This document shows positions 1-53,101 of a DNA stretch of 53,101 nt, in pieces (position 1 is the first letter of the stretch; the number at the start of each line of letters is the position of its first letter). The notes under the pieces are model-generated. The model had not been told where the DNA came from. It saw nothing but the letters and a program-made list of their open reading frames with translations, and did no database searches. Both the position numbers and the translations under genes were made by a program. The DNA comes from Salinivirgaceae bacterium (GTDB taxonomy: Bacteria; Bacteroidota; Bacteroidia; Bacteroidales; SZUA-534): positions 1-53,101 of the forward strand of contig JAEINW010000011.1 of assembly GCA_016342715.1 (NCBI GenBank). Reading direction: 5' to 3'.

Positions 1-2
1 CA

Positions 3-68
3 GTGAAATACTTACAAGAACTAAATCGTGAGCGAGAATCGCTCAATTTGGGTATCAATTATCATTAA
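3..68 (+). CDS. C-terminal fragment of an unidentified CDS truncated by the window edge
   Basis: Open frame from the window start (VKYLQELNRERESLNLGINYH*) ending TAA at 66-68; the + strand hairpin at 274-304 could terminate it. Confidence 0.4.
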   Translation: MKYLQELNRERESLNLGINYH

Positions 69-100
69 TATGTCTGCAACGATTTTTTACCTGTTCAATA

Positions 101-144
101 CCGGAAGTGTTACTTCCGGCTGAAATAAATATGCCTTACAGGCA
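101..144 (+). repeat. REP-like paired-hairpin element, copy 1
   Basis: CCGGAAGT-GTT-ACTTCCGG, 12-nt spacer ctgaaataaata, TGCCT-TAC-AGGCA; same geometry as 11707-11750 and 11802-11845. Confidence 0.7.
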
Positions 145-273
145 ATTAATTGTCTGAATGTATTAACCGACTTTTTAAAACCACCATTTCTAATTTGCCA
201 ATTTAGTTTGACATAGGGATAACCATAATATTTTATTAAGTAGCAATATTTAGTAATAGTGGTTATTGTAAGT

Positions 274-304
274 AAAAAGCATCTGGTTCTCAGATGCTTT
301 TTTA
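274..304. terminator. Rho-independent (bidirectional) terminator
   Basis: AAAAGCATCTG-GTTCT-CAGATGCTTTT followed by T-run, between convergent genes. Confidence 0.75.
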
Positions 305-2416
305 TTAATTCTTTTTCTCAGGATACTCAATTCGTGCATGATAAATATTCATTAGTTTTTCTTTAAAAACCTGTTTAACCATATGAATATCTTTAAAAGT
401 AATATCGGCTTCCTCAAATTGACTGTCCTCAATTTGGTTATTAATAATTTTTTCAACCAAAGTATCAATAGAGTTTTCATTGTATTCTTTCAGAGTTCTC
501 GAACTGGCTTCAACAGCATCAGCCATCATTAACACCGCAGTTTCCTTTGTAAATGGAGCAGGTCCAGGGTAGGAAAATTTTGAAATGTCAGGAAGTTTTC
601 CTTCATTCTCATTGGCATATTTTGTATAAAAATACTTTACCAAACCAGTTCCATGGTGCGTCAATATAAAATCGGTAATTGGAGCAGGTATTTTATATTT
701 TTTTGCCAGTTCTACTCCATGCAAAACATGCTGAATAATAACCTCGGCACTTTTTTCGTAGGACAATTTATTATGCGGATTTTGACCTGATTGGTTTTCA
801 ATAAAAAATGCAGGAGCACCTGTTTTGCCTATATCATGATATAAAGCTCCTACTCTCATTAATAATGCATTACCACCAATTTTACGAATAGCTTCTTCTG
901 CCAAATTTGCCACTTGTATTACATGTTGAAAGGTGCCGGGCGCTTTTTCGGCTAAATTCCTCAATGCGGGATGATTGGTGTCGGAAAGTTCTAACAAAGT
1001 AACATCTGATAAAAAACCAAAAACCTTCTCAAACATAAAAATTAATGGATAGCAAGTAAGTAGCAATAATCCGTTACCTGCGAACCACAAAAAAGTTTCG
1101 TAATTAATTTTGCTAATTTCTCCTTCTTGCATAATTGCTATTGCCGTATAAGCAACGCAATATGACAATAATATTAAACTAACCGAAAGAAATAATTGGC
1201 CTCTCCTATGTAATTGAGTCAGGGTGAAAATTGAAACGGCACCAGCTACAAATTGCAAAAATATAAACTCAAAACTATTTGGAGCCAAAAACCCAATCAT
1301 CATAACGGTAACCAAATGAATAAAAAATGCCAAACGAGAATCGTAAAAAGCACGAATAATTATTGGCAAAGCAGCAAATGGAATTACATAAATGCTCACA
1401 TTATTAAAGCGAACTACCAAAGCTGCCGATACCATCATAATTAATACCATCATTATTATGAACAGTGATTTTCTAAAGCTTTCTAAAATCTCTGGCCTAA
1501 AATGATAAAGGAATAAATATAATACTCCAAACAACATTAGAATCACTAAAATTTGACCTAAAAACAACCATTGAATTTGCGAACTGGTTCCTAATATATT
1601 TTCATAATCTTTTCTTAATGATTCCAACACTCGGAAATTTTCATCTTGCACCAAATCACCTCGTGATATTATACGCTCTCCAGCTTGAATCATTCCTTTT
1701 TTTGTGGGAATATTATTCACTAAATCTTGCTGAACTTTTTGGGTCGTTTCGTTGTCGTATTTTAAATTTTGCGAAACAAAATCATAGAGTTTAATGTTTT
1801 CAATAAGGGCTACAAACCCTTTGCTGTTAGGGAATTGAGAGGTAATTCTTTTGTTAACAAAACCATAGGCGATTTTTTGAGTAAAAACTTCTTCAACATC
1901 TCTATTTTCAGCAATATTATTATTCAAAATTACAATAGAAGTTCCTTTTTTTGTTTTCTCTAAAACTTCATTAAAATCAACTACTCCTTTTTCATAAATA
2001 AATGATAATAAATCTAAGGAAATCGATTTACTAAACTCTTTTAACGAATCAGGAGTATGAAAATTAGGATCAATCTTCTTTGCAACTTGAATAGCATCTT
2101 TATAGCGTAACTCAAAAACATTGGTAAAATTCGTTATTTCAGTTTCAGCGATCGATTTATTTAGCTTAAAGTAGGGCTTAAAATTGCGTAATACACTATC
2201 GCGTTCTGTTTTTATCTCTGCATCGGTTTTGTATATCGCAAAATCGAATGGTGCTATTAAATCCTCGTGCTGCCATGGGGTGCCTTTTTGGTACTCAAAT
2301 TTAAATTTCCCTTGGGTTGGAAATAAATAAATTCCAATTGCCGAGGCAAACAAAAATAATAGCAATATGTATATCTTTGTACTTTTGTTTGCAAATGAAT
2401 CGTTAAAAGTGCTCAT
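305..2416 (-). CDS. 7TM-HD (PgpH/YqfF-like) HDIG-domain membrane phosphohydrolase
   Basis: N-terminal TM, extracellular domain, multiple TMs, then HD domain (NLAEKAPGTFQHVIQVANLAEEA..ALYHDIGKTG..LTHHGT). Confidence 0.9.
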   Translation of the reverse strand: MSTFNDSFANKSTKIYILLLFLFASAIGIYLFPTQGKFKFEYQKGTPWQHEDLIAPFDFAIYKTDAEIKTERDSVLRNFKPYFKLNKSIAETEITNFTNVFELRYKDAIQVAKKIDPNFHTPDSLKEFSKSISLDLLSFIYEKGVVDFNEVLEKTKKGTSIVILNNNIAENRDVEEVFTQKIAYGFVNKRITSQFPNSKGFVALIENIKLYDFVSQNLKYDNETTQKVQQDLVNNIPTKKGMIQAGERIISRGDLVQDENFRVLESLRKDYENILGTSSQIQWLFLGQILVILMLFGVLYLFLYHFRPEILESFRKSLFIIMMVLIMMVSAALVVRFNNVSIYVIPFAALPIIIRAFYDSRLAFFIHLVTVMMIGFLAPNSFEFIFLQFVAGAVSIFTLTQLHRRGQLFLSVSLILLSYCVAYTAIAIMQEGEISKINYETFLWFAGNGLLLLTCYPLIFMFEKVFGFLSDVTLLELSDTNHPALRNLAEKAPGTFQHVIQVANLAEEAIRKIGGNALLMRVGALYHDIGKTGAPAFFIENQSGQNPHNKLSYEKSAEVIIQHVLHGVELAKKYKIPAPITDFILTHHGTGLVKYFYTKYANENEGKLPDISKFSYPGPAPFTKETAVLMMADAVEASSRTLKEYNENSIDTLVEKIINNQIEDSQFEEADITFKDIHMVKQVFKEKLMNIYHARIEYPEKKN

Positions 2417-2533
2417 AGTATATTTGTTTAATGCGCTAATTTACTCGGATTAATCCATAAATCAATAACAAAAATCTGTAAATTCAATTTCCTTTTCTAA
2501 CTTTGAATTTATCTATAATAAAAAAGCAACTTT

Positions 2534-3304
2534 ATGACAATTTTTGGAATATGCACACACACATTGATTGCGGTAAGAAAATTGCCTTCAGAGCAATCTG
2601 AAATGCTTACCCAATTATTGTTTGGAGAAACCTATACAATTACCGAAACTCAAGCCAAATGGGTAAAAATAATGTCAATACTTGATAGTTATGAGGGATG
2701 GATAGATGCCAAATTGCTAACCAAAATATCAGAGCCAGATGTAAATAATTATAATAAGAACAGCATAACTATTTCAGCAGCAATTTCAAAAATATTAGAT
2801 GTAAAAACAAATCAATACATCCCAATAGTAGCTGGAAGTATTCTTCCTCAATTACATTCAAATAAAACTTTTTCGTGTAATAATAGAGAATTTCGTCTTG
2901 AAGAAAATAACGATTCGAATCATACCTTAGCAGATATTTCAAAACAATTTTTAAACGCACCCTATTTATGGGGTGGAAAAACTTTGCTCGGAATAGATTG
3001 TTCAGGATTAACTCAAATTGTTTACAAGACAATGGGCATTCAATTGCCCCGTGATGCAAGTGAGCAAATTAAACTTGGCAGCTCGGTTAGTTTTATTAAC
3101 GAAGCCATTTCTGGCGATTTAGCATTTTTTGATAATGCAGAAGGAGACATTATCCATGTAGGTATTATTTTGGAGTCAGGAAAAATTATTCATGCATCGG
3201 GTGTCGTTCGGATCGATCCGATTGACCATCAAGGAATTTATAACCATGAAAGTTCAAAATATTCGCACAAATTAAGAGTTATTAAACGGATAATTGAGAA
3301 TTAG
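2534..3304 (+). CDS. NlpC/P60 family cysteine peptidase (C40) with SH3-like N-terminus
   Basis: APYLWGGKTLLGIDCSGLTQIVYKTMGIQLPRDASEQ..GDLAFFDN..HVGIIL..IIHASG. Confidence 0.9.
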   Translation: MTIFGICTHTLIAVRKLPSEQSEMLTQLLFGETYTITETQAKWVKIMSILDSYEGWIDAKLLTKISEPDVNNYNKNSITISAAISKILDVKTNQYIPIVAGSILPQLHSNKTFSCNNREFRLEENNDSNHTLADISKQFLNAPYLWGGKTLLGIDCSGLTQIVYKTMGIQLPRDASEQIKLGSSVSFINEAISGDLAFFDNAEGDIIHVGIILESGKIIHASGVVRIDPIDHQGIYNHESSKYSHKLRVIKRIIEN

Positions 3305-3305
3305 T

Positions 3306-3407
3306 ATGACAGCTTCGATAATAGTTAAAATTGCTTTTTTGACACTTGTTATTATAACAATAATACTTTTTCAGCATCGTAACAAAAACAAACATCCAAA
3401 CTCATGA
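3306..3407 (+). CDS. Putative 33-aa single-TM small protein
   Basis: ATG at 3306, MTASIIVKIAFLTLVIITIILFQHRNKNKHPNS*; stop overlaps the NUDIX start codon (ATGA). Below the ORF-track length cutoff. Confidence 0.45.
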   Translation: MTASIIVKIAFLTLVIITIILFQHRNKNKHPNS

Positions 3408-3835
3408 ATTTCTCCTACAAGTATGCGCGCCCAATGGTGACAACGGATATAATACTATTTAGTGGCGCAAAGGGAAGAACTGAATTATTATTGATTAAGC
3501 GACTTAACAGTCCATACAAAGATCATTGGGCTTTTCCAGGAGGTTTTGTTGACGAAAACGAATCGTTAGAAGCGGCTGCACGCAGGGAGCTTTTAGAGGA
3601 AACCGGAATTAAGGAAGCAAAATTAATCCAATTTCAAGCATTTGGTGATTTTGGTCGCGACCCACGCGGTCATTGTGTTAGTGTGGTGTATTATCAGTTC
3701 GTTGATAAAAACAACCTTACCTTAAAAGCAGGTGACGATGCCAAAGAAGCTGATTGGTTTTCAATAAATAATCTTCCGAAGCTAGCCTTTGATCATTCAA
3801 AAATACTTAAAGAAGCAATAAATAAGTTGCTCTAA
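3404..3835 (+). CDS. NUDIX hydrolase
   Basis: Nudix box GGFVDENESLEAAARRELLEETGI. Confidence 0.95.
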   Translation: MNFSYKYARPMVTTDIILFSGAKGRTELLLIKRLNSPYKDHWAFPGGFVDENESLEAAARRELLEETGIKEAKLIQFQAFGDFGRDPRGHCVSVVYYQFVDKNNLTLKAGDDAKEADWFSINNLPKLAFDHSKILKEAINKLL

Positions 3836-3840
3836 AATAA

Positions 3841-3872
3841 AAAAGACCAACTCAATTAAGAGTCAGTCTTTT
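3841..3872. terminator. Bidirectional terminator between convergent genes
   Basis: AAAAGAC-ca-ACTC-aattaa-GAGT-ca-GTCTTTT. Confidence 0.7.
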
Positions 3873-3895
3873 CTAATATATAACGGAATATTTTA

Positions 3896-5194
3896 TTAAA
3901 CTCTTAAAGCAGAAATATCTGCAAATTCTTCAGTTTTATATTCATCGGCCAATAATTTCACTTTACAAACCTTGAAAGCTTCAATTGTTCTATCAACATC
4001 TTCAATGGTATGCATTGATGTTGGGATTAATCTAAGTAAAATATGTCCTTTTGGAATAACAGGATAAATAACCACTGAACAGAAAATTCCATGATTCTCT
4101 CTTAAATCTAGAATTAAATTAGTAGCTTCAATAACACCACCATGCATCATTACAGGGGTTACTGGCGATTCAGTGTTACCAATATCAAAACCATTTTCAC
4201 GTAGCCCTTTTTGCAATGCGTTTACAACAGTCCATAAATCTTCTCTTAATGAATGTTCGTTTTGTAATAAGTCTAAACGTTTTAAGGCTCCTTTTACCAT
4301 TGGCATTGGTAAAGCCTTAGCAAAAGTTTGTGAACGCATATTGTAACGTAAAAAATCAACAATATCAGCTTCAGCAGCTATAAAACCGCCTATTCCGGCC
4401 ATTGCTTTTGCAAAGGTGGCAAAGTACAAATCAATTTCATTTTGAACGCCAAAATGTTCCCCAACTCCAGCACCCGTTTTACCCATTGTACCAAAACCAT
4501 GAGCATCATCAACTAATAATCGGAAACTATATTTTTTCTTTAATTCAACAATTGCTTTCAGATTACCAAGATCGCCTTCCATACCAAAAACTCCTTCGGT
4601 AATAAAAAGAATACCTCCGTCTGGATTCTCATTGACACGTTTCTGAGCAAATTTTAACATTTTCTCAGCTTTTTCCATATCATTATGTTGAAAAACAAAG
4701 CTTTTACCTCCTTTTGCCTTATGTAAGAAAATACCATCCATAATGCAGGCGTGAGCTTCCGAATCGTAAACAATCACATCGTTGCGTCCTGCAATGGCAT
4801 CAATAATTGAAACCATGGCTTGGTAGCCGTAATTTACAAGAAAAGCGTCTTCTTTATTTACAAATTTCGCTAAACGTTGCTCCAATTCTACATGAAAATT
4901 TGTTTGACCTGACATCATTCTAGCTCCCATAGGATAAGCCATTCCGAATTCTGCGGCTCCTTCAGCATCAGCTTTTCTAACTTCAGGATGATTTGCTAAA
5001 CCAATGTAGTTGTTTAAACTCCAGTTAAGAACTTTTTTCCCTCGAAAAGTCATGTGAGGATGAATCTCACCTTCTAATTTTGGAAATGAAAAATAACCAT
5101 GTCCGGCCTTTTGATACTGCCCAATAGGACCCCTATTTTTTTTTATTTTATCGAAAATATCCACAATACTTGAATTTAAATGTTTAACACCCAC
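3896..5194 (-). CDS. Alpha-oxoamine synthase / pyridoxal-phosphate aminotransferase, serine palmitoyltransferase-like
   Basis: KBL/SPT-type motifs: WSLNNYIGLANHPEVR, LVDDAHGFGTMGKTGAGVGEHFG, TFAKAMAGIGGFIAA. Confidence 0.85.
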   Translation of the reverse strand: MGVKHLNSSIVDIFDKIKKNRGPIGQYQKAGHGYFSFPKLEGEIHPHMTFRGKKVLNWSLNNYIGLANHPEVRKADAEGAAEFGMAYPMGARMMSGQTNFHVELEQRLAKFVNKEDAFLVNYGYQAMVSIIDAIAGRNDVIVYDSEAHACIMDGIFLHKAKGGKSFVFQHNDMEKAEKMLKFAQKRVNENPDGGILFITEGVFGMEGDLGNLKAIVELKKKYSFRLLVDDAHGFGTMGKTGAGVGEHFGVQNEIDLYFATFAKAMAGIGGFIAAEADIVDFLRYNMRSQTFAKALPMPMVKGALKRLDLLQNEHSLREDLWTVVNALQKGLRENGFDIGNTESPVTPVMMHGGVIEATNLILDLRENHGIFCSVVIYPVIPKGHILLRLIPTSMHTIEDVDRTIEAFKVCKVKLLADEYKTEEFADISALRV

Positions 5195-5376
5195 AAAAGT
5201 AAATGTAATACAGAAATATGTTAGTAGTATAAGTACTTATTATTAATTGTTTAATTGATGAAAAATTAAAACTACTATAAATATATAAGCATAGTAATCT
5301 TATTTCTATGTCATTACAAAATTAAAAATCTATCAAAATAGCTTCATTTCAACTCAATAAATTAAAATAGATTGTG

Positions 5377-5385
5377 TATATTTGC
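5377..5385 (+). promoter_or_regulatory. Bacteroidetes-type -7 promoter element (TAnnTTTG) upstream of bamD
   Basis: TATATTTGC about 70 nt upstream of the ATG at 5457. Confidence 0.55.
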
Positions 5386-5456
5386 AGCCCAAAATGTAAT
5401 TTAATATCATAAAAATTGGTTTTTTGCGTTTAGCTATAAACCTTTAAAATAAAAAA

Positions 5457-6257
5457 ATGACAATAAATAATAGTAAACTAATAATTTTAAGCATTTTAGC
5501 TTCAGTTTTATTTTCATGTAGCGAATATCAAAAAGCGTTAAAAAGCTCTGATTACAATTTTAAATATGAAAAAGCTCTGGAATATTATGGTGAAGAAGAT
5601 TACTATAGAGCTCAATCTCTTTTAGATGAATTGGTTTCAATATACAAAGGAACAGACAAAGCAGAAAAAGTTTTATACTGCTATGCCGATTGTCATTATC
5701 AACAAAACGATTATATTTTAGGAGCCTATTATTTTGAAAATTTTGCTAAAACTTATCCATATAGCGATAGTACGCAAAAAGCAGCATATACAGCAGCCTA
5801 TTGCTATTATCTAAATTCACCGCGACCAAGTTTAGATCAATCGGATACTTATAAGGCAATTAATGCAATGCAACTGTTTATTAATAAATATCCGAGTAGT
5901 GAACAGATTGAAGATGCAAATAATATTATTGAAAAATTACGCTATAAGCTTGAGAAAAAATCGTACGAAAATGCAAAATTGTATTTTAAATTGAGCGATT
6001 ACCAAGCAGCAAGTATTGCACTAAAAAATAGCATTAAAGATTTTCCAGATTCGGAATACAGAGAAGAACTTTTATATTTAATTGTAAAATCGAATTTTTT
6101 ATTGGCGGAAAATAGCGTATTTGATAAACAAGGTGAAAGATATCAAACCACGATAACAGAATACTATTCCTTTATTGATGAATATCCAGAATCGGAATTT
6201 TTAAAGGAAATTGAGAAAATGTATACAAAATCAGTAAATCAAATAAAAAAGTTATAA
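5457..6257 (+). CDS. bamD: Outer membrane protein assembly factor BamD
   Basis: Lipobox (LFSCSEYQKALKSSDYNFKYEKALEYYGEEDYYRAQSLLDEL), TPR repeats, synteny with rpoZ-coaBC. Confidence 0.9.
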   Translation: MTINNSKLIILSILASVLFSCSEYQKALKSSDYNFKYEKALEYYGEEDYYRAQSLLDELVSIYKGTDKAEKVLYCYADCHYQQNDYILGAYYFENFAKTYPYSDSTQKAAYTAAYCYYLNSPRPSLDQSDTYKAINAMQLFINKYPSSEQIEDANNIIEKLRYKLEKKSYENAKLYFKLSDYQAASIALKNSIKDFPDSEYREELLYLIVKSNFLLAENSVFDKQGERYQTTITEYYSFIDEYPESEFLKEIEKMYTKSVNQIKKL

Positions 6258-6259
6258 GC

Positions 6260-6604
6260 ATGGATTACAAAAAAAGCAATGCACCAACAACGACGATAAC
6301 CAGAGATTTGAGGGATATTGAAGCAGAAACTGGTAATATTTATGAAAGCATTGTTGCCATTTCAAAACGTTCTAATCAAATTAGCGTTGAAATGAAAGAA
6401 GAATTAAGCCGCAAGCTTGAAGAATTTGCTTCATATACTGATAACTTAGAAGAAGTTTTTGAAAACCGTGAACAAATTGAAATTTCTCGATTCTACGAAA
6501 GACTTCCAAAATCAAATGCTATTGCGATTGATGAATTTAAAAAAGGTAATATATACCACAGAATACCAGAAGTAGAAGAAGTAAAAGTACTACCAAAGGA
6601 ATAA
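6260..6604 (+). CDS. rpoZ: DNA-directed RNA polymerase subunit omega (Bacteroidetes type)
   Basis: 114 aa; TGNIYESIVAISKRSNQISVEMKEELSRKLEEF; located between bamD and coaBC. Confidence 0.85.
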   Translation: MDYKKSNAPTTTITRDLRDIEAETGNIYESIVAISKRSNQISVEMKEELSRKLEEFASYTDNLEEVFENREQIEISRFYERLPKSNAIAIDEFKKGNIYHRIPEVEEVKVLPKE

Positions 6605-6616
6605 GACCTTTGTAGA

Positions 6617-7813
6617 ATGCTACAAAATAAAAATATAATTTTAGGAGTAAGCGGGGGGATTGCTGCATATAAAGCAGCCAATCTTACCCGTTTGTTGGTT
6701 AAAAACGGAGCCCATGTAAAAATAATTATGACTCCTATGGCTAAAGAATTTATAACTCCACTCACTTTAGCTACACTTTCAAAAAATCCGATTCTCGTTG
6801 ATTTTTACAATCCCGAAAATGGCGATTGGAATAGTCATGTTGATTTGGGACTTTGGGCAGATGCTTATGTAATTGCCCCTGCTACTGCAAATTCTATGGG
6901 GAAAATGGCAAATGCCATTGCCGACAATCTTTTAATTACTACCTATTTGTCTGCTCGCTGCCCTGTTTTTCTGGCTCCGACAATGGATTTGGATATGTAC
7001 AAACATCCGGCAAACACAAAAAATATGGAAACCTTGCAATCGTACGGAAATTTCATTATTGAGCCAGAAAGTGGAGAATTAGCTAGTGGATTAATCGGGA
7101 AAGGCAGAATGGCTGAACCTGAAACCATTGTTGAATACCTTGAAAATTTCTTTTCGCAAAAACAAGATTTTAAAAATAAAAAAGTACTAATAACTGCAGG
7201 GCCAACCCACGAAGGAATTGATCCGGTTCGATTTATCGGAAATCGATCTTCAGGTAAAATGGGATATGCTCTTGCTGAAAATCTGGCAAATAGAGGTGCA
7301 GAGGTGACTTTAGTATCGGGGCCTACAAGCATGAATATTTCTAACTTAAACGTTAAATTAATTCAGGTAAATTCAGCCGAAGAAATGTATTTGGCATGTG
7401 CAAAATGTTTTCCAGAACAAGATATTGCTATTATGGCTGCGGCAGTTGCCGATTATACACCTAAAGAATATCTTGACAAAAAAGTAAAAAAGAAAACTCA
7501 CAATTTGGTGCTGGAATTAGTAGCTACTAAAGATATTGCCTCGGAACTTGGTAAAATTAAAAAGGCACATCAAAAATTAATTGGTTTTGCTCTGGAAACA
7601 AATAACGAAGAAGAAAATGCAAAATTAAAAATCACAAAAAAGAATCTTGACTTTATTGTATTGAATTCGTTACAAGATAAAGGTGCAGGTTTTCAGACGG
7701 ATACAAACAAAATTACTATTATCACACGAAAAGGTGATATTAAACCGTTTGAATTAAAATCGAAGCAAGATGTTGCTGCTGACATTGTAAACGAAATTAA
7801 GAATTTGTTCTAA
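6617..7813 (+). CDS. coaBC: Bifunctional phosphopantothenoylcysteine decarboxylase / phosphopantothenate-cysteine ligase
   Basis: LGVSGGIAAYKAANLTRLL, APATANSMGKMANAIADNLL, ITAGPTHEGIDPVRFIGNRSSGKMGYALAE. Confidence 0.97.
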   Translation: MLQNKNIILGVSGGIAAYKAANLTRLLVKNGAHVKIIMTPMAKEFITPLTLATLSKNPILVDFYNPENGDWNSHVDLGLWADAYVIAPATANSMGKMANAIADNLLITTYLSARCPVFLAPTMDLDMYKHPANTKNMETLQSYGNFIIEPESGELASGLIGKGRMAEPETIVEYLENFFSQKQDFKNKKVLITAGPTHEGIDPVRFIGNRSSGKMGYALAENLANRGAEVTLVSGPTSMNISNLNVKLIQVNSAEEMYLACAKCFPEQDIAIMAAAVADYTPKEYLDKKVKKKTHNLVLELVATKDIASELGKIKKAHQKLIGFALETNNEEENAKLKITKKNLDFIVLNSLQDKGAGFQTDTNKITIITRKGDIKPFELKSKQDVAADIVNEIKNLF

Positions 7814-7834
7814 AACTTTAACACCTATATTATA

Positions 7835-8752
7835 ATGCCTAATCGTTTCTCACAAAAAATAATTCTAATTACTTTATTTCTTTTATCTGGTATTTTTTTA
7901 AACGCATTTTCGCAAGAACTTAACTGCAGAATACAAGTAAATTCAAGCCAAATACAGGGTACAAACAAAACAGTTTTTGAAGAATTACAAAAAGCATTGT
8001 ACGAATTTATTAATAGCAAAAACTGGACATCGCATATGTATAGTGTTGAAGAAAGAATTGAATGTAATTTTTCAATAACCATTACAAAGCAAATATCAAC
8101 CGATGAATTTGAAGGAACTATTCAGATAACATCAAATCGTCCGGTATATAATTCAGGATACTCCTCACCAATGCTTAATATTTTAGATGATAAATTACAT
8201 TTTAGATACGCCGAAGGTCAATCGTTGGAGTTCAATGAATCGACTCATAACGAATTAACTTCTTTAATTGGTTATTATGTTTATGTTATTTTAGGTTTCG
8301 ATTACGATTCTTTTTCACCAAACGGAGGAGATGAATTTTTTCAAATTGCTGAAAAAATTGTATCAACAGCACAAAGTTCTCAATACGGCGGATGGAAAGC
8401 TTACGAAAGTCGTAAAAACAGATATTGGTTAATTGAAAATATCATGAATTCTATTTATGCACCTATTCGAAACTATTCATACGTATATCACAGAACTGGT
8501 TTAGATGTTATGTCGAAAAATACAACCGACGGTCGTGCGGCAATAATCGCCGGATTGCAAGACTTATTAAAAGTGCACCGTCAAAAACCAAATTCCTTTT
8601 TAATGCAAACTTTTTTTGAAACAAAAAGTGGCGAAATAATAAAAGTTGTTCAAGAAGGCCCAACCAGTGAGGGAATGAGAGCATACAACATTCTTAAAGA
8701 GGTAAATCCATCGAAAAGTAGCGAATACGAAAATATAATTAAAAGAAATTAG
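7835..8752 (+). CDS. DUF4835 family protein
   Basis: FSQELNCRIQVNSSQIQGTNKTVFEELQKALYEFINSKNWT; typical position between coaBC and recN. Confidence 0.85.
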   Translation: MPNRFSQKIILITLFLLSGIFLNAFSQELNCRIQVNSSQIQGTNKTVFEELQKALYEFINSKNWTSHMYSVEERIECNFSITITKQISTDEFEGTIQITSNRPVYNSGYSSPMLNILDDKLHFRYAEGQSLEFNESTHNELTSLIGYYVYVILGFDYDSFSPNGGDEFFQIAEKIVSTAQSSQYGGWKAYESRKNRYWLIENIMNSIYAPIRNYSYVYHRTGLDVMSKNTTDGRAAIIAGLQDLLKVHRQKPNSFLMQTFFETKSGEIIKVVQEGPTSEGMRAYNILKEVNPSKSSEYENIIKRN

Positions 8753-8845
8753 ATTTTTATTACTTCCAAATAGCTAAATCATATATTTGTTAATTAATTG
8801 GTATAACAAACTATAAATTCACAAGTCATATATTTGAAATAATTT

Positions 8846-8853
8846 TAAATTTG
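8846..8853 (+). promoter_or_regulatory. TAnnTTTG -7 element upstream of recN
   Basis: TAAATTTG, 21 nt before the ATG at 8875. Confidence 0.45.
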
Positions 8854-8874
8854 TACGTTCAAAAAAAATAAAAT

Positions 8875-10530
8875 ATGCTAAAAGCGTTGACAGTACAGAA
8901 TTATGCATTGATTCAACAATTAAGTATCGATTTTGAAAAGGACTTTTCTACCTTAACTGGTGAAACAGGTGCCGGAAAATCAATTCTTCTGGGAGCTCTT
9001 TCGTTAGTATTAGGAGCCAGAGCTGATAGCTCTGCAGCAAACAAAAAAGACGAAAAGTGCATTGTGGAAGCAACATTCGAATTAGAAAAATTAAATCTAA
9101 AATCATTTTTTGAACAAAACAATTTGGATTACGAAGATGAAACCATCATTCGTAGAGAAATTTTAAGCAATGGTAAGTCGCGTGCATTTATTAATGATAC
9201 TCCGGTAAACTTAAATAACCTTAAAGACTTAGCTAATAAATTGATTGATATTCACTCACAACATGAAAATCTAGAATTAAATAACAACAAGTTTCAATTA
9301 AAAGTGCTCGATTCGCTTGCTAATAATGATGCTTTATTAAATACATATAAAAATGTTTATAATAAATTCAAACAGTATAACGAAGAGCTGGAAACTTTAA
9401 AAGAAAAGTCAAAACTTGCAAATTCAGATTTCGATTTTAATCAATTTCAATATAATCAGTTAGCAGAAATTCATTTGGAGCAAATTAATTTGCAAGAGCT
9501 TGAAAATGAACTCGAAATTTTAAACAATGCCGAAGATATTCAGTTGAATTTAAATACTGGATTTACTATTCTTTCAGAATCGGAGAATAACGTATTGGAT
9601 CAATTAAAGCAAACCAAACAAGCTTTTGAAAAAATTAAAAACTATTTTAATAAAGCCAATAATTATTCTAATAGAATTGATAGTATTATTATTGATTTAA
9701 AAGATATTGCATCGGAAATTGAAAGCTCTGCTGAATCGATAGAATTTAATCCAGAAAAAGCTTTTGAGCTAAAAGAAATGCTTGATAAGATTTACTCTTT
9801 ACAGCAAAAACATCAGTTAGAAACTATTAATGAATTGATAACTTTAAGAGAAGACTTTAATGCCAAGTTACAAGCAAAAGAAAATTATTCCCTTGAAATT
9901 TCCGCATTAGAGAAAAACATAAACGGGGTAAAAGAGGAGCTTAAGAAACTATCAAGCAGCTTAACAAAAAACAGAAATACTGCAGCTCCAAAATTGTCGG
10001 AACGAATAATTTCGCAACTAAGTGAATTAGGTATGCCCTATGCTTCGTTTAAAGTTGATATTTATACAAACGAAGCCTTCACCAGCGATGGTCAAGATAA
10101 AATAAACTTTTTGTTTTCAGCAAATAAAAATCAAGCTGCAGCTAACATATCAAAAATTGCATCGGGTGGAGAAATAAGTCGCTTAATGCTATCAATAAAG
10201 TCAATTTTGTCAGAATCTACGGCATTACCAACCATAATTTTTGACGAAATTGACACAGGCGTTTCAGGTGAAATTGCCGATAAAATGGCTGACATTATGA
10301 AACAAATGGCTGAAAACATGCAAGTGATTAGCATTACCCATTTACCACAAATTGCTGCCAGAGGAAAAACACAATACAAAGTTTACAAAAAAGAAAATGC
10401 AACTACTGTTGAAACAAAAATTGACAAGCTTAAAGAAAACGAACGTATTGAAGAAATAGCTCGCATGCTTAGTGGCAAGGACATTTCACCCGAAGCCATT
10501 GAAAATGCAAAAACACTCATCTTCTCATAA
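8875..10530 (+). CDS. recN: DNA repair protein RecN
   Basis: Walker A GETGAGKSILLGAL, SMC-like coiled coil, KIASGGEISRLMLSIKSIL, TIIFDEIDTGVSGEIADKM. Confidence 0.97.
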   Translation: MLKALTVQNYALIQQLSIDFEKDFSTLTGETGAGKSILLGALSLVLGARADSSAANKKDEKCIVEATFELEKLNLKSFFEQNNLDYEDETIIRREILSNGKSRAFINDTPVNLNNLKDLANKLIDIHSQHENLELNNNKFQLKVLDSLANNDALLNTYKNVYNKFKQYNEELETLKEKSKLANSDFDFNQFQYNQLAEIHLEQINLQELENELEILNNAEDIQLNLNTGFTILSESENNVLDQLKQTKQAFEKIKNYFNKANNYSNRIDSIIIDLKDIASEIESSAESIEFNPEKAFELKEMLDKIYSLQQKHQLETINELITLREDFNAKLQAKENYSLEISALEKNINGVKEELKKLSSSLTKNRNTAAPKLSERIISQLSELGMPYASFKVDIYTNEAFTSDGQDKINFLFSANKNQAAANISKIASGGEISRLMLSIKSILSESTALPTIIFDEIDTGVSGEIADKMADIMKQMAENMQVISITHLPQIAARGKTQYKVYKKENATTVETKIDKLKENERIEEIARMLSGKDISPEAIENAKTLIFS

Positions 10531-10608
10531 TCTTATATTAATCATAATTAGAACATAATTAACAATAAGCTGTTATTGCTTATGTACAAAAACAAAAACT
10601 AATTATTT

Positions 10609-11475
10609 ATGGCGTACAATTTATTAAAAGGAAAAAAAGGAATCATTTTCGGTGCTTTAAACGAAAATTCTATTGCATGGAAAGTTGCGATAAAAGCCTA
10701 CGAAGAAGGTGCGGAAATTGTTTTAACAAACACTGAAGTTGCTATGCGCATGGGCGAAATTAAGGAATTAGCAAAAGCAACCAATGCCACTGTGATTCCT
10801 GCAGATGCCACAAACTATGAAGATTTGGAAAATTTAGTCGGAAAATCAATGGAAGTTTTCGGTGGAAAATTCGACTTTATTTTGCACTCAATAGGAATGT
10901 CACCAAACGTAAGAAAAGGAAAATCATACGACGATTTAAATTACAATTATTTACAAAAAACACTTGACATTTCTGCCTTATCATTTCACAAAATAATGCA
11001 GGTTGCTCGTAAAATGGATGCTGTAAATTGTTGGGGTTCAATTGTCGCCTTATCGTATGTTGCAGCCCAACGCACACTTTACGGTTACAACGACATGGCT
11101 GACGCAAAGGCACTATTAGAGTCGATTGCTCGCAGTTTTGGCTACATCTATGGGCGCGATAAAAAAGTACGCGTGAATACCATTTCACAATCGCCTACCT
11201 TAACAACTGCTGGTAGTGGTATTCGTGGGTTCGATAATCTGGTTGATTTCTCTGAAAGAACTTCGCCATTAGGCAATGCCGATGCCGATGAATGTGCCGA
11301 TTATTGTATTACCTTATTTTCTGATTTAACTAAAAAAGTAACCATGCAAAACCTTTTTCACGATGGTGGATTTTCAAGCATGGGTATGAGTTACCGTGCA
11401 ATGAAACAATATAATAAAAGCTTCGATTGTGATAATGAACTTGATGGTTTAGACGAAATTCCAAAAGAATGGTAG
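10609..11475 (+). CDS. fabI: Enoyl-[acyl-carrier-protein] reductase
   Basis: SDR fold, GKKGIIFGALNENSIAWKVA, YNDMADAKALLESIAR, VNTISQSPTLTTAGSGIRGF. Confidence 0.95.
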   Translation: MAYNLLKGKKGIIFGALNENSIAWKVAIKAYEEGAEIVLTNTEVAMRMGEIKELAKATNATVIPADATNYEDLENLVGKSMEVFGGKFDFILHSIGMSPNVRKGKSYDDLNYNYLQKTLDISALSFHKIMQVARKMDAVNCWGSIVALSYVAAQRTLYGYNDMADAKALLESIARSFGYIYGRDKKVRVNTISQSPTLTTAGSGIRGFDNLVDFSERTSPLGNADADECADYCITLFSDLTKKVTMQNLFHDGGFSSMGMSYRAMKQYNKSFDCDNELDGLDEIPKEW

Positions 11476-11494
11476 CGCATTATATTAGATAAAT

Positions 11495-11530
11495 AAAAAA
11501 AACTCAGAAGGAATCTTCTGAGTTTTTTTT
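11495..11530 (+). terminator. Rho-independent terminator of fabI
   Basis: AAAAAACTCAGAAG-GAAT-CTTCTGAGTTTTTTTT. Confidence 0.9.
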
Positions 11531-11637
11531 ATCCCCAATTTTAACTTTTCTAAACAAATAAATCTGGTTTCAATTGGATCTAATTAAAAAGTTGAGGATT
11601 TAAATAAAATCACCTAAATATTTAATGTTAAATTGTT

Positions 11638-11686
11638 GCGATGCATGTAGATAATTTCATAAAAACAAATTTCATGCTTGCATCGC
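11638..11686. repeat. Inverted repeat
   Basis: GCGATGCAtg...catgcttGCATCGC: GCGATGCA 11638-11645 and TGCATCGC 11679-11686. Confidence 0.55.
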
Positions 11687-11706
11687 TTGTTGTTAACAAT
11701 AAACAA

Positions 11707-11750
11707 CTTAGGGCGTTGCCCTAAGCTATATTATTTATGGCTTTCAGCCA
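11707..11750 (+). repeat. REP-like paired-hairpin element, copy 2
   Basis: CTTAGGGC-GTT-GCCCTAAG, 12-nt spacer ctatattattta, TGGCT-TTC-AGCCA. Confidence 0.8.
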
Positions 11751-11801
11751 TTACAGATAAATTATCATTTGAACTAACCACCCATAATAATCAGAAAAAT
11801 T

Positions 11802-11845
11802 AGCCTGCAAGGCTTATATATTTCAACTTAGGGCAACGCCCTAAG
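11802..11845 (-). repeat. REP-like paired-hairpin element, copy 3 (inverted)
   Basis: Minus strand reads CTTAGGGC-GTT-GCCCTAAG, 12-nt ttgaaatatata, AGCCT-TGC-AGGCT. Confidence 0.8.
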
Positions 11846-12191
11846 AATTAGTACAACCATACGAACCGTCGCAAGTAAATGTGTTAAATTATTAAAATAT
11901 ATCCACATGCGACGCAATCTATTACATAAAAAAGCGAGTTGCGTTTTGTTGCTTTAAATCAGTGAGACTATATTTTTTTGAATTAAAAACTAATAAAAAC
12001 AAAAATTCGAACTAATCTCGAAAGAGAAGCGTATCAATATATTGACTCTTACTCCTCGCTGCTTGCAGCAAAATAAAAAAGCAAATCATCCTCCATTAAT
12101 ACCACATCTGCTTACCGCGAGGTTGTTTAAATTCTAAGCTATATCATTTATGATTGACCTTTTCAAGAATTTTAGCTTGCTCCACAACTTT

Positions 12192-13157
12192 TCAATATAA
12201 TCCCTTCAATTCCTCTTTATTATAATATTCAATAAACTCATTTGTTAATGTTTGCGTAACATCACTCATAAAGGCAAATTCATTTCTAATATCGTTCACA
12301 TAGGCTTTAACTTTTACCTTTAACATTATTTTATGGCCTATTTGCTCTTGGAAAAATAAAACAGCAATGGGTTTGTTTAAATAAATATATTTTGAAACCT
12401 GAGCTGCTTCTAATGCCGATTGTTTTACTTTTTGTAAATCAGCGCTTAGCGGCAAATACAACACTGTAACTACCTGGCAATTTTCTTCGCCAGCATTGGC
12501 GTTAGAAACCGATTGACTCATAACATCAGAGTTTGGGACTGTAACCAAACTATCATCGGGGGTGACAATTCTGGTCGATCGCAGTCCTATGCCAACTACT
12601 TCGCCATAATAATTACCAAGTTGCACTTTATCACCAATTTGAAAGGGCTTGTCAATTACGATAATAATTCCTCCAAATATATTTTTAAGTAAATCTTGAG
12701 CCGCAAATCCAACGGCAACTCCAATTGAAGCAGAAACGGCGAATATCGATGCCATAGGTGGTCGGAAAACAGCCACAATAATAAACGAAAAAGCTCCAAC
12801 CCAAACTACTATGCGAATAATTGGTATAAAACCTTTTAAAGTAACTCTGTACTTGGTGTTACGCTCGGCCCAAACAGATAACAACGCCGATGTAAGCTTT
12901 AAAAAAGAAAAGGTGAGTAAAATAATTATTAAACTAATAATTATTTTTGTAGCCGAGAAATAAGCTTTTAACGATTGGGTTTCTTTTTCAACTTTATTTA
13001 CAATTTTTGACGAAACGTTTACTGAATCAATATTTGAAACAATTTCTTTTTTTTGTATAGTATCCGTTGGAATGGAGTCTGTTGGTATTGCTGATAAACT
13101 AAAATTTGATACCAATAACAACAAGAATAACCCAAAATATAGAATGTATTTCTGCAT
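12192..13157 (-). CDS. MscS-family mechanosensitive ion channel
   Basis: TM helices then FAAQDLLKNIFGGIIIVIDKPFQIGDKVQLGNYYGEVVGIGLRSTRIVTPDDSLVTVPNSDV. Confidence 0.95.
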   Translation of the reverse strand: MQKYILYFGLFLLLLVSNFSLSAIPTDSIPTDTIQKKEIVSNIDSVNVSSKIVNKVEKETQSLKAYFSATKIIISLIIILLTFSFLKLTSALLSVWAERNTKYRVTLKGFIPIIRIVVWVGAFSFIIVAVFRPPMASIFAVSASIGVAVGFAAQDLLKNIFGGIIIVIDKPFQIGDKVQLGNYYGEVVGIGLRSTRIVTPDDSLVTVPNSDVMSQSVSNANAGEENCQVVTVLYLPLSADLQKVKQSALEAAQVSKYIYLNKPIAVLFFQEQIGHKIMLKVKVKAYVNDIRNEFAFMSDVTQTLTNEFIEYYNKEELKGLY

Positions 13158-13159
13158 TT

Positions 13160-16120
13160 TTAATGTATTAAATTTCTGTTTTTTAATTGTTTAATAACGT
13201 GTCTGTATAAAATACTATTCAACATAAAAGCATCGCCAATTCTTACAATAATTGAGTCCTCTTTCATAATGTGAATAATTTTATAGCATTTATCGAAACT
13301 TGTATTTGTAATATGCGATAATTGTTGAATAGAGATTTTACCATGAAGAACTATCAACAGCAGAACATATGCTTTTTCGGGCGAAATATTATCGAGAAAA
13401 CTAAAGTCAGGAACCGAAAAATTACTAATAAATAGCTTATTATCAGAAACACTTTCTATTGATTGTAACCAATAGATTAGTGCCAAACTAATGTTACTAT
13501 CGGAATATTTATTTAGCTCATTAAAATAAGAAGATTCAAGATCTTTTTGAGAAATAGCATGGTTTAAATCGGAGGGTGTCCTTCCCGCACTGCCACAATA
13601 CTCGAGTTGAAATCCACTCAATCGATTCCTTTTTAAAACAATACTTTTTATTTGCTGGCTATTTAAAGTGCTAATATTAATTATATGATCGAAATAATCA
13701 CCAATCTGTAAGGTTTTGTTTAAATATTGCCATGCATAATATGATGTTGAACAGACCCAAAATATTTTATCATTGGTTGATACAATTAACGATAAAAATT
13801 TATTTAAACACGCAAATCCGCCAACTTGGCGTAAAAACAATCTTTCAATTCCATCTATAAGAATTATTTTTCGCGCCATTGGAGTAATAAACTCCTTAAT
13901 GTCTTGATCTGTTTTTAAATGCTCCTGATTAAATATTTCGTTTACCAACTGATAGTAAGCGCTTTCATCATTATAAAAATTTTTAATCGGAAAATTAATT
14001 ATCTGATAATTTGAATTTACCGTTTCTTGAAAATAATGCAACAATGAAGATTTTCCACTTCCATTCTCACCTATTATTGCTGATGCAGAATATTTGCCTG
14101 TAAACCATTCCTCGTAAGCTGAATTTAGCTTTTCTACTTCAGCTTCACGTGAATGGAATAAATTGATTTCATGCACTGGAGAATTATCAAATAAATGTTG
14201 GTAAATAACTGGCAATTTGTACATCCTTTTTTGAATATCGGCCAGGTAATTTGACACTTCCGATGAAATAGACGCAACACTTCCATCTAATTTCAACTTC
14301 TTTTTCATCTCAACATAGGAGACTTGGAGCCAATCGAACTTTTTATTAAAAAACGCACTCGCCAATGAATATATTTTCGCAAAAAACAAACCCGCTTTTT
14401 TACGTTTTTCAACAGAATCGGCCAAGGCTTTTGACTTCAATAAGCGTGAATAAATATTAACAATATTATCATTGTTATCAAGCTCTTTTATTCTTTCAAT
14501 TAAAGCATCAATATTGGTGCTTATTTCTCCTAAGTCATCTATAATTAGGTTATTTAATAAATCAGCAATTTTTGTGCTTATTATCAATAAACGATCTAAT
14601 CCATCGCTAAAAACTGCAATAATTTTTTCTTCGTTAGCATTTGGTTTTTCAGTAAGTAAAATTGCTGTATCCAAATAAAAATCAATTATCTGATCGTAAT
14701 CACTAAATTCATTTACTATGGTTTCGAGCTTAAGTGCCATTTGCTTTTTAAGCATTTGATTATTAATCTTAAACGAAGGAAAACACTCAAACTCAACAAA
14801 CTCTTTGGGTGAGAAATACTTGATATCGTATGCTTTAATACCCAATTCATATTGCGGGCTTTTTACGACACCAATTCTATTTGAAAAATCATTTAATAAG
14901 TCGTTAAGCTCATTTTCCAGTTTTGTTAATAGCTTTGGAATATCTTCGGCAGCCCCTGTTGCTTTTGTGCTTTGATCATTCTCTGCCTTTTCTTTTTTTA
15001 GTTTATACAACTCTTTAACCAAAAAATTGCGAACCTCACTTAAGGGAGCTTCGGGTTTAGGTAAATTTGTTAAAATATTACGAGTGTACTTAATTTGGTT
15101 TTCGACCTCAGGTAATAATGCCTTTTTAACTCGTTGGGTAAATATGAATTCAATGTTTTGAAAAGATAAATTAACATTTGAAATATAGCTAAACAGCTGC
15201 TCTTTAAAACGCCAATCTTCATGAAAACTAAAAAAAGTTGCCTGCCAAATTTTACTTTGTTTTTCCAAACGGGCAAATGCATTAGCATATTCTATTCTAC
15301 TTAATGATTTTATTGTGCTTATGAAATTAATTCGGCTGGCATGTAAATAAATTTTTGCTTCAATTTGTTTTTTTAGCTTATCAAATAATTCAAAAAGTGA
15401 ATGTGTACCATTTTCAACTTTATATTCGATGGTATTCAAAATATCAGCATCAAACATAATATTTCCATTTAGGATTCCTTCTTCGTAGTGAAAAAGAGCT
15501 AATTGAGAGTTGATAATCTCATTGCGACATTTTGCAATAACTATTTCTAATTCATTAAAAAAGACTGGAAACACATATTTTTTAAGCAAAGTCTTAAAGT
15601 AGATTTTTTTCATTCTAAGCTTTGGATCTTTTACTTTTCTTCTGATTAGGCGATAAAACATTCTATTAAGCCGATCGATGTTTTTATCAATCGAAACTAT
15701 GCTGTTATAAACCTTAATATTAAATTTATTGCTCGCTGAAAGAGAAGTTTTATCAAGCGGATCGGCGCTAGTTATGTCAATTAAAAAAAAATCAGGATTT
15801 GCACTAAAATATTCCTGTATCTTAGCGTTTAAGCGACTAAATAATTCATCAATTAAAATATTGGTATTTACACTTGTATAATCAGCATTTACGATGGCTC
15901 CAACTTGCTTATGGTATTCGCGCCAATTTTCAATTCGCTGCTTTTTCGTTTCAAGCCTATGTTGTTTTTGAAAAAAATCACTTTGCAACTTTTTTATGGC
16001 ATCGAAGCATTGCTTGTGGTTAAGAATAATTTCGTTAAGAGCAGTATCAATTATTTGCGCACATTCCTTTAGAAAAACATCAACTGAATTAATGTTTAAT
16101 TTCACCATAGGATTCCCCAT
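13160..16120 (-). CDS. Large uncharacterised P-loop ATPase (986 aa) with long helical N-terminal region and winged-helix-like C-terminus
   Basis: Walker A SAIIGENGSGKSSLLHYF, Walker B-like ARKIILIDGIERLF; C-terminal HGKISIQQLSHITNTSFDKCYKIIHIMKEDSIIVRIGD resembles wHTH. Ends 2 nt before the mscS start. Confidence 0.75.
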   Translation of the reverse strand: MGNPMVKLNINSVDVFLKECAQIIDTALNEIILNHKQCFDAIKKLQSDFFQKQHRLETKKQRIENWREYHKQVGAIVNADYTSVNTNILIDELFSRLNAKIQEYFSANPDFFLIDITSADPLDKTSLSASNKFNIKVYNSIVSIDKNIDRLNRMFYRLIRRKVKDPKLRMKKIYFKTLLKKYVFPVFFNELEIVIAKCRNEIINSQLALFHYEEGILNGNIMFDADILNTIEYKVENGTHSLFELFDKLKKQIEAKIYLHASRINFISTIKSLSRIEYANAFARLEKQSKIWQATFFSFHEDWRFKEQLFSYISNVNLSFQNIEFIFTQRVKKALLPEVENQIKYTRNILTNLPKPEAPLSEVRNFLVKELYKLKKEKAENDQSTKATGAAEDIPKLLTKLENELNDLLNDFSNRIGVVKSPQYELGIKAYDIKYFSPKEFVEFECFPSFKINNQMLKKQMALKLETIVNEFSDYDQIIDFYLDTAILLTEKPNANEEKIIAVFSDGLDRLLIISTKIADLLNNLIIDDLGEISTNIDALIERIKELDNNDNIVNIYSRLLKSKALADSVEKRKKAGLFFAKIYSLASAFFNKKFDWLQVSYVEMKKKLKLDGSVASISSEVSNYLADIQKRMYKLPVIYQHLFDNSPVHEINLFHSREAEVEKLNSAYEEWFTGKYSASAIIGENGSGKSSLLHYFQETVNSNYQIINFPIKNFYNDESAYYQLVNEIFNQEHLKTDQDIKEFITPMARKIILIDGIERLFLRQVGGFACLNKFLSLIVSTNDKIFWVCSTSYYAWQYLNKTLQIGDYFDHIINISTLNSQQIKSIVLKRNRLSGFQLEYCGSAGRTPSDLNHAISQKDLESSYFNELNKYSDSNISLALIYWLQSIESVSDNKLFISNFSVPDFSFLDNISPEKAYVLLLIVLHGKISIQQLSHITNTSFDKCYKIIHIMKEDSIIVRIGDAFMLNSILYRHVIKQLKNRNLIH

Positions 16121-16318
16121 ATGAGTTCCTTTTATTTTTACAATAAATTTACACTTATTTTTATATAAAATGATTTATCCCGAAAAATTATGCTTCGCAT
16201 GAGCTAAAGGTTCGGGACTTAATTATTACTCGCTATCGCTCATGAGACACTACGCTATGTTGAGAAGCTGTTTGTGCTTGATTGACAACGTGTTGGTTTT
16301 AAAACCTTAATTTATACA

Positions 16319-16596
16319 ATGAGGCTGTCTAAAAAGGATAGTTCAACTTTTGAAAACTTTTAATACGAAAGTTAAATTTAAAATGGAACGCTGATAACAC
16401 TGAAAAAAACTGATTTACACTGATTTGATCTGTGAAAATCAGCCAAAATCTGTGTCATCTGCGTTCTCTTCTTTCAACTTAGCGAACCTTGCTTGCAAGC
16501 TCATGAGCAATTGCGAATAACAAAGCGATCTCAAGAGCGATAGCGAATAATTTGAAAGTGTACAGAAAAGTTTTTTTACTTTTTAGACAGCCTCAT
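16319..16596. mobile_element. MITE-like element with 18-bp perfect terminal inverted repeats
   Basis: ATGAGGCTGTCTAAAAAG (16319-16336) and CTTTTTAGACAGCCTCAT (16579-16596); no transposase inside. Confidence 0.8.
16386..16466. repeat. Internal inverted-repeat module nested in the MITE
   Basis: GAACGCTGATAACACTG ... CTGTGTCATCTGCGTTC. Confidence 0.6.
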
Positions 16597-16751
16597 GAAT
16601 TTGAATCTCAAAACGTGCAATAAACACAATAAACCAACACTTTACGCAAACAGAATCTCTTTTCTCATGAATTATGGGGGTTATCAAGTAAGCAATAATA
16701 AATGTTTAGAAAGGTCAGTAGTTAACTACTTAGTTTCATTTCGTGAGAGAG

Positions 16752-16797
16752 ACGCTGACAAGACCTTCGGACGTTGTCAGGTCAAATCTGTCAGCGT
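16752..16797. repeat. Nested inverted repeat cluster (CTGACA half-sites)
   Basis: ACGCTGACA (16752-16760)/TGTCAGCGT (16789-16797) enclosing CTGACAA (16755-16761)/TTGTCAG (16774-16780). Confidence 0.6.
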
Positions 16798-16940
16798 GCG
16801 TAGCTCCTGACAGCATTTGCACATATAATAAGCCCATATAATTGCTGCGTCTGTACATATGAACTTATCAGCCTCTATAAACGTTTATTTATGGCACAAA
16901 CAGAAGAATGGAAATAAAGTTTAGAAAGCTTTGATTGCTG

Positions 16941-18920
16941 CTAATTATTCTGCTTACTGGCTTTAAGATGAGCCGCTTTTGTAAAATTTTCTTTTGCTTC
17001 ATCTTCTAAACCAAGTTGCATGCATGAAACTGCTAAATTGTAAAACATTTGATCATCATTTGGATCAATTTTAACAGCACGTTTAAAAACGTTATATGCT
17101 TTTTCAATTTGATGGCTCATTCCATAAGCGGTTCCTAAATCTTTTAATGCCTCAGTCTTATTTGGAGCAATTTTTACAGCTCTTTCAAGATAATGAATAC
17201 CATTGGGTAAATTTCCTAAATAACGCCCCTCAATCACACCTAATCGATAATTCAAAGTGTAATCCATAGAATCCAGCTTCCACAATTCTAAATAATATTG
17301 CAATTGAAGCTTTTTATCTTTTTCTTGCTGCATTACAATGTCAAAATTCTTTCGGGCATTTTCGTGTGTTGGATTTCTTCTTAGTACGTTTAAATAACAT
17401 TTAGCTGATTCAAGGGCTTCCTTTTTACTATCATAAAGTACATTTCCAAGCAAAACCCATGCATCGGTGTAGGTTGGATGAATCTGAACCGCTTTTCGTA
17501 AATAGTATTCCGATAATTGATAATACTCTTTTTGTAAGTTTTGGGCTTTGGTTATTTTTCCTTCTTCCCAAAGTTTTCCTCCTGCTGAACAATTACTTTT
17601 TGCACTGTTTACAGATGTTTTAACGTCGGTTGTGAATAATGTAAAATCATTCTTCCACGCCATATTTCTAGCAATGGTTTTCGTTGGGTAAAAAATCAAC
17701 ATATAAAGTCCTACAATAAGTACTATAGGTTTTAACTTCTCTCGTTTTTCAATAATCAAAAAACCTAAATAAACAATGCCTAAGCACCAAAATACGGAGG
17801 CGACAAAAACAAACCTTTCATTCATGAAAGTACCCACCGAAAAAAACAGATTTGACATTAAAACAAATGAAGCTGCAAAACCTATAATTGAAAAACTAAT
17901 AACACTTCTTCCTCTTCTTAATCCAGAGATAAACGATATGAATAACATAAGTACTAAACCTACTGAAAGCCAAACAAATTCGTTAGAAAAATCGACAACT
18001 GGAATATGAAATGGATAATAGTCGAAAGTTAAAGGATGTGGAAAAATTAATAACTTGAAGTAGATAAGCAAGGTGAAAAGTATGGTAGCATATTTTTCAT
18101 TTCCTTCCAATCCTAAAAAAGGATTATTCATTAGTTCAGAACTAGGGGTTGCATTAAAACCACCAAGAACACTATTTCGGATAATCAAAAAAACTAGCGT
18201 GGGTAAAATCAATACTCCTAAGGAGTATGCAATGTGTTTAAAATTTGACTTATTAAAATACCACAAAGCTGCTGGAATAATAAAAACAAAGGCTATGGCA
18301 TTTTCTTTTGATAATAAGGCAACAAAAAATGAAATAAGCACAACACAAAAATTGATAATTTTATTTGATAAAGGCTTAATTATAAAATAGAAAGCTACTA
18401 AGGAAAATAGTAAACTTAAAATTTCATCGCGTCCTTTTATATTTGCGACTACCTCAGTATGAATAGGATGAATTAAAAACAATAATACGGCTATACATGC
18501 AATAATTTTTGCCTTGTCAAATTCAAGTTTTTGCTTTAAGAGCGTAAATAAAATTTGAAACAATATCCAACAAAGCAAAGCATATAGAATGATATTTATA
18601 AAATGACTGATAAATGGATTCAATCCAAAAAATTCATATTCAATGGCAAATGTTGCCATCGATAAAGGTCGGTATCTTCCTCCGGCAACCAATTCTTTTT
18701 GTCTTCCAAAAAAACCTGTAAACGATTCGCTTGTAAAAATATCAGTAATACCTGAAATGCCTTTTTTTGTGAACTCATTTTTAGTGATTACAATGGAATC
18801 ATCCAAGGCATAATCGTTAACCAGTGTATTTCCATAAATAATAAAAGACAGAAGAAAGAAAACCAGCAAGGCTTGTTTATTTGAAATTCTTTTTAGTATG
18901 GAGGGAAGTTTTTTTAGCAT
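16941..18920 (-). CDS. TMTC-like membrane glycosyltransferase with C-terminal TPR repeats
   Basis: YGNTLVNDYALDDSIVITKNEFTKKGISGI..GRYRPLSMATFAIEYEFFGLNPF.. followed by multiple TMs and TPRs. Confidence 0.8.
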   Translation of the reverse strand: MLKKLPSILKRISNKQALLVFFLLSFIIYGNTLVNDYALDDSIVITKNEFTKKGISGITDIFTSESFTGFFGRQKELVAGGRYRPLSMATFAIEYEFFGLNPFISHFINIILYALLCWILFQILFTLLKQKLEFDKAKIIACIAVLLFLIHPIHTEVVANIKGRDEILSLLFSLVAFYFIIKPLSNKIINFCVVLISFFVALLSKENAIAFVFIIPAALWYFNKSNFKHIAYSLGVLILPTLVFLIIRNSVLGGFNATPSSELMNNPFLGLEGNEKYATILFTLLIYFKLLIFPHPLTFDYYPFHIPVVDFSNEFVWLSVGLVLMLFISFISGLRRGRSVISFSIIGFAASFVLMSNLFFSVGTFMNERFVFVASVFWCLGIVYLGFLIIEKREKLKPIVLIVGLYMLIFYPTKTIARNMAWKNDFTLFTTDVKTSVNSAKSNCSAGGKLWEEGKITKAQNLQKEYYQLSEYYLRKAVQIHPTYTDAWVLLGNVLYDSKKEALESAKCYLNVLRRNPTHENARKNFDIVMQQEKDKKLQLQYYLELWKLDSMDYTLNYRLGVIEGRYLGNLPNGIHYLERAVKIAPNKTEALKDLGTAYGMSHQIEKAYNVFKRAVKIDPNDDQMFYNLAVSCMQLGLEDEAKENFTKAAHLKASKQNN

Positions 18921-18932
18921 AAAAACAAACCT

Positions 18933-20111
18933 TTATTTAAGTACTTCAAGAACTTCAATATCAAAAATCAGATCGGTATTTGGAGCAATTTGTGGAGGAG
19001 CTCCTTCTTCGCCATAAGCTAAATGTGATGGTATTATTAATTGGAACTTTGATCCTTTCCGCATTAATTGTAAGGCTTCTTCCCAACCATCAATTACAGC
19101 GCCGGCTCCCACAGGAATTTGAATGGGTTCGAATCGTTTAACTGAAGAATCAAACAACTCACCGTTGGTAAAATATCCCGAATAGTTTACAAAAACCACA
19201 TTTTCAGGTTCAATTAAGTCTCCTTGTCCTTCTTCAAAAATCACATACTTGAGACCTGATGTTGTTTCAATAATTTGTTTTTCTGAGATATCCCATTTTT
19301 CAACTATTGGTGGAGGAACTAAATCAAGCATTTCAACATCAAGGGTAATAGTTGTATTAGGTGGAATGCTATTTCCAAAACCGGCTTTTCCATAGGCAAT
19401 TTTTGGGGGTATAATAAATCTATATTTACTTCCCTTTTTCATATACGCCAACCCAATATCCCAACCCTCAAAAATCTGCTTAATTCCAACTGTAATTCTT
19501 ACCGGATCACCATTTTTGTACGATGAGTCAAATATAGTTCCATCGGGCAAATAGCCAGTAAAATGAACATAAGCATTATCACCCAGTTGAGCCAATAGGC
19601 CTGAACCTTCTTGAACCACATAATATTGCAATTTTTTATTTCCAGTTTGGGCTTTTAATCCCTCAATATTGAAAGGCTTTACATTGTAGCCTTTGTTTAC
19701 TTGCACCAAGGCTATTTCAAAAATCAAGGTTGAATTGGCAGGAATATTTTTATATCTTTTATCGCCATAAGCCAAATCAGGAGGAACAATTAGTGTAATT
19801 TCGCCACCTGGTTTTATTTTTTTTAATCCCTCTTCCCAACCTTTAATTACCTGCCCTAATCCTAAAGTTATATCAAGAGGCTCCTCATTTAAAGTGCTTG
19901 CGAAAACTGAATCATTAGTAAATTTCCCAACATAATGCAACCAAAGCTTATCTCCCAATTTTGGATACTCACCTTTGCCTTCGCTACTAATTTTATATTT
20001 TAAACCCGATTGTGTAGTAGAAAAATTATCTGAAATATGTTGACATGAAGCAAATTGAAGAGCAACAAAAAGAAAAATTGCAACTAAGGTTTCAAATTTA
20101 AGGCTTCTCAT
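18933..20111 (-). CDS. Lipoprotein with three tandem FKBP-type peptidyl-prolyl isomerase domains
   Basis: Three FKBP cores (GDKLWLHYVGKF..IPANSTLIFEI; GDNAYVHFTGYL..IPPNTTITLDVEML; NVVFVNYSGYF..IAPNTDLIFDIEVL). Internal start MRSLKF gives a lipobox and removes overlap with the upstream gene. Confidence 0.92.
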   Translation of the reverse strand: MRSLKFETLVAIFLFVALQFASCQHISDNFSTTQSGLKYKISSEGKGEYPKLGDKLWLHYVGKFTNDSVFASTLNEEPLDITLGLGQVIKGWEEGLKKIKPGGEITLIVPPDLAYGDKRYKNIPANSTLIFEIALVQVNKGYNVKPFNIEGLKAQTGNKKLQYYVVQEGSGLLAQLGDNAYVHFTGYLPDGTIFDSSYKNGDPVRITVGIKQIFEGWDIGLAYMKKGSKYRFIIPPKIAYGKAGFGNSIPPNTTITLDVEMLDLVPPPIVEKWDISEKQIIETTSGLKYVIFEEGQGDLIEPENVVFVNYSGYFTNGELFDSSVKRFEPIQIPVGAGAVIDGWEEALQLMRKGSKFQLIIPSHLAYGEEGAPPQIAPNTDLIFDIEVLEVLK

Positions 20112-20115
20112 TTTA

Positions 20116-20967
20116 CTATTCAGTTTCAAGCAATTCAATTTCAAATATTAAGGTTGTATATGGTGGTATGGGGCCATTTTGAACACCACCGTAAGCTAAA
20201 TGTGATGGAATTACCAATTTATATTTACCTCCCACATTCATATATGATAGACCTTCGTCCCATCCTTGAATGACTTCTCCCAATCCATATCTAAAAATAT
20301 ACGGTTTCTCTCTTTCATACGACGAATCGAATATATTCCCATCGATGAAATAACCCATATAATGTACACTTACTTTTTTTCCAGGTTCGGGTTTTTTGCC
20401 AGTTCCTTTTCGCAACTCAAGCACATACATTCCACTTGTGGTTGGCTCAATGGTAATATTTGTTTTTTCCAGAAACTCATTAAGCATTCTTTCTTCATAC
20501 TTTTCTCCAGAAATATAATGCGTTTGTCTTTCTGTTTTAAAGTCTTCATACGACTTAATATCAACCAGCTTTATATAAAAGGTTAACATTGCATCTGAAT
20601 TAAATCGTTCTGGTAAAGACTCTTTTCGCGATTTTGTATAATAGCTCTTGGCTTTTATTAAAAAAATAGCACTATCACCCTTGTGCATCATCGCTAATGC
20701 ATCCTCAATACTTCCTCCTTCGTGCGATGGCTTTTTAAGCTGCGTGCGAAACAAGTCTGATTCTTCAATTACATTTCCTGAAGCATCGGTATATTTAAAT
20801 TTAATGGAAAGCACATCTCCTTCTATCGGTTTTTGATTATCGGTATTTTCAATAATAAATTTAAAACTCAAGCCCGAGTCATCGATTTTAAACTTTGAAC
20901 CACAACTCACACATATCGAAAAACAAAAAACGGCAATTAATAAATTAAAAATCTTCATTTTAAACAC
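20116..20967 (-). CDS. FKBP-type peptidyl-prolyl isomerase lipoprotein
   Basis: SICVSCGSKF lipobox; C-terminal GKKVSVHYMGYFIDGNIFDSSYER..VIQGWDEGLSYM..PPYTTLIFEIELLE. Confidence 0.93.
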   Translation of the reverse strand: MFKMKIFNLLIAVFCFSICVSCGSKFKIDDSGLSFKFIIENTDNQKPIEGDVLSIKFKYTDASGNVIEESDLFRTQLKKPSHEGGSIEDALAMMHKGDSAIFLIKAKSYYTKSRKESLPERFNSDAMLTFYIKLVDIKSYEDFKTERQTHYISGEKYEERMLNEFLEKTNITIEPTTSGMYVLELRKGTGKKPEPGKKVSVHYMGYFIDGNIFDSSYEREKPYIFRYGLGEVIQGWDEGLSYMNVGGKYKLVIPSHLAYGGVQNGPIPPYTTLIFEIELLETE

Positions 20968-21032
20968 ACTATTTACTATATAATTATTGAATCAAAAAAT
21001 ATCTACTAATTTAAAATGCTTGGAAAGCAACC

Positions 21033-21932
21033 TTATTCCTCCTCTTCAAAAACTCGAGCTTCAGCTTTGAGTAATTCAAGTTCATAAATAACCGATGTAA
21101 AGGGTGGAATTATACCAGTTGATGAACCTTTATCGCCCCATGCAAGATCAGAAGGAAGGATAATAATAGCCTTTTCACCTTCACGCATTTTTCCAATGGC
21201 ATCTTCTAATCCAGGTATTACCTGCATTTCGGTTCCGTAAACAAATTCAAAAGGTTGGTTTCGTTTATTGGTTGAATCAAAGAATTTTCCATTTAGAAAT
21301 TTACCTTCGTAATTTACAGTGACAATGTCACCTAATTCAACAGGCTTACCGGTTCCTTCGTGAGTTGAAATAAAATACATACCCGATTCTGAAGGCTCCA
21401 CATCAATTTTTTCCTCTTGAATAAATCTACTTAAAACTAATTTTTCATATTCACCAAAATCTTCAATCCATTTTAAAAATTCTGCTTTATCTTTAGCATA
21501 CTGACTTTCTGTTCTAATTTCATCCATTCGGATTTCTATTTTCAAGGGATCACCATGTTTAATAAAACGAGGAATATTTGCTTGTAAGGTTTTTTCAAAA
21601 AAGTCTTTTGTATCTATTATAAATGACGCACTGTCACCTTCACTTAACATTAAAAAGCACTCATCAATCGATCCATTAAAATCAGGATTTGTTAGTTGAA
21701 AAGTTCTATTTCCAGCAAAAAATATGCTATCGGAAACGGTGATGTATTTTACATCAACGGTTACATAATCGGAGGGTGCTGGCGGCTTTATGTTTTCTCC
21801 AATTTTTTGTAATTTAAAATAAATTCCAGTTTTTGTTTTAGAGTACCCTGGATGTCTTTCAAAAAGTCCGCAAGAACTAAAGATCACCATACTCAAAATT
21901 ATCAAAAAAATGTTCTTCATATTTTGAGGCAT
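21033..21932 (-). CDS. FKBP-type peptidyl-prolyl isomerase lipoprotein
   Basis: IFSSCGLFERHPG lipobox; GDIVTVNYEGKFLNGKFFDSTNKR..IPPFTSVIYELELLKAE. Confidence 0.92.
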   Translation of the reverse strand: MPQNMKNIFLIILSMVIFSSCGLFERHPGYSKTKTGIYFKLQKIGENIKPPAPSDYVTVDVKYITVSDSIFFAGNRTFQLTNPDFNGSIDECFLMLSEGDSASFIIDTKDFFEKTLQANIPRFIKHGDPLKIEIRMDEIRTESQYAKDKAEFLKWIEDFGEYEKLVLSRFIQEEKIDVEPSESGMYFISTHEGTGKPVELGDIVTVNYEGKFLNGKFFDSTNKRNQPFEFVYGTEMQVIPGLEDAIGKMREGEKAIIILPSDLAWGDKGSSTGIIPPFTSVIYELELLKAEARVFEEEE

Positions 21933-22508
21933 TTAATAGTTGGTTAATTTAATCAATTCTGTTTGATAAACAATAATTGAACGTGGAGGAATTTTATTGT
22001 TATCGCCCAATAAGCCATGTGCCAAATGTGGTGGCATTATAAATCTTCCTTTGTCACCAACGCCCATTAATAATATTGCTTCTTCTAAGCCTGATTCAAC
22101 ACCACCTTGTCCAACTTTGAATTTCATAACTCCTAAGCTATCTGATGTATAACAAAGTGTGCCATCTAATAAATTAATTTGATATTTTAAATGAGCAATT
22201 TTCTTTTCTTTAGTTTTTTCGCCATCTTTTTTATCATAAATCTGGTACCACATGCCTGTTTCAGAAACTTTCATATCCCAATTCCGTCGTTTAACATAGC
22301 TTTCTATTCTATCTTGATCAAGATCGACCAAACCTTTATTTGCCTGTAATAAATTCTCTTTGTACTGCTTAGGCGTTGCGGTATTTCTATTATTCTTGTT
22401 TTGCGAACAAGCAATAGTTACAATTAGCGAAAACAGAATAATTGGAATTAAAATATTACGATTTATTTTGCTTAAGAAATTTCTCATATTTTGGCAGAAT
22501 TTCTTCAA
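21933..22508 (-). CDS. FKBP-type peptidyl-prolyl isomerase lipoprotein (GldI-like size and context)
   Basis: TIACSQNKNN lipobox; AHLKYQINLLDGTLCYTSD..GVESGLEEAILLMGVGDKGRFIMPPHLAHGLLGDNNKIPPRSIIVYQTELIKL. Start may be internal (MRNFLSK, about 22487). Confidence 0.85.
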   Translation of the reverse strand: MKKFCQNMRNFLSKINRNILIPIILFSLIVTIACSQNKNNRNTATPKQYKENLLQANKGLVDLDQDRIESYVKRRNWDMKVSETGMWYQIYDKKDGEKTKEKKIAHLKYQINLLDGTLCYTSDSLGVMKFKVGQGGVESGLEEAILLMGVGDKGRFIMPPHLAHGLLGDNNKIPPRSIIVYQTELIKLTNY

Positions 22509-23490
22509 ATTTATTAATTGTTTCTGACAATCCTAATTTACTTTCGCCTCCAGCTGCATTTATGTGGCCTCCTCCATTAAAATTTTCCTTCGATACTATA
22601 TTTGCTGGAAAACTACCTTTCGATCGGAAAGAACATTTGGTAACTCCCTCTTTTTCAATAAATATGGCTGAAAAAACAACATTGTGAATGGATAAGGGGT
22701 AATTTACAAAACCTTCGGTATCACCAGGTTGAAAGTTGTAGTTTTCTAAATCTTTTTTTGAAAGAAAAATATAAGCAGCCTGATATTCTGGAAGTACACG
22801 CAAATTTGTATTAATTGCATGGCCAAGTAATCGCAAGCGCGATTCAGAATAATTATTGTAAATCTTATCAGTAATATAATCTTTATCAATTTCTCTTTTA
22901 AGTAAATTGCTAACAATTCCAAAGGTAATGGGGTTTGAAGAATTGTAGCTAAATGAGCCAGTGTCGGTCATAATTCCCACAAACAAACATTCGGCGATAG
23001 TTTTATTAATGTCTTCAAGCGAAAAAACCGATTCAATAAATTCATAAACCATTTCAGCGGTTGAACTTGCTGAAGTACGGCTGTATATTAATTCAGCTAT
23101 TTCTTCAGGATTTGGATGATGGTCGATTAAAATTTTTGCTGCCTTAGAATTTATAATTTTATCACCCATATCGGACAAACGACTACGGTGATTAAAATCA
23201 AGCATTAAAAACAAATCGGCTTGATCTAAAATCTCAAGGCCTTTTTCCTTATTTAATTCAAAATTTAATATTTCGGCATAAGCATTCATCCAATTTAAAT
23301 AAACCGGAAGCTGATTGGGGACAACAAAGACCACATTTTTATTTTTATTTTTTAGCAAATGATACAATGCCAACCCTGATCCAATGGCATCGCCATCGGG
23401 GTTTTTATGTGATACTATTACAATATTTTTTGCTTGAGAAATATCTTGTTGTGCTTTTTCAACAAACTTTACATCTAATTTTTCCAACAC
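22456..23490 (-). CDS. DHH/DHHA1 phosphoesterase, NrnA-like oligoribonuclease/pAp phosphatase
   Basis: SHKNPDGDAIGSGLALYHLL, LMLDFNHRSRL, ILIDHHPNP, FNGGGHINAAGG. Confidence 0.93.
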   Translation of the reverse strand: MLEKLDVKFVEKAQQDISQAKNIVIVSHKNPDGDAIGSGLALYHLLKNKNKNVVFVVPNQLPVYLNWMNAYAEILNFELNKEKGLEILDQADLFLMLDFNHRSRLSDMGDKIINSKAAKILIDHHPNPEEIAELIYSRTSASSTAEMVYEFIESVFSLEDINKTIAECLFVGIMTDTGSFSYNSSNPITFGIVSNLLKREIDKDYITDKIYNNYSESRLRLLGHAINTNLRVLPEYQAAYIFLSKKDLENYNFQPGDTEGFVNYPLSIHNVVFSAIFIEKEGVTKCSFRSKGSFPANIVSKENFNGGGHINAAGGESKLGLSETINKFEEILPKYEKFLKQNKS

Positions 23491-23582
23491 CTTATGAATT
23501 TAATTGCTTGCATTTATTATAAACTTCGCAAATATAAGGCATATTTAAAATAATTGTTCAGATAAATTGAAAGGATGCGTTA

Positions 23583-23942
23583 TTATTTCAGTGACATTTG
23601 CATACTTACGATGCTATTGATTTGATACAGAAACCATCCGATTAATCCAGAAATTGTAAAATAAAGAAAAACTTGTGCAAAACCAGGATAATAAATATCA
23701 ATACTTGCAATGAATGATGTTTGAAAATACGAAAAAATATATAACAATTTTATGGCTAACAAACTTGCCAAACCAACGAAAATCCACGATCTTCTTAGAT
23801 ATTTTTTCGCTAATTTATTTTTCACTTCAAGAGCAATAACTTGATTCATTATAACACTAGTTAAATCAAATCTAGAGTTGCCCTTTGAAGCTTTTTGCAA
23901 TAGTTTTTGTAACTCCTGATCTCTTTCTTCCTTTTTCATCAC
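23583..23942 (-). CDS. Small two-TM membrane protein downstream of ECF sigma factor
   Basis: 119 aa with two hydrophobic segments; starts directly after the sigma gene. Confidence 0.65.
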   Translation of the reverse strand: MMKKEERDQELQKLLQKASKGNSRFDLTSVIMNQVIALEVKNKLAKKYLRRSWIFVGLASLLAIKLLYIFSYFQTSFIASIDIYYPGFAQVFLYFTISGLIGWFLYQINSIVSMQMSLK

Positions 23943-23943
23943 T

Positions 23944-24513
23944 TTATATTATTGAAGTTAATTCATGTTTGAGTTCTTTTTGTAATATTCCGTAAAATTG
24001 TTTCCGAGCTCTATGCAAAATAACCTTTACGTGATCGGCAGACAATTCCATAATTTCTTCAATTTCTTTTAATGAAAGTTCTTGCAAATAGAACAATTGT
24101 AGTATGGAAGCTTCTCTTGCAGTCATTGTTTTTAAAGTTTTATCAATATAAAACTGTTGCTCTTTTGCTTGCATAGATTTAATGGATTCATTTACATTTG
24201 AATCTATTACCTCATAAGCAAACTCTTTAGAACGTTCAAATTGTACTTTCTTTTTGCGCAATACTTTTATTCCCTGGTTCACAACAATTCGCATTAACCA
24301 AGTAGAAAAAGTTGAATCACCCCTAAATGTCTCAATTTTTTTATAGGCATTAATAAAAGCGTCTTGTACAACATCATCGGCTAAAGTGCTATCACGAACA
24401 ACACTAAAAGCTACAGAGAATGCTTTACCCTTGTATTTTTCAACAAAATATTCAAAGGCATTAATATCACCCGCTGTAACTTTTTGTATGTAAATTGAAT
24501 CCATGAATTTCAA
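23944..24513 (-). CDS. RNA polymerase sigma-70 factor, ECF subfamily
   Basis: VVQDAFINAYKKIETFRGDSTFSTWLMRIVVNQGIKVLRKKK; region 4 LKEIEEIMELSADHVKVILHRARKQF. Confidence 0.95.
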   Translation of the reverse strand: MKFMDSIYIQKVTAGDINAFEYFVEKYKGKAFSVAFSVVRDSTLADDVVQDAFINAYKKIETFRGDSTFSTWLMRIVVNQGIKVLRKKKVQFERSKEFAYEVIDSNVNESIKSMQAKEQQFYIDKTLKTMTAREASILQLFYLQELSLKEIEEIMELSADHVKVILHRARKQFYGILQKELKHELTSII

Positions 24514-24882
24514 TTATTGCATCTTTTTCTTTTCAGCCAATTGATTAGCGTATAATACGCTAAGACCACCAAACAGTAAGATACCAATAAAATAAGCAAC
24601 AACGTCTGGAAATAAATTAAATTTAGTTAAAATGACTGCAAACAACAGACCTATAGAAATGCCTACCATAATCATCCCAAACTTAAAAAACCCTGCTTTT
24701 CGATCTTTTTTCTTGTATATTTCAGAAATATCTACCCCTTTTTCAATTAAGGCCATTCGTTCTTTATTTCTTGCCTTTACATTGTAATAAATAGCTAAAA
24801 CAATAGCCGTAAATAAACCAAGATTGATAATTATTCCTGTTACCATTCCAAAAATTGGAATTAATTGTAAGCTTTCATCCAT
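24514..24882 (-). CDS. DUF6249-like membrane protein
   Basis: 122 aa, NVKARNKERMALIEKGVDISEIYKKK between TM helices; abuts the sigma gene. Confidence 0.65.
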   Translation of the reverse strand: MDESLQLIPIFGMVTGIIINLGLFTAIVLAIYYNVKARNKERMALIEKGVDISEIYKKKDRKAGFFKFGMIMVGISIGLLFAVILTKFNLFPDVVAYFIGILLFGGLSVLYANQLAEKKKMQ

Positions 24883-25036
24883 AATTTTAAAGTTTTAAGT
24901 TTAACATGCGATTTTTATATAGTAGATATTAGAAAACAGAATTAGGTAACAAAAAAATCAAATTTTAATTTATTAAATTGAAACAACAAAACAATTAGGT
25001 AATTGTATTACATTATTGATAAATTAAATTTGAATT

Positions 25037-26323
25037 ATGGTTAACTATATAATTAAACCTTTTGAACGATTTTTTAAAACCGAATCATCGGGTAGTATAT
25101 TGCTATTTATTGCAACAATTACAGCATTAATTATTGCTAATAGTCCATTGTTTGAGCTCTATGATTCTATTTTGCATCAACCGCTGAAAATTGGTTTTCA
25201 AGACTTTAAACTTGAAAAGCCATTGATCTTATGGATAAATGATGGATTAATGGCCATATTCTTTTTTGTTATTGGCTTAGAAATAAAAAGAGAAATTCTG
25301 GTTGGGGAATTAAACAATATTCAAAAAGCATCGCTTCCAATTTTTGGCGCTCTTGGTGGAATGATAATACCTGTGTTGTTGTTTTTAGCCCTTCAATATG
25401 GAAAAACCGGCATTGAAGGATGGGGAATTCCAATGGCTACTGATATTGCATTTACTTTAGGAATATTAAAAATATTAGGGAAAAGGATCCCAATTGGCTT
25501 AACCATTTTTTTAACTGCTTTTGCAATTGTCGACGACATTGGAGCTGTTTTGGTTATAGCACTGTTTTACAGCGCAAATATTAAATGGGCACTGGTACTA
25601 ATAGCCTTAGCTCTTTGGCTGATACTTTTTTTATTTGGTTGGTTTAAGATATATAGTAAATACCTATTTTACATTTTTGGTTTTGCCATTTGGGTTTTAT
25701 TCTTAAAATCTGGTATTCATCCAACCATTGCTGGAATTTTGGTTGCATTTAGCTTTCCAGTTCGAAGAAAAATTAAAACCTATAAGTTTTACAAGGAAGC
25801 AAAAGAATCCTTAGAAGAATTTAGATGTAACGAAGATGATATCCCAGAATTTTTAACAGAAAAACAACGTGGTGCTATATTCGATTTAGAAAGCATGATA
25901 GATAAAACCATTTCTCCGCTTCAACAATTAGAACACAAATTACATGGATGGGTAGTATATTTTATCATGCCAATTTTTGCTTTTGCCAATGCTGGCGTTC
26001 ATTTTTCAGGCGAAATTCTCCCTCTTTCGTGGAATATATCGATAAGCATGATACTTGGAAAATCAATTGGGGTAGCACTTTTTGCCTTTCTTGCCATAAA
26101 ATTAAATCTGGCCAAACTTCCCGAAAATGTAAACTTTTCACAAATTATTGGAGTTGCGTTTCTTGGCGGTTTAGGATTTACAATGGCATTATTTATTTCA
26201 GGTTTGGCATATACTGATCCATTATTAATTAATGGCTCAAAAACTGGAATTCTAATTGGTTCTTTGCTTGCTGGATTAATTGGATATTTAATATTACGTT
26301 TCTCAACAAAAAAATCGAAATAA
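25037..26323 (+). CDS. nhaA: Na+/H+ antiporter NhaA
   Basis: INDGLMAIFFFVIGLEIKREILVGEL, GWGIPMATDIAFTLGIL, AFAIVDDIGAVLVIALFY, IMPIFAFANAGV. Confidence 0.97.
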   Translation: MVNYIIKPFERFFKTESSGSILLFIATITALIIANSPLFELYDSILHQPLKIGFQDFKLEKPLILWINDGLMAIFFFVIGLEIKREILVGELNNIQKASLPIFGALGGMIIPVLLFLALQYGKTGIEGWGIPMATDIAFTLGILKILGKRIPIGLTIFLTAFAIVDDIGAVLVIALFYSANIKWALVLIALALWLILFLFGWFKIYSKYLFYIFGFAIWVLFLKSGIHPTIAGILVAFSFPVRRKIKTYKFYKEAKESLEEFRCNEDDIPEFLTEKQRGAIFDLESMIDKTISPLQQLEHKLHGWVVYFIMPIFAFANAGVHFSGEILPLSWNISISMILGKSIGVALFAFLAIKLNLAKLPENVNFSQIIGVAFLGGLGFTMALFISGLAYTDPLLINGSKTGILIGSLLAGLIGYLILRFSTKKSK

Positions 26324-26469
26324 ATCATCTATTAACAAAAGAAGCAAACAAAATACCAATTCAATAGTTTATAGGTGTATTGTTTTATATTATTGTAGTA
26401 AATAGATGATATTATTCACAGAGTATTAATTCAAAATTTATATATTTATCGAAATAAAATTAATTTACG

Positions 26470-26913
26470 ATGGCAGGAACTTTTACTTTTACTATTATCA
26501 AGCCGGGTGCCGTAACAAACGAACACATTGGACCTATATTAAATGAAATAAATAAAGGTGGTTTTCATATTTCAGCAATGAAAATGATTAAACTAAGAAC
26601 TACGCAAGCACAAAACTTTTATGCTATTCATAAAGAGAAAGCATTTTATGATGCTCTAATTAAATTTATGACATCAGGACCAATTGTGGTTGCAATTCTT
26701 GAAAAAGAAAATGCCGTAGAAGAATACCGAAAACTTATTGGAAGTACTGATCCTGCCAAAGCAGAAGAAGGAACTATTAGAAAACTATTTGCTCAAAGCA
26801 TGCAGCAAAATGCGGTTCATGGATCGGATAGTGATTGCAATGCAGCCATTGAAAGTACCTTCTTTTTCTCAAAAAGTGAACGATTTAGCATATTCGACAG
26901 AAGAGAATTCTAA
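26470..26913 (+). CDS. ndk: Nucleoside diphosphate kinase
   Basis: FTIIKPGAVTNEHIG, LIGSTDPAKAEEGTIRKLFA, NAVHGSDS active-site His. Confidence 0.93.
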   Translation: MAGTFTFTIIKPGAVTNEHIGPILNEINKGGFHISAMKMIKLRTTQAQNFYAIHKEKAFYDALIKFMTSGPIVVAILEKENAVEEYRKLIGSTDPAKAEEGTIRKLFAQSMQQNAVHGSDSDCNAAIESTFFFSKSERFSIFDRREF

Positions 26914-26933
26914 GAATCTTTTTTATAAAAAAC

Positions 26934-26965
26934 AAAAGCCATTTTGCAATTGCAAAATGGCTTTT
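26934..26965. terminator. Bidirectional terminator (ndk / YceI)
   Basis: AAAAGCCATTTTGCAATTGCAAAATGGCTTTT perfect palindrome between convergent genes. Confidence 0.85.
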
Positions 26966-26985
26966 CAATTTTAAGTAAATTCTTA

Positions 26986-27642
26986 CTACATCGAGTGAGC
27001 ATCAATCTTAATTGAAAACTCATCGTTAATAAATTTATCCTTTAATTCCTTAAAAATAGACTTTGACCCATAATTCACATTCCACTTTGTGCGATCTAAA
27101 ACAATATCTTCAGACAGAGCGGAAACCATACCTTCATTAACTTTTACATTTGCATTAAATGCAATTTCATGAGTAATATTTTTCATTGTTAAATTGCCGG
27201 TAATTTTTTTATTAAATCCATCAACATCCGATTTTTCAACTTTTGTTATCACAAATTTAGCTTCAGGAAATGAATCCACATTAAAGAAATCTGCTGATTT
27301 TAAATGACCAATTAATTTAGCATTCATTTCTGCATCTTCTAAATCGATATTAACAATGCTATTCATATCAATAATAACTTGTCCTCCAATCAATTCATCA
27401 TTTTTAACAATAAATTTACCACCTTCTTTCAATTTAATTATTCCGTTGTGCTCACCACCTGGCTTTGAACCGTTCCAATAAATTTTTGTGGCATGATTGC
27501 AAGCGGTTAATTCAATCCCACTTTCCATTTCTACCATTTTATTTTCTGCTGTTGATTCAGTTTTCGACTGCTTGTTTGTTTGATTACAAGAAACAAAAAG
27601 TGCAAAAACACCTATTGACAAAACATATAAACTTTTTTTCAT
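26986..27642 (-). CDS. YceI family lipoprotein
   Basis: Lipobox ALFVSCNQ; KIYWNGSKPGGEHNGIIKLKEGGKFIV, HLKSADFFNVDSFPEAKFVIT, GNLTMKNITHEI. Confidence 0.93.
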   Translation of the reverse strand: MKKSLYVLSIGVFALFVSCNQTNKQSKTESTAENKMVEMESGIELTACNHATKIYWNGSKPGGEHNGIIKLKEGGKFIVKNDELIGGQVIIDMNSIVNIDLEDAEMNAKLIGHLKSADFFNVDSFPEAKFVITKVEKSDVDGFNKKITGNLTMKNITHEIAFNANVKVNEGMVSALSEDIVLDRTKWNVNYGSKSIFKELKDKFINDEFSIKIDAHSM

Positions 27643-27889
27643 TCGTATTCCTCCAATTTTTTAGTTTGTTAGGTAAACCATTCAGTAAATATATTGTTTA
27701 GTAGATTGTGTTAAAATGGTATTAATTAATTTACAGAATTCTTTGGGGCACTGTCCAATGCTATTAAGTTAAGGTTTTTTGTTTGAAGCATTGTGTCATT
27801 TTTGTTTTGTTCGCTCCTGTTTTAATATGCCTTGAAAAGGTTCTATTTGGTATAATGGTGAGTCCTGTATAAAAAGGGACTAAAATCGG

Positions 27890-28100
27890 GAAAAGTTAAA
27901 AATCAGCATTACCCCAGCGCTAAAGGTAGTATTGATAATAGGCTCATATTTACTGCCTTTTCTAAGGGCTGACTTTAAGTTGTCTGGCACAATTGCTTGA
28001 GGAATTCCACCAAAGTAATGCAGATAATTGCTAACAGATTTCACAAGTTATTCTCTGGTTTGATCATTACTTTTCTTCTCCATAAGTAATAGGAGTTTGC
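27890..28100 (-). pseudogene. Decayed IS21-family IstA transposase fragment
   Basis: Minus strand encodes LVKSVSNYLHYFGGIPQAIVPDNLKSALRKGSKYEPIINTTFSAGVMLIF with flanking stops. Confidence 0.8.
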
Positions 28101-28296
28101 TGGGAGGATGCCCACAAAAAATTCAAGGGGCTGAATTTCTCCCGTTTGCTTATATACAATATGAAATCACAGCTTAAGTAAATTAGAAATCAGCCGCCGT
28201 AGCACGACTCTTTTTTTTTGAAGAAATAATTTTATTGAGATGGAAAAACAGAAGTAGTAAAATTCAAATAAAAAATAACTTTTAATCTATTAATTG

Positions 28297-28333
28297 TACA
28301 GTATTAAAGGCTTTTAAGGCTTTATGTACTGTA
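28297..28333. repeat. Inverted repeat
   Basis: TACAGTA (28297-28303) and TACTGTA (28327-28333). Confidence 0.5.
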
Positions 28334-28336
28334 ATA

Positions 28337-28486
28337 GCAAATTAATTTCTGTTAGTTAATATCTGCCTGAACCAGTTGGCAAGGCAGCAATAATTTTTCC
28401 TTGTGAACTATTACTCACAGCCTGCCCATATTCCCTCGGGGAACATTTTGAAAATAAATTATGGCTGTGAGTAAAAATTAATTTGC
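28337..28486. repeat. Interrupted 24-bp palindrome
   Basis: GCAAATTAATTT (28337-28348) plus TTACTCACAGCC (28411-28422) pair with the contiguous GGCTGTGAGTAA-AAATTAATTTGC (28463-28486). Confidence 0.75.
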
Positions 28487-28555
28487 GGACTTTCAAATAC
28501 AAATCAAGTTTGCAATCGCACCGTTTTACAGTTTTACTATTTTTTTATAGGTTTT

Positions 28556-28564
28556 GTTACCCAA
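28556..28564 (-). repeat. TTGGGTAAC boundary motif, copy 1
   Basis: GTTACCCAA on +. Confidence 0.55.
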
Positions 28565-28683
28565 TGTAGTTTCCAATTAATTCTTTTGTAACTATTTAAT
28601 GTTGATGTTTCCCTTTAACTATACGCCATTGGAATAACAAAAATCATCCTATTGCTCAATCCACATTTATCATTAGTACATGT

Positions 28684-29616
28684 CTAATCTCTTATACACC
28701 TAACCGAGTATCCATGGCTCTTAGTATAATTGTACCAAAACGTACTGGCATATATATAATTAACAGATAGTACCCATGCATTGGCATCATCAAACTGAGT
28801 TGAAGACCACCAACGACCTCCATCTCCCAAACTATGAAACAAATCACTGCGACAGCCTCCAGGTAACGCTGTAAAACCGCTACTATTATTTGCACCTTCG
28901 TTCGGACTATTCCAATGAGAAGTTCCACTTTCTTTTAGCTTACCTCCTGCAACTTCTTCCCCACCAAGAAAATCAACTAGGGCAATCCATTCTTCATCTG
29001 TTGGAATGTGCCAACCTTTAGGGCATAATTTATTTGTATTCACTGCATGCCAGTTATAAAGGGCTCCATAAGTGTCGCTATACATTGCCTTATTGTTATC
29101 AAACCAACAAAAAGCTGATGTTGAGAGGGTATTCCATGCAATATCATTTTCTTCCAATGGAATAGAAGTACCATCATTATTTTTGGTTGTTTTTAGGTTT
29201 TCTCCCATCCATAATTGATTTCCTATTTTAACTATTGAATAAGTATTACCTTCAATATCCACTAGAACAGAGCTTAGAGTAATAAAAAAACTTGTTATCT
29301 TACCTGTTGGATTGTGGATGACTTTTATATCGGTTGATTCAGAAAGAATCGAACCATTTTCCGGTGAAGTGCTTATATCTCTGTTTTCAAAATCAGAATA
29401 AATAATATTTTCTGTTTGCCCATTATCAAATGCGAGAGTTATCACAAGCCCTGAAAGGTCTAATACTTCAGACATATAGTATTCTACCTTAATTGGAGGT
29501 GTTTTCACTGAAATACTACTTAACTCTATTGGTTTAGGATCATCATTTTCGCATGACATTAATATAAATAGAATTCCTATGACTAAAAAAGTAGGGTTAA
29601 ATTTTTTCTCTCTCAT
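28684..29616 (-). CDS. Lipoprotein with FISUMP (Fibrobacter succinogenes major paralogous) domain
   Basis: Lipobox ILMSCEND; IGNQLWMGENLKTTKNNDGTSIP, YGALYNWHAVNTNKLCPKGWHIPTDEEW, WWSSTQFD, GYSVRCIRD. Confidence 0.9.
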   Translation of the reverse strand: MREKKFNPTFLVIGILFILMSCENDDPKPIELSSISVKTPPIKVEYYMSEVLDLSGLVITLAFDNGQTENIIYSDFENRDISTSPENGSILSESTDIKVIHNPTGKITSFFITLSSVLVDIEGNTYSIVKIGNQLWMGENLKTTKNNDGTSIPLEENDIAWNTLSTSAFCWFDNNKAMYSDTYGALYNWHAVNTNKLCPKGWHIPTDEEWIALVDFLGGEEVAGGKLKESGTSHWNSPNEGANNSSGFTALPGGCRSDLFHSLGDGGRWWSSTQFDDANAWVLSVNYIYASTFWYNYTKSHGYSVRCIRD

Positions 29617-29662
29617 TTGTCTGAGTATTAATTAGTATTCATACATTAATTATGCGCTGAAT

Positions 29663-29793
29663 TGGGTAACGGTTTGAATAAACGCAGTAAGGGTTTTAAA
29701 TACTAAAACTTTCTGTTAACACTAACTTAGTTTAATGAACCTAACTTTGAGTTTAGCAATTTGCCCTTATTGCGTTTATTTTGAGTTCCCCAA
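29663..29793. repeat. Long inverted repeat carrying TTGGGnAAC motifs (boundary motif copies 2 and 3)
   Basis: TTGGGTAAC..AATAAACGCAGTAAGGG (29663-29694) and CCCTTATTGCGTTTATT..GTTCCCCAA (29764-29793); 16/17 in the inner stem. Confidence 0.75.
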
Positions 29794-29813
29794 CGTACTC
29801 CTTTCATCCATTC

Positions 29814-30458
29814 TTATTCTTTCATTATACGTTTTATTAATTTTCCTTTATTAGTTTCAATATTCAGAATATAAACACCTGTTTTAACTTCATATAAACT
29901 CAATTCATTTAAAGGTTTATTAACTTCAATAATTTTAGAACCTAATATATTAAATAAACAAATTGATAAAATCTGTATATCATTGTTTACTTCAAAAAAC
30001 AAAATATCACTTGCTGGATTTGGGTAAATACTGACAAGTTTTGTTAGTTCATTTTCAGAATTTGGTAAAACAACAGTTTGCGTTAAAGGTGTTGTAAATT
30101 CTAATGTCGCAGTATCCGTTAGTGAATAATAATCACAAGTTTCCTGTGAAATAGAATTGTAAATTTCTACGTTTAAAGTATAATTATTACTGCCAGGGTC
30201 GATAGGAATTTGTATAATTCTATCATCGCATATTACAACTGTTGCTTCTGTAAACCAATAACATACAGATAAGTTAATGGTATCGTCAACAACACTATAT
30301 GTATGGCTTAAATAACCTATTTCATATCCTTCACAGACTTCTAATGTAACATCGATTGCTTCTATATCAGATGGTGTTACACTTACATTCTCTATTGTTT
30401 GACCATTTATCATCATTAAAAACAATGAAAATAAACTCGTTAAAAATATTTTTTTCAT
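29814..30458 (-). CDS. Secreted protein with T9SS type A C-terminal sorting domain
   Basis: Signal MKKIFLTSLFSLFLMMINGQ (ORF track start is 30506); C-terminus LVSIYPNPASDILFFEV..GVYILNIETNKGKLIKRIMKE. Confidence 0.85.
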   Translation of the reverse strand: MKKIFLTSLFSLFLMMINGQTIENVSVTPSDIEAIDVTLEVCEGYEIGYLSHTYSVVDDTINLSVCYWFTEATVVICDDRIIQIPIDPGSNNYTLNVEIYNSISQETCDYYSLTDTATLEFTTPLTQTVVLPNSENELTKLVSIYPNPASDILFFEVNNDIQILSICLFNILGSKIIEVNKPLNELSLYEVKTGVYILNIETNKGKLIKRIMKE

Positions 30459-30526
30459 GATAATATAATTTAAAAAGTTAATTAAAACTGTGAGTTGTAC
30501 AATCAACTCACAGTTTTTCTAAAATT

Positions 30527-33500
30527 TTAATCTTTTAATAATGTTTTAGCATCAACTATTTGACCATCGCAAACTAATGCAACTGTGTAAAATCCAAATT
30601 GATAACTTGAAATATCAATTGTGGTTTCAAATATTGATGTATCTAAAATATAATTATTTGATGTACCAGTATTTGTGCCTATTACCATTAAATAGGCAGA
30701 AGTGGCATCTTGTGCTTTATAATTAATCGTTACTTGATTTGATGCTGGATTTGGAACTAAAGGTTCCAATGAATACGGATTTACTTTTACTTCTATCTCA
30801 TCATAATCTTTATAGCCATCAGTATCGGCAATAACTTCTAATTTATACTTTTTGGTTATGTTTGGTGAAACGGTTAAATCTTTTCCGGTATAAATTAAAT
30901 TACCTTCCAAGTCATACCAGTTGTAAATAGCGGCTTCACTGATTTCTTCAGCACTTATTGTAATACTTTCATTTTTATCAATTTCTTTATCTTCGCCTGC
31001 ATCTGCATCAAAGATTGGTCTTGGTTTTTTTCTAATGATAAATGTTTCACCACCAATTACTTCACCGGTAGAAGCGTCTTTTTGAATTACATGATAAGTA
31101 TATTCTGTTTTATCAGTAATTTCTTTTGTTAAAAAATTAAAATCTAAAGTCAATAATCCCATTTCGTTGGGTTCAAACTGAATATTATCAAGAATTACGT
31201 TATTACCTTTAACTAATTTTTTATTTTCTTCATAAGTGGGATCTATTAATTGGGCTTGTTTTCCACCATGTTCCCAAGCATTGAAAAGAATGTCATCCAT
31301 TTTTATTGAAACTTCTGCTTCGTCAAAAAGTGCTTTTCCTTGTTCGTTGGTTGCTTTTTGAAGTTCAATAAAAAAAGTTCTTGCTGTATTTGAAATATTT
31401 GAAACAAATACAGATGCCGTTGTTTCAGTTTCAAGGTCAACGATTGTTAGATTCTTCCAAGCCAAATTATTATTATTTCTAACCATTATATTTGGATTTT
31501 CAGTCATAGGTGAAGCCAAAGGATCGTCAGTTGCGTCAATTCTTGACAGTAAACAAAAATGATGAGGGTTATCATTGTCAGAATAATCATCAGGATTTGG
31601 AACAACCCAAGGTAATTCAATAATTACTTCTTGTCCAGGTTCTATTACTGGTATTGTTGCAATATATGGTAATTCACCACCCAAAGGGTCTCCATCATCA
31701 TTTGTTAAAGTACCGTCCCAATTATCTGACCAAGCCAGAGCAGTATTGGCTTTTGCCCAATTTAATGTAAGTGTTTCATCTCCATTTGAAGCAACACAAC
31801 TTTTATTAATGACTCTTACATATATATAATTGGGACTTTCATCACTTTTATATTCAGGGTTTTGGTGCTCTAATCCGTTATCATTTGTGTTTCTTACCCA
31901 AATATCTTCACTTGTCCACATATTATCTGTGGTTGGATTAGGTTCTAAACCCATATCATCTGGTCTGTCTTTTACATACAAATCTAATGTAGGCGAGTTC
32001 ATTTCTTGTGCTAATTGGACTGCCGCAAAAGCATCAACTAACCCATATCCCATTTCTTCGTTCCATGTACCGTTTGGTCTTTCAGAAGTATTATCATAAC
32101 TATAACCGCCAACCTTTTGTGCTGTACTTTCAATAATGTCTCTTACTTGTTCTCCACTTAAACAAGGGTTTACAGATAAAACTAATCCGGCAAGACCTGC
32201 AGCGTGAGGACAAGCAGATGATGTACCATTGAATTTAGAAAAATAATCTAAATAACTTGAATAATTAGGATTGGTTTCATACATTGGATTGTACCCATTA
32301 TTCCCTTGTCTGTCAGTTGTAGGTATTAAAACACCTGGGGCAATTATATCCAATTCAAGCCCGAAAGAACTTCCCCAATTTGTTTCCCCGTCACAAGATG
32401 CTGGGTTTTTTCTTTCACCACAAGGCGACATTGCACCAACAGCCAATATATCTTCATTTGAATTTGCTGGATAATTAACACTGCTATTTGAATTACCCGA
32501 AGAGAAAATAATTATTGTTCCTAAACCATTTCTTCCATTTAAAAGGGCGTTTTCTATAGCATTATCTATAACTTCAAATTGGACACCAGAACGCCAAGAG
32601 TTGCTAATAATATCAGCACCATTATCAACAGCCCAATTAATTCCATCTGCTCTTCTTATCCTACTATTTGCAGTTCCAGAAAGGCTATTACTTATTGACA
32701 TTATTCTACATAATGGAGAAATTCCTGTAACACCTTCATTGTTATCTTTATCTGCACCTATAATTCCTGCACAAGCAGTCCCGTGACTTCCTAAAACTAA
32801 ACTAGGGGACGATAAACTTTCTGTATCAAAACTTAGAGGGTGTAGATTATTAATGTCTGGGTGGTCAAATTCTATTCCATGATCGAGAACAGCAATTGTA
32901 ATATTATTATCTCCTTCTGTAATATTCCATGCATCACACATGTTAATATCTAATCCAACTGTTCCACCATTTTGTCCTGTATTATTTAATCCCCATTGAT
33001 CTGCAAAAAATGGGTCGCTACTACATAGTAAATCATTATATGTTAGTAAATCAGGGACAGATGCAGAAAACAAGCCTGTCTCAAAAAAATAATTTGCAAT
33101 TTCGAGTGAATTTTCTATAGTTGTTTTTGTGCATTTTAGAGTATACCAAAGAGGCATAAATTGATTTTGTTCAACTATAACAACATTTTTGTTATTAGCA
33201 ATAGTTTGTAATGTAGCTAAGTCAGCATTTTGTTTCAATTTAACGTAAAAGAAACTTGAAAGACCAATTCTTTCACCATTTTCTACACTCGTAAAACTTG
33301 GTAAAACAACATCAATTTTATCATTATTTCTGAGAATATTTATTTTTTGATAATATTCTGTATTAGATGGTTCAATTTCAAATTCTAACTCCGACCACTT
33401 GTTTATAATACCATTTATTGATACATTCTCTGCTTCAAGTTCAAACTGTTTAAAATTCAAATCGTTTATAGAAGTTTTTTGAAAATTATTTTCAGCACTT

Positions 33501-33625
33501 ATGTATAAGAATTTTTTATCTAAATTTAGATATATTTTATTTCCTTTGTAGTAGTAATAATCACTTTGAGCAAAAGATATCAAAGGAAGTATTAAAAGGA
33601 ATAAGACTAGTATTTTTATTTTCAT
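30527..33625 (-). CDS. Subtilisin-like S8 serine peptidase with T9SS sorting domain
   Basis: Catalytic motifs AVLDHGIEFDHPDI, GSHGTACAGIIG, FNGTSSACPHAAGLAGL; C-terminal LVPNPASNQVTINYKAQ..FYTVALVCDGQIVDAKTLLKD. Confidence 0.95.
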   Translation of the reverse strand: MKIKILVLFLLILPLISFAQSDYYYYKGNKIYLNLDKKFLYISAENNFQKTSINDLNFKQFELEAENVSINGIINKWSELEFEIEPSNTEYYQKINILRNNDKIDVVLPSFTSVENGERIGLSSFFYVKLKQNADLATLQTIANNKNVVIVEQNQFMPLWYTLKCTKTTIENSLEIANYFFETGLFSASVPDLLTYNDLLCSSDPFFADQWGLNNTGQNGGTVGLDINMCDAWNITEGDNNITIAVLDHGIEFDHPDINNLHPLSFDTESLSSPSLVLGSHGTACAGIIGADKDNNEGVTGISPLCRIMSISNSLSGTANSRIRRADGINWAVDNGADIISNSWRSGVQFEVIDNAIENALLNGRNGLGTIIIFSSGNSNSSVNYPANSNEDILAVGAMSPCGERKNPASCDGETNWGSSFGLELDIIAPGVLIPTTDRQGNNGYNPMYETNPNYSSYLDYFSKFNGTSSACPHAAGLAGLVLSVNPCLSGEQVRDIIESTAQKVGGYSYDNTSERPNGTWNEEMGYGLVDAFAAVQLAQEMNSPTLDLYVKDRPDDMGLEPNPTTDNMWTSEDIWVRNTNDNGLEHQNPEYKSDESPNYIYVRVINKSCVASNGDETLTLNWAKANTALAWSDNWDGTLTNDDGDPLGGELPYIATIPVIEPGQEVIIELPWVVPNPDDYSDNDNPHHFCLLSRIDATDDPLASPMTENPNIMVRNNNNLAWKNLTIVDLETETTASVFVSNISNTARTFFIELQKATNEQGKALFDEAEVSIKMDDILFNAWEHGGKQAQLIDPTYEENKKLVKGNNVILDNIQFEPNEMGLLTLDFNFLTKEITDKTEYTYHVIQKDASTGEVIGGETFIIRKKPRPIFDADAGEDKEIDKNESITISAEEISEAAIYNWYDLEGNLIYTGKDLTVSPNITKKYKLEVIADTDGYKDYDEIEVKVNPYSLEPLVPNPASNQVTINYKAQDATSAYLMVIGTNTGTSNNYILDTSIFETTIDISSYQFGFYTVALVCDGQIVDAKTLLKD

Positions 33626-33774
33626 TGTTTTATGGTTTAAAATTACTAAATGTTTTTCACTTCTCTAATTTCACTTTTAATTATGGCGGGTAGAGATGTA
33701 AAATATCTAGTAACTTAATCCAAATATTTCGTTTTCTGTTTCTGTATTTGTAACCGTTTTCCATTTTTGGTATG

Positions 33775-33783
33775 TTGGGTAAC
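33775..33783 (+). repeat. TTGGGTAAC boundary motif, copy 4
   Basis: GTTGGGTAACGATTTG..CGCATAAGG, similar to 29663-29694. Confidence 0.6.
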
Positions 33784-33859
33784 GATTTGTATATATTCGC
33801 ATAAGGTGTCAATATATTTCATTATTAGCTATATATCTACAACTAATTATTTTGTTAAA

Positions 33860-33884
33860 CGATTAACAAACGACTCGTTAATCG
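33860..33884. repeat. Inverted repeat upstream of the S8 peptidase gene
   Basis: CGATTAAC-aaacgactc-GTTAATCG. Confidence 0.45.
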
Positions 33885-34126
33885 AATAAATTTCAACTTT
33901 ACAATATAAAAATACAATTTTTTTACAGAAACAAAACATAAAAACATAAATATGTCATTATGTTTACACTGTTATAAAATATATTCTCCCCTTTTATCAA
34001 TAGTTTAATGCTATTTAGGTGGATTAATTCTTTCTTATATTAAAACTTCTAACTATCGTTTAATTCAGATTATAAGCGGGTAATGCCGCAACAAAGTTTT
34101 TGTAAAATAATTTTATCCTCCCCAGC

Positions 34127-34163
34127 CCTCCTTAGTAAGGAGGCCTGTCTGCCGATAGGCAGG
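34127..34163. repeat. Double-hairpin intergenic repeat
   Basis: CCTCCTTA-g-TAAGGAGG followed by CCTGtCTGCCgatAGGCAGG. Confidence 0.6.
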
Positions 34164-34235
34164 GAGTTAGTGAGTACTTTCAATGAAACTTGTGTGGTTA
34201 AAAATTGAAGCAAATTTTAAAATTTTATTCAATGT

Positions 34236-34287
34236 AGTTACTCACTTCGTTCACGAGAATGCTTTATTATTCGCAAGTGCTCATGAG
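34236..34287 (-). repeat. Two tandem CTCATGAGC-type dispersed units
   Basis: Minus strand CTCATGAGCACTTGCGAATAA and CTCGTGAACGAAGTGAGTAAC, 31 nt apart; matches 16500-16550. Confidence 0.6.
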
Positions 34288-34469
34288 CTTGCAAACAAGG
34301 TTTGCTAAGTTCCACCCTTTTTTAAGGGAGGTTCGGAGGGTTACTTTTTTATCATATAATGGAGTTAAGTCGTCATATAAAATGTTTACAGATTATACAA
34401 TAGTTTCAATCGAAGCACTCTCCATTGCTTACAGATGAGATTCCGACATTAGTTGGGAGAGGGGAAGAA

Positions 34470-34970
34470 CTAAAGTTGTAAAGTGGAACTAAATAACTCC
34501 ACAATTACATTAAGCACATATTTGTAAGCATTCTGCCAATTTTGCTTGTATGAATGCTTTAATTTCTTTTTCTGGTTATCGACAACTTTAATTGAAAGAG
34601 AAACCAAATTTAGCATTAATACATGAGGGTAAAACTATTGAAAAATTTCAATCGCTTTTCTGTAAGCAAAATGCTCAATTTTCATTTTAGCTTTTTAAAA
34701 GCCTCTTCAACTCTCCACCTTTTATTAAAGAGCTAGTTAATGTGTTTGGCTATATGCTTTTGTTGATTGATCAATGAGGAAACAAGAATTTATGTTTCGT
34801 CAGTTTTAATTTGATCTTTGTGACTCGGATTTTTGTTGGATAAGCTTTCATATTGTTCTTAACGGCATTTTCTTTTGGAGACGTGTTCCAATTGCAGATA
34901 AAGTCTATATTATCATTGCCAAGGACTTTTCGAGCAAAAATAGTTTTACTAAAACTTGCATACCGAATTT
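34470..34970 (-). pseudogene. Decayed IS4-family transposase (C-terminal part)
   Basis: Minus-strand fragments YASFSKTIFARKVLGNDNIDFICNWN, NKRWRVEEAFKKLK, KIEHFAYRKAIEIFQ, VLMLNLVSLSIKVVDNQKKKLKHSYKQNWQNAYKYVLNVIVELFSSTLQL*, separated by frameshifts and stops. Confidence 0.8.
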
Positions 34971-35159
34971 GATATTATTACTTAGTTTTACCCATTAAGT
35001 TTTGTTTGCCGATTTTTTGCGGTCTTATACCGAATAATAATACCATACTCTGGGAAAGAAAATTAGTTTTGAACATGATTTTTTTTTATGCTGTTAACAT
35101 AGAAGTTAAATACAAAACAAAAGCAACAAAAATGAGTTATATCATTTAATTTAAGTGAA

Positions 35160-36392
35160 ATGAAAATGTTAGCAATTATATTATTCCTAAGCTTCATTCT
35201 TTGTATTGATATTTATTCCTTTTTTGGATTAAAATCATTTTTTGCCGACCATCTAACTGTTTTTTACATAGTTTATTTCGCCAGTGTGATATTAGGAATC
35301 ATTGGTATTGTTACTATGTTTAAAATGTTTGGCACAGGTGTATTAAACCAAACTGTAATACAAAATGGAATTATTGGCTTAGCCTTTAGTATTATCGTTG
35401 CAAAACTGTTTTTTACTTCATTTTTTTTGGTTGAAGATATCATGCGCGGATTTCTTTGGCTTTTCCAATCGGCGGTTCATTTTCGTTTGGCAGAGTTTAT
35501 TTCACGATCCTATGTTTGGGGATTGGCCTCTTTAATTGTAGGATTAACTTTTATGTTCTTACTGAATTTTGGGGTTTGGTTTGGTAAATATCACTACAAA
35601 GTGCATCATAAAGTTTTGGAATTTGAAAATTTGCCTGCCGCTTTCGATGGTTTTAAAATCGCCCAATTATCTGACCAACACTTAGGTACTTTTGATAGAA
35701 AAAATAAAGTCCAACAGGGCTTAGATATTTTAAAAAACCAAAAGGCCGATTTATTAGTTTTTACTGGAGATATGGTGAACAATAAGGCCGAGGAAGCATT
35801 GCCCTATATTGAAATGTTTAAAGAGCTTGAAGCTCCCTATGGAAAATATACCATTTGGGGAAATCATGATTATGGAGATTATGTGCGCTGGAAAAATGAC
35901 GACGAAAAGGATAATAATTTAGCTAAACTAGAGCAATTAGAAAAGCAAATGGGCTTGGAGTGGCTAAACAATAGGAATGTACCACTAACAAAAGATGGAG
36001 ATACTATTTATTTGGCAGGTGTTGAGAATTGGGGTTTGCGGCCATTTCCTCAGTATGGTAAATTTGAGGAAGCAATTAGGGGGTTAAATTCTGATGATTT
36101 TATCGTGTTACTTTCTCATGATCCTACCCATTGGAGCGAAGTGGTTAACAAAGCAGAAACAAAGGTTGAACTTACATTAAGTGGACATACGCATGGCATG
36201 CAATTTGGATTTGAAATTGGTAAATATCGTTGGAGTCCGGTAAAATATAAATATAAAAACTGGGCCGATTTTCATGAATTTAATAAACGGTTTTTATACG
36301 TAAATAGGGGTTTTGGTCATATTGGCTATCCGGGTAGAGTTGGTATTCGGCCCGAAATTACTGTAATTGAATTGCGAAGAAAGTTAAATTAA
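35160..36392 (+). CDS. Membrane-anchored calcineurin-like metallophosphoesterase
   Basis: N-terminal TMs; IAQLSDQHLGTF, FTGDMVNN, IWGNHDYGDY, LSGHTHGMQ. Confidence 0.93.
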   Translation: MKMLAIILFLSFILCIDIYSFFGLKSFFADHLTVFYIVYFASVILGIIGIVTMFKMFGTGVLNQTVIQNGIIGLAFSIIVAKLFFTSFFLVEDIMRGFLWLFQSAVHFRLAEFISRSYVWGLASLIVGLTFMFLLNFGVWFGKYHYKVHHKVLEFENLPAAFDGFKIAQLSDQHLGTFDRKNKVQQGLDILKNQKADLLVFTGDMVNNKAEEALPYIEMFKELEAPYGKYTIWGNHDYGDYVRWKNDDEKDNNLAKLEQLEKQMGLEWLNNRNVPLTKDGDTIYLAGVENWGLRPFPQYGKFEEAIRGLNSDDFIVLLSHDPTHWSEVVNKAETKVELTLSGHTHGMQFGFEIGKYRWSPVKYKYKNWADFHEFNKRFLYVNRGFGHIGYPGRVGIRPEITVIELRRKLN

Positions 36393-36396
36393 TTTT

Positions 36397-38142
36397 TTAA
36401 GCTTGCTTTAAAGGCAAAGTAAAGAAAAAAGTGGAGCCTTTATTTTTTTTAGACTCAAACCAAATTTCACCCTGTAACATTTCAACAAAGGCTTTGCAAA
36501 TTGAAAGTCCTAAACCTGATCCGCCGTAATTGCTTGTAATAGAGTCTCGGACTTGATTAAACCTTTTAAATACATGTTCGTGGAATTCTTCTGGAATACC
36601 TATTCCTGTATCCGTAATCCTTACATGAAGCATATCAATATCTTTTTTGCAGCTGAGATTAATAGAACCTCCTTTTTTGGTGAATTTTAGCGAATTTTTA
36701 ATGAGGTTTGTGAGTATTTGTTTTAATTTCAGATAATCAGTTTTAATAGTAAATTCATTATCAAGTAATAGGTTAATATTCAAATCAACACCGTTGATTT
36801 CAGCTTCTAGCGAAAAAAAATCTTTCAAATCATTAATAACTTTATTTACATAAACAGGTTCTATAAAAACCGTCATTTGGCCTGCTTCAACTTTTGAAAT
36901 GTCAACTAAATCGTTAATAATACCCAGCATTTGCCTTCCACTTTGATTAATAATCTGCAGAAACTTTTCCTGTTTTTCGCCTTCAATATTAGGTTCTCGA
37001 AGTAATTGAGCAAAACCTAAAATTCCGTTCATTGGGGTTCTAATTTCGTGACTCATATTTGCTAAAAAAGCGGATTTTAGCCGATCGCTTTCTTCAGCTT
37101 TTTCTTTGGCAATGTTCAATTCTACTTTTTGCTCTTTTAATATTGAGTTTAATGTTTTTAGATTGATGTTTTTTTGTTTTAATTTATTTTTAGTTTTTTC
37201 TAGTTCTATATTTTTTTCAAGAATTTCTTGTTCATATAATACTCTGCCGGATATATCTCTCACATAGGCTTGAAGCAAATTATTATATATTTTTTTTGTT
37301 TTCATTTCAATAGGAACAAAAGTTCCATCTTTTCTCTTTAACATGCGAACTTTTCGAATGGTTTTCCCATCAAATACTAAATCGTATCGGAGTGGATATT
37401 TTTCAAGTTCACCTTCGGCAAATAAATGTGAAATGTTATGGTTAAGAATTTCATCTAATGTGTATCCTGAAATTTTTGCAATGCTTTTATTCGCATTAAT
37501 AACTAATCCTTTATTATTCCCAATTAGAACCCCATCCACAGCATCGTCAAATAATATTTTATAGTTTTCGTTGCTAATTTTTAATTTTTCTTCGTTAATT
37601 TTTTTAAATGAAATATCGCGCAATACACAATGAAAAAAGAATCTGTTTTGGAAATCTATTTTTGTTAACAGTACTTCGGCATCGAAAAGTTCGCCATCAG
37701 CTCGTTTATGTACCCATTCAAAGCGATGGCTTCCATTCTGAAAGGCAATTTCCATCATTTCTTCAGATTTTGTGATAGAAAGGGCATTGTTTGGCTGGAA
37801 TTCGGGTGATAATATGGATGGGTATGTATTAAACACCTCTTGTCTTGTTTTAAAGCGCAACATTTTTAGTGCGGCTTTATTGCAATCAATAAAGCGGTTA
37901 TTTTCAATTATCAAAGTAGCATCGGCGTAATGTTCAAAAAGCTTTCTAAAATGTTCTTCGCTATTTTTAATTCGACTATAATTTTCATTTTTTTCATCAA
38001 CCAACTCTATATTTTTAGCTAAGTTATTTAGCAGATCATTTAATTTGCTCAAATTATGTTGTGATTCTTCATCACTGCAGTTAATTAAATTGGCAACATT
38101 ATTAATGTCTCTTAATTCTTTTAATAGTTTTGTTGAACTCAT
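36397..38142 (-). CDS. PAS-domain sensor histidine kinase
   Basis: PAS repeats; FLANMSHEIRTPMNGILGFAQLL, TGIGIPEEFHEHVFKRF, GGSGLGLSICKAFVE. Confidence 0.95.
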   Translation of the reverse strand: MSSTKLLKELRDINNVANLINCSDEESQHNLSKLNDLLNNLAKNIELVDEKNENYSRIKNSEEHFRKLFEHYADATLIIENNRFIDCNKAALKMLRFKTRQEVFNTYPSILSPEFQPNNALSITKSEEMMEIAFQNGSHRFEWVHKRADGELFDAEVLLTKIDFQNRFFFHCVLRDISFKKINEEKLKISNENYKILFDDAVDGVLIGNNKGLVINANKSIAKISGYTLDEILNHNISHLFAEGELEKYPLRYDLVFDGKTIRKVRMLKRKDGTFVPIEMKTKKIYNNLLQAYVRDISGRVLYEQEILEKNIELEKTKNKLKQKNINLKTLNSILKEQKVELNIAKEKAEESDRLKSAFLANMSHEIRTPMNGILGFAQLLREPNIEGEKQEKFLQIINQSGRQMLGIINDLVDISKVEAGQMTVFIEPVYVNKVINDLKDFFSLEAEINGVDLNINLLLDNEFTIKTDYLKLKQILTNLIKNSLKFTKKGGSINLSCKKDIDMLHVRITDTGIGIPEEFHEHVFKRFNQVRDSITSNYGGSGLGLSICKAFVEMLQGEIWFESKKNKGSTFFFTLPLKQA

Positions 38143-38354
38143 AAATACTTTTGTTATAAAATCACAAAAAACAGTAGTTTTATCCTTTGATAAAAAATTA
38201 GGTGACTTGGATAATAGTTATTGACGAATGGTTTAAATTTACACAAATATAAAGCTATACCTACGGGTTGAAGTATGATGCACGTCATAAATAAAACTTA
38301 AATAGGTTGAATGAAAGCCTTATTTTTATCAATTTTGATAATTAAATATTTAGA

Positions 38355-40460
38355 ATGCCTACAGTACTTGATGAAAATATAACCTATTTAAAAGGGGTTG
38401 GTCCGAATAAAGCCAATGTTTTAGCCAGTGAGTTAAATATAAAAACCTATGGCGATTTATTGTTTCATTTCCCCTATAAATATGTTGACCGAACAAAGTT
38501 TTATAAGCTTAATGAGTTAAACCCTCAAATGAATTTTGTGCAGGTTAAAGGAAAAATTTCGAGTTATGAAATGGTTGGCGAAAAAAGGAAACAGCGTTTG
38601 GTTGTTAAATTTTTTGACGAAACGGGTTCAGTAAAGCTTATTTGGTTTAAGGGTGCCAAATGGATTGCAGAGAAATTAAAAATTAATAGCGATTATATAA
38701 TTTTTGGAAAACCCACTTTATTTAATCAAGAGATAAATTTTACACATCCCGACTTGGAAGAAGCTCAAGCGCATGAAAATAAAATGAGCTTTAATTTACA
38801 GGCTTACTATCCTACCACAGAGCACATGAAAAACAAGTTTTTAAACTCAAAAGCTATTCATACCATGATATTGAGTTTAATGCCAAAAGTGGTTGCAAAC
38901 ATTCGGGAGACTTTACCTGCTTACCTTATAAAACAATATAAATTATTATATTTAAACGAGGCTATTGAAAATATTCATCTTCCAAAAAGCAATGATTTGT
39001 TGCAAAAGGCACAGTTTCGCCTAAAATTTGAAGAGTTATTTTATGTTCAACTAAAAATATTCAGATTAAAAACTTATCAAAGCACCCATTATAAAGGATT
39101 TAGATTTGAAAAGGTTGGTGAATATTTTAATAATTTTTATACTAAGCAATTGCCCTTTGAACTTACTGGAGCGCAAAAGAAAGTAATAAAAGAAATTAGG
39201 CGCGATACTAATACAGGTTCGCAAATGAATCGTTTGCTTCAAGGCGATGTGGGCAGCGGCAAAACTTTAGTGGCTCTGATGTCGATGCTTCTTGCCATTG
39301 ATAATGGATTCCAAACTTGCTTAATGGCTCCCACCGAGATTTTGGCTAATCAGCACTTTAAATCAATTCAAGAATTGGTGGAACCTTTAGGTGTTACTGT
39401 AGGATTATTAACCGGTTCAAAAAAACAAAAGGAACGGCGTATTTTGCATGAAGACTTACTTAATGGTAATTTAAAGATTTTGATAGGAACTCATGCTCTT
39501 ATTGAAGATATGGTAAAATTTGCAAATTTAGGCTTTGTAGTTATCGATGAACAACATCGGTTTGGCGTGGCGCAACGTGCCAAACTTTGGAAAAAAAACA
39601 TACATCCTCCACACGTGCTGGTAATGACAGCTACACCAATTCCCCGTACTTTAGCAATGACCTTGTATGGCGATTTGGATGTGTCGGTTATTGATGAATT
39701 ACCACCAGGCAGAAAACCTGTTACAACGGTTCATTATTACGATTCAAAGCGCTTGCGTGTTTTTGGCTTTATTAAAGAACAAATAAAATTAGGCAGGCAA
39801 GTGTATATTGTGTATCCGCTTATTAAGGAATCGGAAAAAATGGATTATAAAGATTTGGAAGATGGTTTGGAAAGCATTTCAAGGGCATTCCCCATACCCG
39901 AATATTCAATAAGTGTAGTTCATGGTAAAATGAAACCTGCCGAAAAAGACAAGGCTATGGAGTTGTTTGTACGAAAACAAACACAAATAATGGTTGCAAC
40001 AACTGTGATAGAGGTGGGCGTTAATATTCCCAATGCATCGGTTATGATTGTGGAAAGTGCCGAAAGGTTTGGTTTGTCGCAACTCCATCAATTGCGTGGT
40101 AGAGTGGGGCGAGGGGCCGATCAATCGTATTGTATTTTAATGACTGGAAATAAGCTGACTGATGTTGGAAGAAAAAGAATAGAAACCATGGTTCGCACCA
40201 ACGATGGTTTTGAAATATCGGAAGTTGACTTGAAACTGCGTGGACCTGGTGACATTGAAGGTACCCAACAAAGTGGAATACCGCTTGATTTTAAAATTGC
40301 CAACTTAGCAAAAGACACCCAAATTTTAAGCTTTGCACGACAAATTGCTGAGCAAATAATTGAAAAAGATCCAAAGCTTGAGCATTCAGACAATGCCATA
40401 TTAAAAAGGCAAATGGAACTCAAGTGGAAATATGAATTTAATTGGAGTCAAATAAGTTAA
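38355..40460 (+). CDS. recG: ATP-dependent DNA helicase RecG
   Basis: LLQGDVGSGKTLVALMSM, VVIDEQHRFGVAQRAKL, MTATPIPRTLAMTLYGDLDVSVIDELPPGRKPV, LSQLHQLRGRVGRG. Confidence 0.97.
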   Translation: MPTVLDENITYLKGVGPNKANVLASELNIKTYGDLLFHFPYKYVDRTKFYKLNELNPQMNFVQVKGKISSYEMVGEKRKQRLVVKFFDETGSVKLIWFKGAKWIAEKLKINSDYIIFGKPTLFNQEINFTHPDLEEAQAHENKMSFNLQAYYPTTEHMKNKFLNSKAIHTMILSLMPKVVANIRETLPAYLIKQYKLLYLNEAIENIHLPKSNDLLQKAQFRLKFEELFYVQLKIFRLKTYQSTHYKGFRFEKVGEYFNNFYTKQLPFELTGAQKKVIKEIRRDTNTGSQMNRLLQGDVGSGKTLVALMSMLLAIDNGFQTCLMAPTEILANQHFKSIQELVEPLGVTVGLLTGSKKQKERRILHEDLLNGNLKILIGTHALIEDMVKFANLGFVVIDEQHRFGVAQRAKLWKKNIHPPHVLVMTATPIPRTLAMTLYGDLDVSVIDELPPGRKPVTTVHYYDSKRLRVFGFIKEQIKLGRQVYIVYPLIKESEKMDYKDLEDGLESISRAFPIPEYSISVVHGKMKPAEKDKAMELFVRKQTQIMVATTVIEVGVNIPNASVMIVESAERFGLSQLHQLRGRVGRGADQSYCILMTGNKLTDVGRKRIETMVRTNDGFEISEVDLKLRGPGDIEGTQQSGIPLDFKIANLAKDTQILSFARQIAEQIIEKDPKLEHSDNAILKRQMELKWKYEFNWSQIS

Positions 40461-40686
40461 GTTTTTCTTGTTTATTAAATAGTTTACACAGCCGTTATTT
40501 CAATCGTGTGCGAAATTATCATGCTTTAATAAATTACTGTTCGCAAACTATAATAGTGATACTGAGAGTACTTTTATTGTGCAAACGATTTCATAAATTG
40601 CCATTTTTTCTAGTGTTTTTAACCTGCTCCATAGCATATTGTTTTGATCTTTGTGCTAATTTCGCCGTTAATAAATATTAAAAACT

Positions 40687-40854
40687 ATGAGTGAAATTTT
40701 GGAGAAAGAAGTGAAGGAGAAAGGAAAAATGCCCATAGAAAGTAAGGGTAAAAACTCAAAAAACACTTCGTCAACGGTTCGTCTTACTGGAACAATTATC
40801 GACACCATAATTGAGTGGGAGGATTCTCCTGAATCTGATGATTTTTGGGCTTAA
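40687..40854 (+). CDS. Putative 55-aa charged small protein
   Basis: MSEILEKEVKEKGKMPIESKGKNSKNTSSTVRLTGTIIDTIIEWEDSPESDDFWA*; preceded by TAATTTCG at 40657 (one mismatch to TAnnTTTG). Below the ORF cutoff. Confidence 0.5.
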   Translation: MSEILEKEVKEKGKMPIESKGKNSKNTSSTVRLTGTIIDTIIEWEDSPESDDFWA

Positions 40855-41164
40855 ATATTGGGTCTTTAATTTTACTTTTTTGCAACAATTAAAAGTATTT
40901 TAATAAAATATTTTTCTCACTCGATTGTTTTTAAGCTTAAAAATTCATCTTCTTAAGGTTTAATAGCATATTTTAATTCAACAATAATTCATAAATTATT
41001 ATTATATGTTATGTCATTGTATGGGTCTATTTCTATTATGTATTTGATACACTAGCTGTTGTGTTTTTGTGAATGTAATCGAATCCGCTTATTTATACTT
41101 ATCCTAAATAACAATTCTGCTTTAAAAAAGCATGTATCCTTTTCCGATTATTTCTCAAAGGTTT

Positions 41165-41172
41165 TACTTTTG
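41165..41172 (+). promoter_or_regulatory. TAnnTTTG -7 element of the rseC-rnf operon
   Basis: TACTTTTG, 17 nt upstream of the ATG at 41190. Confidence 0.5.
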
Positions 41173-41189
41173 CTGCAAACAAATAATTA

Positions 41190-41603
41190 ATGAGTCAAGC
41201 AACTATTTCTCATCAGGGTATTATTGAATCGGTGACACCTGAGAACATAAAAGTTCGGATCATGAATGTTTCGGCTTGCGCAGCGTGTCATGTAAAAGGA
41301 GCTTGCAGTGCTTCGGATACGCAAGAGAAAATAATTGATGCCCTTCCTAACGGAAATATTTATAAATCGGGTGACCTTGTTACATTGCTAGTCAAGGAAT
41401 CGATGGGGTTTAAAGCTTTGTTTTTAGGCTATCTTTTACCCTTTTTATTGGTGGTTGTTGTATTAATTATTGGAACATTTTTAGAACTAAGAGAGTTGAT
41501 TGCAGGATTACTTTCACTTTCAATATTAATTCCCTATTATGTTTTCTTATTCTTTTTTAAAGATCAGATAAAAAAATCATTCGTATTTGAAATAAAACAA
41601 TAA
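41190..41603 (+). CDS. RseC/MucC-like SoxR-reducing / sigma-E regulatory protein
   Basis: GIIESVTPENIKVRIMNVSACAACHVKGACSASD plus two TMs; directly upstream of rnfB. Confidence 0.88.
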   Translation: MSQATISHQGIIESVTPENIKVRIMNVSACAACHVKGACSASDTQEKIIDALPNGNIYKSGDLVTLLVKESMGFKALFLGYLLPFLLVVVVLIIGTFLELRELIAGLLSLSILIPYYVFLFFFKDQIKKSFVFEIKQ

Positions 41604-41615
41604 ATAACTAACAAC

Positions 41616-42500
41616 ATGAGTATTACAATTATTTATACCATTATTTCACTAAGTGCACTCGGTGTAACAGCCGCAATAATTTTATATTTTGTTGCACAAA
41701 AGTTTAAGGTGGTTGAAGATCCTCGTATTGATCAGGTGGAAGAAATGTTGCCTGGCGCAAACTGTGGGGGCTGTGGATTCCCTGGTTGTAGAGGGTTTGC
41801 TGACGCTTTGGTAAAAGCCGATGACATTTCTAATTACAATTGTCCGGTTTCCGATGCTCAAGCCATGGTTGATATTGCCGGAGTGCTGGGCCATGAAGCT
41901 ACTGCTGCTGATCCAAAAATTGCCGTAGTACGTTGTAATGGCACTTGCGACAATAGAAAATCAGTTAATAATTACGATGGTGCAAAAACGTGTTCCATTG
42001 AAGCAGCACTTTACGCAGGCGATACGGGCTGTAGCTTTGGTTGCTTTGGTCATGGAGATTGTGTGGATGCTTGCACCTTTGATGCCATGTATATGGATAG
42101 TAAAACTGGGTTGCCAGTAATTATTGATGATAAATGTGTGGCTTGTGGAGCTTGTGTAAAAGCTTGTCCAAAAAACATTATAGAGCTTAGAAATAAAGGA
42201 AAAAAAGACCGACGAATATTTGTGTCGTGCGTTAATGAAGACAAAGGTGGACCTGCTAAAAAGGCGTGTTCGGTTGCTTGTATTGGATGCGGAAAATGCG
42301 TAAAAGTTTGCCCTTTTGATGCAATTACTATTGAAAATAATCTAGCATACATTGATTATAACAAGTGTAAATTGTGTCGTAAATGTGTTGTTGAGTGTCC
42401 AACCAATGCTATTCATGAGTTAAACTTTCCTCCACGAAAGCCAGTTGCTGAAAAAACAGAAGCTGTAATAAAAGAGAACTCAACTGAAAATAAAGATTAA
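41616..42500 (+). CDS. rnfB: Rnf electron transport complex subunit B
   Basis: LPGANCGGCGFPGCRGFADAL; multiple CxxCxxCxxxCP ferredoxin clusters. Confidence 0.97.
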   Translation: MSITIIYTIISLSALGVTAAIILYFVAQKFKVVEDPRIDQVEEMLPGANCGGCGFPGCRGFADALVKADDISNYNCPVSDAQAMVDIAGVLGHEATAADPKIAVVRCNGTCDNRKSVNNYDGAKTCSIEAALYAGDTGCSFGCFGHGDCVDACTFDAMYMDSKTGLPVIIDDKCVACGACVKACPKNIIELRNKGKKDRRIFVSCVNEDKGGPAKKACSVACIGCGKCVKVCPFDAITIENNLAYIDYNKCKLCRKCVVECPTNAIHELNFPPRKPVAEKTEAVIKENSTENKD

Positions 42501-42516
42501 TTTAATAGGAGATAAC

Positions 42517-43848
42517 ATGCTAAAAACATTCAAAAAAGGTGGCGTTCATCCGGCTGAAAATAAATTATCGGCCAATGCTCCTATTGTGACCGCTGAAATA
42601 CCAAAAACTGCTACCATTCCTTTGGGACAGCATATTGGAGCACCTGCAAGCCCAATTGTAAAAAAAGGCGATCAGGTAAAAGTAGGACAAGTTATTGCCC
42701 AAAGTAGTGGCTTTGTTTCAGCAAATATTCATTCTTCGGTTTCGGGAACGGTAGCCAAAATTGATGATATAATTGATGCCACAGGTTTTAAAAAGCCTTG
42801 TATTATTATTACAGTGGAAGGAGATGAATGGTTAGAAGAAATAAATCGTTCAAGCGATATTGATAAAAACCTGAATCACAAATCAGCGGACATTATTAAT
42901 AAAGTAAAGGAAGCCGGTATTGTAGGTCTGGGTGGAGCAACCTTCCCATCGCACATTAAATTATCGGTTCCTCCTGGAAAAACTGCTGAGGTTCTTTTAA
43001 TTAATGGTGTGGAATGTGAACCCTATTTAACGGCCGATCATCGTTTAATGCTTGAAAAAGGCGAAGAGATGATTATTGGAACTAAACTTCTGATGATTGC
43101 TCTTGGAGTTAGCAAAGGTGCCATTGGTATTGAAAACAATAAACCAGACGCTATTAAACACTTGCAAGAAATTGTTAAAAATTACGAAGGAATTGAGGTA
43201 GTTCCGTTAAAAGTTAAATACCCACAAGGAGGCGAAAAACAATTAATTAAAGCTGTAATTAATCGTGAAGTTCCTTCAGGAACTTTACCTATTGAAGTAG
43301 GAGCAGTGGTGCACAATGTAGGTACTGCCTTTGCTGTTTACGAGGCTGTGCAAAAAAACAAACCTTTACTCGAAAGGGTAGTTACGGTAACCGGAAAATC
43401 AGTTTCAAATCCATCAAACTTTATGGTTCGTATTGGTACGCCAACTACTCAGCTAATTGAAGCAGCTGGGGGCTTACCTCAAGATACTGGCAAAGTAGTA
43501 AGTGGTGGACCAATGATGGGAAAGGCTCTTAGTAATTTAGGGGTGCCAATTACCAAAGGTTCTTCAGGAGTATTGCTTTTTAAGAAAGATGAAGCAAGCC
43601 GTCGATTAATTCAACCTTGTATTCGTTGTGCAAAATGTGTAACTGTTTGTCCAATGGGCTTAGAACCTTATTTGCTTATGAATCAAACTGAAATGCAAAA
43701 CTGGGAAGAGGTTGAAAACAACCGAACTATGGATTGCATTGAATGTGGATCGTGTATGTATACTTGTCCTGCTGACAGGCCATTGCTTGATTACATTCGT
43801 TTGGGAAAATCAACAGTTGGTAATATAATAAGATCAAGAAAACAATAA
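42517..43848 (+). CDS. rnfC: Rnf electron transport complex subunit C
   Basis: FKKGGVHPAENK, GGATFPSHIKLSVPPG, GVECEPYLTADHRLMLE, CIRCAKCVTVCPMGLEP, CIECGSCMYTCPADRPL. Confidence 0.97.
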   Translation: MLKTFKKGGVHPAENKLSANAPIVTAEIPKTATIPLGQHIGAPASPIVKKGDQVKVGQVIAQSSGFVSANIHSSVSGTVAKIDDIIDATGFKKPCIIITVEGDEWLEEINRSSDIDKNLNHKSADIINKVKEAGIVGLGGATFPSHIKLSVPPGKTAEVLLINGVECEPYLTADHRLMLEKGEEMIIGTKLLMIALGVSKGAIGIENNKPDAIKHLQEIVKNYEGIEVVPLKVKYPQGGEKQLIKAVINREVPSGTLPIEVGAVVHNVGTAFAVYEAVQKNKPLLERVVTVTGKSVSNPSNFMVRIGTPTTQLIEAAGGLPQDTGKVVSGGPMMGKALSNLGVPITKGSSGVLLFKKDEASRRLIQPCIRCAKCVTVCPMGLEPYLLMNQTEMQNWEEVENNRTMDCIECGSCMYTCPADRPLLDYIRLGKSTVGNIIRSRKQ

Positions 43849-44852
43849 TGGATAAATTAATTAATGTATCTCCCTCCCCACACGTAGCAGGAGATTATTC
43901 CGTAAAAAAGATAATGTATGGCGTGGTGCTGGCCTTGTTGCCTGCCCTTGCTGCATCTATCTATTATTTTGGTATGGGGGCCATTGTAGTTACTTTAGTC
44001 GCCATTGCAAGTTGTGTTATTTTTGAATATCTAATTCAGAAATTCATTATAAAAACAAAACCTACCATTTCCGATGGTTCAGCAATATTAACAGGTTTGT
44101 TATTAGCTTTTAACGTACCAAGTAACTTACCTATTTGGATAATTGTTATTGGAGCATTAGTTTCCATAGGAATTGGAAAAATGTCGTTTGGAGGTTTAGG
44201 GCAAAACCCTTTTAATCCTGCATTGGTAGGACGTGTATTTTTATTAATATCGTTTCCCGTGCAAATGACAAGCTGGCCTATTCCAAAAGGATTTAATACG
44301 GGTTATGCCGATGCTGTAACTGGAGCAACGCCTTTAGCTTTAATGAAAGAAGGTTTAGGAAATAATGAAACTGTTTCAAACATAATGAATTCAATACCCG
44401 ATCACATGCAACTGTTTTATGGTTCGATGGGAGGAAGTATGGGTGAAGTTTGCGCATTAGCCTTAGTACTTGGATTTGCATACATGCTTATTCGTAAAAT
44501 AATTACTTGGCATATTCCTGTATTTTTGGTTGGAACGGTATTCGCTTTTACAGGAATTTTACACCTAGTAAATCCTGAGCAATTTGCCGATCCACTTTTT
44601 CATATCTTAACCGGAGGTGTTTTATTAGGAGCAGTTTTTATGGCCACCGACATGGTTACATCACCCATGACACCCAAAGGAATGGCGGTGTTTGCAATTG
44701 GGATTGGTGTTATTACCGTGCTAATAAGAACTTTTGGAGCTTATCCTGAAGGAATTTCATTTGCCATATTAATAATGAATGCATGTGTACCGATAATTAA
44801 TCGATACATGAAACCTAAACGATTTGGAGAGGAGGTTAAAAATGGGAAGTAA
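43848..44852 (+). CDS. rnfD: Rnf electron transport complex subunit D
   Basis: NPFNPALVGRVFLLISFP, DAVTGATPLALMK (flavinylation motif), ATDMVTSPMTPKG. Confidence 0.97.
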   Translation: MDKLINVSPSPHVAGDYSVKKIMYGVVLALLPALAASIYYFGMGAIVVTLVAIASCVIFEYLIQKFIIKTKPTISDGSAILTGLLLAFNVPSNLPIWIIVIGALVSIGIGKMSFGGLGQNPFNPALVGRVFLLISFPVQMTSWPIPKGFNTGYADAVTGATPLALMKEGLGNNETVSNIMNSIPDHMQLFYGSMGGSMGEVCALALVLGFAYMLIRKIITWHIPVFLVGTVFAFTGILHLVNPEQFADPLFHILTGGVLLGAVFMATDMVTSPMTPKGMAVFAIGIGVITVLIRTFGAYPEGISFAILIMNACVPIINRYMKPKRFGEEVKNGK

Positions 44853-45492
44853 AAAAGAATCAACATTTATAAATATGGTAATTGCGCTGTTCATAGTAAC
44901 AGGAATTGCATCTACCACACTTGGATTTGTTTACGAATTCACTAAAGAACCCATTGCTCTTGCTAAGTTGAATAAAAAACTAGATGCAATTAAAGCAGTT
45001 GTTCCAACTTTCGATAACAATCCTGATTCTGTTAAATTCGAAATTCCAGTTGAAGGTGGCGATCCAGTAATGGCTTATCCTGCCAAATTGGGTGATAAAT
45101 TAGTCGGAACAGCTATTGAATCGTATACAATGAAAGGTTTTAGTGGACTTATTAAAATTATGGTCGGTTTAAAACCAGATGGAACAATTAACAATATTTC
45201 AGTTCTTGAACACAAGGAAACTCCAGGTTTAGGAACGCATATGAAAGATGATTGGTTTTCGGGTCAATTTATTGATAAAAACCCAGCATCCTTTAAAGTT
45301 AAGGTTAAAAAAGATGGGGGCGATGTGGATGCGATAACGGCTGCAACCATTAGTAGTAGAGCTTATTGCGATGCGCTAACCAGAGCTTACAATGCATTTA
45401 TGAATCAACCCAAAAAAGAAGAAATGCTTTTAGATACAACACCGGCAACTGATAGTACCATAGTTGCTTCAACAGAAGGAGGTGTAAAATGA
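44842..45492 (+). CDS. rnfG: Rnf electron transport complex subunit G
   Basis: HKETPGLGTHM, DAITAATISSRAYCDAL. Start MGSKKESTF preferred, with GGAGG 6 nt upstream (ORF track start is 44824). Confidence 0.95.
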   Translation: MGSKKESTFINMVIALFIVTGIASTTLGFVYEFTKEPIALAKLNKKLDAIKAVVPTFDNNPDSVKFEIPVEGGDPVMAYPAKLGDKLVGTAIESYTMKGFSGLIKIMVGLKPDGTINNISVLEHKETPGLGTHMKDDWFSGQFIDKNPASFKVKVKKDGGDVDAITAATISSRAYCDALTRAYNAFMNQPKKEEMLLDTTPATDSTIVASTEGGVK

Positions 45493-46073
45493 GTCAATTA
45501 AAGAATTTTACCAAAGGTTTATTAAAAGAAAACCCTGTATTTGTTTTGCTGTTGGGTATGTGTCCAACGCTGGGTGTGACAACAACAGCAGTTAATGGAT
45601 TAGGAATGGGACTTGCAACTACCTTTGTATTGGTAATGTCGAACATGGTGGTTTCCATTGTAAAAAACGGAATTCCTGACAAAGTTAGAATACCCGCATT
45701 TATTGTAATTATTGCATCCTTTGTAACGGTAGTAGAATTAACCATGCAAGCATACCTACCATCCTTATTTGATAGTTTAGGACTTTTTATTCCACTTATT
45801 GTTGTAAACTGTGTGGTATTAGGGCGTGCTGAGGCTTTTGCATCAAAAAATAAAATTGGTGCATCTATTATGGATGGTTTAGGAATGGGAATTGGATTCA
45901 CATTGGCACTTACAGTTTTGGGTGCAGTTAGAGAATTATTGGGAGCAGGTGAAATATTTGGCTTGTCAATATTTGATGGTAGCTATGGAATGTTAGTTTT
46001 TATTTTACCTCCAGGAGCATTTATTGTTCTGGGTTACCTTATTTTAATTGTTAACAGATTAAATAAAGCATAG
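45489..46073 (+). CDS. rnfE: Rnf electron transport complex subunit E
   Basis: NPVFVLLLGMCPTLGVTTTAVNGLGMGLATTFVL, VNCVVLGRAEAFASKN. Confidence 0.97.
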   Translation: MSQLKNFTKGLLKENPVFVLLLGMCPTLGVTTTAVNGLGMGLATTFVLVMSNMVVSIVKNGIPDKVRIPAFIVIIASFVTVVELTMQAYLPSLFDSLGLFIPLIVVNCVVLGRAEAFASKNKIGASIMDGLGMGIGFTLALTVLGAVRELLGAGEIFGLSIFDGSYGMLVFILPPGAFIVLGYLILIVNRLNKA

Positions 46074-46084
46074 GAGAAACAATC

Positions 46085-46675
46085 ATGACGTATTTTATAA
46101 TAATTATAACAGCCATATTTGTTAATAATATTGTACTTAACCAATTTTTAGGTATTTGTCCATTTTTGGGAGTATCAAAAAAAATATCAACTGCAGCAGG
46201 TATGTCGGGAGCTGTTATGTTTGTAATGGTTATTGCAACTATTGTTACTTACTTAATTCAAACTTCAGTATTGGCTAAAGATGCTATTATTGAAGGTGTT
46301 GATTTAAGTTTTATGCAAACCATTACTTTTATTTTAGTAATTGCATCGTTAGTACAATTGGTTGAGATTATCCTTAAAAAAGTAAGCCCGGCTCTTTATC
46401 AGGCCTTGGGAGTATTTTTACCTTTAATAACTACAAACTGTGCCATCTTGGGAGTTGCCATTATGACCATACAAAAAGATTTTAGCCTTATGGAAGGTGT
46501 GGTTTTTGCTATAGCTTCATCTATTGGTTTTGGCTTAGCCTTGGTTCTTTTTGCTGGCTTACGTGAGCATATGGATTTAATGCATATTCCGAAAGGAATG
46601 AAAGGTATTCCAATTGCACTTGTAGTAGCTGGTATTTTAGCTATGGCTTTTATGGGCTTTAGTGGATTGGTGTAA
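46085..46675 (+). CDS. rnfA: Rnf electron transport complex subunit A
   Basis: NNIVLNQFLGICPFLGVSKK, LITTNCAILGVAI. Confidence 0.97.
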   Translation: MTYFIIIITAIFVNNIVLNQFLGICPFLGVSKKISTAAGMSGAVMFVMVIATIVTYLIQTSVLAKDAIIEGVDLSFMQTITFILVIASLVQLVEIILKKVSPALYQALGVFLPLITTNCAILGVAIMTIQKDFSLMEGVVFAIASSIGFGLALVLFAGLREHMDLMHIPKGMKGIPIALVVAGILAMAFMGFSGLV

Positions 46676-46700
46676 AAAAAACTTGCAATTATAATTTTAG

Positions 46701-46727
46701 AGAGAGCATTTTTTTGCTCTCTTTTTT
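46701..46727 (+). terminator. Rho-independent terminator of the rnf operon
   Basis: AGAGAGCA-TTTTTT-TGCTCTCT-TTTTT. Confidence 0.85.
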
Positions 46728-46811
46728 ATTGACTTGATAGTATCTAATCGTTACGCTTAATTTGGGGGAGATGTTCAGTCACTGTCGAACAGAGGGGTAA
46801 ATAAATATTTG

Positions 46812-46831
46812 CCTGCCTTCTGCTAGGTAGG
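46812..46831. repeat. CCTGCCT...AGGTAGG intergenic hairpin repeat
   Basis: CCTGCCTTCTGCTAGGTAGG, similar to the minus strand of 34144-34163. Confidence 0.45.
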
Positions 46832-46960
46832 TATCTTGCCGTCTTGTTTCGAGGATAGTCAACTTTAAATATTTCCTTATTAAAATTGCAATTTTGATAT
46901 TTTGACCCTTGCGGTGGGGTCGAATTTAACTAATAAAAATTGGTTGCAATTAATATAAAA

Positions 46961-47000
46961 AAATAAAGGGAGAGGCTTTTAAAGCCTCTCCCTTTATTTT
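46961..47000. terminator. Long perfect palindrome terminator downstream of the outer-membrane beta-barrel gene
   Basis: AAATAAAGGGAGAGGCTTTTAAAGCCTCTCCCTTTATTTT. Confidence 0.85.
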
Positions 47001-47013
47001 TTTTATAGTAGCA

Positions 47014-47697
47014 TTAGTTTCCTAATCCAATACCCACAGTAAGAGCAAAATTATTGTTATAAACAGCAGGTTTATTTTCAACATTGTTGAAATTTGTGAC
47101 TCCATAACGGTAAGTAAAATCAACTCTTAATATAAGCATTGATATTTCCATATTATAACCTACCCCAGCCATAAAGCCAACATCCATGCTTTTAAATCTG
47201 TCTGAAATATCTTCTGATGTAAGTATTTCTTCATCTTCAAATATTCTGTTTCTCAAATAATTTGCTTTAAGCAAAAAGTCAAAGCTTGGCCCGGCAAAAA
47301 CTCTTGAATCAAATCCAGCAACTTCAGTAATATACTGTGCCAATATAGGAACCTCAATTACAGAAAGATCTAAATTTTGTGATTCAAAATTGAAAGGTTT
47401 ACCTGTCTGGTCAACAAATAACGTAGATTTTTCATCATAATAGGTGGTGTAATCGCTGTCACGGCCACCTTTTTTAACAAACATTGGTTCAATGGAAACT
47501 CCTAGAATATCAAGCACATCATATTGAAAGAAACCTCCAATACCAAATCCTGGACGGTACGAGCTAAAGCTTTCATCCTGAACATATACGGAAGAGTGAG
47601 TGTAAGCACCTTTTACCCCATATTTCATCGATTGAGCATTAGCTGTAAATGCAAATAAAATGCAAATAATTACAGTTAAGTTAGTTGCTTTTTTCAT
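47014..47697 (-). CDS. PorT-like outer membrane beta-barrel protein
   Basis: Signal MKKATNLTVIICILFAFTANAQ (ORF track start is 47760); GVKGAYTHSSVY..GFGIGGFFQYDVLDILGVSIEPMFVKKGG; C-terminal LTVGIGLGN. Confidence 0.82.
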   Translation of the reverse strand: MKKATNLTVIICILFAFTANAQSMKYGVKGAYTHSSVYVQDESFSSYRPGFGIGGFFQYDVLDILGVSIEPMFVKKGGRDSDYTTYYDEKSTLFVDQTGKPFNFESQNLDLSVIEVPILAQYITEVAGFDSRVFAGPSFDFLLKANYLRNRIFEDEEILTSEDISDRFKSMDVGFMAGVGYNMEISMLILRVDFTYRYGVTNFNNVENKPAVYNNNFALTVGIGLGN

Positions 47698-47997
47698 TTT
47701 GGGTATAATTAAAATTAAGTCGAAATTCAAACAGTAAAATAAAAGCAAAATTGAATACAAAGCAATTTTTTTTTTGTTTCAATTATTTTCTACTGTTTTT
47801 AAGATATTTTTATCTTAATTTAAAAATGGCTACATATCGCTGTTATTCAGATCCTTGAAACTGCACAAAGCAAGGGTATGTGTGCATAAATTATTTATTG
47901 CGAAAAATTAAATTGGATTTATACTTGACTTGAATAGTCAAATTATAATAAATTAGCTTCTTAATTATTTATTAATTAACCCAAAATTATAAATATT

Positions 47998-50900
47998 ATG
48001 AAGAAGATTATCTTTCCTGGGGTCTTTCTAGCCCTACTGCTTATTTTCTCATGTTCGAAAGATGAATTTACTGAGGAAGATGCAACAAAAGCCCAAAAAG
48101 ATGTCATACATTACCAGGATTCAATTGATCAGGTACGTGATTCGCTAAGAATGATTGGAGGAATTATACAATATAGCGTAAGCGTTATTCCGATAGATGC
48201 TAATACTGGTTTTGTTGGTGGTAATTATAAATCGGCCAACGATATTGAAATGTTAGACAGTGCTAAAGTCTCCGTAGCTCAACATGGTATTGTAAAATCT
48301 GTTTATACAGACGAGACTGGCATAGCTGTTTTTCACGATTTGCGTGTGGGAACTGTAAATGTGAGTGTTCAGGTTGATGGTTATACAAACGTGAATTTTA
48401 TTGCAGAAATTAACCATGATCCTGTAATAGTTTATGATGATACTATTTATTACGAGTTGTTTCATGCTGCCACTATGGTTCCAGTATTTTCATTAGAAGA
48501 AGGAACTTCAACCATTTCTGGTAGGGTTACTCTGGAAACAGACTTAACCAATACTAGCCAAGAGTTGCCAGATGAGCCAGTAAATGTAATTGCATCGTTA
48601 GATATTGATGACCACGATTTTAGGGAAAACTATTTTAGTAGTCTTTGGAATGCTAGTTTAAGCGATTTACATGGAGTAATTACACAAGCTGCATATGCGG
48701 GCTTAACAGTTTCTGAACCTACTGATGCCACAGGATTTTACGAGCTCGAAGTTCCATCGTCTGCCGATGGCCTTCCGTTCATTTTAGAAATTGATGATTA
48801 TGTAACTGACCAAACGCTGTTAATGGATACCATGTATGGTATTTATTTTGAAGGAACTTATGATGTAAGAACAATTTTTTCAACAAATACTGAATTTTCG
48901 GAAATTTCACACATACCTACTGCACCAGCAGCTTATGTTAATTTTAGTCCTCCAACGGGTGTTGTAACTCAGCAACCTGTAGAGAAAGCATCGGCCACTG
49001 CAGTTGTGGGTGAATCTGGTATTTCGTCAATTATAATAAACGACCAGGGTAATGGTTATACTCAGGCTCCGTACTTAGAAATTACTACTGATGGCAATGG
49101 TACAGGAGCTGAAGCTGTTGCTTACTTAACTGAAGGAAAAGTAACATCTATTGAAATTACCAACCCCGGTAAGGGATATCATATGGATGATGATATTGAA
49201 GTAATAGCTCATGAAAAACTAGGCGATAACGCCTCTGCTGAAGCAGTTGTAACTTATTCAGTTACAGGATTTACCAATACTTCAGGTGATGGATACCAGT
49301 CGGTACCTGAAGTTGTGGTACAATCAAATTCAGGATCGGGTGCAACGGGCAAAGCAATTATGTCAGGTTATGTAACTAAGTTTACAGTAACAAATATGGG
49401 ATCGGGTTACACTTGTTATCCTGATGTTGTTGTTGCAGGAAGTAGTAATCCTAATACTGGTGCAAGCACTGGAGCCGTAGCCGATGTAAACATGACACAA
49501 TATAACCCCATTCATTCCATTGTAATGGATGATGACTACCTTAGTGATCCAGATAATTTCTTCGAAAGTGCTCCTGTAGTTGTTATTGGAACTAACGGTA
49601 CAGGTAGTGGTGCTACAGCCATTGTTCAATTAGGTACCAAAGGACAAGTTGAACGTATTGAATTAAGCAATGCAGGTTTCGCTTATACCGAGGCTCCAAC
49701 AATAAATATTGCTGGAGATGGTCAAGGTGCAGCAGCCTGGGCTGATTTAAATGCAGATGGAAGTATAAATATTTATTTAGAAGCTGGTGGTTTTGGCTAC
49801 ACAACTGCAACAATATCCATTTCAGCCCCACCTGTTGGTGGAGTTCAGGCTATTGCAGATGCAGTGTTATCTTATCTAATAAGTAGTATTGTTATAACAA
49901 ACCCTGGATCGGGATATGATATTGTTGTGAATAGTTCTACAAATGCTGTTTCGAACGAGCCAGAATTATATTTCGCAGGACAACTTATTGATGAAGATGA
50001 TTATGTGGCTAGTCCTAGTATGAAAGTTGAATCCATTGATGTAGATGATTCAGGCGATTATTACGAAAATGCACCTTCAGTTACTATAGTTCCTAGTTGT
50101 GGATATGGCTCTGGAGCAACAGCTACTGCTGAAATATTATCGTATGTTGATAAAGTTGAAGTGCTTACTCCTGGTTCAGGATACAACTATAATGCAGATA
50201 TTACGGTAACCATAATAACACCACCAGAAGGTTGTTTAGAACAAGCTACGGTTAGTAGTGTAACTCTTGGTGATGGAGTGTTATCTTCAATTATTTTGGT
50301 AGATGGTGGTGAAAATTATATGGCACCTCCACATGTAACATTATATGTGTCAAACAGTGCCTACGATAATGATTTTGGTGAAATAGATGCTGAAATTGAA
50401 GCTGTTTTTTCTAATGGAGAAATCATAAGTTTTAATATATTAAATGGAGGTGAAGGATATGGATATTGGAATGGTTATGATATTAATATTTCAACATCGA
50501 TAAATCAGGTTGACTTAGGTGCTGTACCATACCCAGAATCAGGTAAAATTTCATTTGTTACTATTGACAATCCTGGAGCTGGTTATGCTACTGAACCAAT
50601 GGTTCGATTTATTAGGTATAACGTTAATGGAGATGAAATTTCAGATGCAGGTTTCACTGCTGCTGAAGCAGTTGTGGAATTGGTTGATGGAAGAGTAGTT
50701 GCTATTGATGTAACTAATCCGGGTACGGGGTATTATAGTCCCCCCGTTGTTGATATATATGTACCCGATTATTTAGAACAAGCTTTAGGAAAATGTATAT
50801 TAAGCGAGGATGGATCAGGCTACATTACAGGTGTACAATTAGTAGATACGGATGGCAATAATGTAGTAGTAAGTGGTATGGGATATTCTGAAGCACCTAG

Positions 50901-51156
50901 CGTTACATTTACGGCTTCCGTTCCAGGTTTTGGTACTGGTGCCACAGGTACAGCTGTTATTAAAGATGGAGCTGTAGTTAATGTAATTATGACCAATAAT
51001 GGCTTAGGTTACCTTGGTAGAAACTACCCAACAGTTAAGCAAGAGGTTCAGTTCTTACCAGATTATGATGACTCAGCACCATTTATGGTTTATGCTGGTA
51101 AATCATATATACGAGATATTTATTTAGGTACAGGAAAACGTACTATTGAAGATTAA
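47998..51156 (+). CDS. Large repeat lipoprotein with multiple GSGY-x-APxVxI units
   Basis: Lipobox LLLIFSCSKDEF; about a dozen degenerate repeats with VxxIxITNPGSGYxxxPxVxI..GxGAxAxA. Confidence 0.85.
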   Translation: MKKIIFPGVFLALLLIFSCSKDEFTEEDATKAQKDVIHYQDSIDQVRDSLRMIGGIIQYSVSVIPIDANTGFVGGNYKSANDIEMLDSAKVSVAQHGIVKSVYTDETGIAVFHDLRVGTVNVSVQVDGYTNVNFIAEINHDPVIVYDDTIYYELFHAATMVPVFSLEEGTSTISGRVTLETDLTNTSQELPDEPVNVIASLDIDDHDFRENYFSSLWNASLSDLHGVITQAAYAGLTVSEPTDATGFYELEVPSSADGLPFILEIDDYVTDQTLLMDTMYGIYFEGTYDVRTIFSTNTEFSEISHIPTAPAAYVNFSPPTGVVTQQPVEKASATAVVGESGISSIIINDQGNGYTQAPYLEITTDGNGTGAEAVAYLTEGKVTSIEITNPGKGYHMDDDIEVIAHEKLGDNASAEAVVTYSVTGFTNTSGDGYQSVPEVVVQSNSGSGATGKAIMSGYVTKFTVTNMGSGYTCYPDVVVAGSSNPNTGASTGAVADVNMTQYNPIHSIVMDDDYLSDPDNFFESAPVVVIGTNGTGSGATAIVQLGTKGQVERIELSNAGFAYTEAPTINIAGDGQGAAAWADLNADGSINIYLEAGGFGYTTATISISAPPVGGVQAIADAVLSYLISSIVITNPGSGYDIVVNSSTNAVSNEPELYFAGQLIDEDDYVASPSMKVESIDVDDSGDYYENAPSVTIVPSCGYGSGATATAEILSYVDKVEVLTPGSGYNYNADITVTIITPPEGCLEQATVSSVTLGDGVLSSIILVDGGENYMAPPHVTLYVSNSAYDNDFGEIDAEIEAVFSNGEIISFNILNGGEGYGYWNGYDINISTSINQVDLGAVPYPESGKISFVTIDNPGAGYATEPMVRFIRYNVNGDEISDAGFTAAEAVVELVDGRVVAIDVTNPGTGYYSPPVVDIYVPDYLEQALGKCILSEDGSGYITGVQLVDTDGNNVVVSGMGYSEAPSVTFTASVPGFGTGATGTAVIKDGAVVNVIMTNNGLGYLGRNYPTVKQEVQFLPDYDDSAPFMVYAGKSYIRDIYLGTGKRTIED

Positions 51157-51188
51157 TTAACTCTTGAATAAATTTTAAAATTGAGACA

Positions 51189-53101
51189 ATGAAAAAGTTA
51201 TTATTTTTATCATTTATACTATTCCTCAGTTTTTTTACAAAAGCTCAGGATATAGACTATAGTATGCCAGACTTTAGCACGTTCCCTCCTGCAGGATGGA
51301 CAACTATAGACGATAATGGAAGTACGGGTACAAGTGTTAATTGGGAACAAATTAATTACGCCCTTGTACTAGGTGATGAAACGAATTTACAAAGCGAATG
51401 GATTGTTTCGCCTACTATTGTAACTACAGTTGCCTATTCATATCGAGTAAGTTTTGATTACTGGATAGGTGACAATGATGGCAATAGTGAGCTATTTATG
51501 TTAGTTTCCGATGACGATGGTGTAACCTGGGACTTTGTATTAGATAATGCATGGTCTGTTGCGGGGGGTGCTAATTGGAATCATGTGCTAAATGTTAATA
51601 TTAATGCCTTTTTTGTGGCAGGAACGGACGATATTAAAATTGCTTTTGTGTGTTACAATGCTACTGCAAGTACAACAGACTTTGGACTCGACAATATATT
51701 AATTGAAGATGATGGAGGAGTTGCAGCTTGGGCAACAAATAAGTATCAAAGTTTTGAATCTGGATTAACTTCCGGAGGCTGGACTGTTATTAACGATAAT
51801 GATGGGAATGGAACAAATGAACATTGGGGCAATCATTACATTGCTGGGGTGTTAAATGATGATACCGACAACCAGGATGAATGGCTTATTAGCCCTGAAA
51901 TTTCACTACCTGATATTGAGCATACAACAGTTTTAGTTGATTTAAGCTGGTATGCTTATACCAATGATAATACATTTGTTGGTGTTCAGCTTTTAGTTTC
52001 GGATGATGATTTTGTTACTTATAGTACTTCTAGCAATATTACTTATAATAATACAAATACCGATCAAATTTATTCAACAACAATTGATCTTTCTTCGTGG
52101 CAGGGTAGTGATGTTAAGATAGCACTTCGACACCAATCATCTCCTCCTGGAAATCAAGCTGATTTCTTTTTGGAAGATTTTTATGTGTATCAAACATTTG
52201 ATGAATCTCAAATTGCTTTAGAATCTGAATATATCGATTTTAGTGGATTAAGTGGTTTAGAACAACTTGTGTATCCAACAAATGGCAAATATAATGCTGA
52301 TGTTGCTGAAGGTTTTTGGCAGGTAGCTCCCGATTCATGGACAGTTACTCCTGATACTAACACTATGGGTGCTGCTACGCTAACAACTTGGCAAAAAGCT
52401 GCTAATGTTAATGGGCATGATTTTGTTGCACATATTGATTCAATTAATACCGATGGAGCAACACAAGATGAAACATTAACATCAGAAACAATTGCTATTG
52501 TTTATCCTGGAGTTGGAGCAAATTATGAGTTTTCTTTTGAATGGAGAACAGAAACGAGCTTAAACTGTGGTGATAATGTTGATCCATTATTAGGGGATGT
52601 GAACTTTGCTGATGTTGTTTGTGAATTAAGAACTTTTGATGGAACATGGACAAGCTGGACTCAGGTATGGCAAGAGGATGACGAAACAGTTCTTGAAGCT
52701 ACTACTGATGGTTGGGCTGATTTCAATGATTATCTATCTAATGAAGGTGATTGGTGGACAGCAACTATTAGTTTATTGCCTTATATTGATGAGGATGTTA
52801 CTCAACTTGAAATTAGATGGAACTATAGTAATACTGTTGGAAATGATGGTATTGGTGGTTATTTCGACTTAGATAACTTCTATGTATTGCAAACAAGCAA
52901 TCCTGAATTTGAAGTTGAAGAAGGTCAACCTTTTAACATTACGGATGACTTTATGATGCGATACACTAAAATACCAGTTAATCAGCTAAATAATCCTTAT
53001 CAGTTGGGTGCTCAGATCACTAATTATGGTGTTCCTACATTCGCTGATGACAATTTAATGACTTATGTTGATGATGATGGTAGTGGTCCAAATGCAGAAC
53101 A
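51189..53101 (+). CDS. Secreted protein with choice-of-anchor-J-like domains (truncated by the window edge)
   Basis: MKKLLFLSFILFLSFFTKAQDIDYSMPDFSTFPPAGWTTIDDNG..; frame open to the window end (..DDDGSGPNAE). Not in the ORF track because no stop is present. Confidence 0.85.
   Translation, partial: MKKLLFLSFILFLSFFTKAQDIDYSMPDFSTFPPAGWTTIDDNGSTGTSVNWEQINYALVLGDETNLQSEWIVSPTIVTTVAYSYRVSFDYWIGDNDGNSELFMLVSDDDGVTWDFVLDNAWSVAGGANWNHVLNVNINAFFVAGTDDIKIAFVCYNATASTTDFGLDNILIEDDGGVAAWATNKYQSFESGLTSGGWTVINDNDGNGTNEHWGNHYIAGVLNDDTDNQDEWLISPEISLPDIEHTTVLVDLSWYAYTNDNTFVGVQLLVSDDDFVTYSTSSNITYNNTNTDQIYSTTIDLSSWQGSDVKIALRHQSSPPGNQADFFLEDFYVYQTFDESQIALESEYIDFSGLSGLEQLVYPTNGKYNADVAEGFWQVAPDSWTVTPDTNTMGAATLTTWQKAANVNGHDFVAHIDSINTDGATQDETLTSETIAIVYPGVGANYEFSFEWRTETSLNCGDNVDPLLGDVNFADVVCELRTFDGTWTSWTQVWQEDDETVLEATTDGWADFNDYLSNEGDWWTATISLLPYIDEDVTQLEIRWNYSNTVGNDGIGGYFDLDNFYVLQTSNPEFEVEEGQPFNITDDFMMRYTKIPVNQLNNPYQLGAQITNYGVPTFADDNLMTYVDDDGSGPNAE

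Follow-up and report, generated by a model that had tools for sequence, protein, structure and literature searches.

The window analysed here, a 53,101-nucleotide stretch of a Salinivirgaceae bacterium contig (JAEINW010000011.1), contains a block at 28436-33857 with three genes, all on the minus strand. These encode a Fib_succ_major (FISUMP) lipoprotein of 310 aa (28684..29616; PF09603, E 1.2e-42), a small protein with a type IX secretion C-terminal sorting domain (29814..30506; PF18962, E 3.4e-10) and a subtilase of 1032 aa (30527..33625; PF00082, E 8.4e-41). Four copies of a nonamer were placed at 28556-28564 (-), 29662-29670 (+), 29785-29793 (-, reading TTGGGGAAC) and 33775-33783 (+), in agreement with the preliminary description of this DNA, except that the second copy starts at 29662 and not at 29663. 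The copies are distributed non-randomly relative to the genes, being intergenic and bounding them, which favours cassettes. The nonamer alone is not over-represented in the window (18 one-mismatch matches against 12.2 expected), and the feature that exceeds chance is the arrangement of the copies, not their frequency. Nor is the motif a genome-wide repeat: no enrichment of TTGGGTAACG was observed across the genome, with 9 occurrences compared with 25 for the reversed control. This search finds nothing elsewhere because the nonamer is a cassette-specific R box, while the conserved part is an inner hairpin plus AAC/GTT.

The two middle copies belong to S2 (29662..29793, minus strand), an intact attC-like site between two cassettes, detected by its hairpin fold and a match to the covariance model R1. 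It forms a single hairpin in which AATAAACGCA.TAAGGG pairs with CCCTTA.TGCGTTTATT, measures 120 bp from AAC to GTT and has a 17-bp inner stem, with TTGGGGAAC as R'' and GTTACCCAA as R' in gene orientation. When S2 was folded as single-stranded DNA, the two strands gave z of -4.85 and -3.96, and 0/200 shuffles were as stable. R1 was built from nine sites of the same genome, all outside the window, and scores S2, which was absent from the training, at 37.9 bits (E=1.9e-7); R1 matches on the model's plus strand correspond to the minus strand of the genes. Two other sites were identified by sequence comparison and end matching: S1 (28436..28564, minus strand), which closes the FISUMP cassette on its 3' side, and S3 (33775..33857 with an approximate end, minus strand), at the upstream boundary of the first cassette. 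S1 spans 117 bp from AAC to GTT, and in its TATTTTTTATAGGTTTTGTT half it is almost the same as a site on contig C174. S3, degenerate or truncated, retains the half CCTTATGCGAATATATACAAATC followed directly by GTTACCC and resembles both the R' half of S2 and the attI of contig C322 (TATATACAAATGTT). The folding of S1 and S3 was not significant (z +0.5 and -0.6, respectively), and the R1 search did not find S1 and gave S3 just 12.3 bits. Within the window, S2 has the fold and ends of an attC, whereas S1 and S3 are degenerate sites, recognised solely by likeness and end matching. The box order had been thought unlike that of attC; read as sites, it runs AAC, hairpin, GTT, as in attC, and it seemed wrong because two cassette ends were compared and not two halves of one site.

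Cassette A (29670..33781, minus strand), bounded by GTT and AAC, comprises the subtilase gene, the sorted small protein gene and then S2, and its ends GTTCCCCAACGTAC / GTTACCCAACATAC match each other. Cassette B (28444..29669, minus strand) comprises the FISUMP gene and then S1, between the matching ends GTTACCCAATGTAG / GTTACCCAATTCAG. In cassette A and in cassette B alike, the inverted motifs at the two ends agree at 9/12 positions, while other end pairings in the genome average 3.65/12, with 0/156 reaching 9 or more. These matched ends speak against a chance likeness in which S2 is genuine and S1 and S3 are unrelated sequence. Such an explanation accommodates the failure of S1 and S3 in the R1 and folding tests, but is unlikely given the TATTTTTTATAGGTTTTGTT common to S1 and the C174 site and the R' half kept in S3. 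The block is best read, with a probability of about 85%, as two integron-type gene cassettes in a small array that has partly decayed. The cassette array suggested in the preliminary description stands as regards integron-like cassettes with cassette-specific inverted ends, but the window holds only a decayed two-cassette fragment, since S1 and S3 are degenerate and a recombinase is absent from the window. An intact attI is likewise absent from the window, and no tyrosine recombinase of the type that heads related arrays (TR, see below), nor a remnant of one, was found when sought near S3. A CALIN comprises at least two attC less than 4 kb apart and lacks an integrase; the window has one clear and two degenerate sites and no recombinase, with S1 and S2 less than 4 kb apart and S2 and S3 about 4.0 kb apart. 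Presence/absence variation among relatives, anticipated for an array of this kind, was observed in the nearest relative (G001), where NhaA-NDK, RecG and the phosphoesterase are retained but the block is missing; this too favours cassettes, although the same locus is also inverted there. G029, G005 and G023 showed too little synteny to be of use.

The R1 search recovered about 36 sites in the same genome, with arrays on contigs C125, C174, C81 and others, and R1 matches in 214/393 genomes of the order, many of which are metagenome bins. All site searches use R1 with its nine sites, and divergent sites such as S1 were probably missed. The sites share a layout of AAC, an unpaired spacer, a long paired stem, a variable end, the stem, a spacer and GTT, about 120-127 bp in all. 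Covariation was observed both in the nine sites (46 double-change cells against 18.5 in shuffles) and in 38 sites fitted to R1 (207 against 80). The site family therefore combines a conserved fold with a variable sequence, as attC sites do, and AAC...GTT was found in 103/110 sites examined. GTTR and YAAC were each present in 103/103 sites, while the complete boxes GTTRRRY (11/103) and RYYYAAC (12/103) occur at about the level of chance once R or Y is fixed. BLASTN with the S2 element in the same genome and in relatives was unproductive because the site sequence diverges while the fold persists. A pattern search with the left arm revealed no overall enrichment, yet exposed the C125 array, and Rfam contains no model for these sites.

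Analysis of the arrays revealed that, at the start of a cassette, the 12 nt that follow GTT match the reverse complement of the cassette's own end at 8.7/12 positions, compared with 4.1 for the ends of neighbours, and no shuffle came near. For 13 cassettes of the same genome, this end matching was equalled by 0/200,000 permutations, and for 65 cassettes of other genomes it reached 567 against 269, with a maximum of 325 in 20,000 permutations. The two outer boxes of a single site match each other at chance level only (4.28, other-genome cassettes). Own-end matching is the signature expected of excisable circular cassettes, and cassettes A and B both display it. In other genomes, the median spacing of sites is 905 bp, and the longest ORF is co-oriented in 62/64 cassettes, indicating co-oriented single-gene units. 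An identical 701-bp cassette occurs at two places in G363, running from GTT to GTT with edges at GTTG, while G034 and G042, which belong to different families, have in common a cassette that is 99% alike inside its boundary and 33% alike outside. Together, co-orientation, end matching and duplicated or shared cassettes point to mobile units bounded at GTT, as in integrons. The hairpins are palindromic, intergenic and numerous, so that they might be taken for self-spreading palindromic repeats, REP/MITE-like elements or terminators, with the genes between them incidental. This is highly improbable, as matching links the two ends of a cassette but not those of a site, the duplicated units span GTT to GTT with the gene included, the inner stem covaries instead of being copied, and array sites have one orientation, follow co-oriented genes and have a recombinase at one end. 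For the arrays, these observations refute the repeat reading, a refutation that does not extend to S1 and S3 taken alone. Secreted or surface proteins, the cargo theme suggested by the genes of the window, did not hold for the family, since other cassettes carry toxin-antitoxin, TIR/SLATT, GmrSD, ClpP and other genes.

The arrays are headed by TR, a tyrosine recombinase related to the integron integrase IntI. In the alignment, TR is missing about 40 columns containing the IntI-specific insertion, so the additional domain that marks a strict integron is lacking, and it scores 167-186 bits against the IntI model TIGR02249 (cut-off 265). In the tree, TR lies on the IntI side, apart from XerC/XerD, with the Xer sequences in a clade of their own (100/100); among solved structures, 4a8e (XerC-like) and 2a3v (IntI4) come closest. 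TR is the closest relative of IntI found in this analysis. A site was present within 8 kb of 11/13 TR genes, but of only 1/37 other tyrosine recombinases (p=2e-8), which separates TR further from XerC/XerD and archaeal XerA, members of the same fold family. In the named genomes, 46/47 sites lie downstream of TR and co-oriented with it, across 19 Bacteroidota loci, while no sites were found at the named-genome loci of other phyla. An attI-like match, in which the sequence after GTT resembles the own end of the first cassette, lies 24-279 bp past the TR stop in 11/16 arrays (one more at 787 bp) and 34-320 bp past it in 15/17 named loci. On contig C322 of the same genome, the attI lies 88 bp beyond TR and a site 2 kb on. 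The suggestion of a non-standard recombination system is supported, and a tyrosine recombinase is associated with such arrays, although it is absent from the window.

A true IntI was found on contig C173 of the same genome (470 bits, cut-off 265), with two family sites about 3 kb away, and it could have moved the cassettes of the window. It is nevertheless improbable that the family is a standard integron cluster without integrase, in which the cassettes are moved by the C173 IntI and TR is a bystander at the array heads. IntI occurs in 6/393 genomes of the order against 214/393 for the sites, five IntI loci from other genomes have no family sites nearby, and the array heads are occupied by TR, not IntI, with attI directly after TR. 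IntI as sole driver was rejected on the first two of these grounds. In the preferred reading, with TR as the driver, we infer from sequence data that TR catalyses the cassette exchange. TR would excise cassettes as circles by recombining two sites at their GTT, probably with one folded strand as substrate, and would insert them at the attI-like GTT that lies shortly after the TR gene. The free cassette would regain a site whose two outer boxes derive from its own two ends. The pair in the window may have been inserted away from a platform or may have lost its platform.

Among natural gene-capture devices, integrons are the best known. The TR-headed arrays resemble sedentary chromosomal integrons and CALIN (IntI, attI and attC; Vibrio-type superintegrons) in several respects: the cassettes are co-oriented and about 0.9 kb long, the sites are hairpins that lie at the 3' ends of genes, end in AAC/GTT and contain an unpaired spacer, an attI is found next to a tyrosine recombinase, exchange apparently takes place at GTT, and the cargo includes toxin-antitoxin and defence-like genes. 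However, TR is without the IntI-specific insertion and scores below the cut-off for IntI, the R box reads GTTR with no RRRY preference, and the ends pair over about 9 nt including GTT, followed by a mismatch of 1-2 nt and 4-5 more pairs. Site length is also nearly constant (121-127 bp), the recombinase gene is mostly co-oriented with the array, and the system is common in Bacteroidota, whereas surveys of complete genomes found integrons nearly absent from this phylum, and the IntegronFinder 2.0 survey reported one complete integron, in Salinibacter ruber (PMC9024848). TR likewise resembles the 'Integron-like' subgroup of simple tyrosine recombinases in lying on the IntI side, apart from XerC/XerD; in its passages on this subgroup, the source calls the IntI insertion essential for integron function and does not name cassette arrays for members without it (PMC8138268), whereas TR heads arrays.

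An integron-like gene-shuffling system, headed by a recombinase without the domain thought essential for integrons, is widespread in Bacteroidota, and it has probably been overlooked because that domain is lacking. No description of this TR-headed cassette system was found in the open-access literature. We consider it likely that this is an integron-type system with an IntI-lineage recombinase devoid of the insertion held necessary for attC recombination, in which either the insertion is dispensable or the extended outer stem or N-terminal extensions of TR replace it, and which could be near the origin of integrons. If confirmed, cassettes of this type, with cargo of the toxin-antitoxin and defence-like kinds, would be present in about half of the sampled genomes in one Bacteroidota order, at least one TR-headed array would be located on a complete plasmid, and the known pool of mobile cassettes would grow. 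Nature would also have provided a test of whether recombining folded sites requires the IntI-specific domain, and the system gives candidates for how the integrase arose from Xer-like recombinases. Some TR genes are broken, as in G082, G212 and G328. A Chryseobacterium sp. SNU WT5 plasmid carries TR plus six co-oriented sites.

The preliminary description had reported four inverted copies of a nonamer bracketing secreted-protein genes, and all four were recovered at their places, with the second starting at 29662; the nonamer alone showed no enrichment in the window or in the genome. The stretch 29662-29793 (minus strand; S2) forms a hairpin with a stability far above that of shuffled sequences. 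Its outer arms of 9 bases are followed on either side by an unpaired spacer; a 17-base stem, containing a single mismatch, and a terminal portion of 70 bases complete it. No copies of this element were found by BLASTN. Searching with a left-arm pattern brought up an array on contig C125 of the same assembly (GCA_016342715.1), with sites about 1.5 kb apart, and further sites were obtained from a hairpin scan. An alignment of nine sites, none contributed by the window, was used to build a covariance model, R1. Strong stem covariation was observed in these nine sites (46 cells changed on both sides vs 18.5 in shuffles), and it was abolished by sliding the pairing. R1 scored S2 at 37.9 bits (E = 1.9e-7), with the second-best window match at 14.8 bits, and detected about 36 sites at E < 0.01 in the own genome, many arranged in arrays. 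Two further candidate sites, S1 (28436-28564) and S3 (33775-33857), both on the minus strand, were not detected by R1 in the window search. They are read as decayed sites, because in sequence comparison the GTT-side half of S1 is also present in a site on contig C174, and S3 retains the other half.

A 701-bp unit was present twice in genome G363 with 100% identity, having both edges at GTT(G) and different flanks; since a single assembly supplied both, a misassembly is a possible, if unlikely, cause. In a unit common to G034 and G042, which belong to different families, identity drops from 99% to 33% across the site's AAC. These two comparisons place the exchange point at GTT, as in integrons, and show movement cassette by cassette. 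One gene unit in an array is bounded by the post-GTT box of one site and the pre-AAC box of the next. These ends matched at 6.8 of 12 positions in 13 own-genome units, compared with 3.65 in other pairings (0 of 200,000 permutations), and at 8.7 of 12 versus 4.1 in 65 units from other genomes, whereas the two outer boxes of a single site matched at chance level only. Joining and pairing of a cassette's two ends in an excised circle would account for this within-unit matching. Of 64 units, 62 had their longest ORF in a common orientation, and the median site spacing was 905 bp. In gene orientation, cassette A (29670-33781, minus strand) reads subtilase, T9SS-sorted protein and S2, and cassette B (28444-29669, minus strand) reads FISUMP lipoprotein and S1; the ends of both match at 9/12 and share one pattern, in which about nine paired bases give way to a short mismatch and then to pairing again. 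The secreted-protein theme noted earlier holds for these two cassettes, but it is just one kind of cargo among many in the own genome, where TIR proteins, SLATT proteins, a ParE toxin, a GmrSD-type enzyme and a ClpP homologue were also found.

IntI genes were found in only 6 of the 393 genomes of the order, and R1 sites in at least 214 of them, a lower bound obtained by scoring eight candidates per genome; five fetched IntI loci of other genomes contained no R1 sites. The own genome encodes a true integron integrase on contig C173 (8676-9641; TIGR02249, 470 bits). Two sites of this family lie 3 kb from it, and a GmrSD-type gene stands in between. Just beyond the array end of G241, a complete genome, lies a tyrosine recombinase of 288 residues (TR), and its relatives occupy the corresponding end in other genera. 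A search for an associated recombinase, proposed in the preliminary description, thus yielded TR at array ends. The own genome has a TR on contig C322, which is followed 2 kb later by a site. Sites lay within 8 kb of 11 of 13 TR genes, compared with 1 of 37 other tyrosine recombinases (p = 2e-8). Of the two TR genes without such a site, G042:C2:108025 is followed by a weaker one at a distance of 1.9 kb. When 80 TR-related loci from named genomes were fetched regardless of sites and then searched with R1, 47 sites were detected in 19 loci, one of them (L283) non-independent as it is from the same genome as G189; all were from Bacteroidota, and 46 of the 47 sites were downstream of TR and co-oriented. 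Among the species represented are Algoriphagus ornithinivorans, Flavobacterium aciduliphilum, Algibacter onchidii, Winogradskyella ursingii and Zunongwangia mangrovi. Chryseobacterium sp. SNU WT5 has a complete plasmid with TR and six sites. The cassette array of this plasmid (L337) is interrupted at 20113-23895 by a group II intron and a transposase of the IS110 family, both of kinds known to home to attC sites. On a Clostridia chromosome, that of Oceanirhabdus sp. W0125-5, four segments of 600-740 bp (433-6880), 84-90% alike and free of R1 sites, adjoin a TR-like recombinase and are possibly another cassette array type. Many Acinetobacter plasmids carry TR relatives at 44% identity (e.g., NZ_CP041297.1, 22280-23080), one annotated as TnpF.

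TR contains the Phage_int_SAM_4 and Phage_integrase domains, retains the catalytic R, K, HxxR, H and Y, and reached no curated family cut-off. The deduced tree grouped TR with a monophyletic IntI, apart from XerC/XerD (100/100), with the branching among TR mostly without resolution. Unlike IntI, TR does not carry the insertion, a domain described as necessary for activity in PMC9668308 (citing Messier and Roy 2001) and PMC8138268. The TR proteins of L243, L244, L245 and L193 are extended at the N-terminus by 85-300 residues, in which no Pfam domain is recognised. Under a strict definition the system is not an IntI integron, because two defining features were tested and are lacking; by all other sequence tests made, it appears to behave like one. 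The cassette array hypothesised earlier is largely supported, by cassettes with matched ends and by TR-headed arrays. In the open-access literature searched, integrons in Bacteroidota are mentioned solely as rare (PMC9024848, PMC8618304), and arrays with an insertion-less recombinase at their head are not described; an earlier description in subscription papers or preprints is possible.

Where the first cassette starts can be predicted from that cassette's own end. The best attI match kept GTT in register and agreed at 9-11 of 12 bases. It was located 24-279 bp past the TR stop codon in 11 of 16 arrays, while G241 had it at 787 bp; in the named loci it was 34-320 bp after the stop in 15 of 17 (8-11 of 12 bases). 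The bases ahead of GTT were often TATAWAC.A. In the window, S3 carries TATATACAAATCGTT, similar to the C322 attI TATATACAAATGTT, but S3 resembles S2 too, so it may derive from either kind of site. A unit of about 600 bp is repeated in G241 (L184-L186) at several array positions and adjoining attI, with 90-98% identity.

Gene order around the block differs between relatives. In the window the order is NDK, YceI and the cassette block, with RecG 11 kb off in opposite orientation, while G001, of the same family, has NhaA and NDK, then RecG directly, and a phosphoesterase 3 kb further. The FISUMP, T9SS and subtilase genes and an R1 site are all absent from this G001 locus, so the cassette block is not fixed; because of the inversion, the locus is not a clean empty site. 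The 1.3 kb upstream of the array (33860-35160) have no long ORF, and a short frame at 34771-34974 (minus strand) looks transposase-like by eye, which would match the IS4 relic of the preliminary description.
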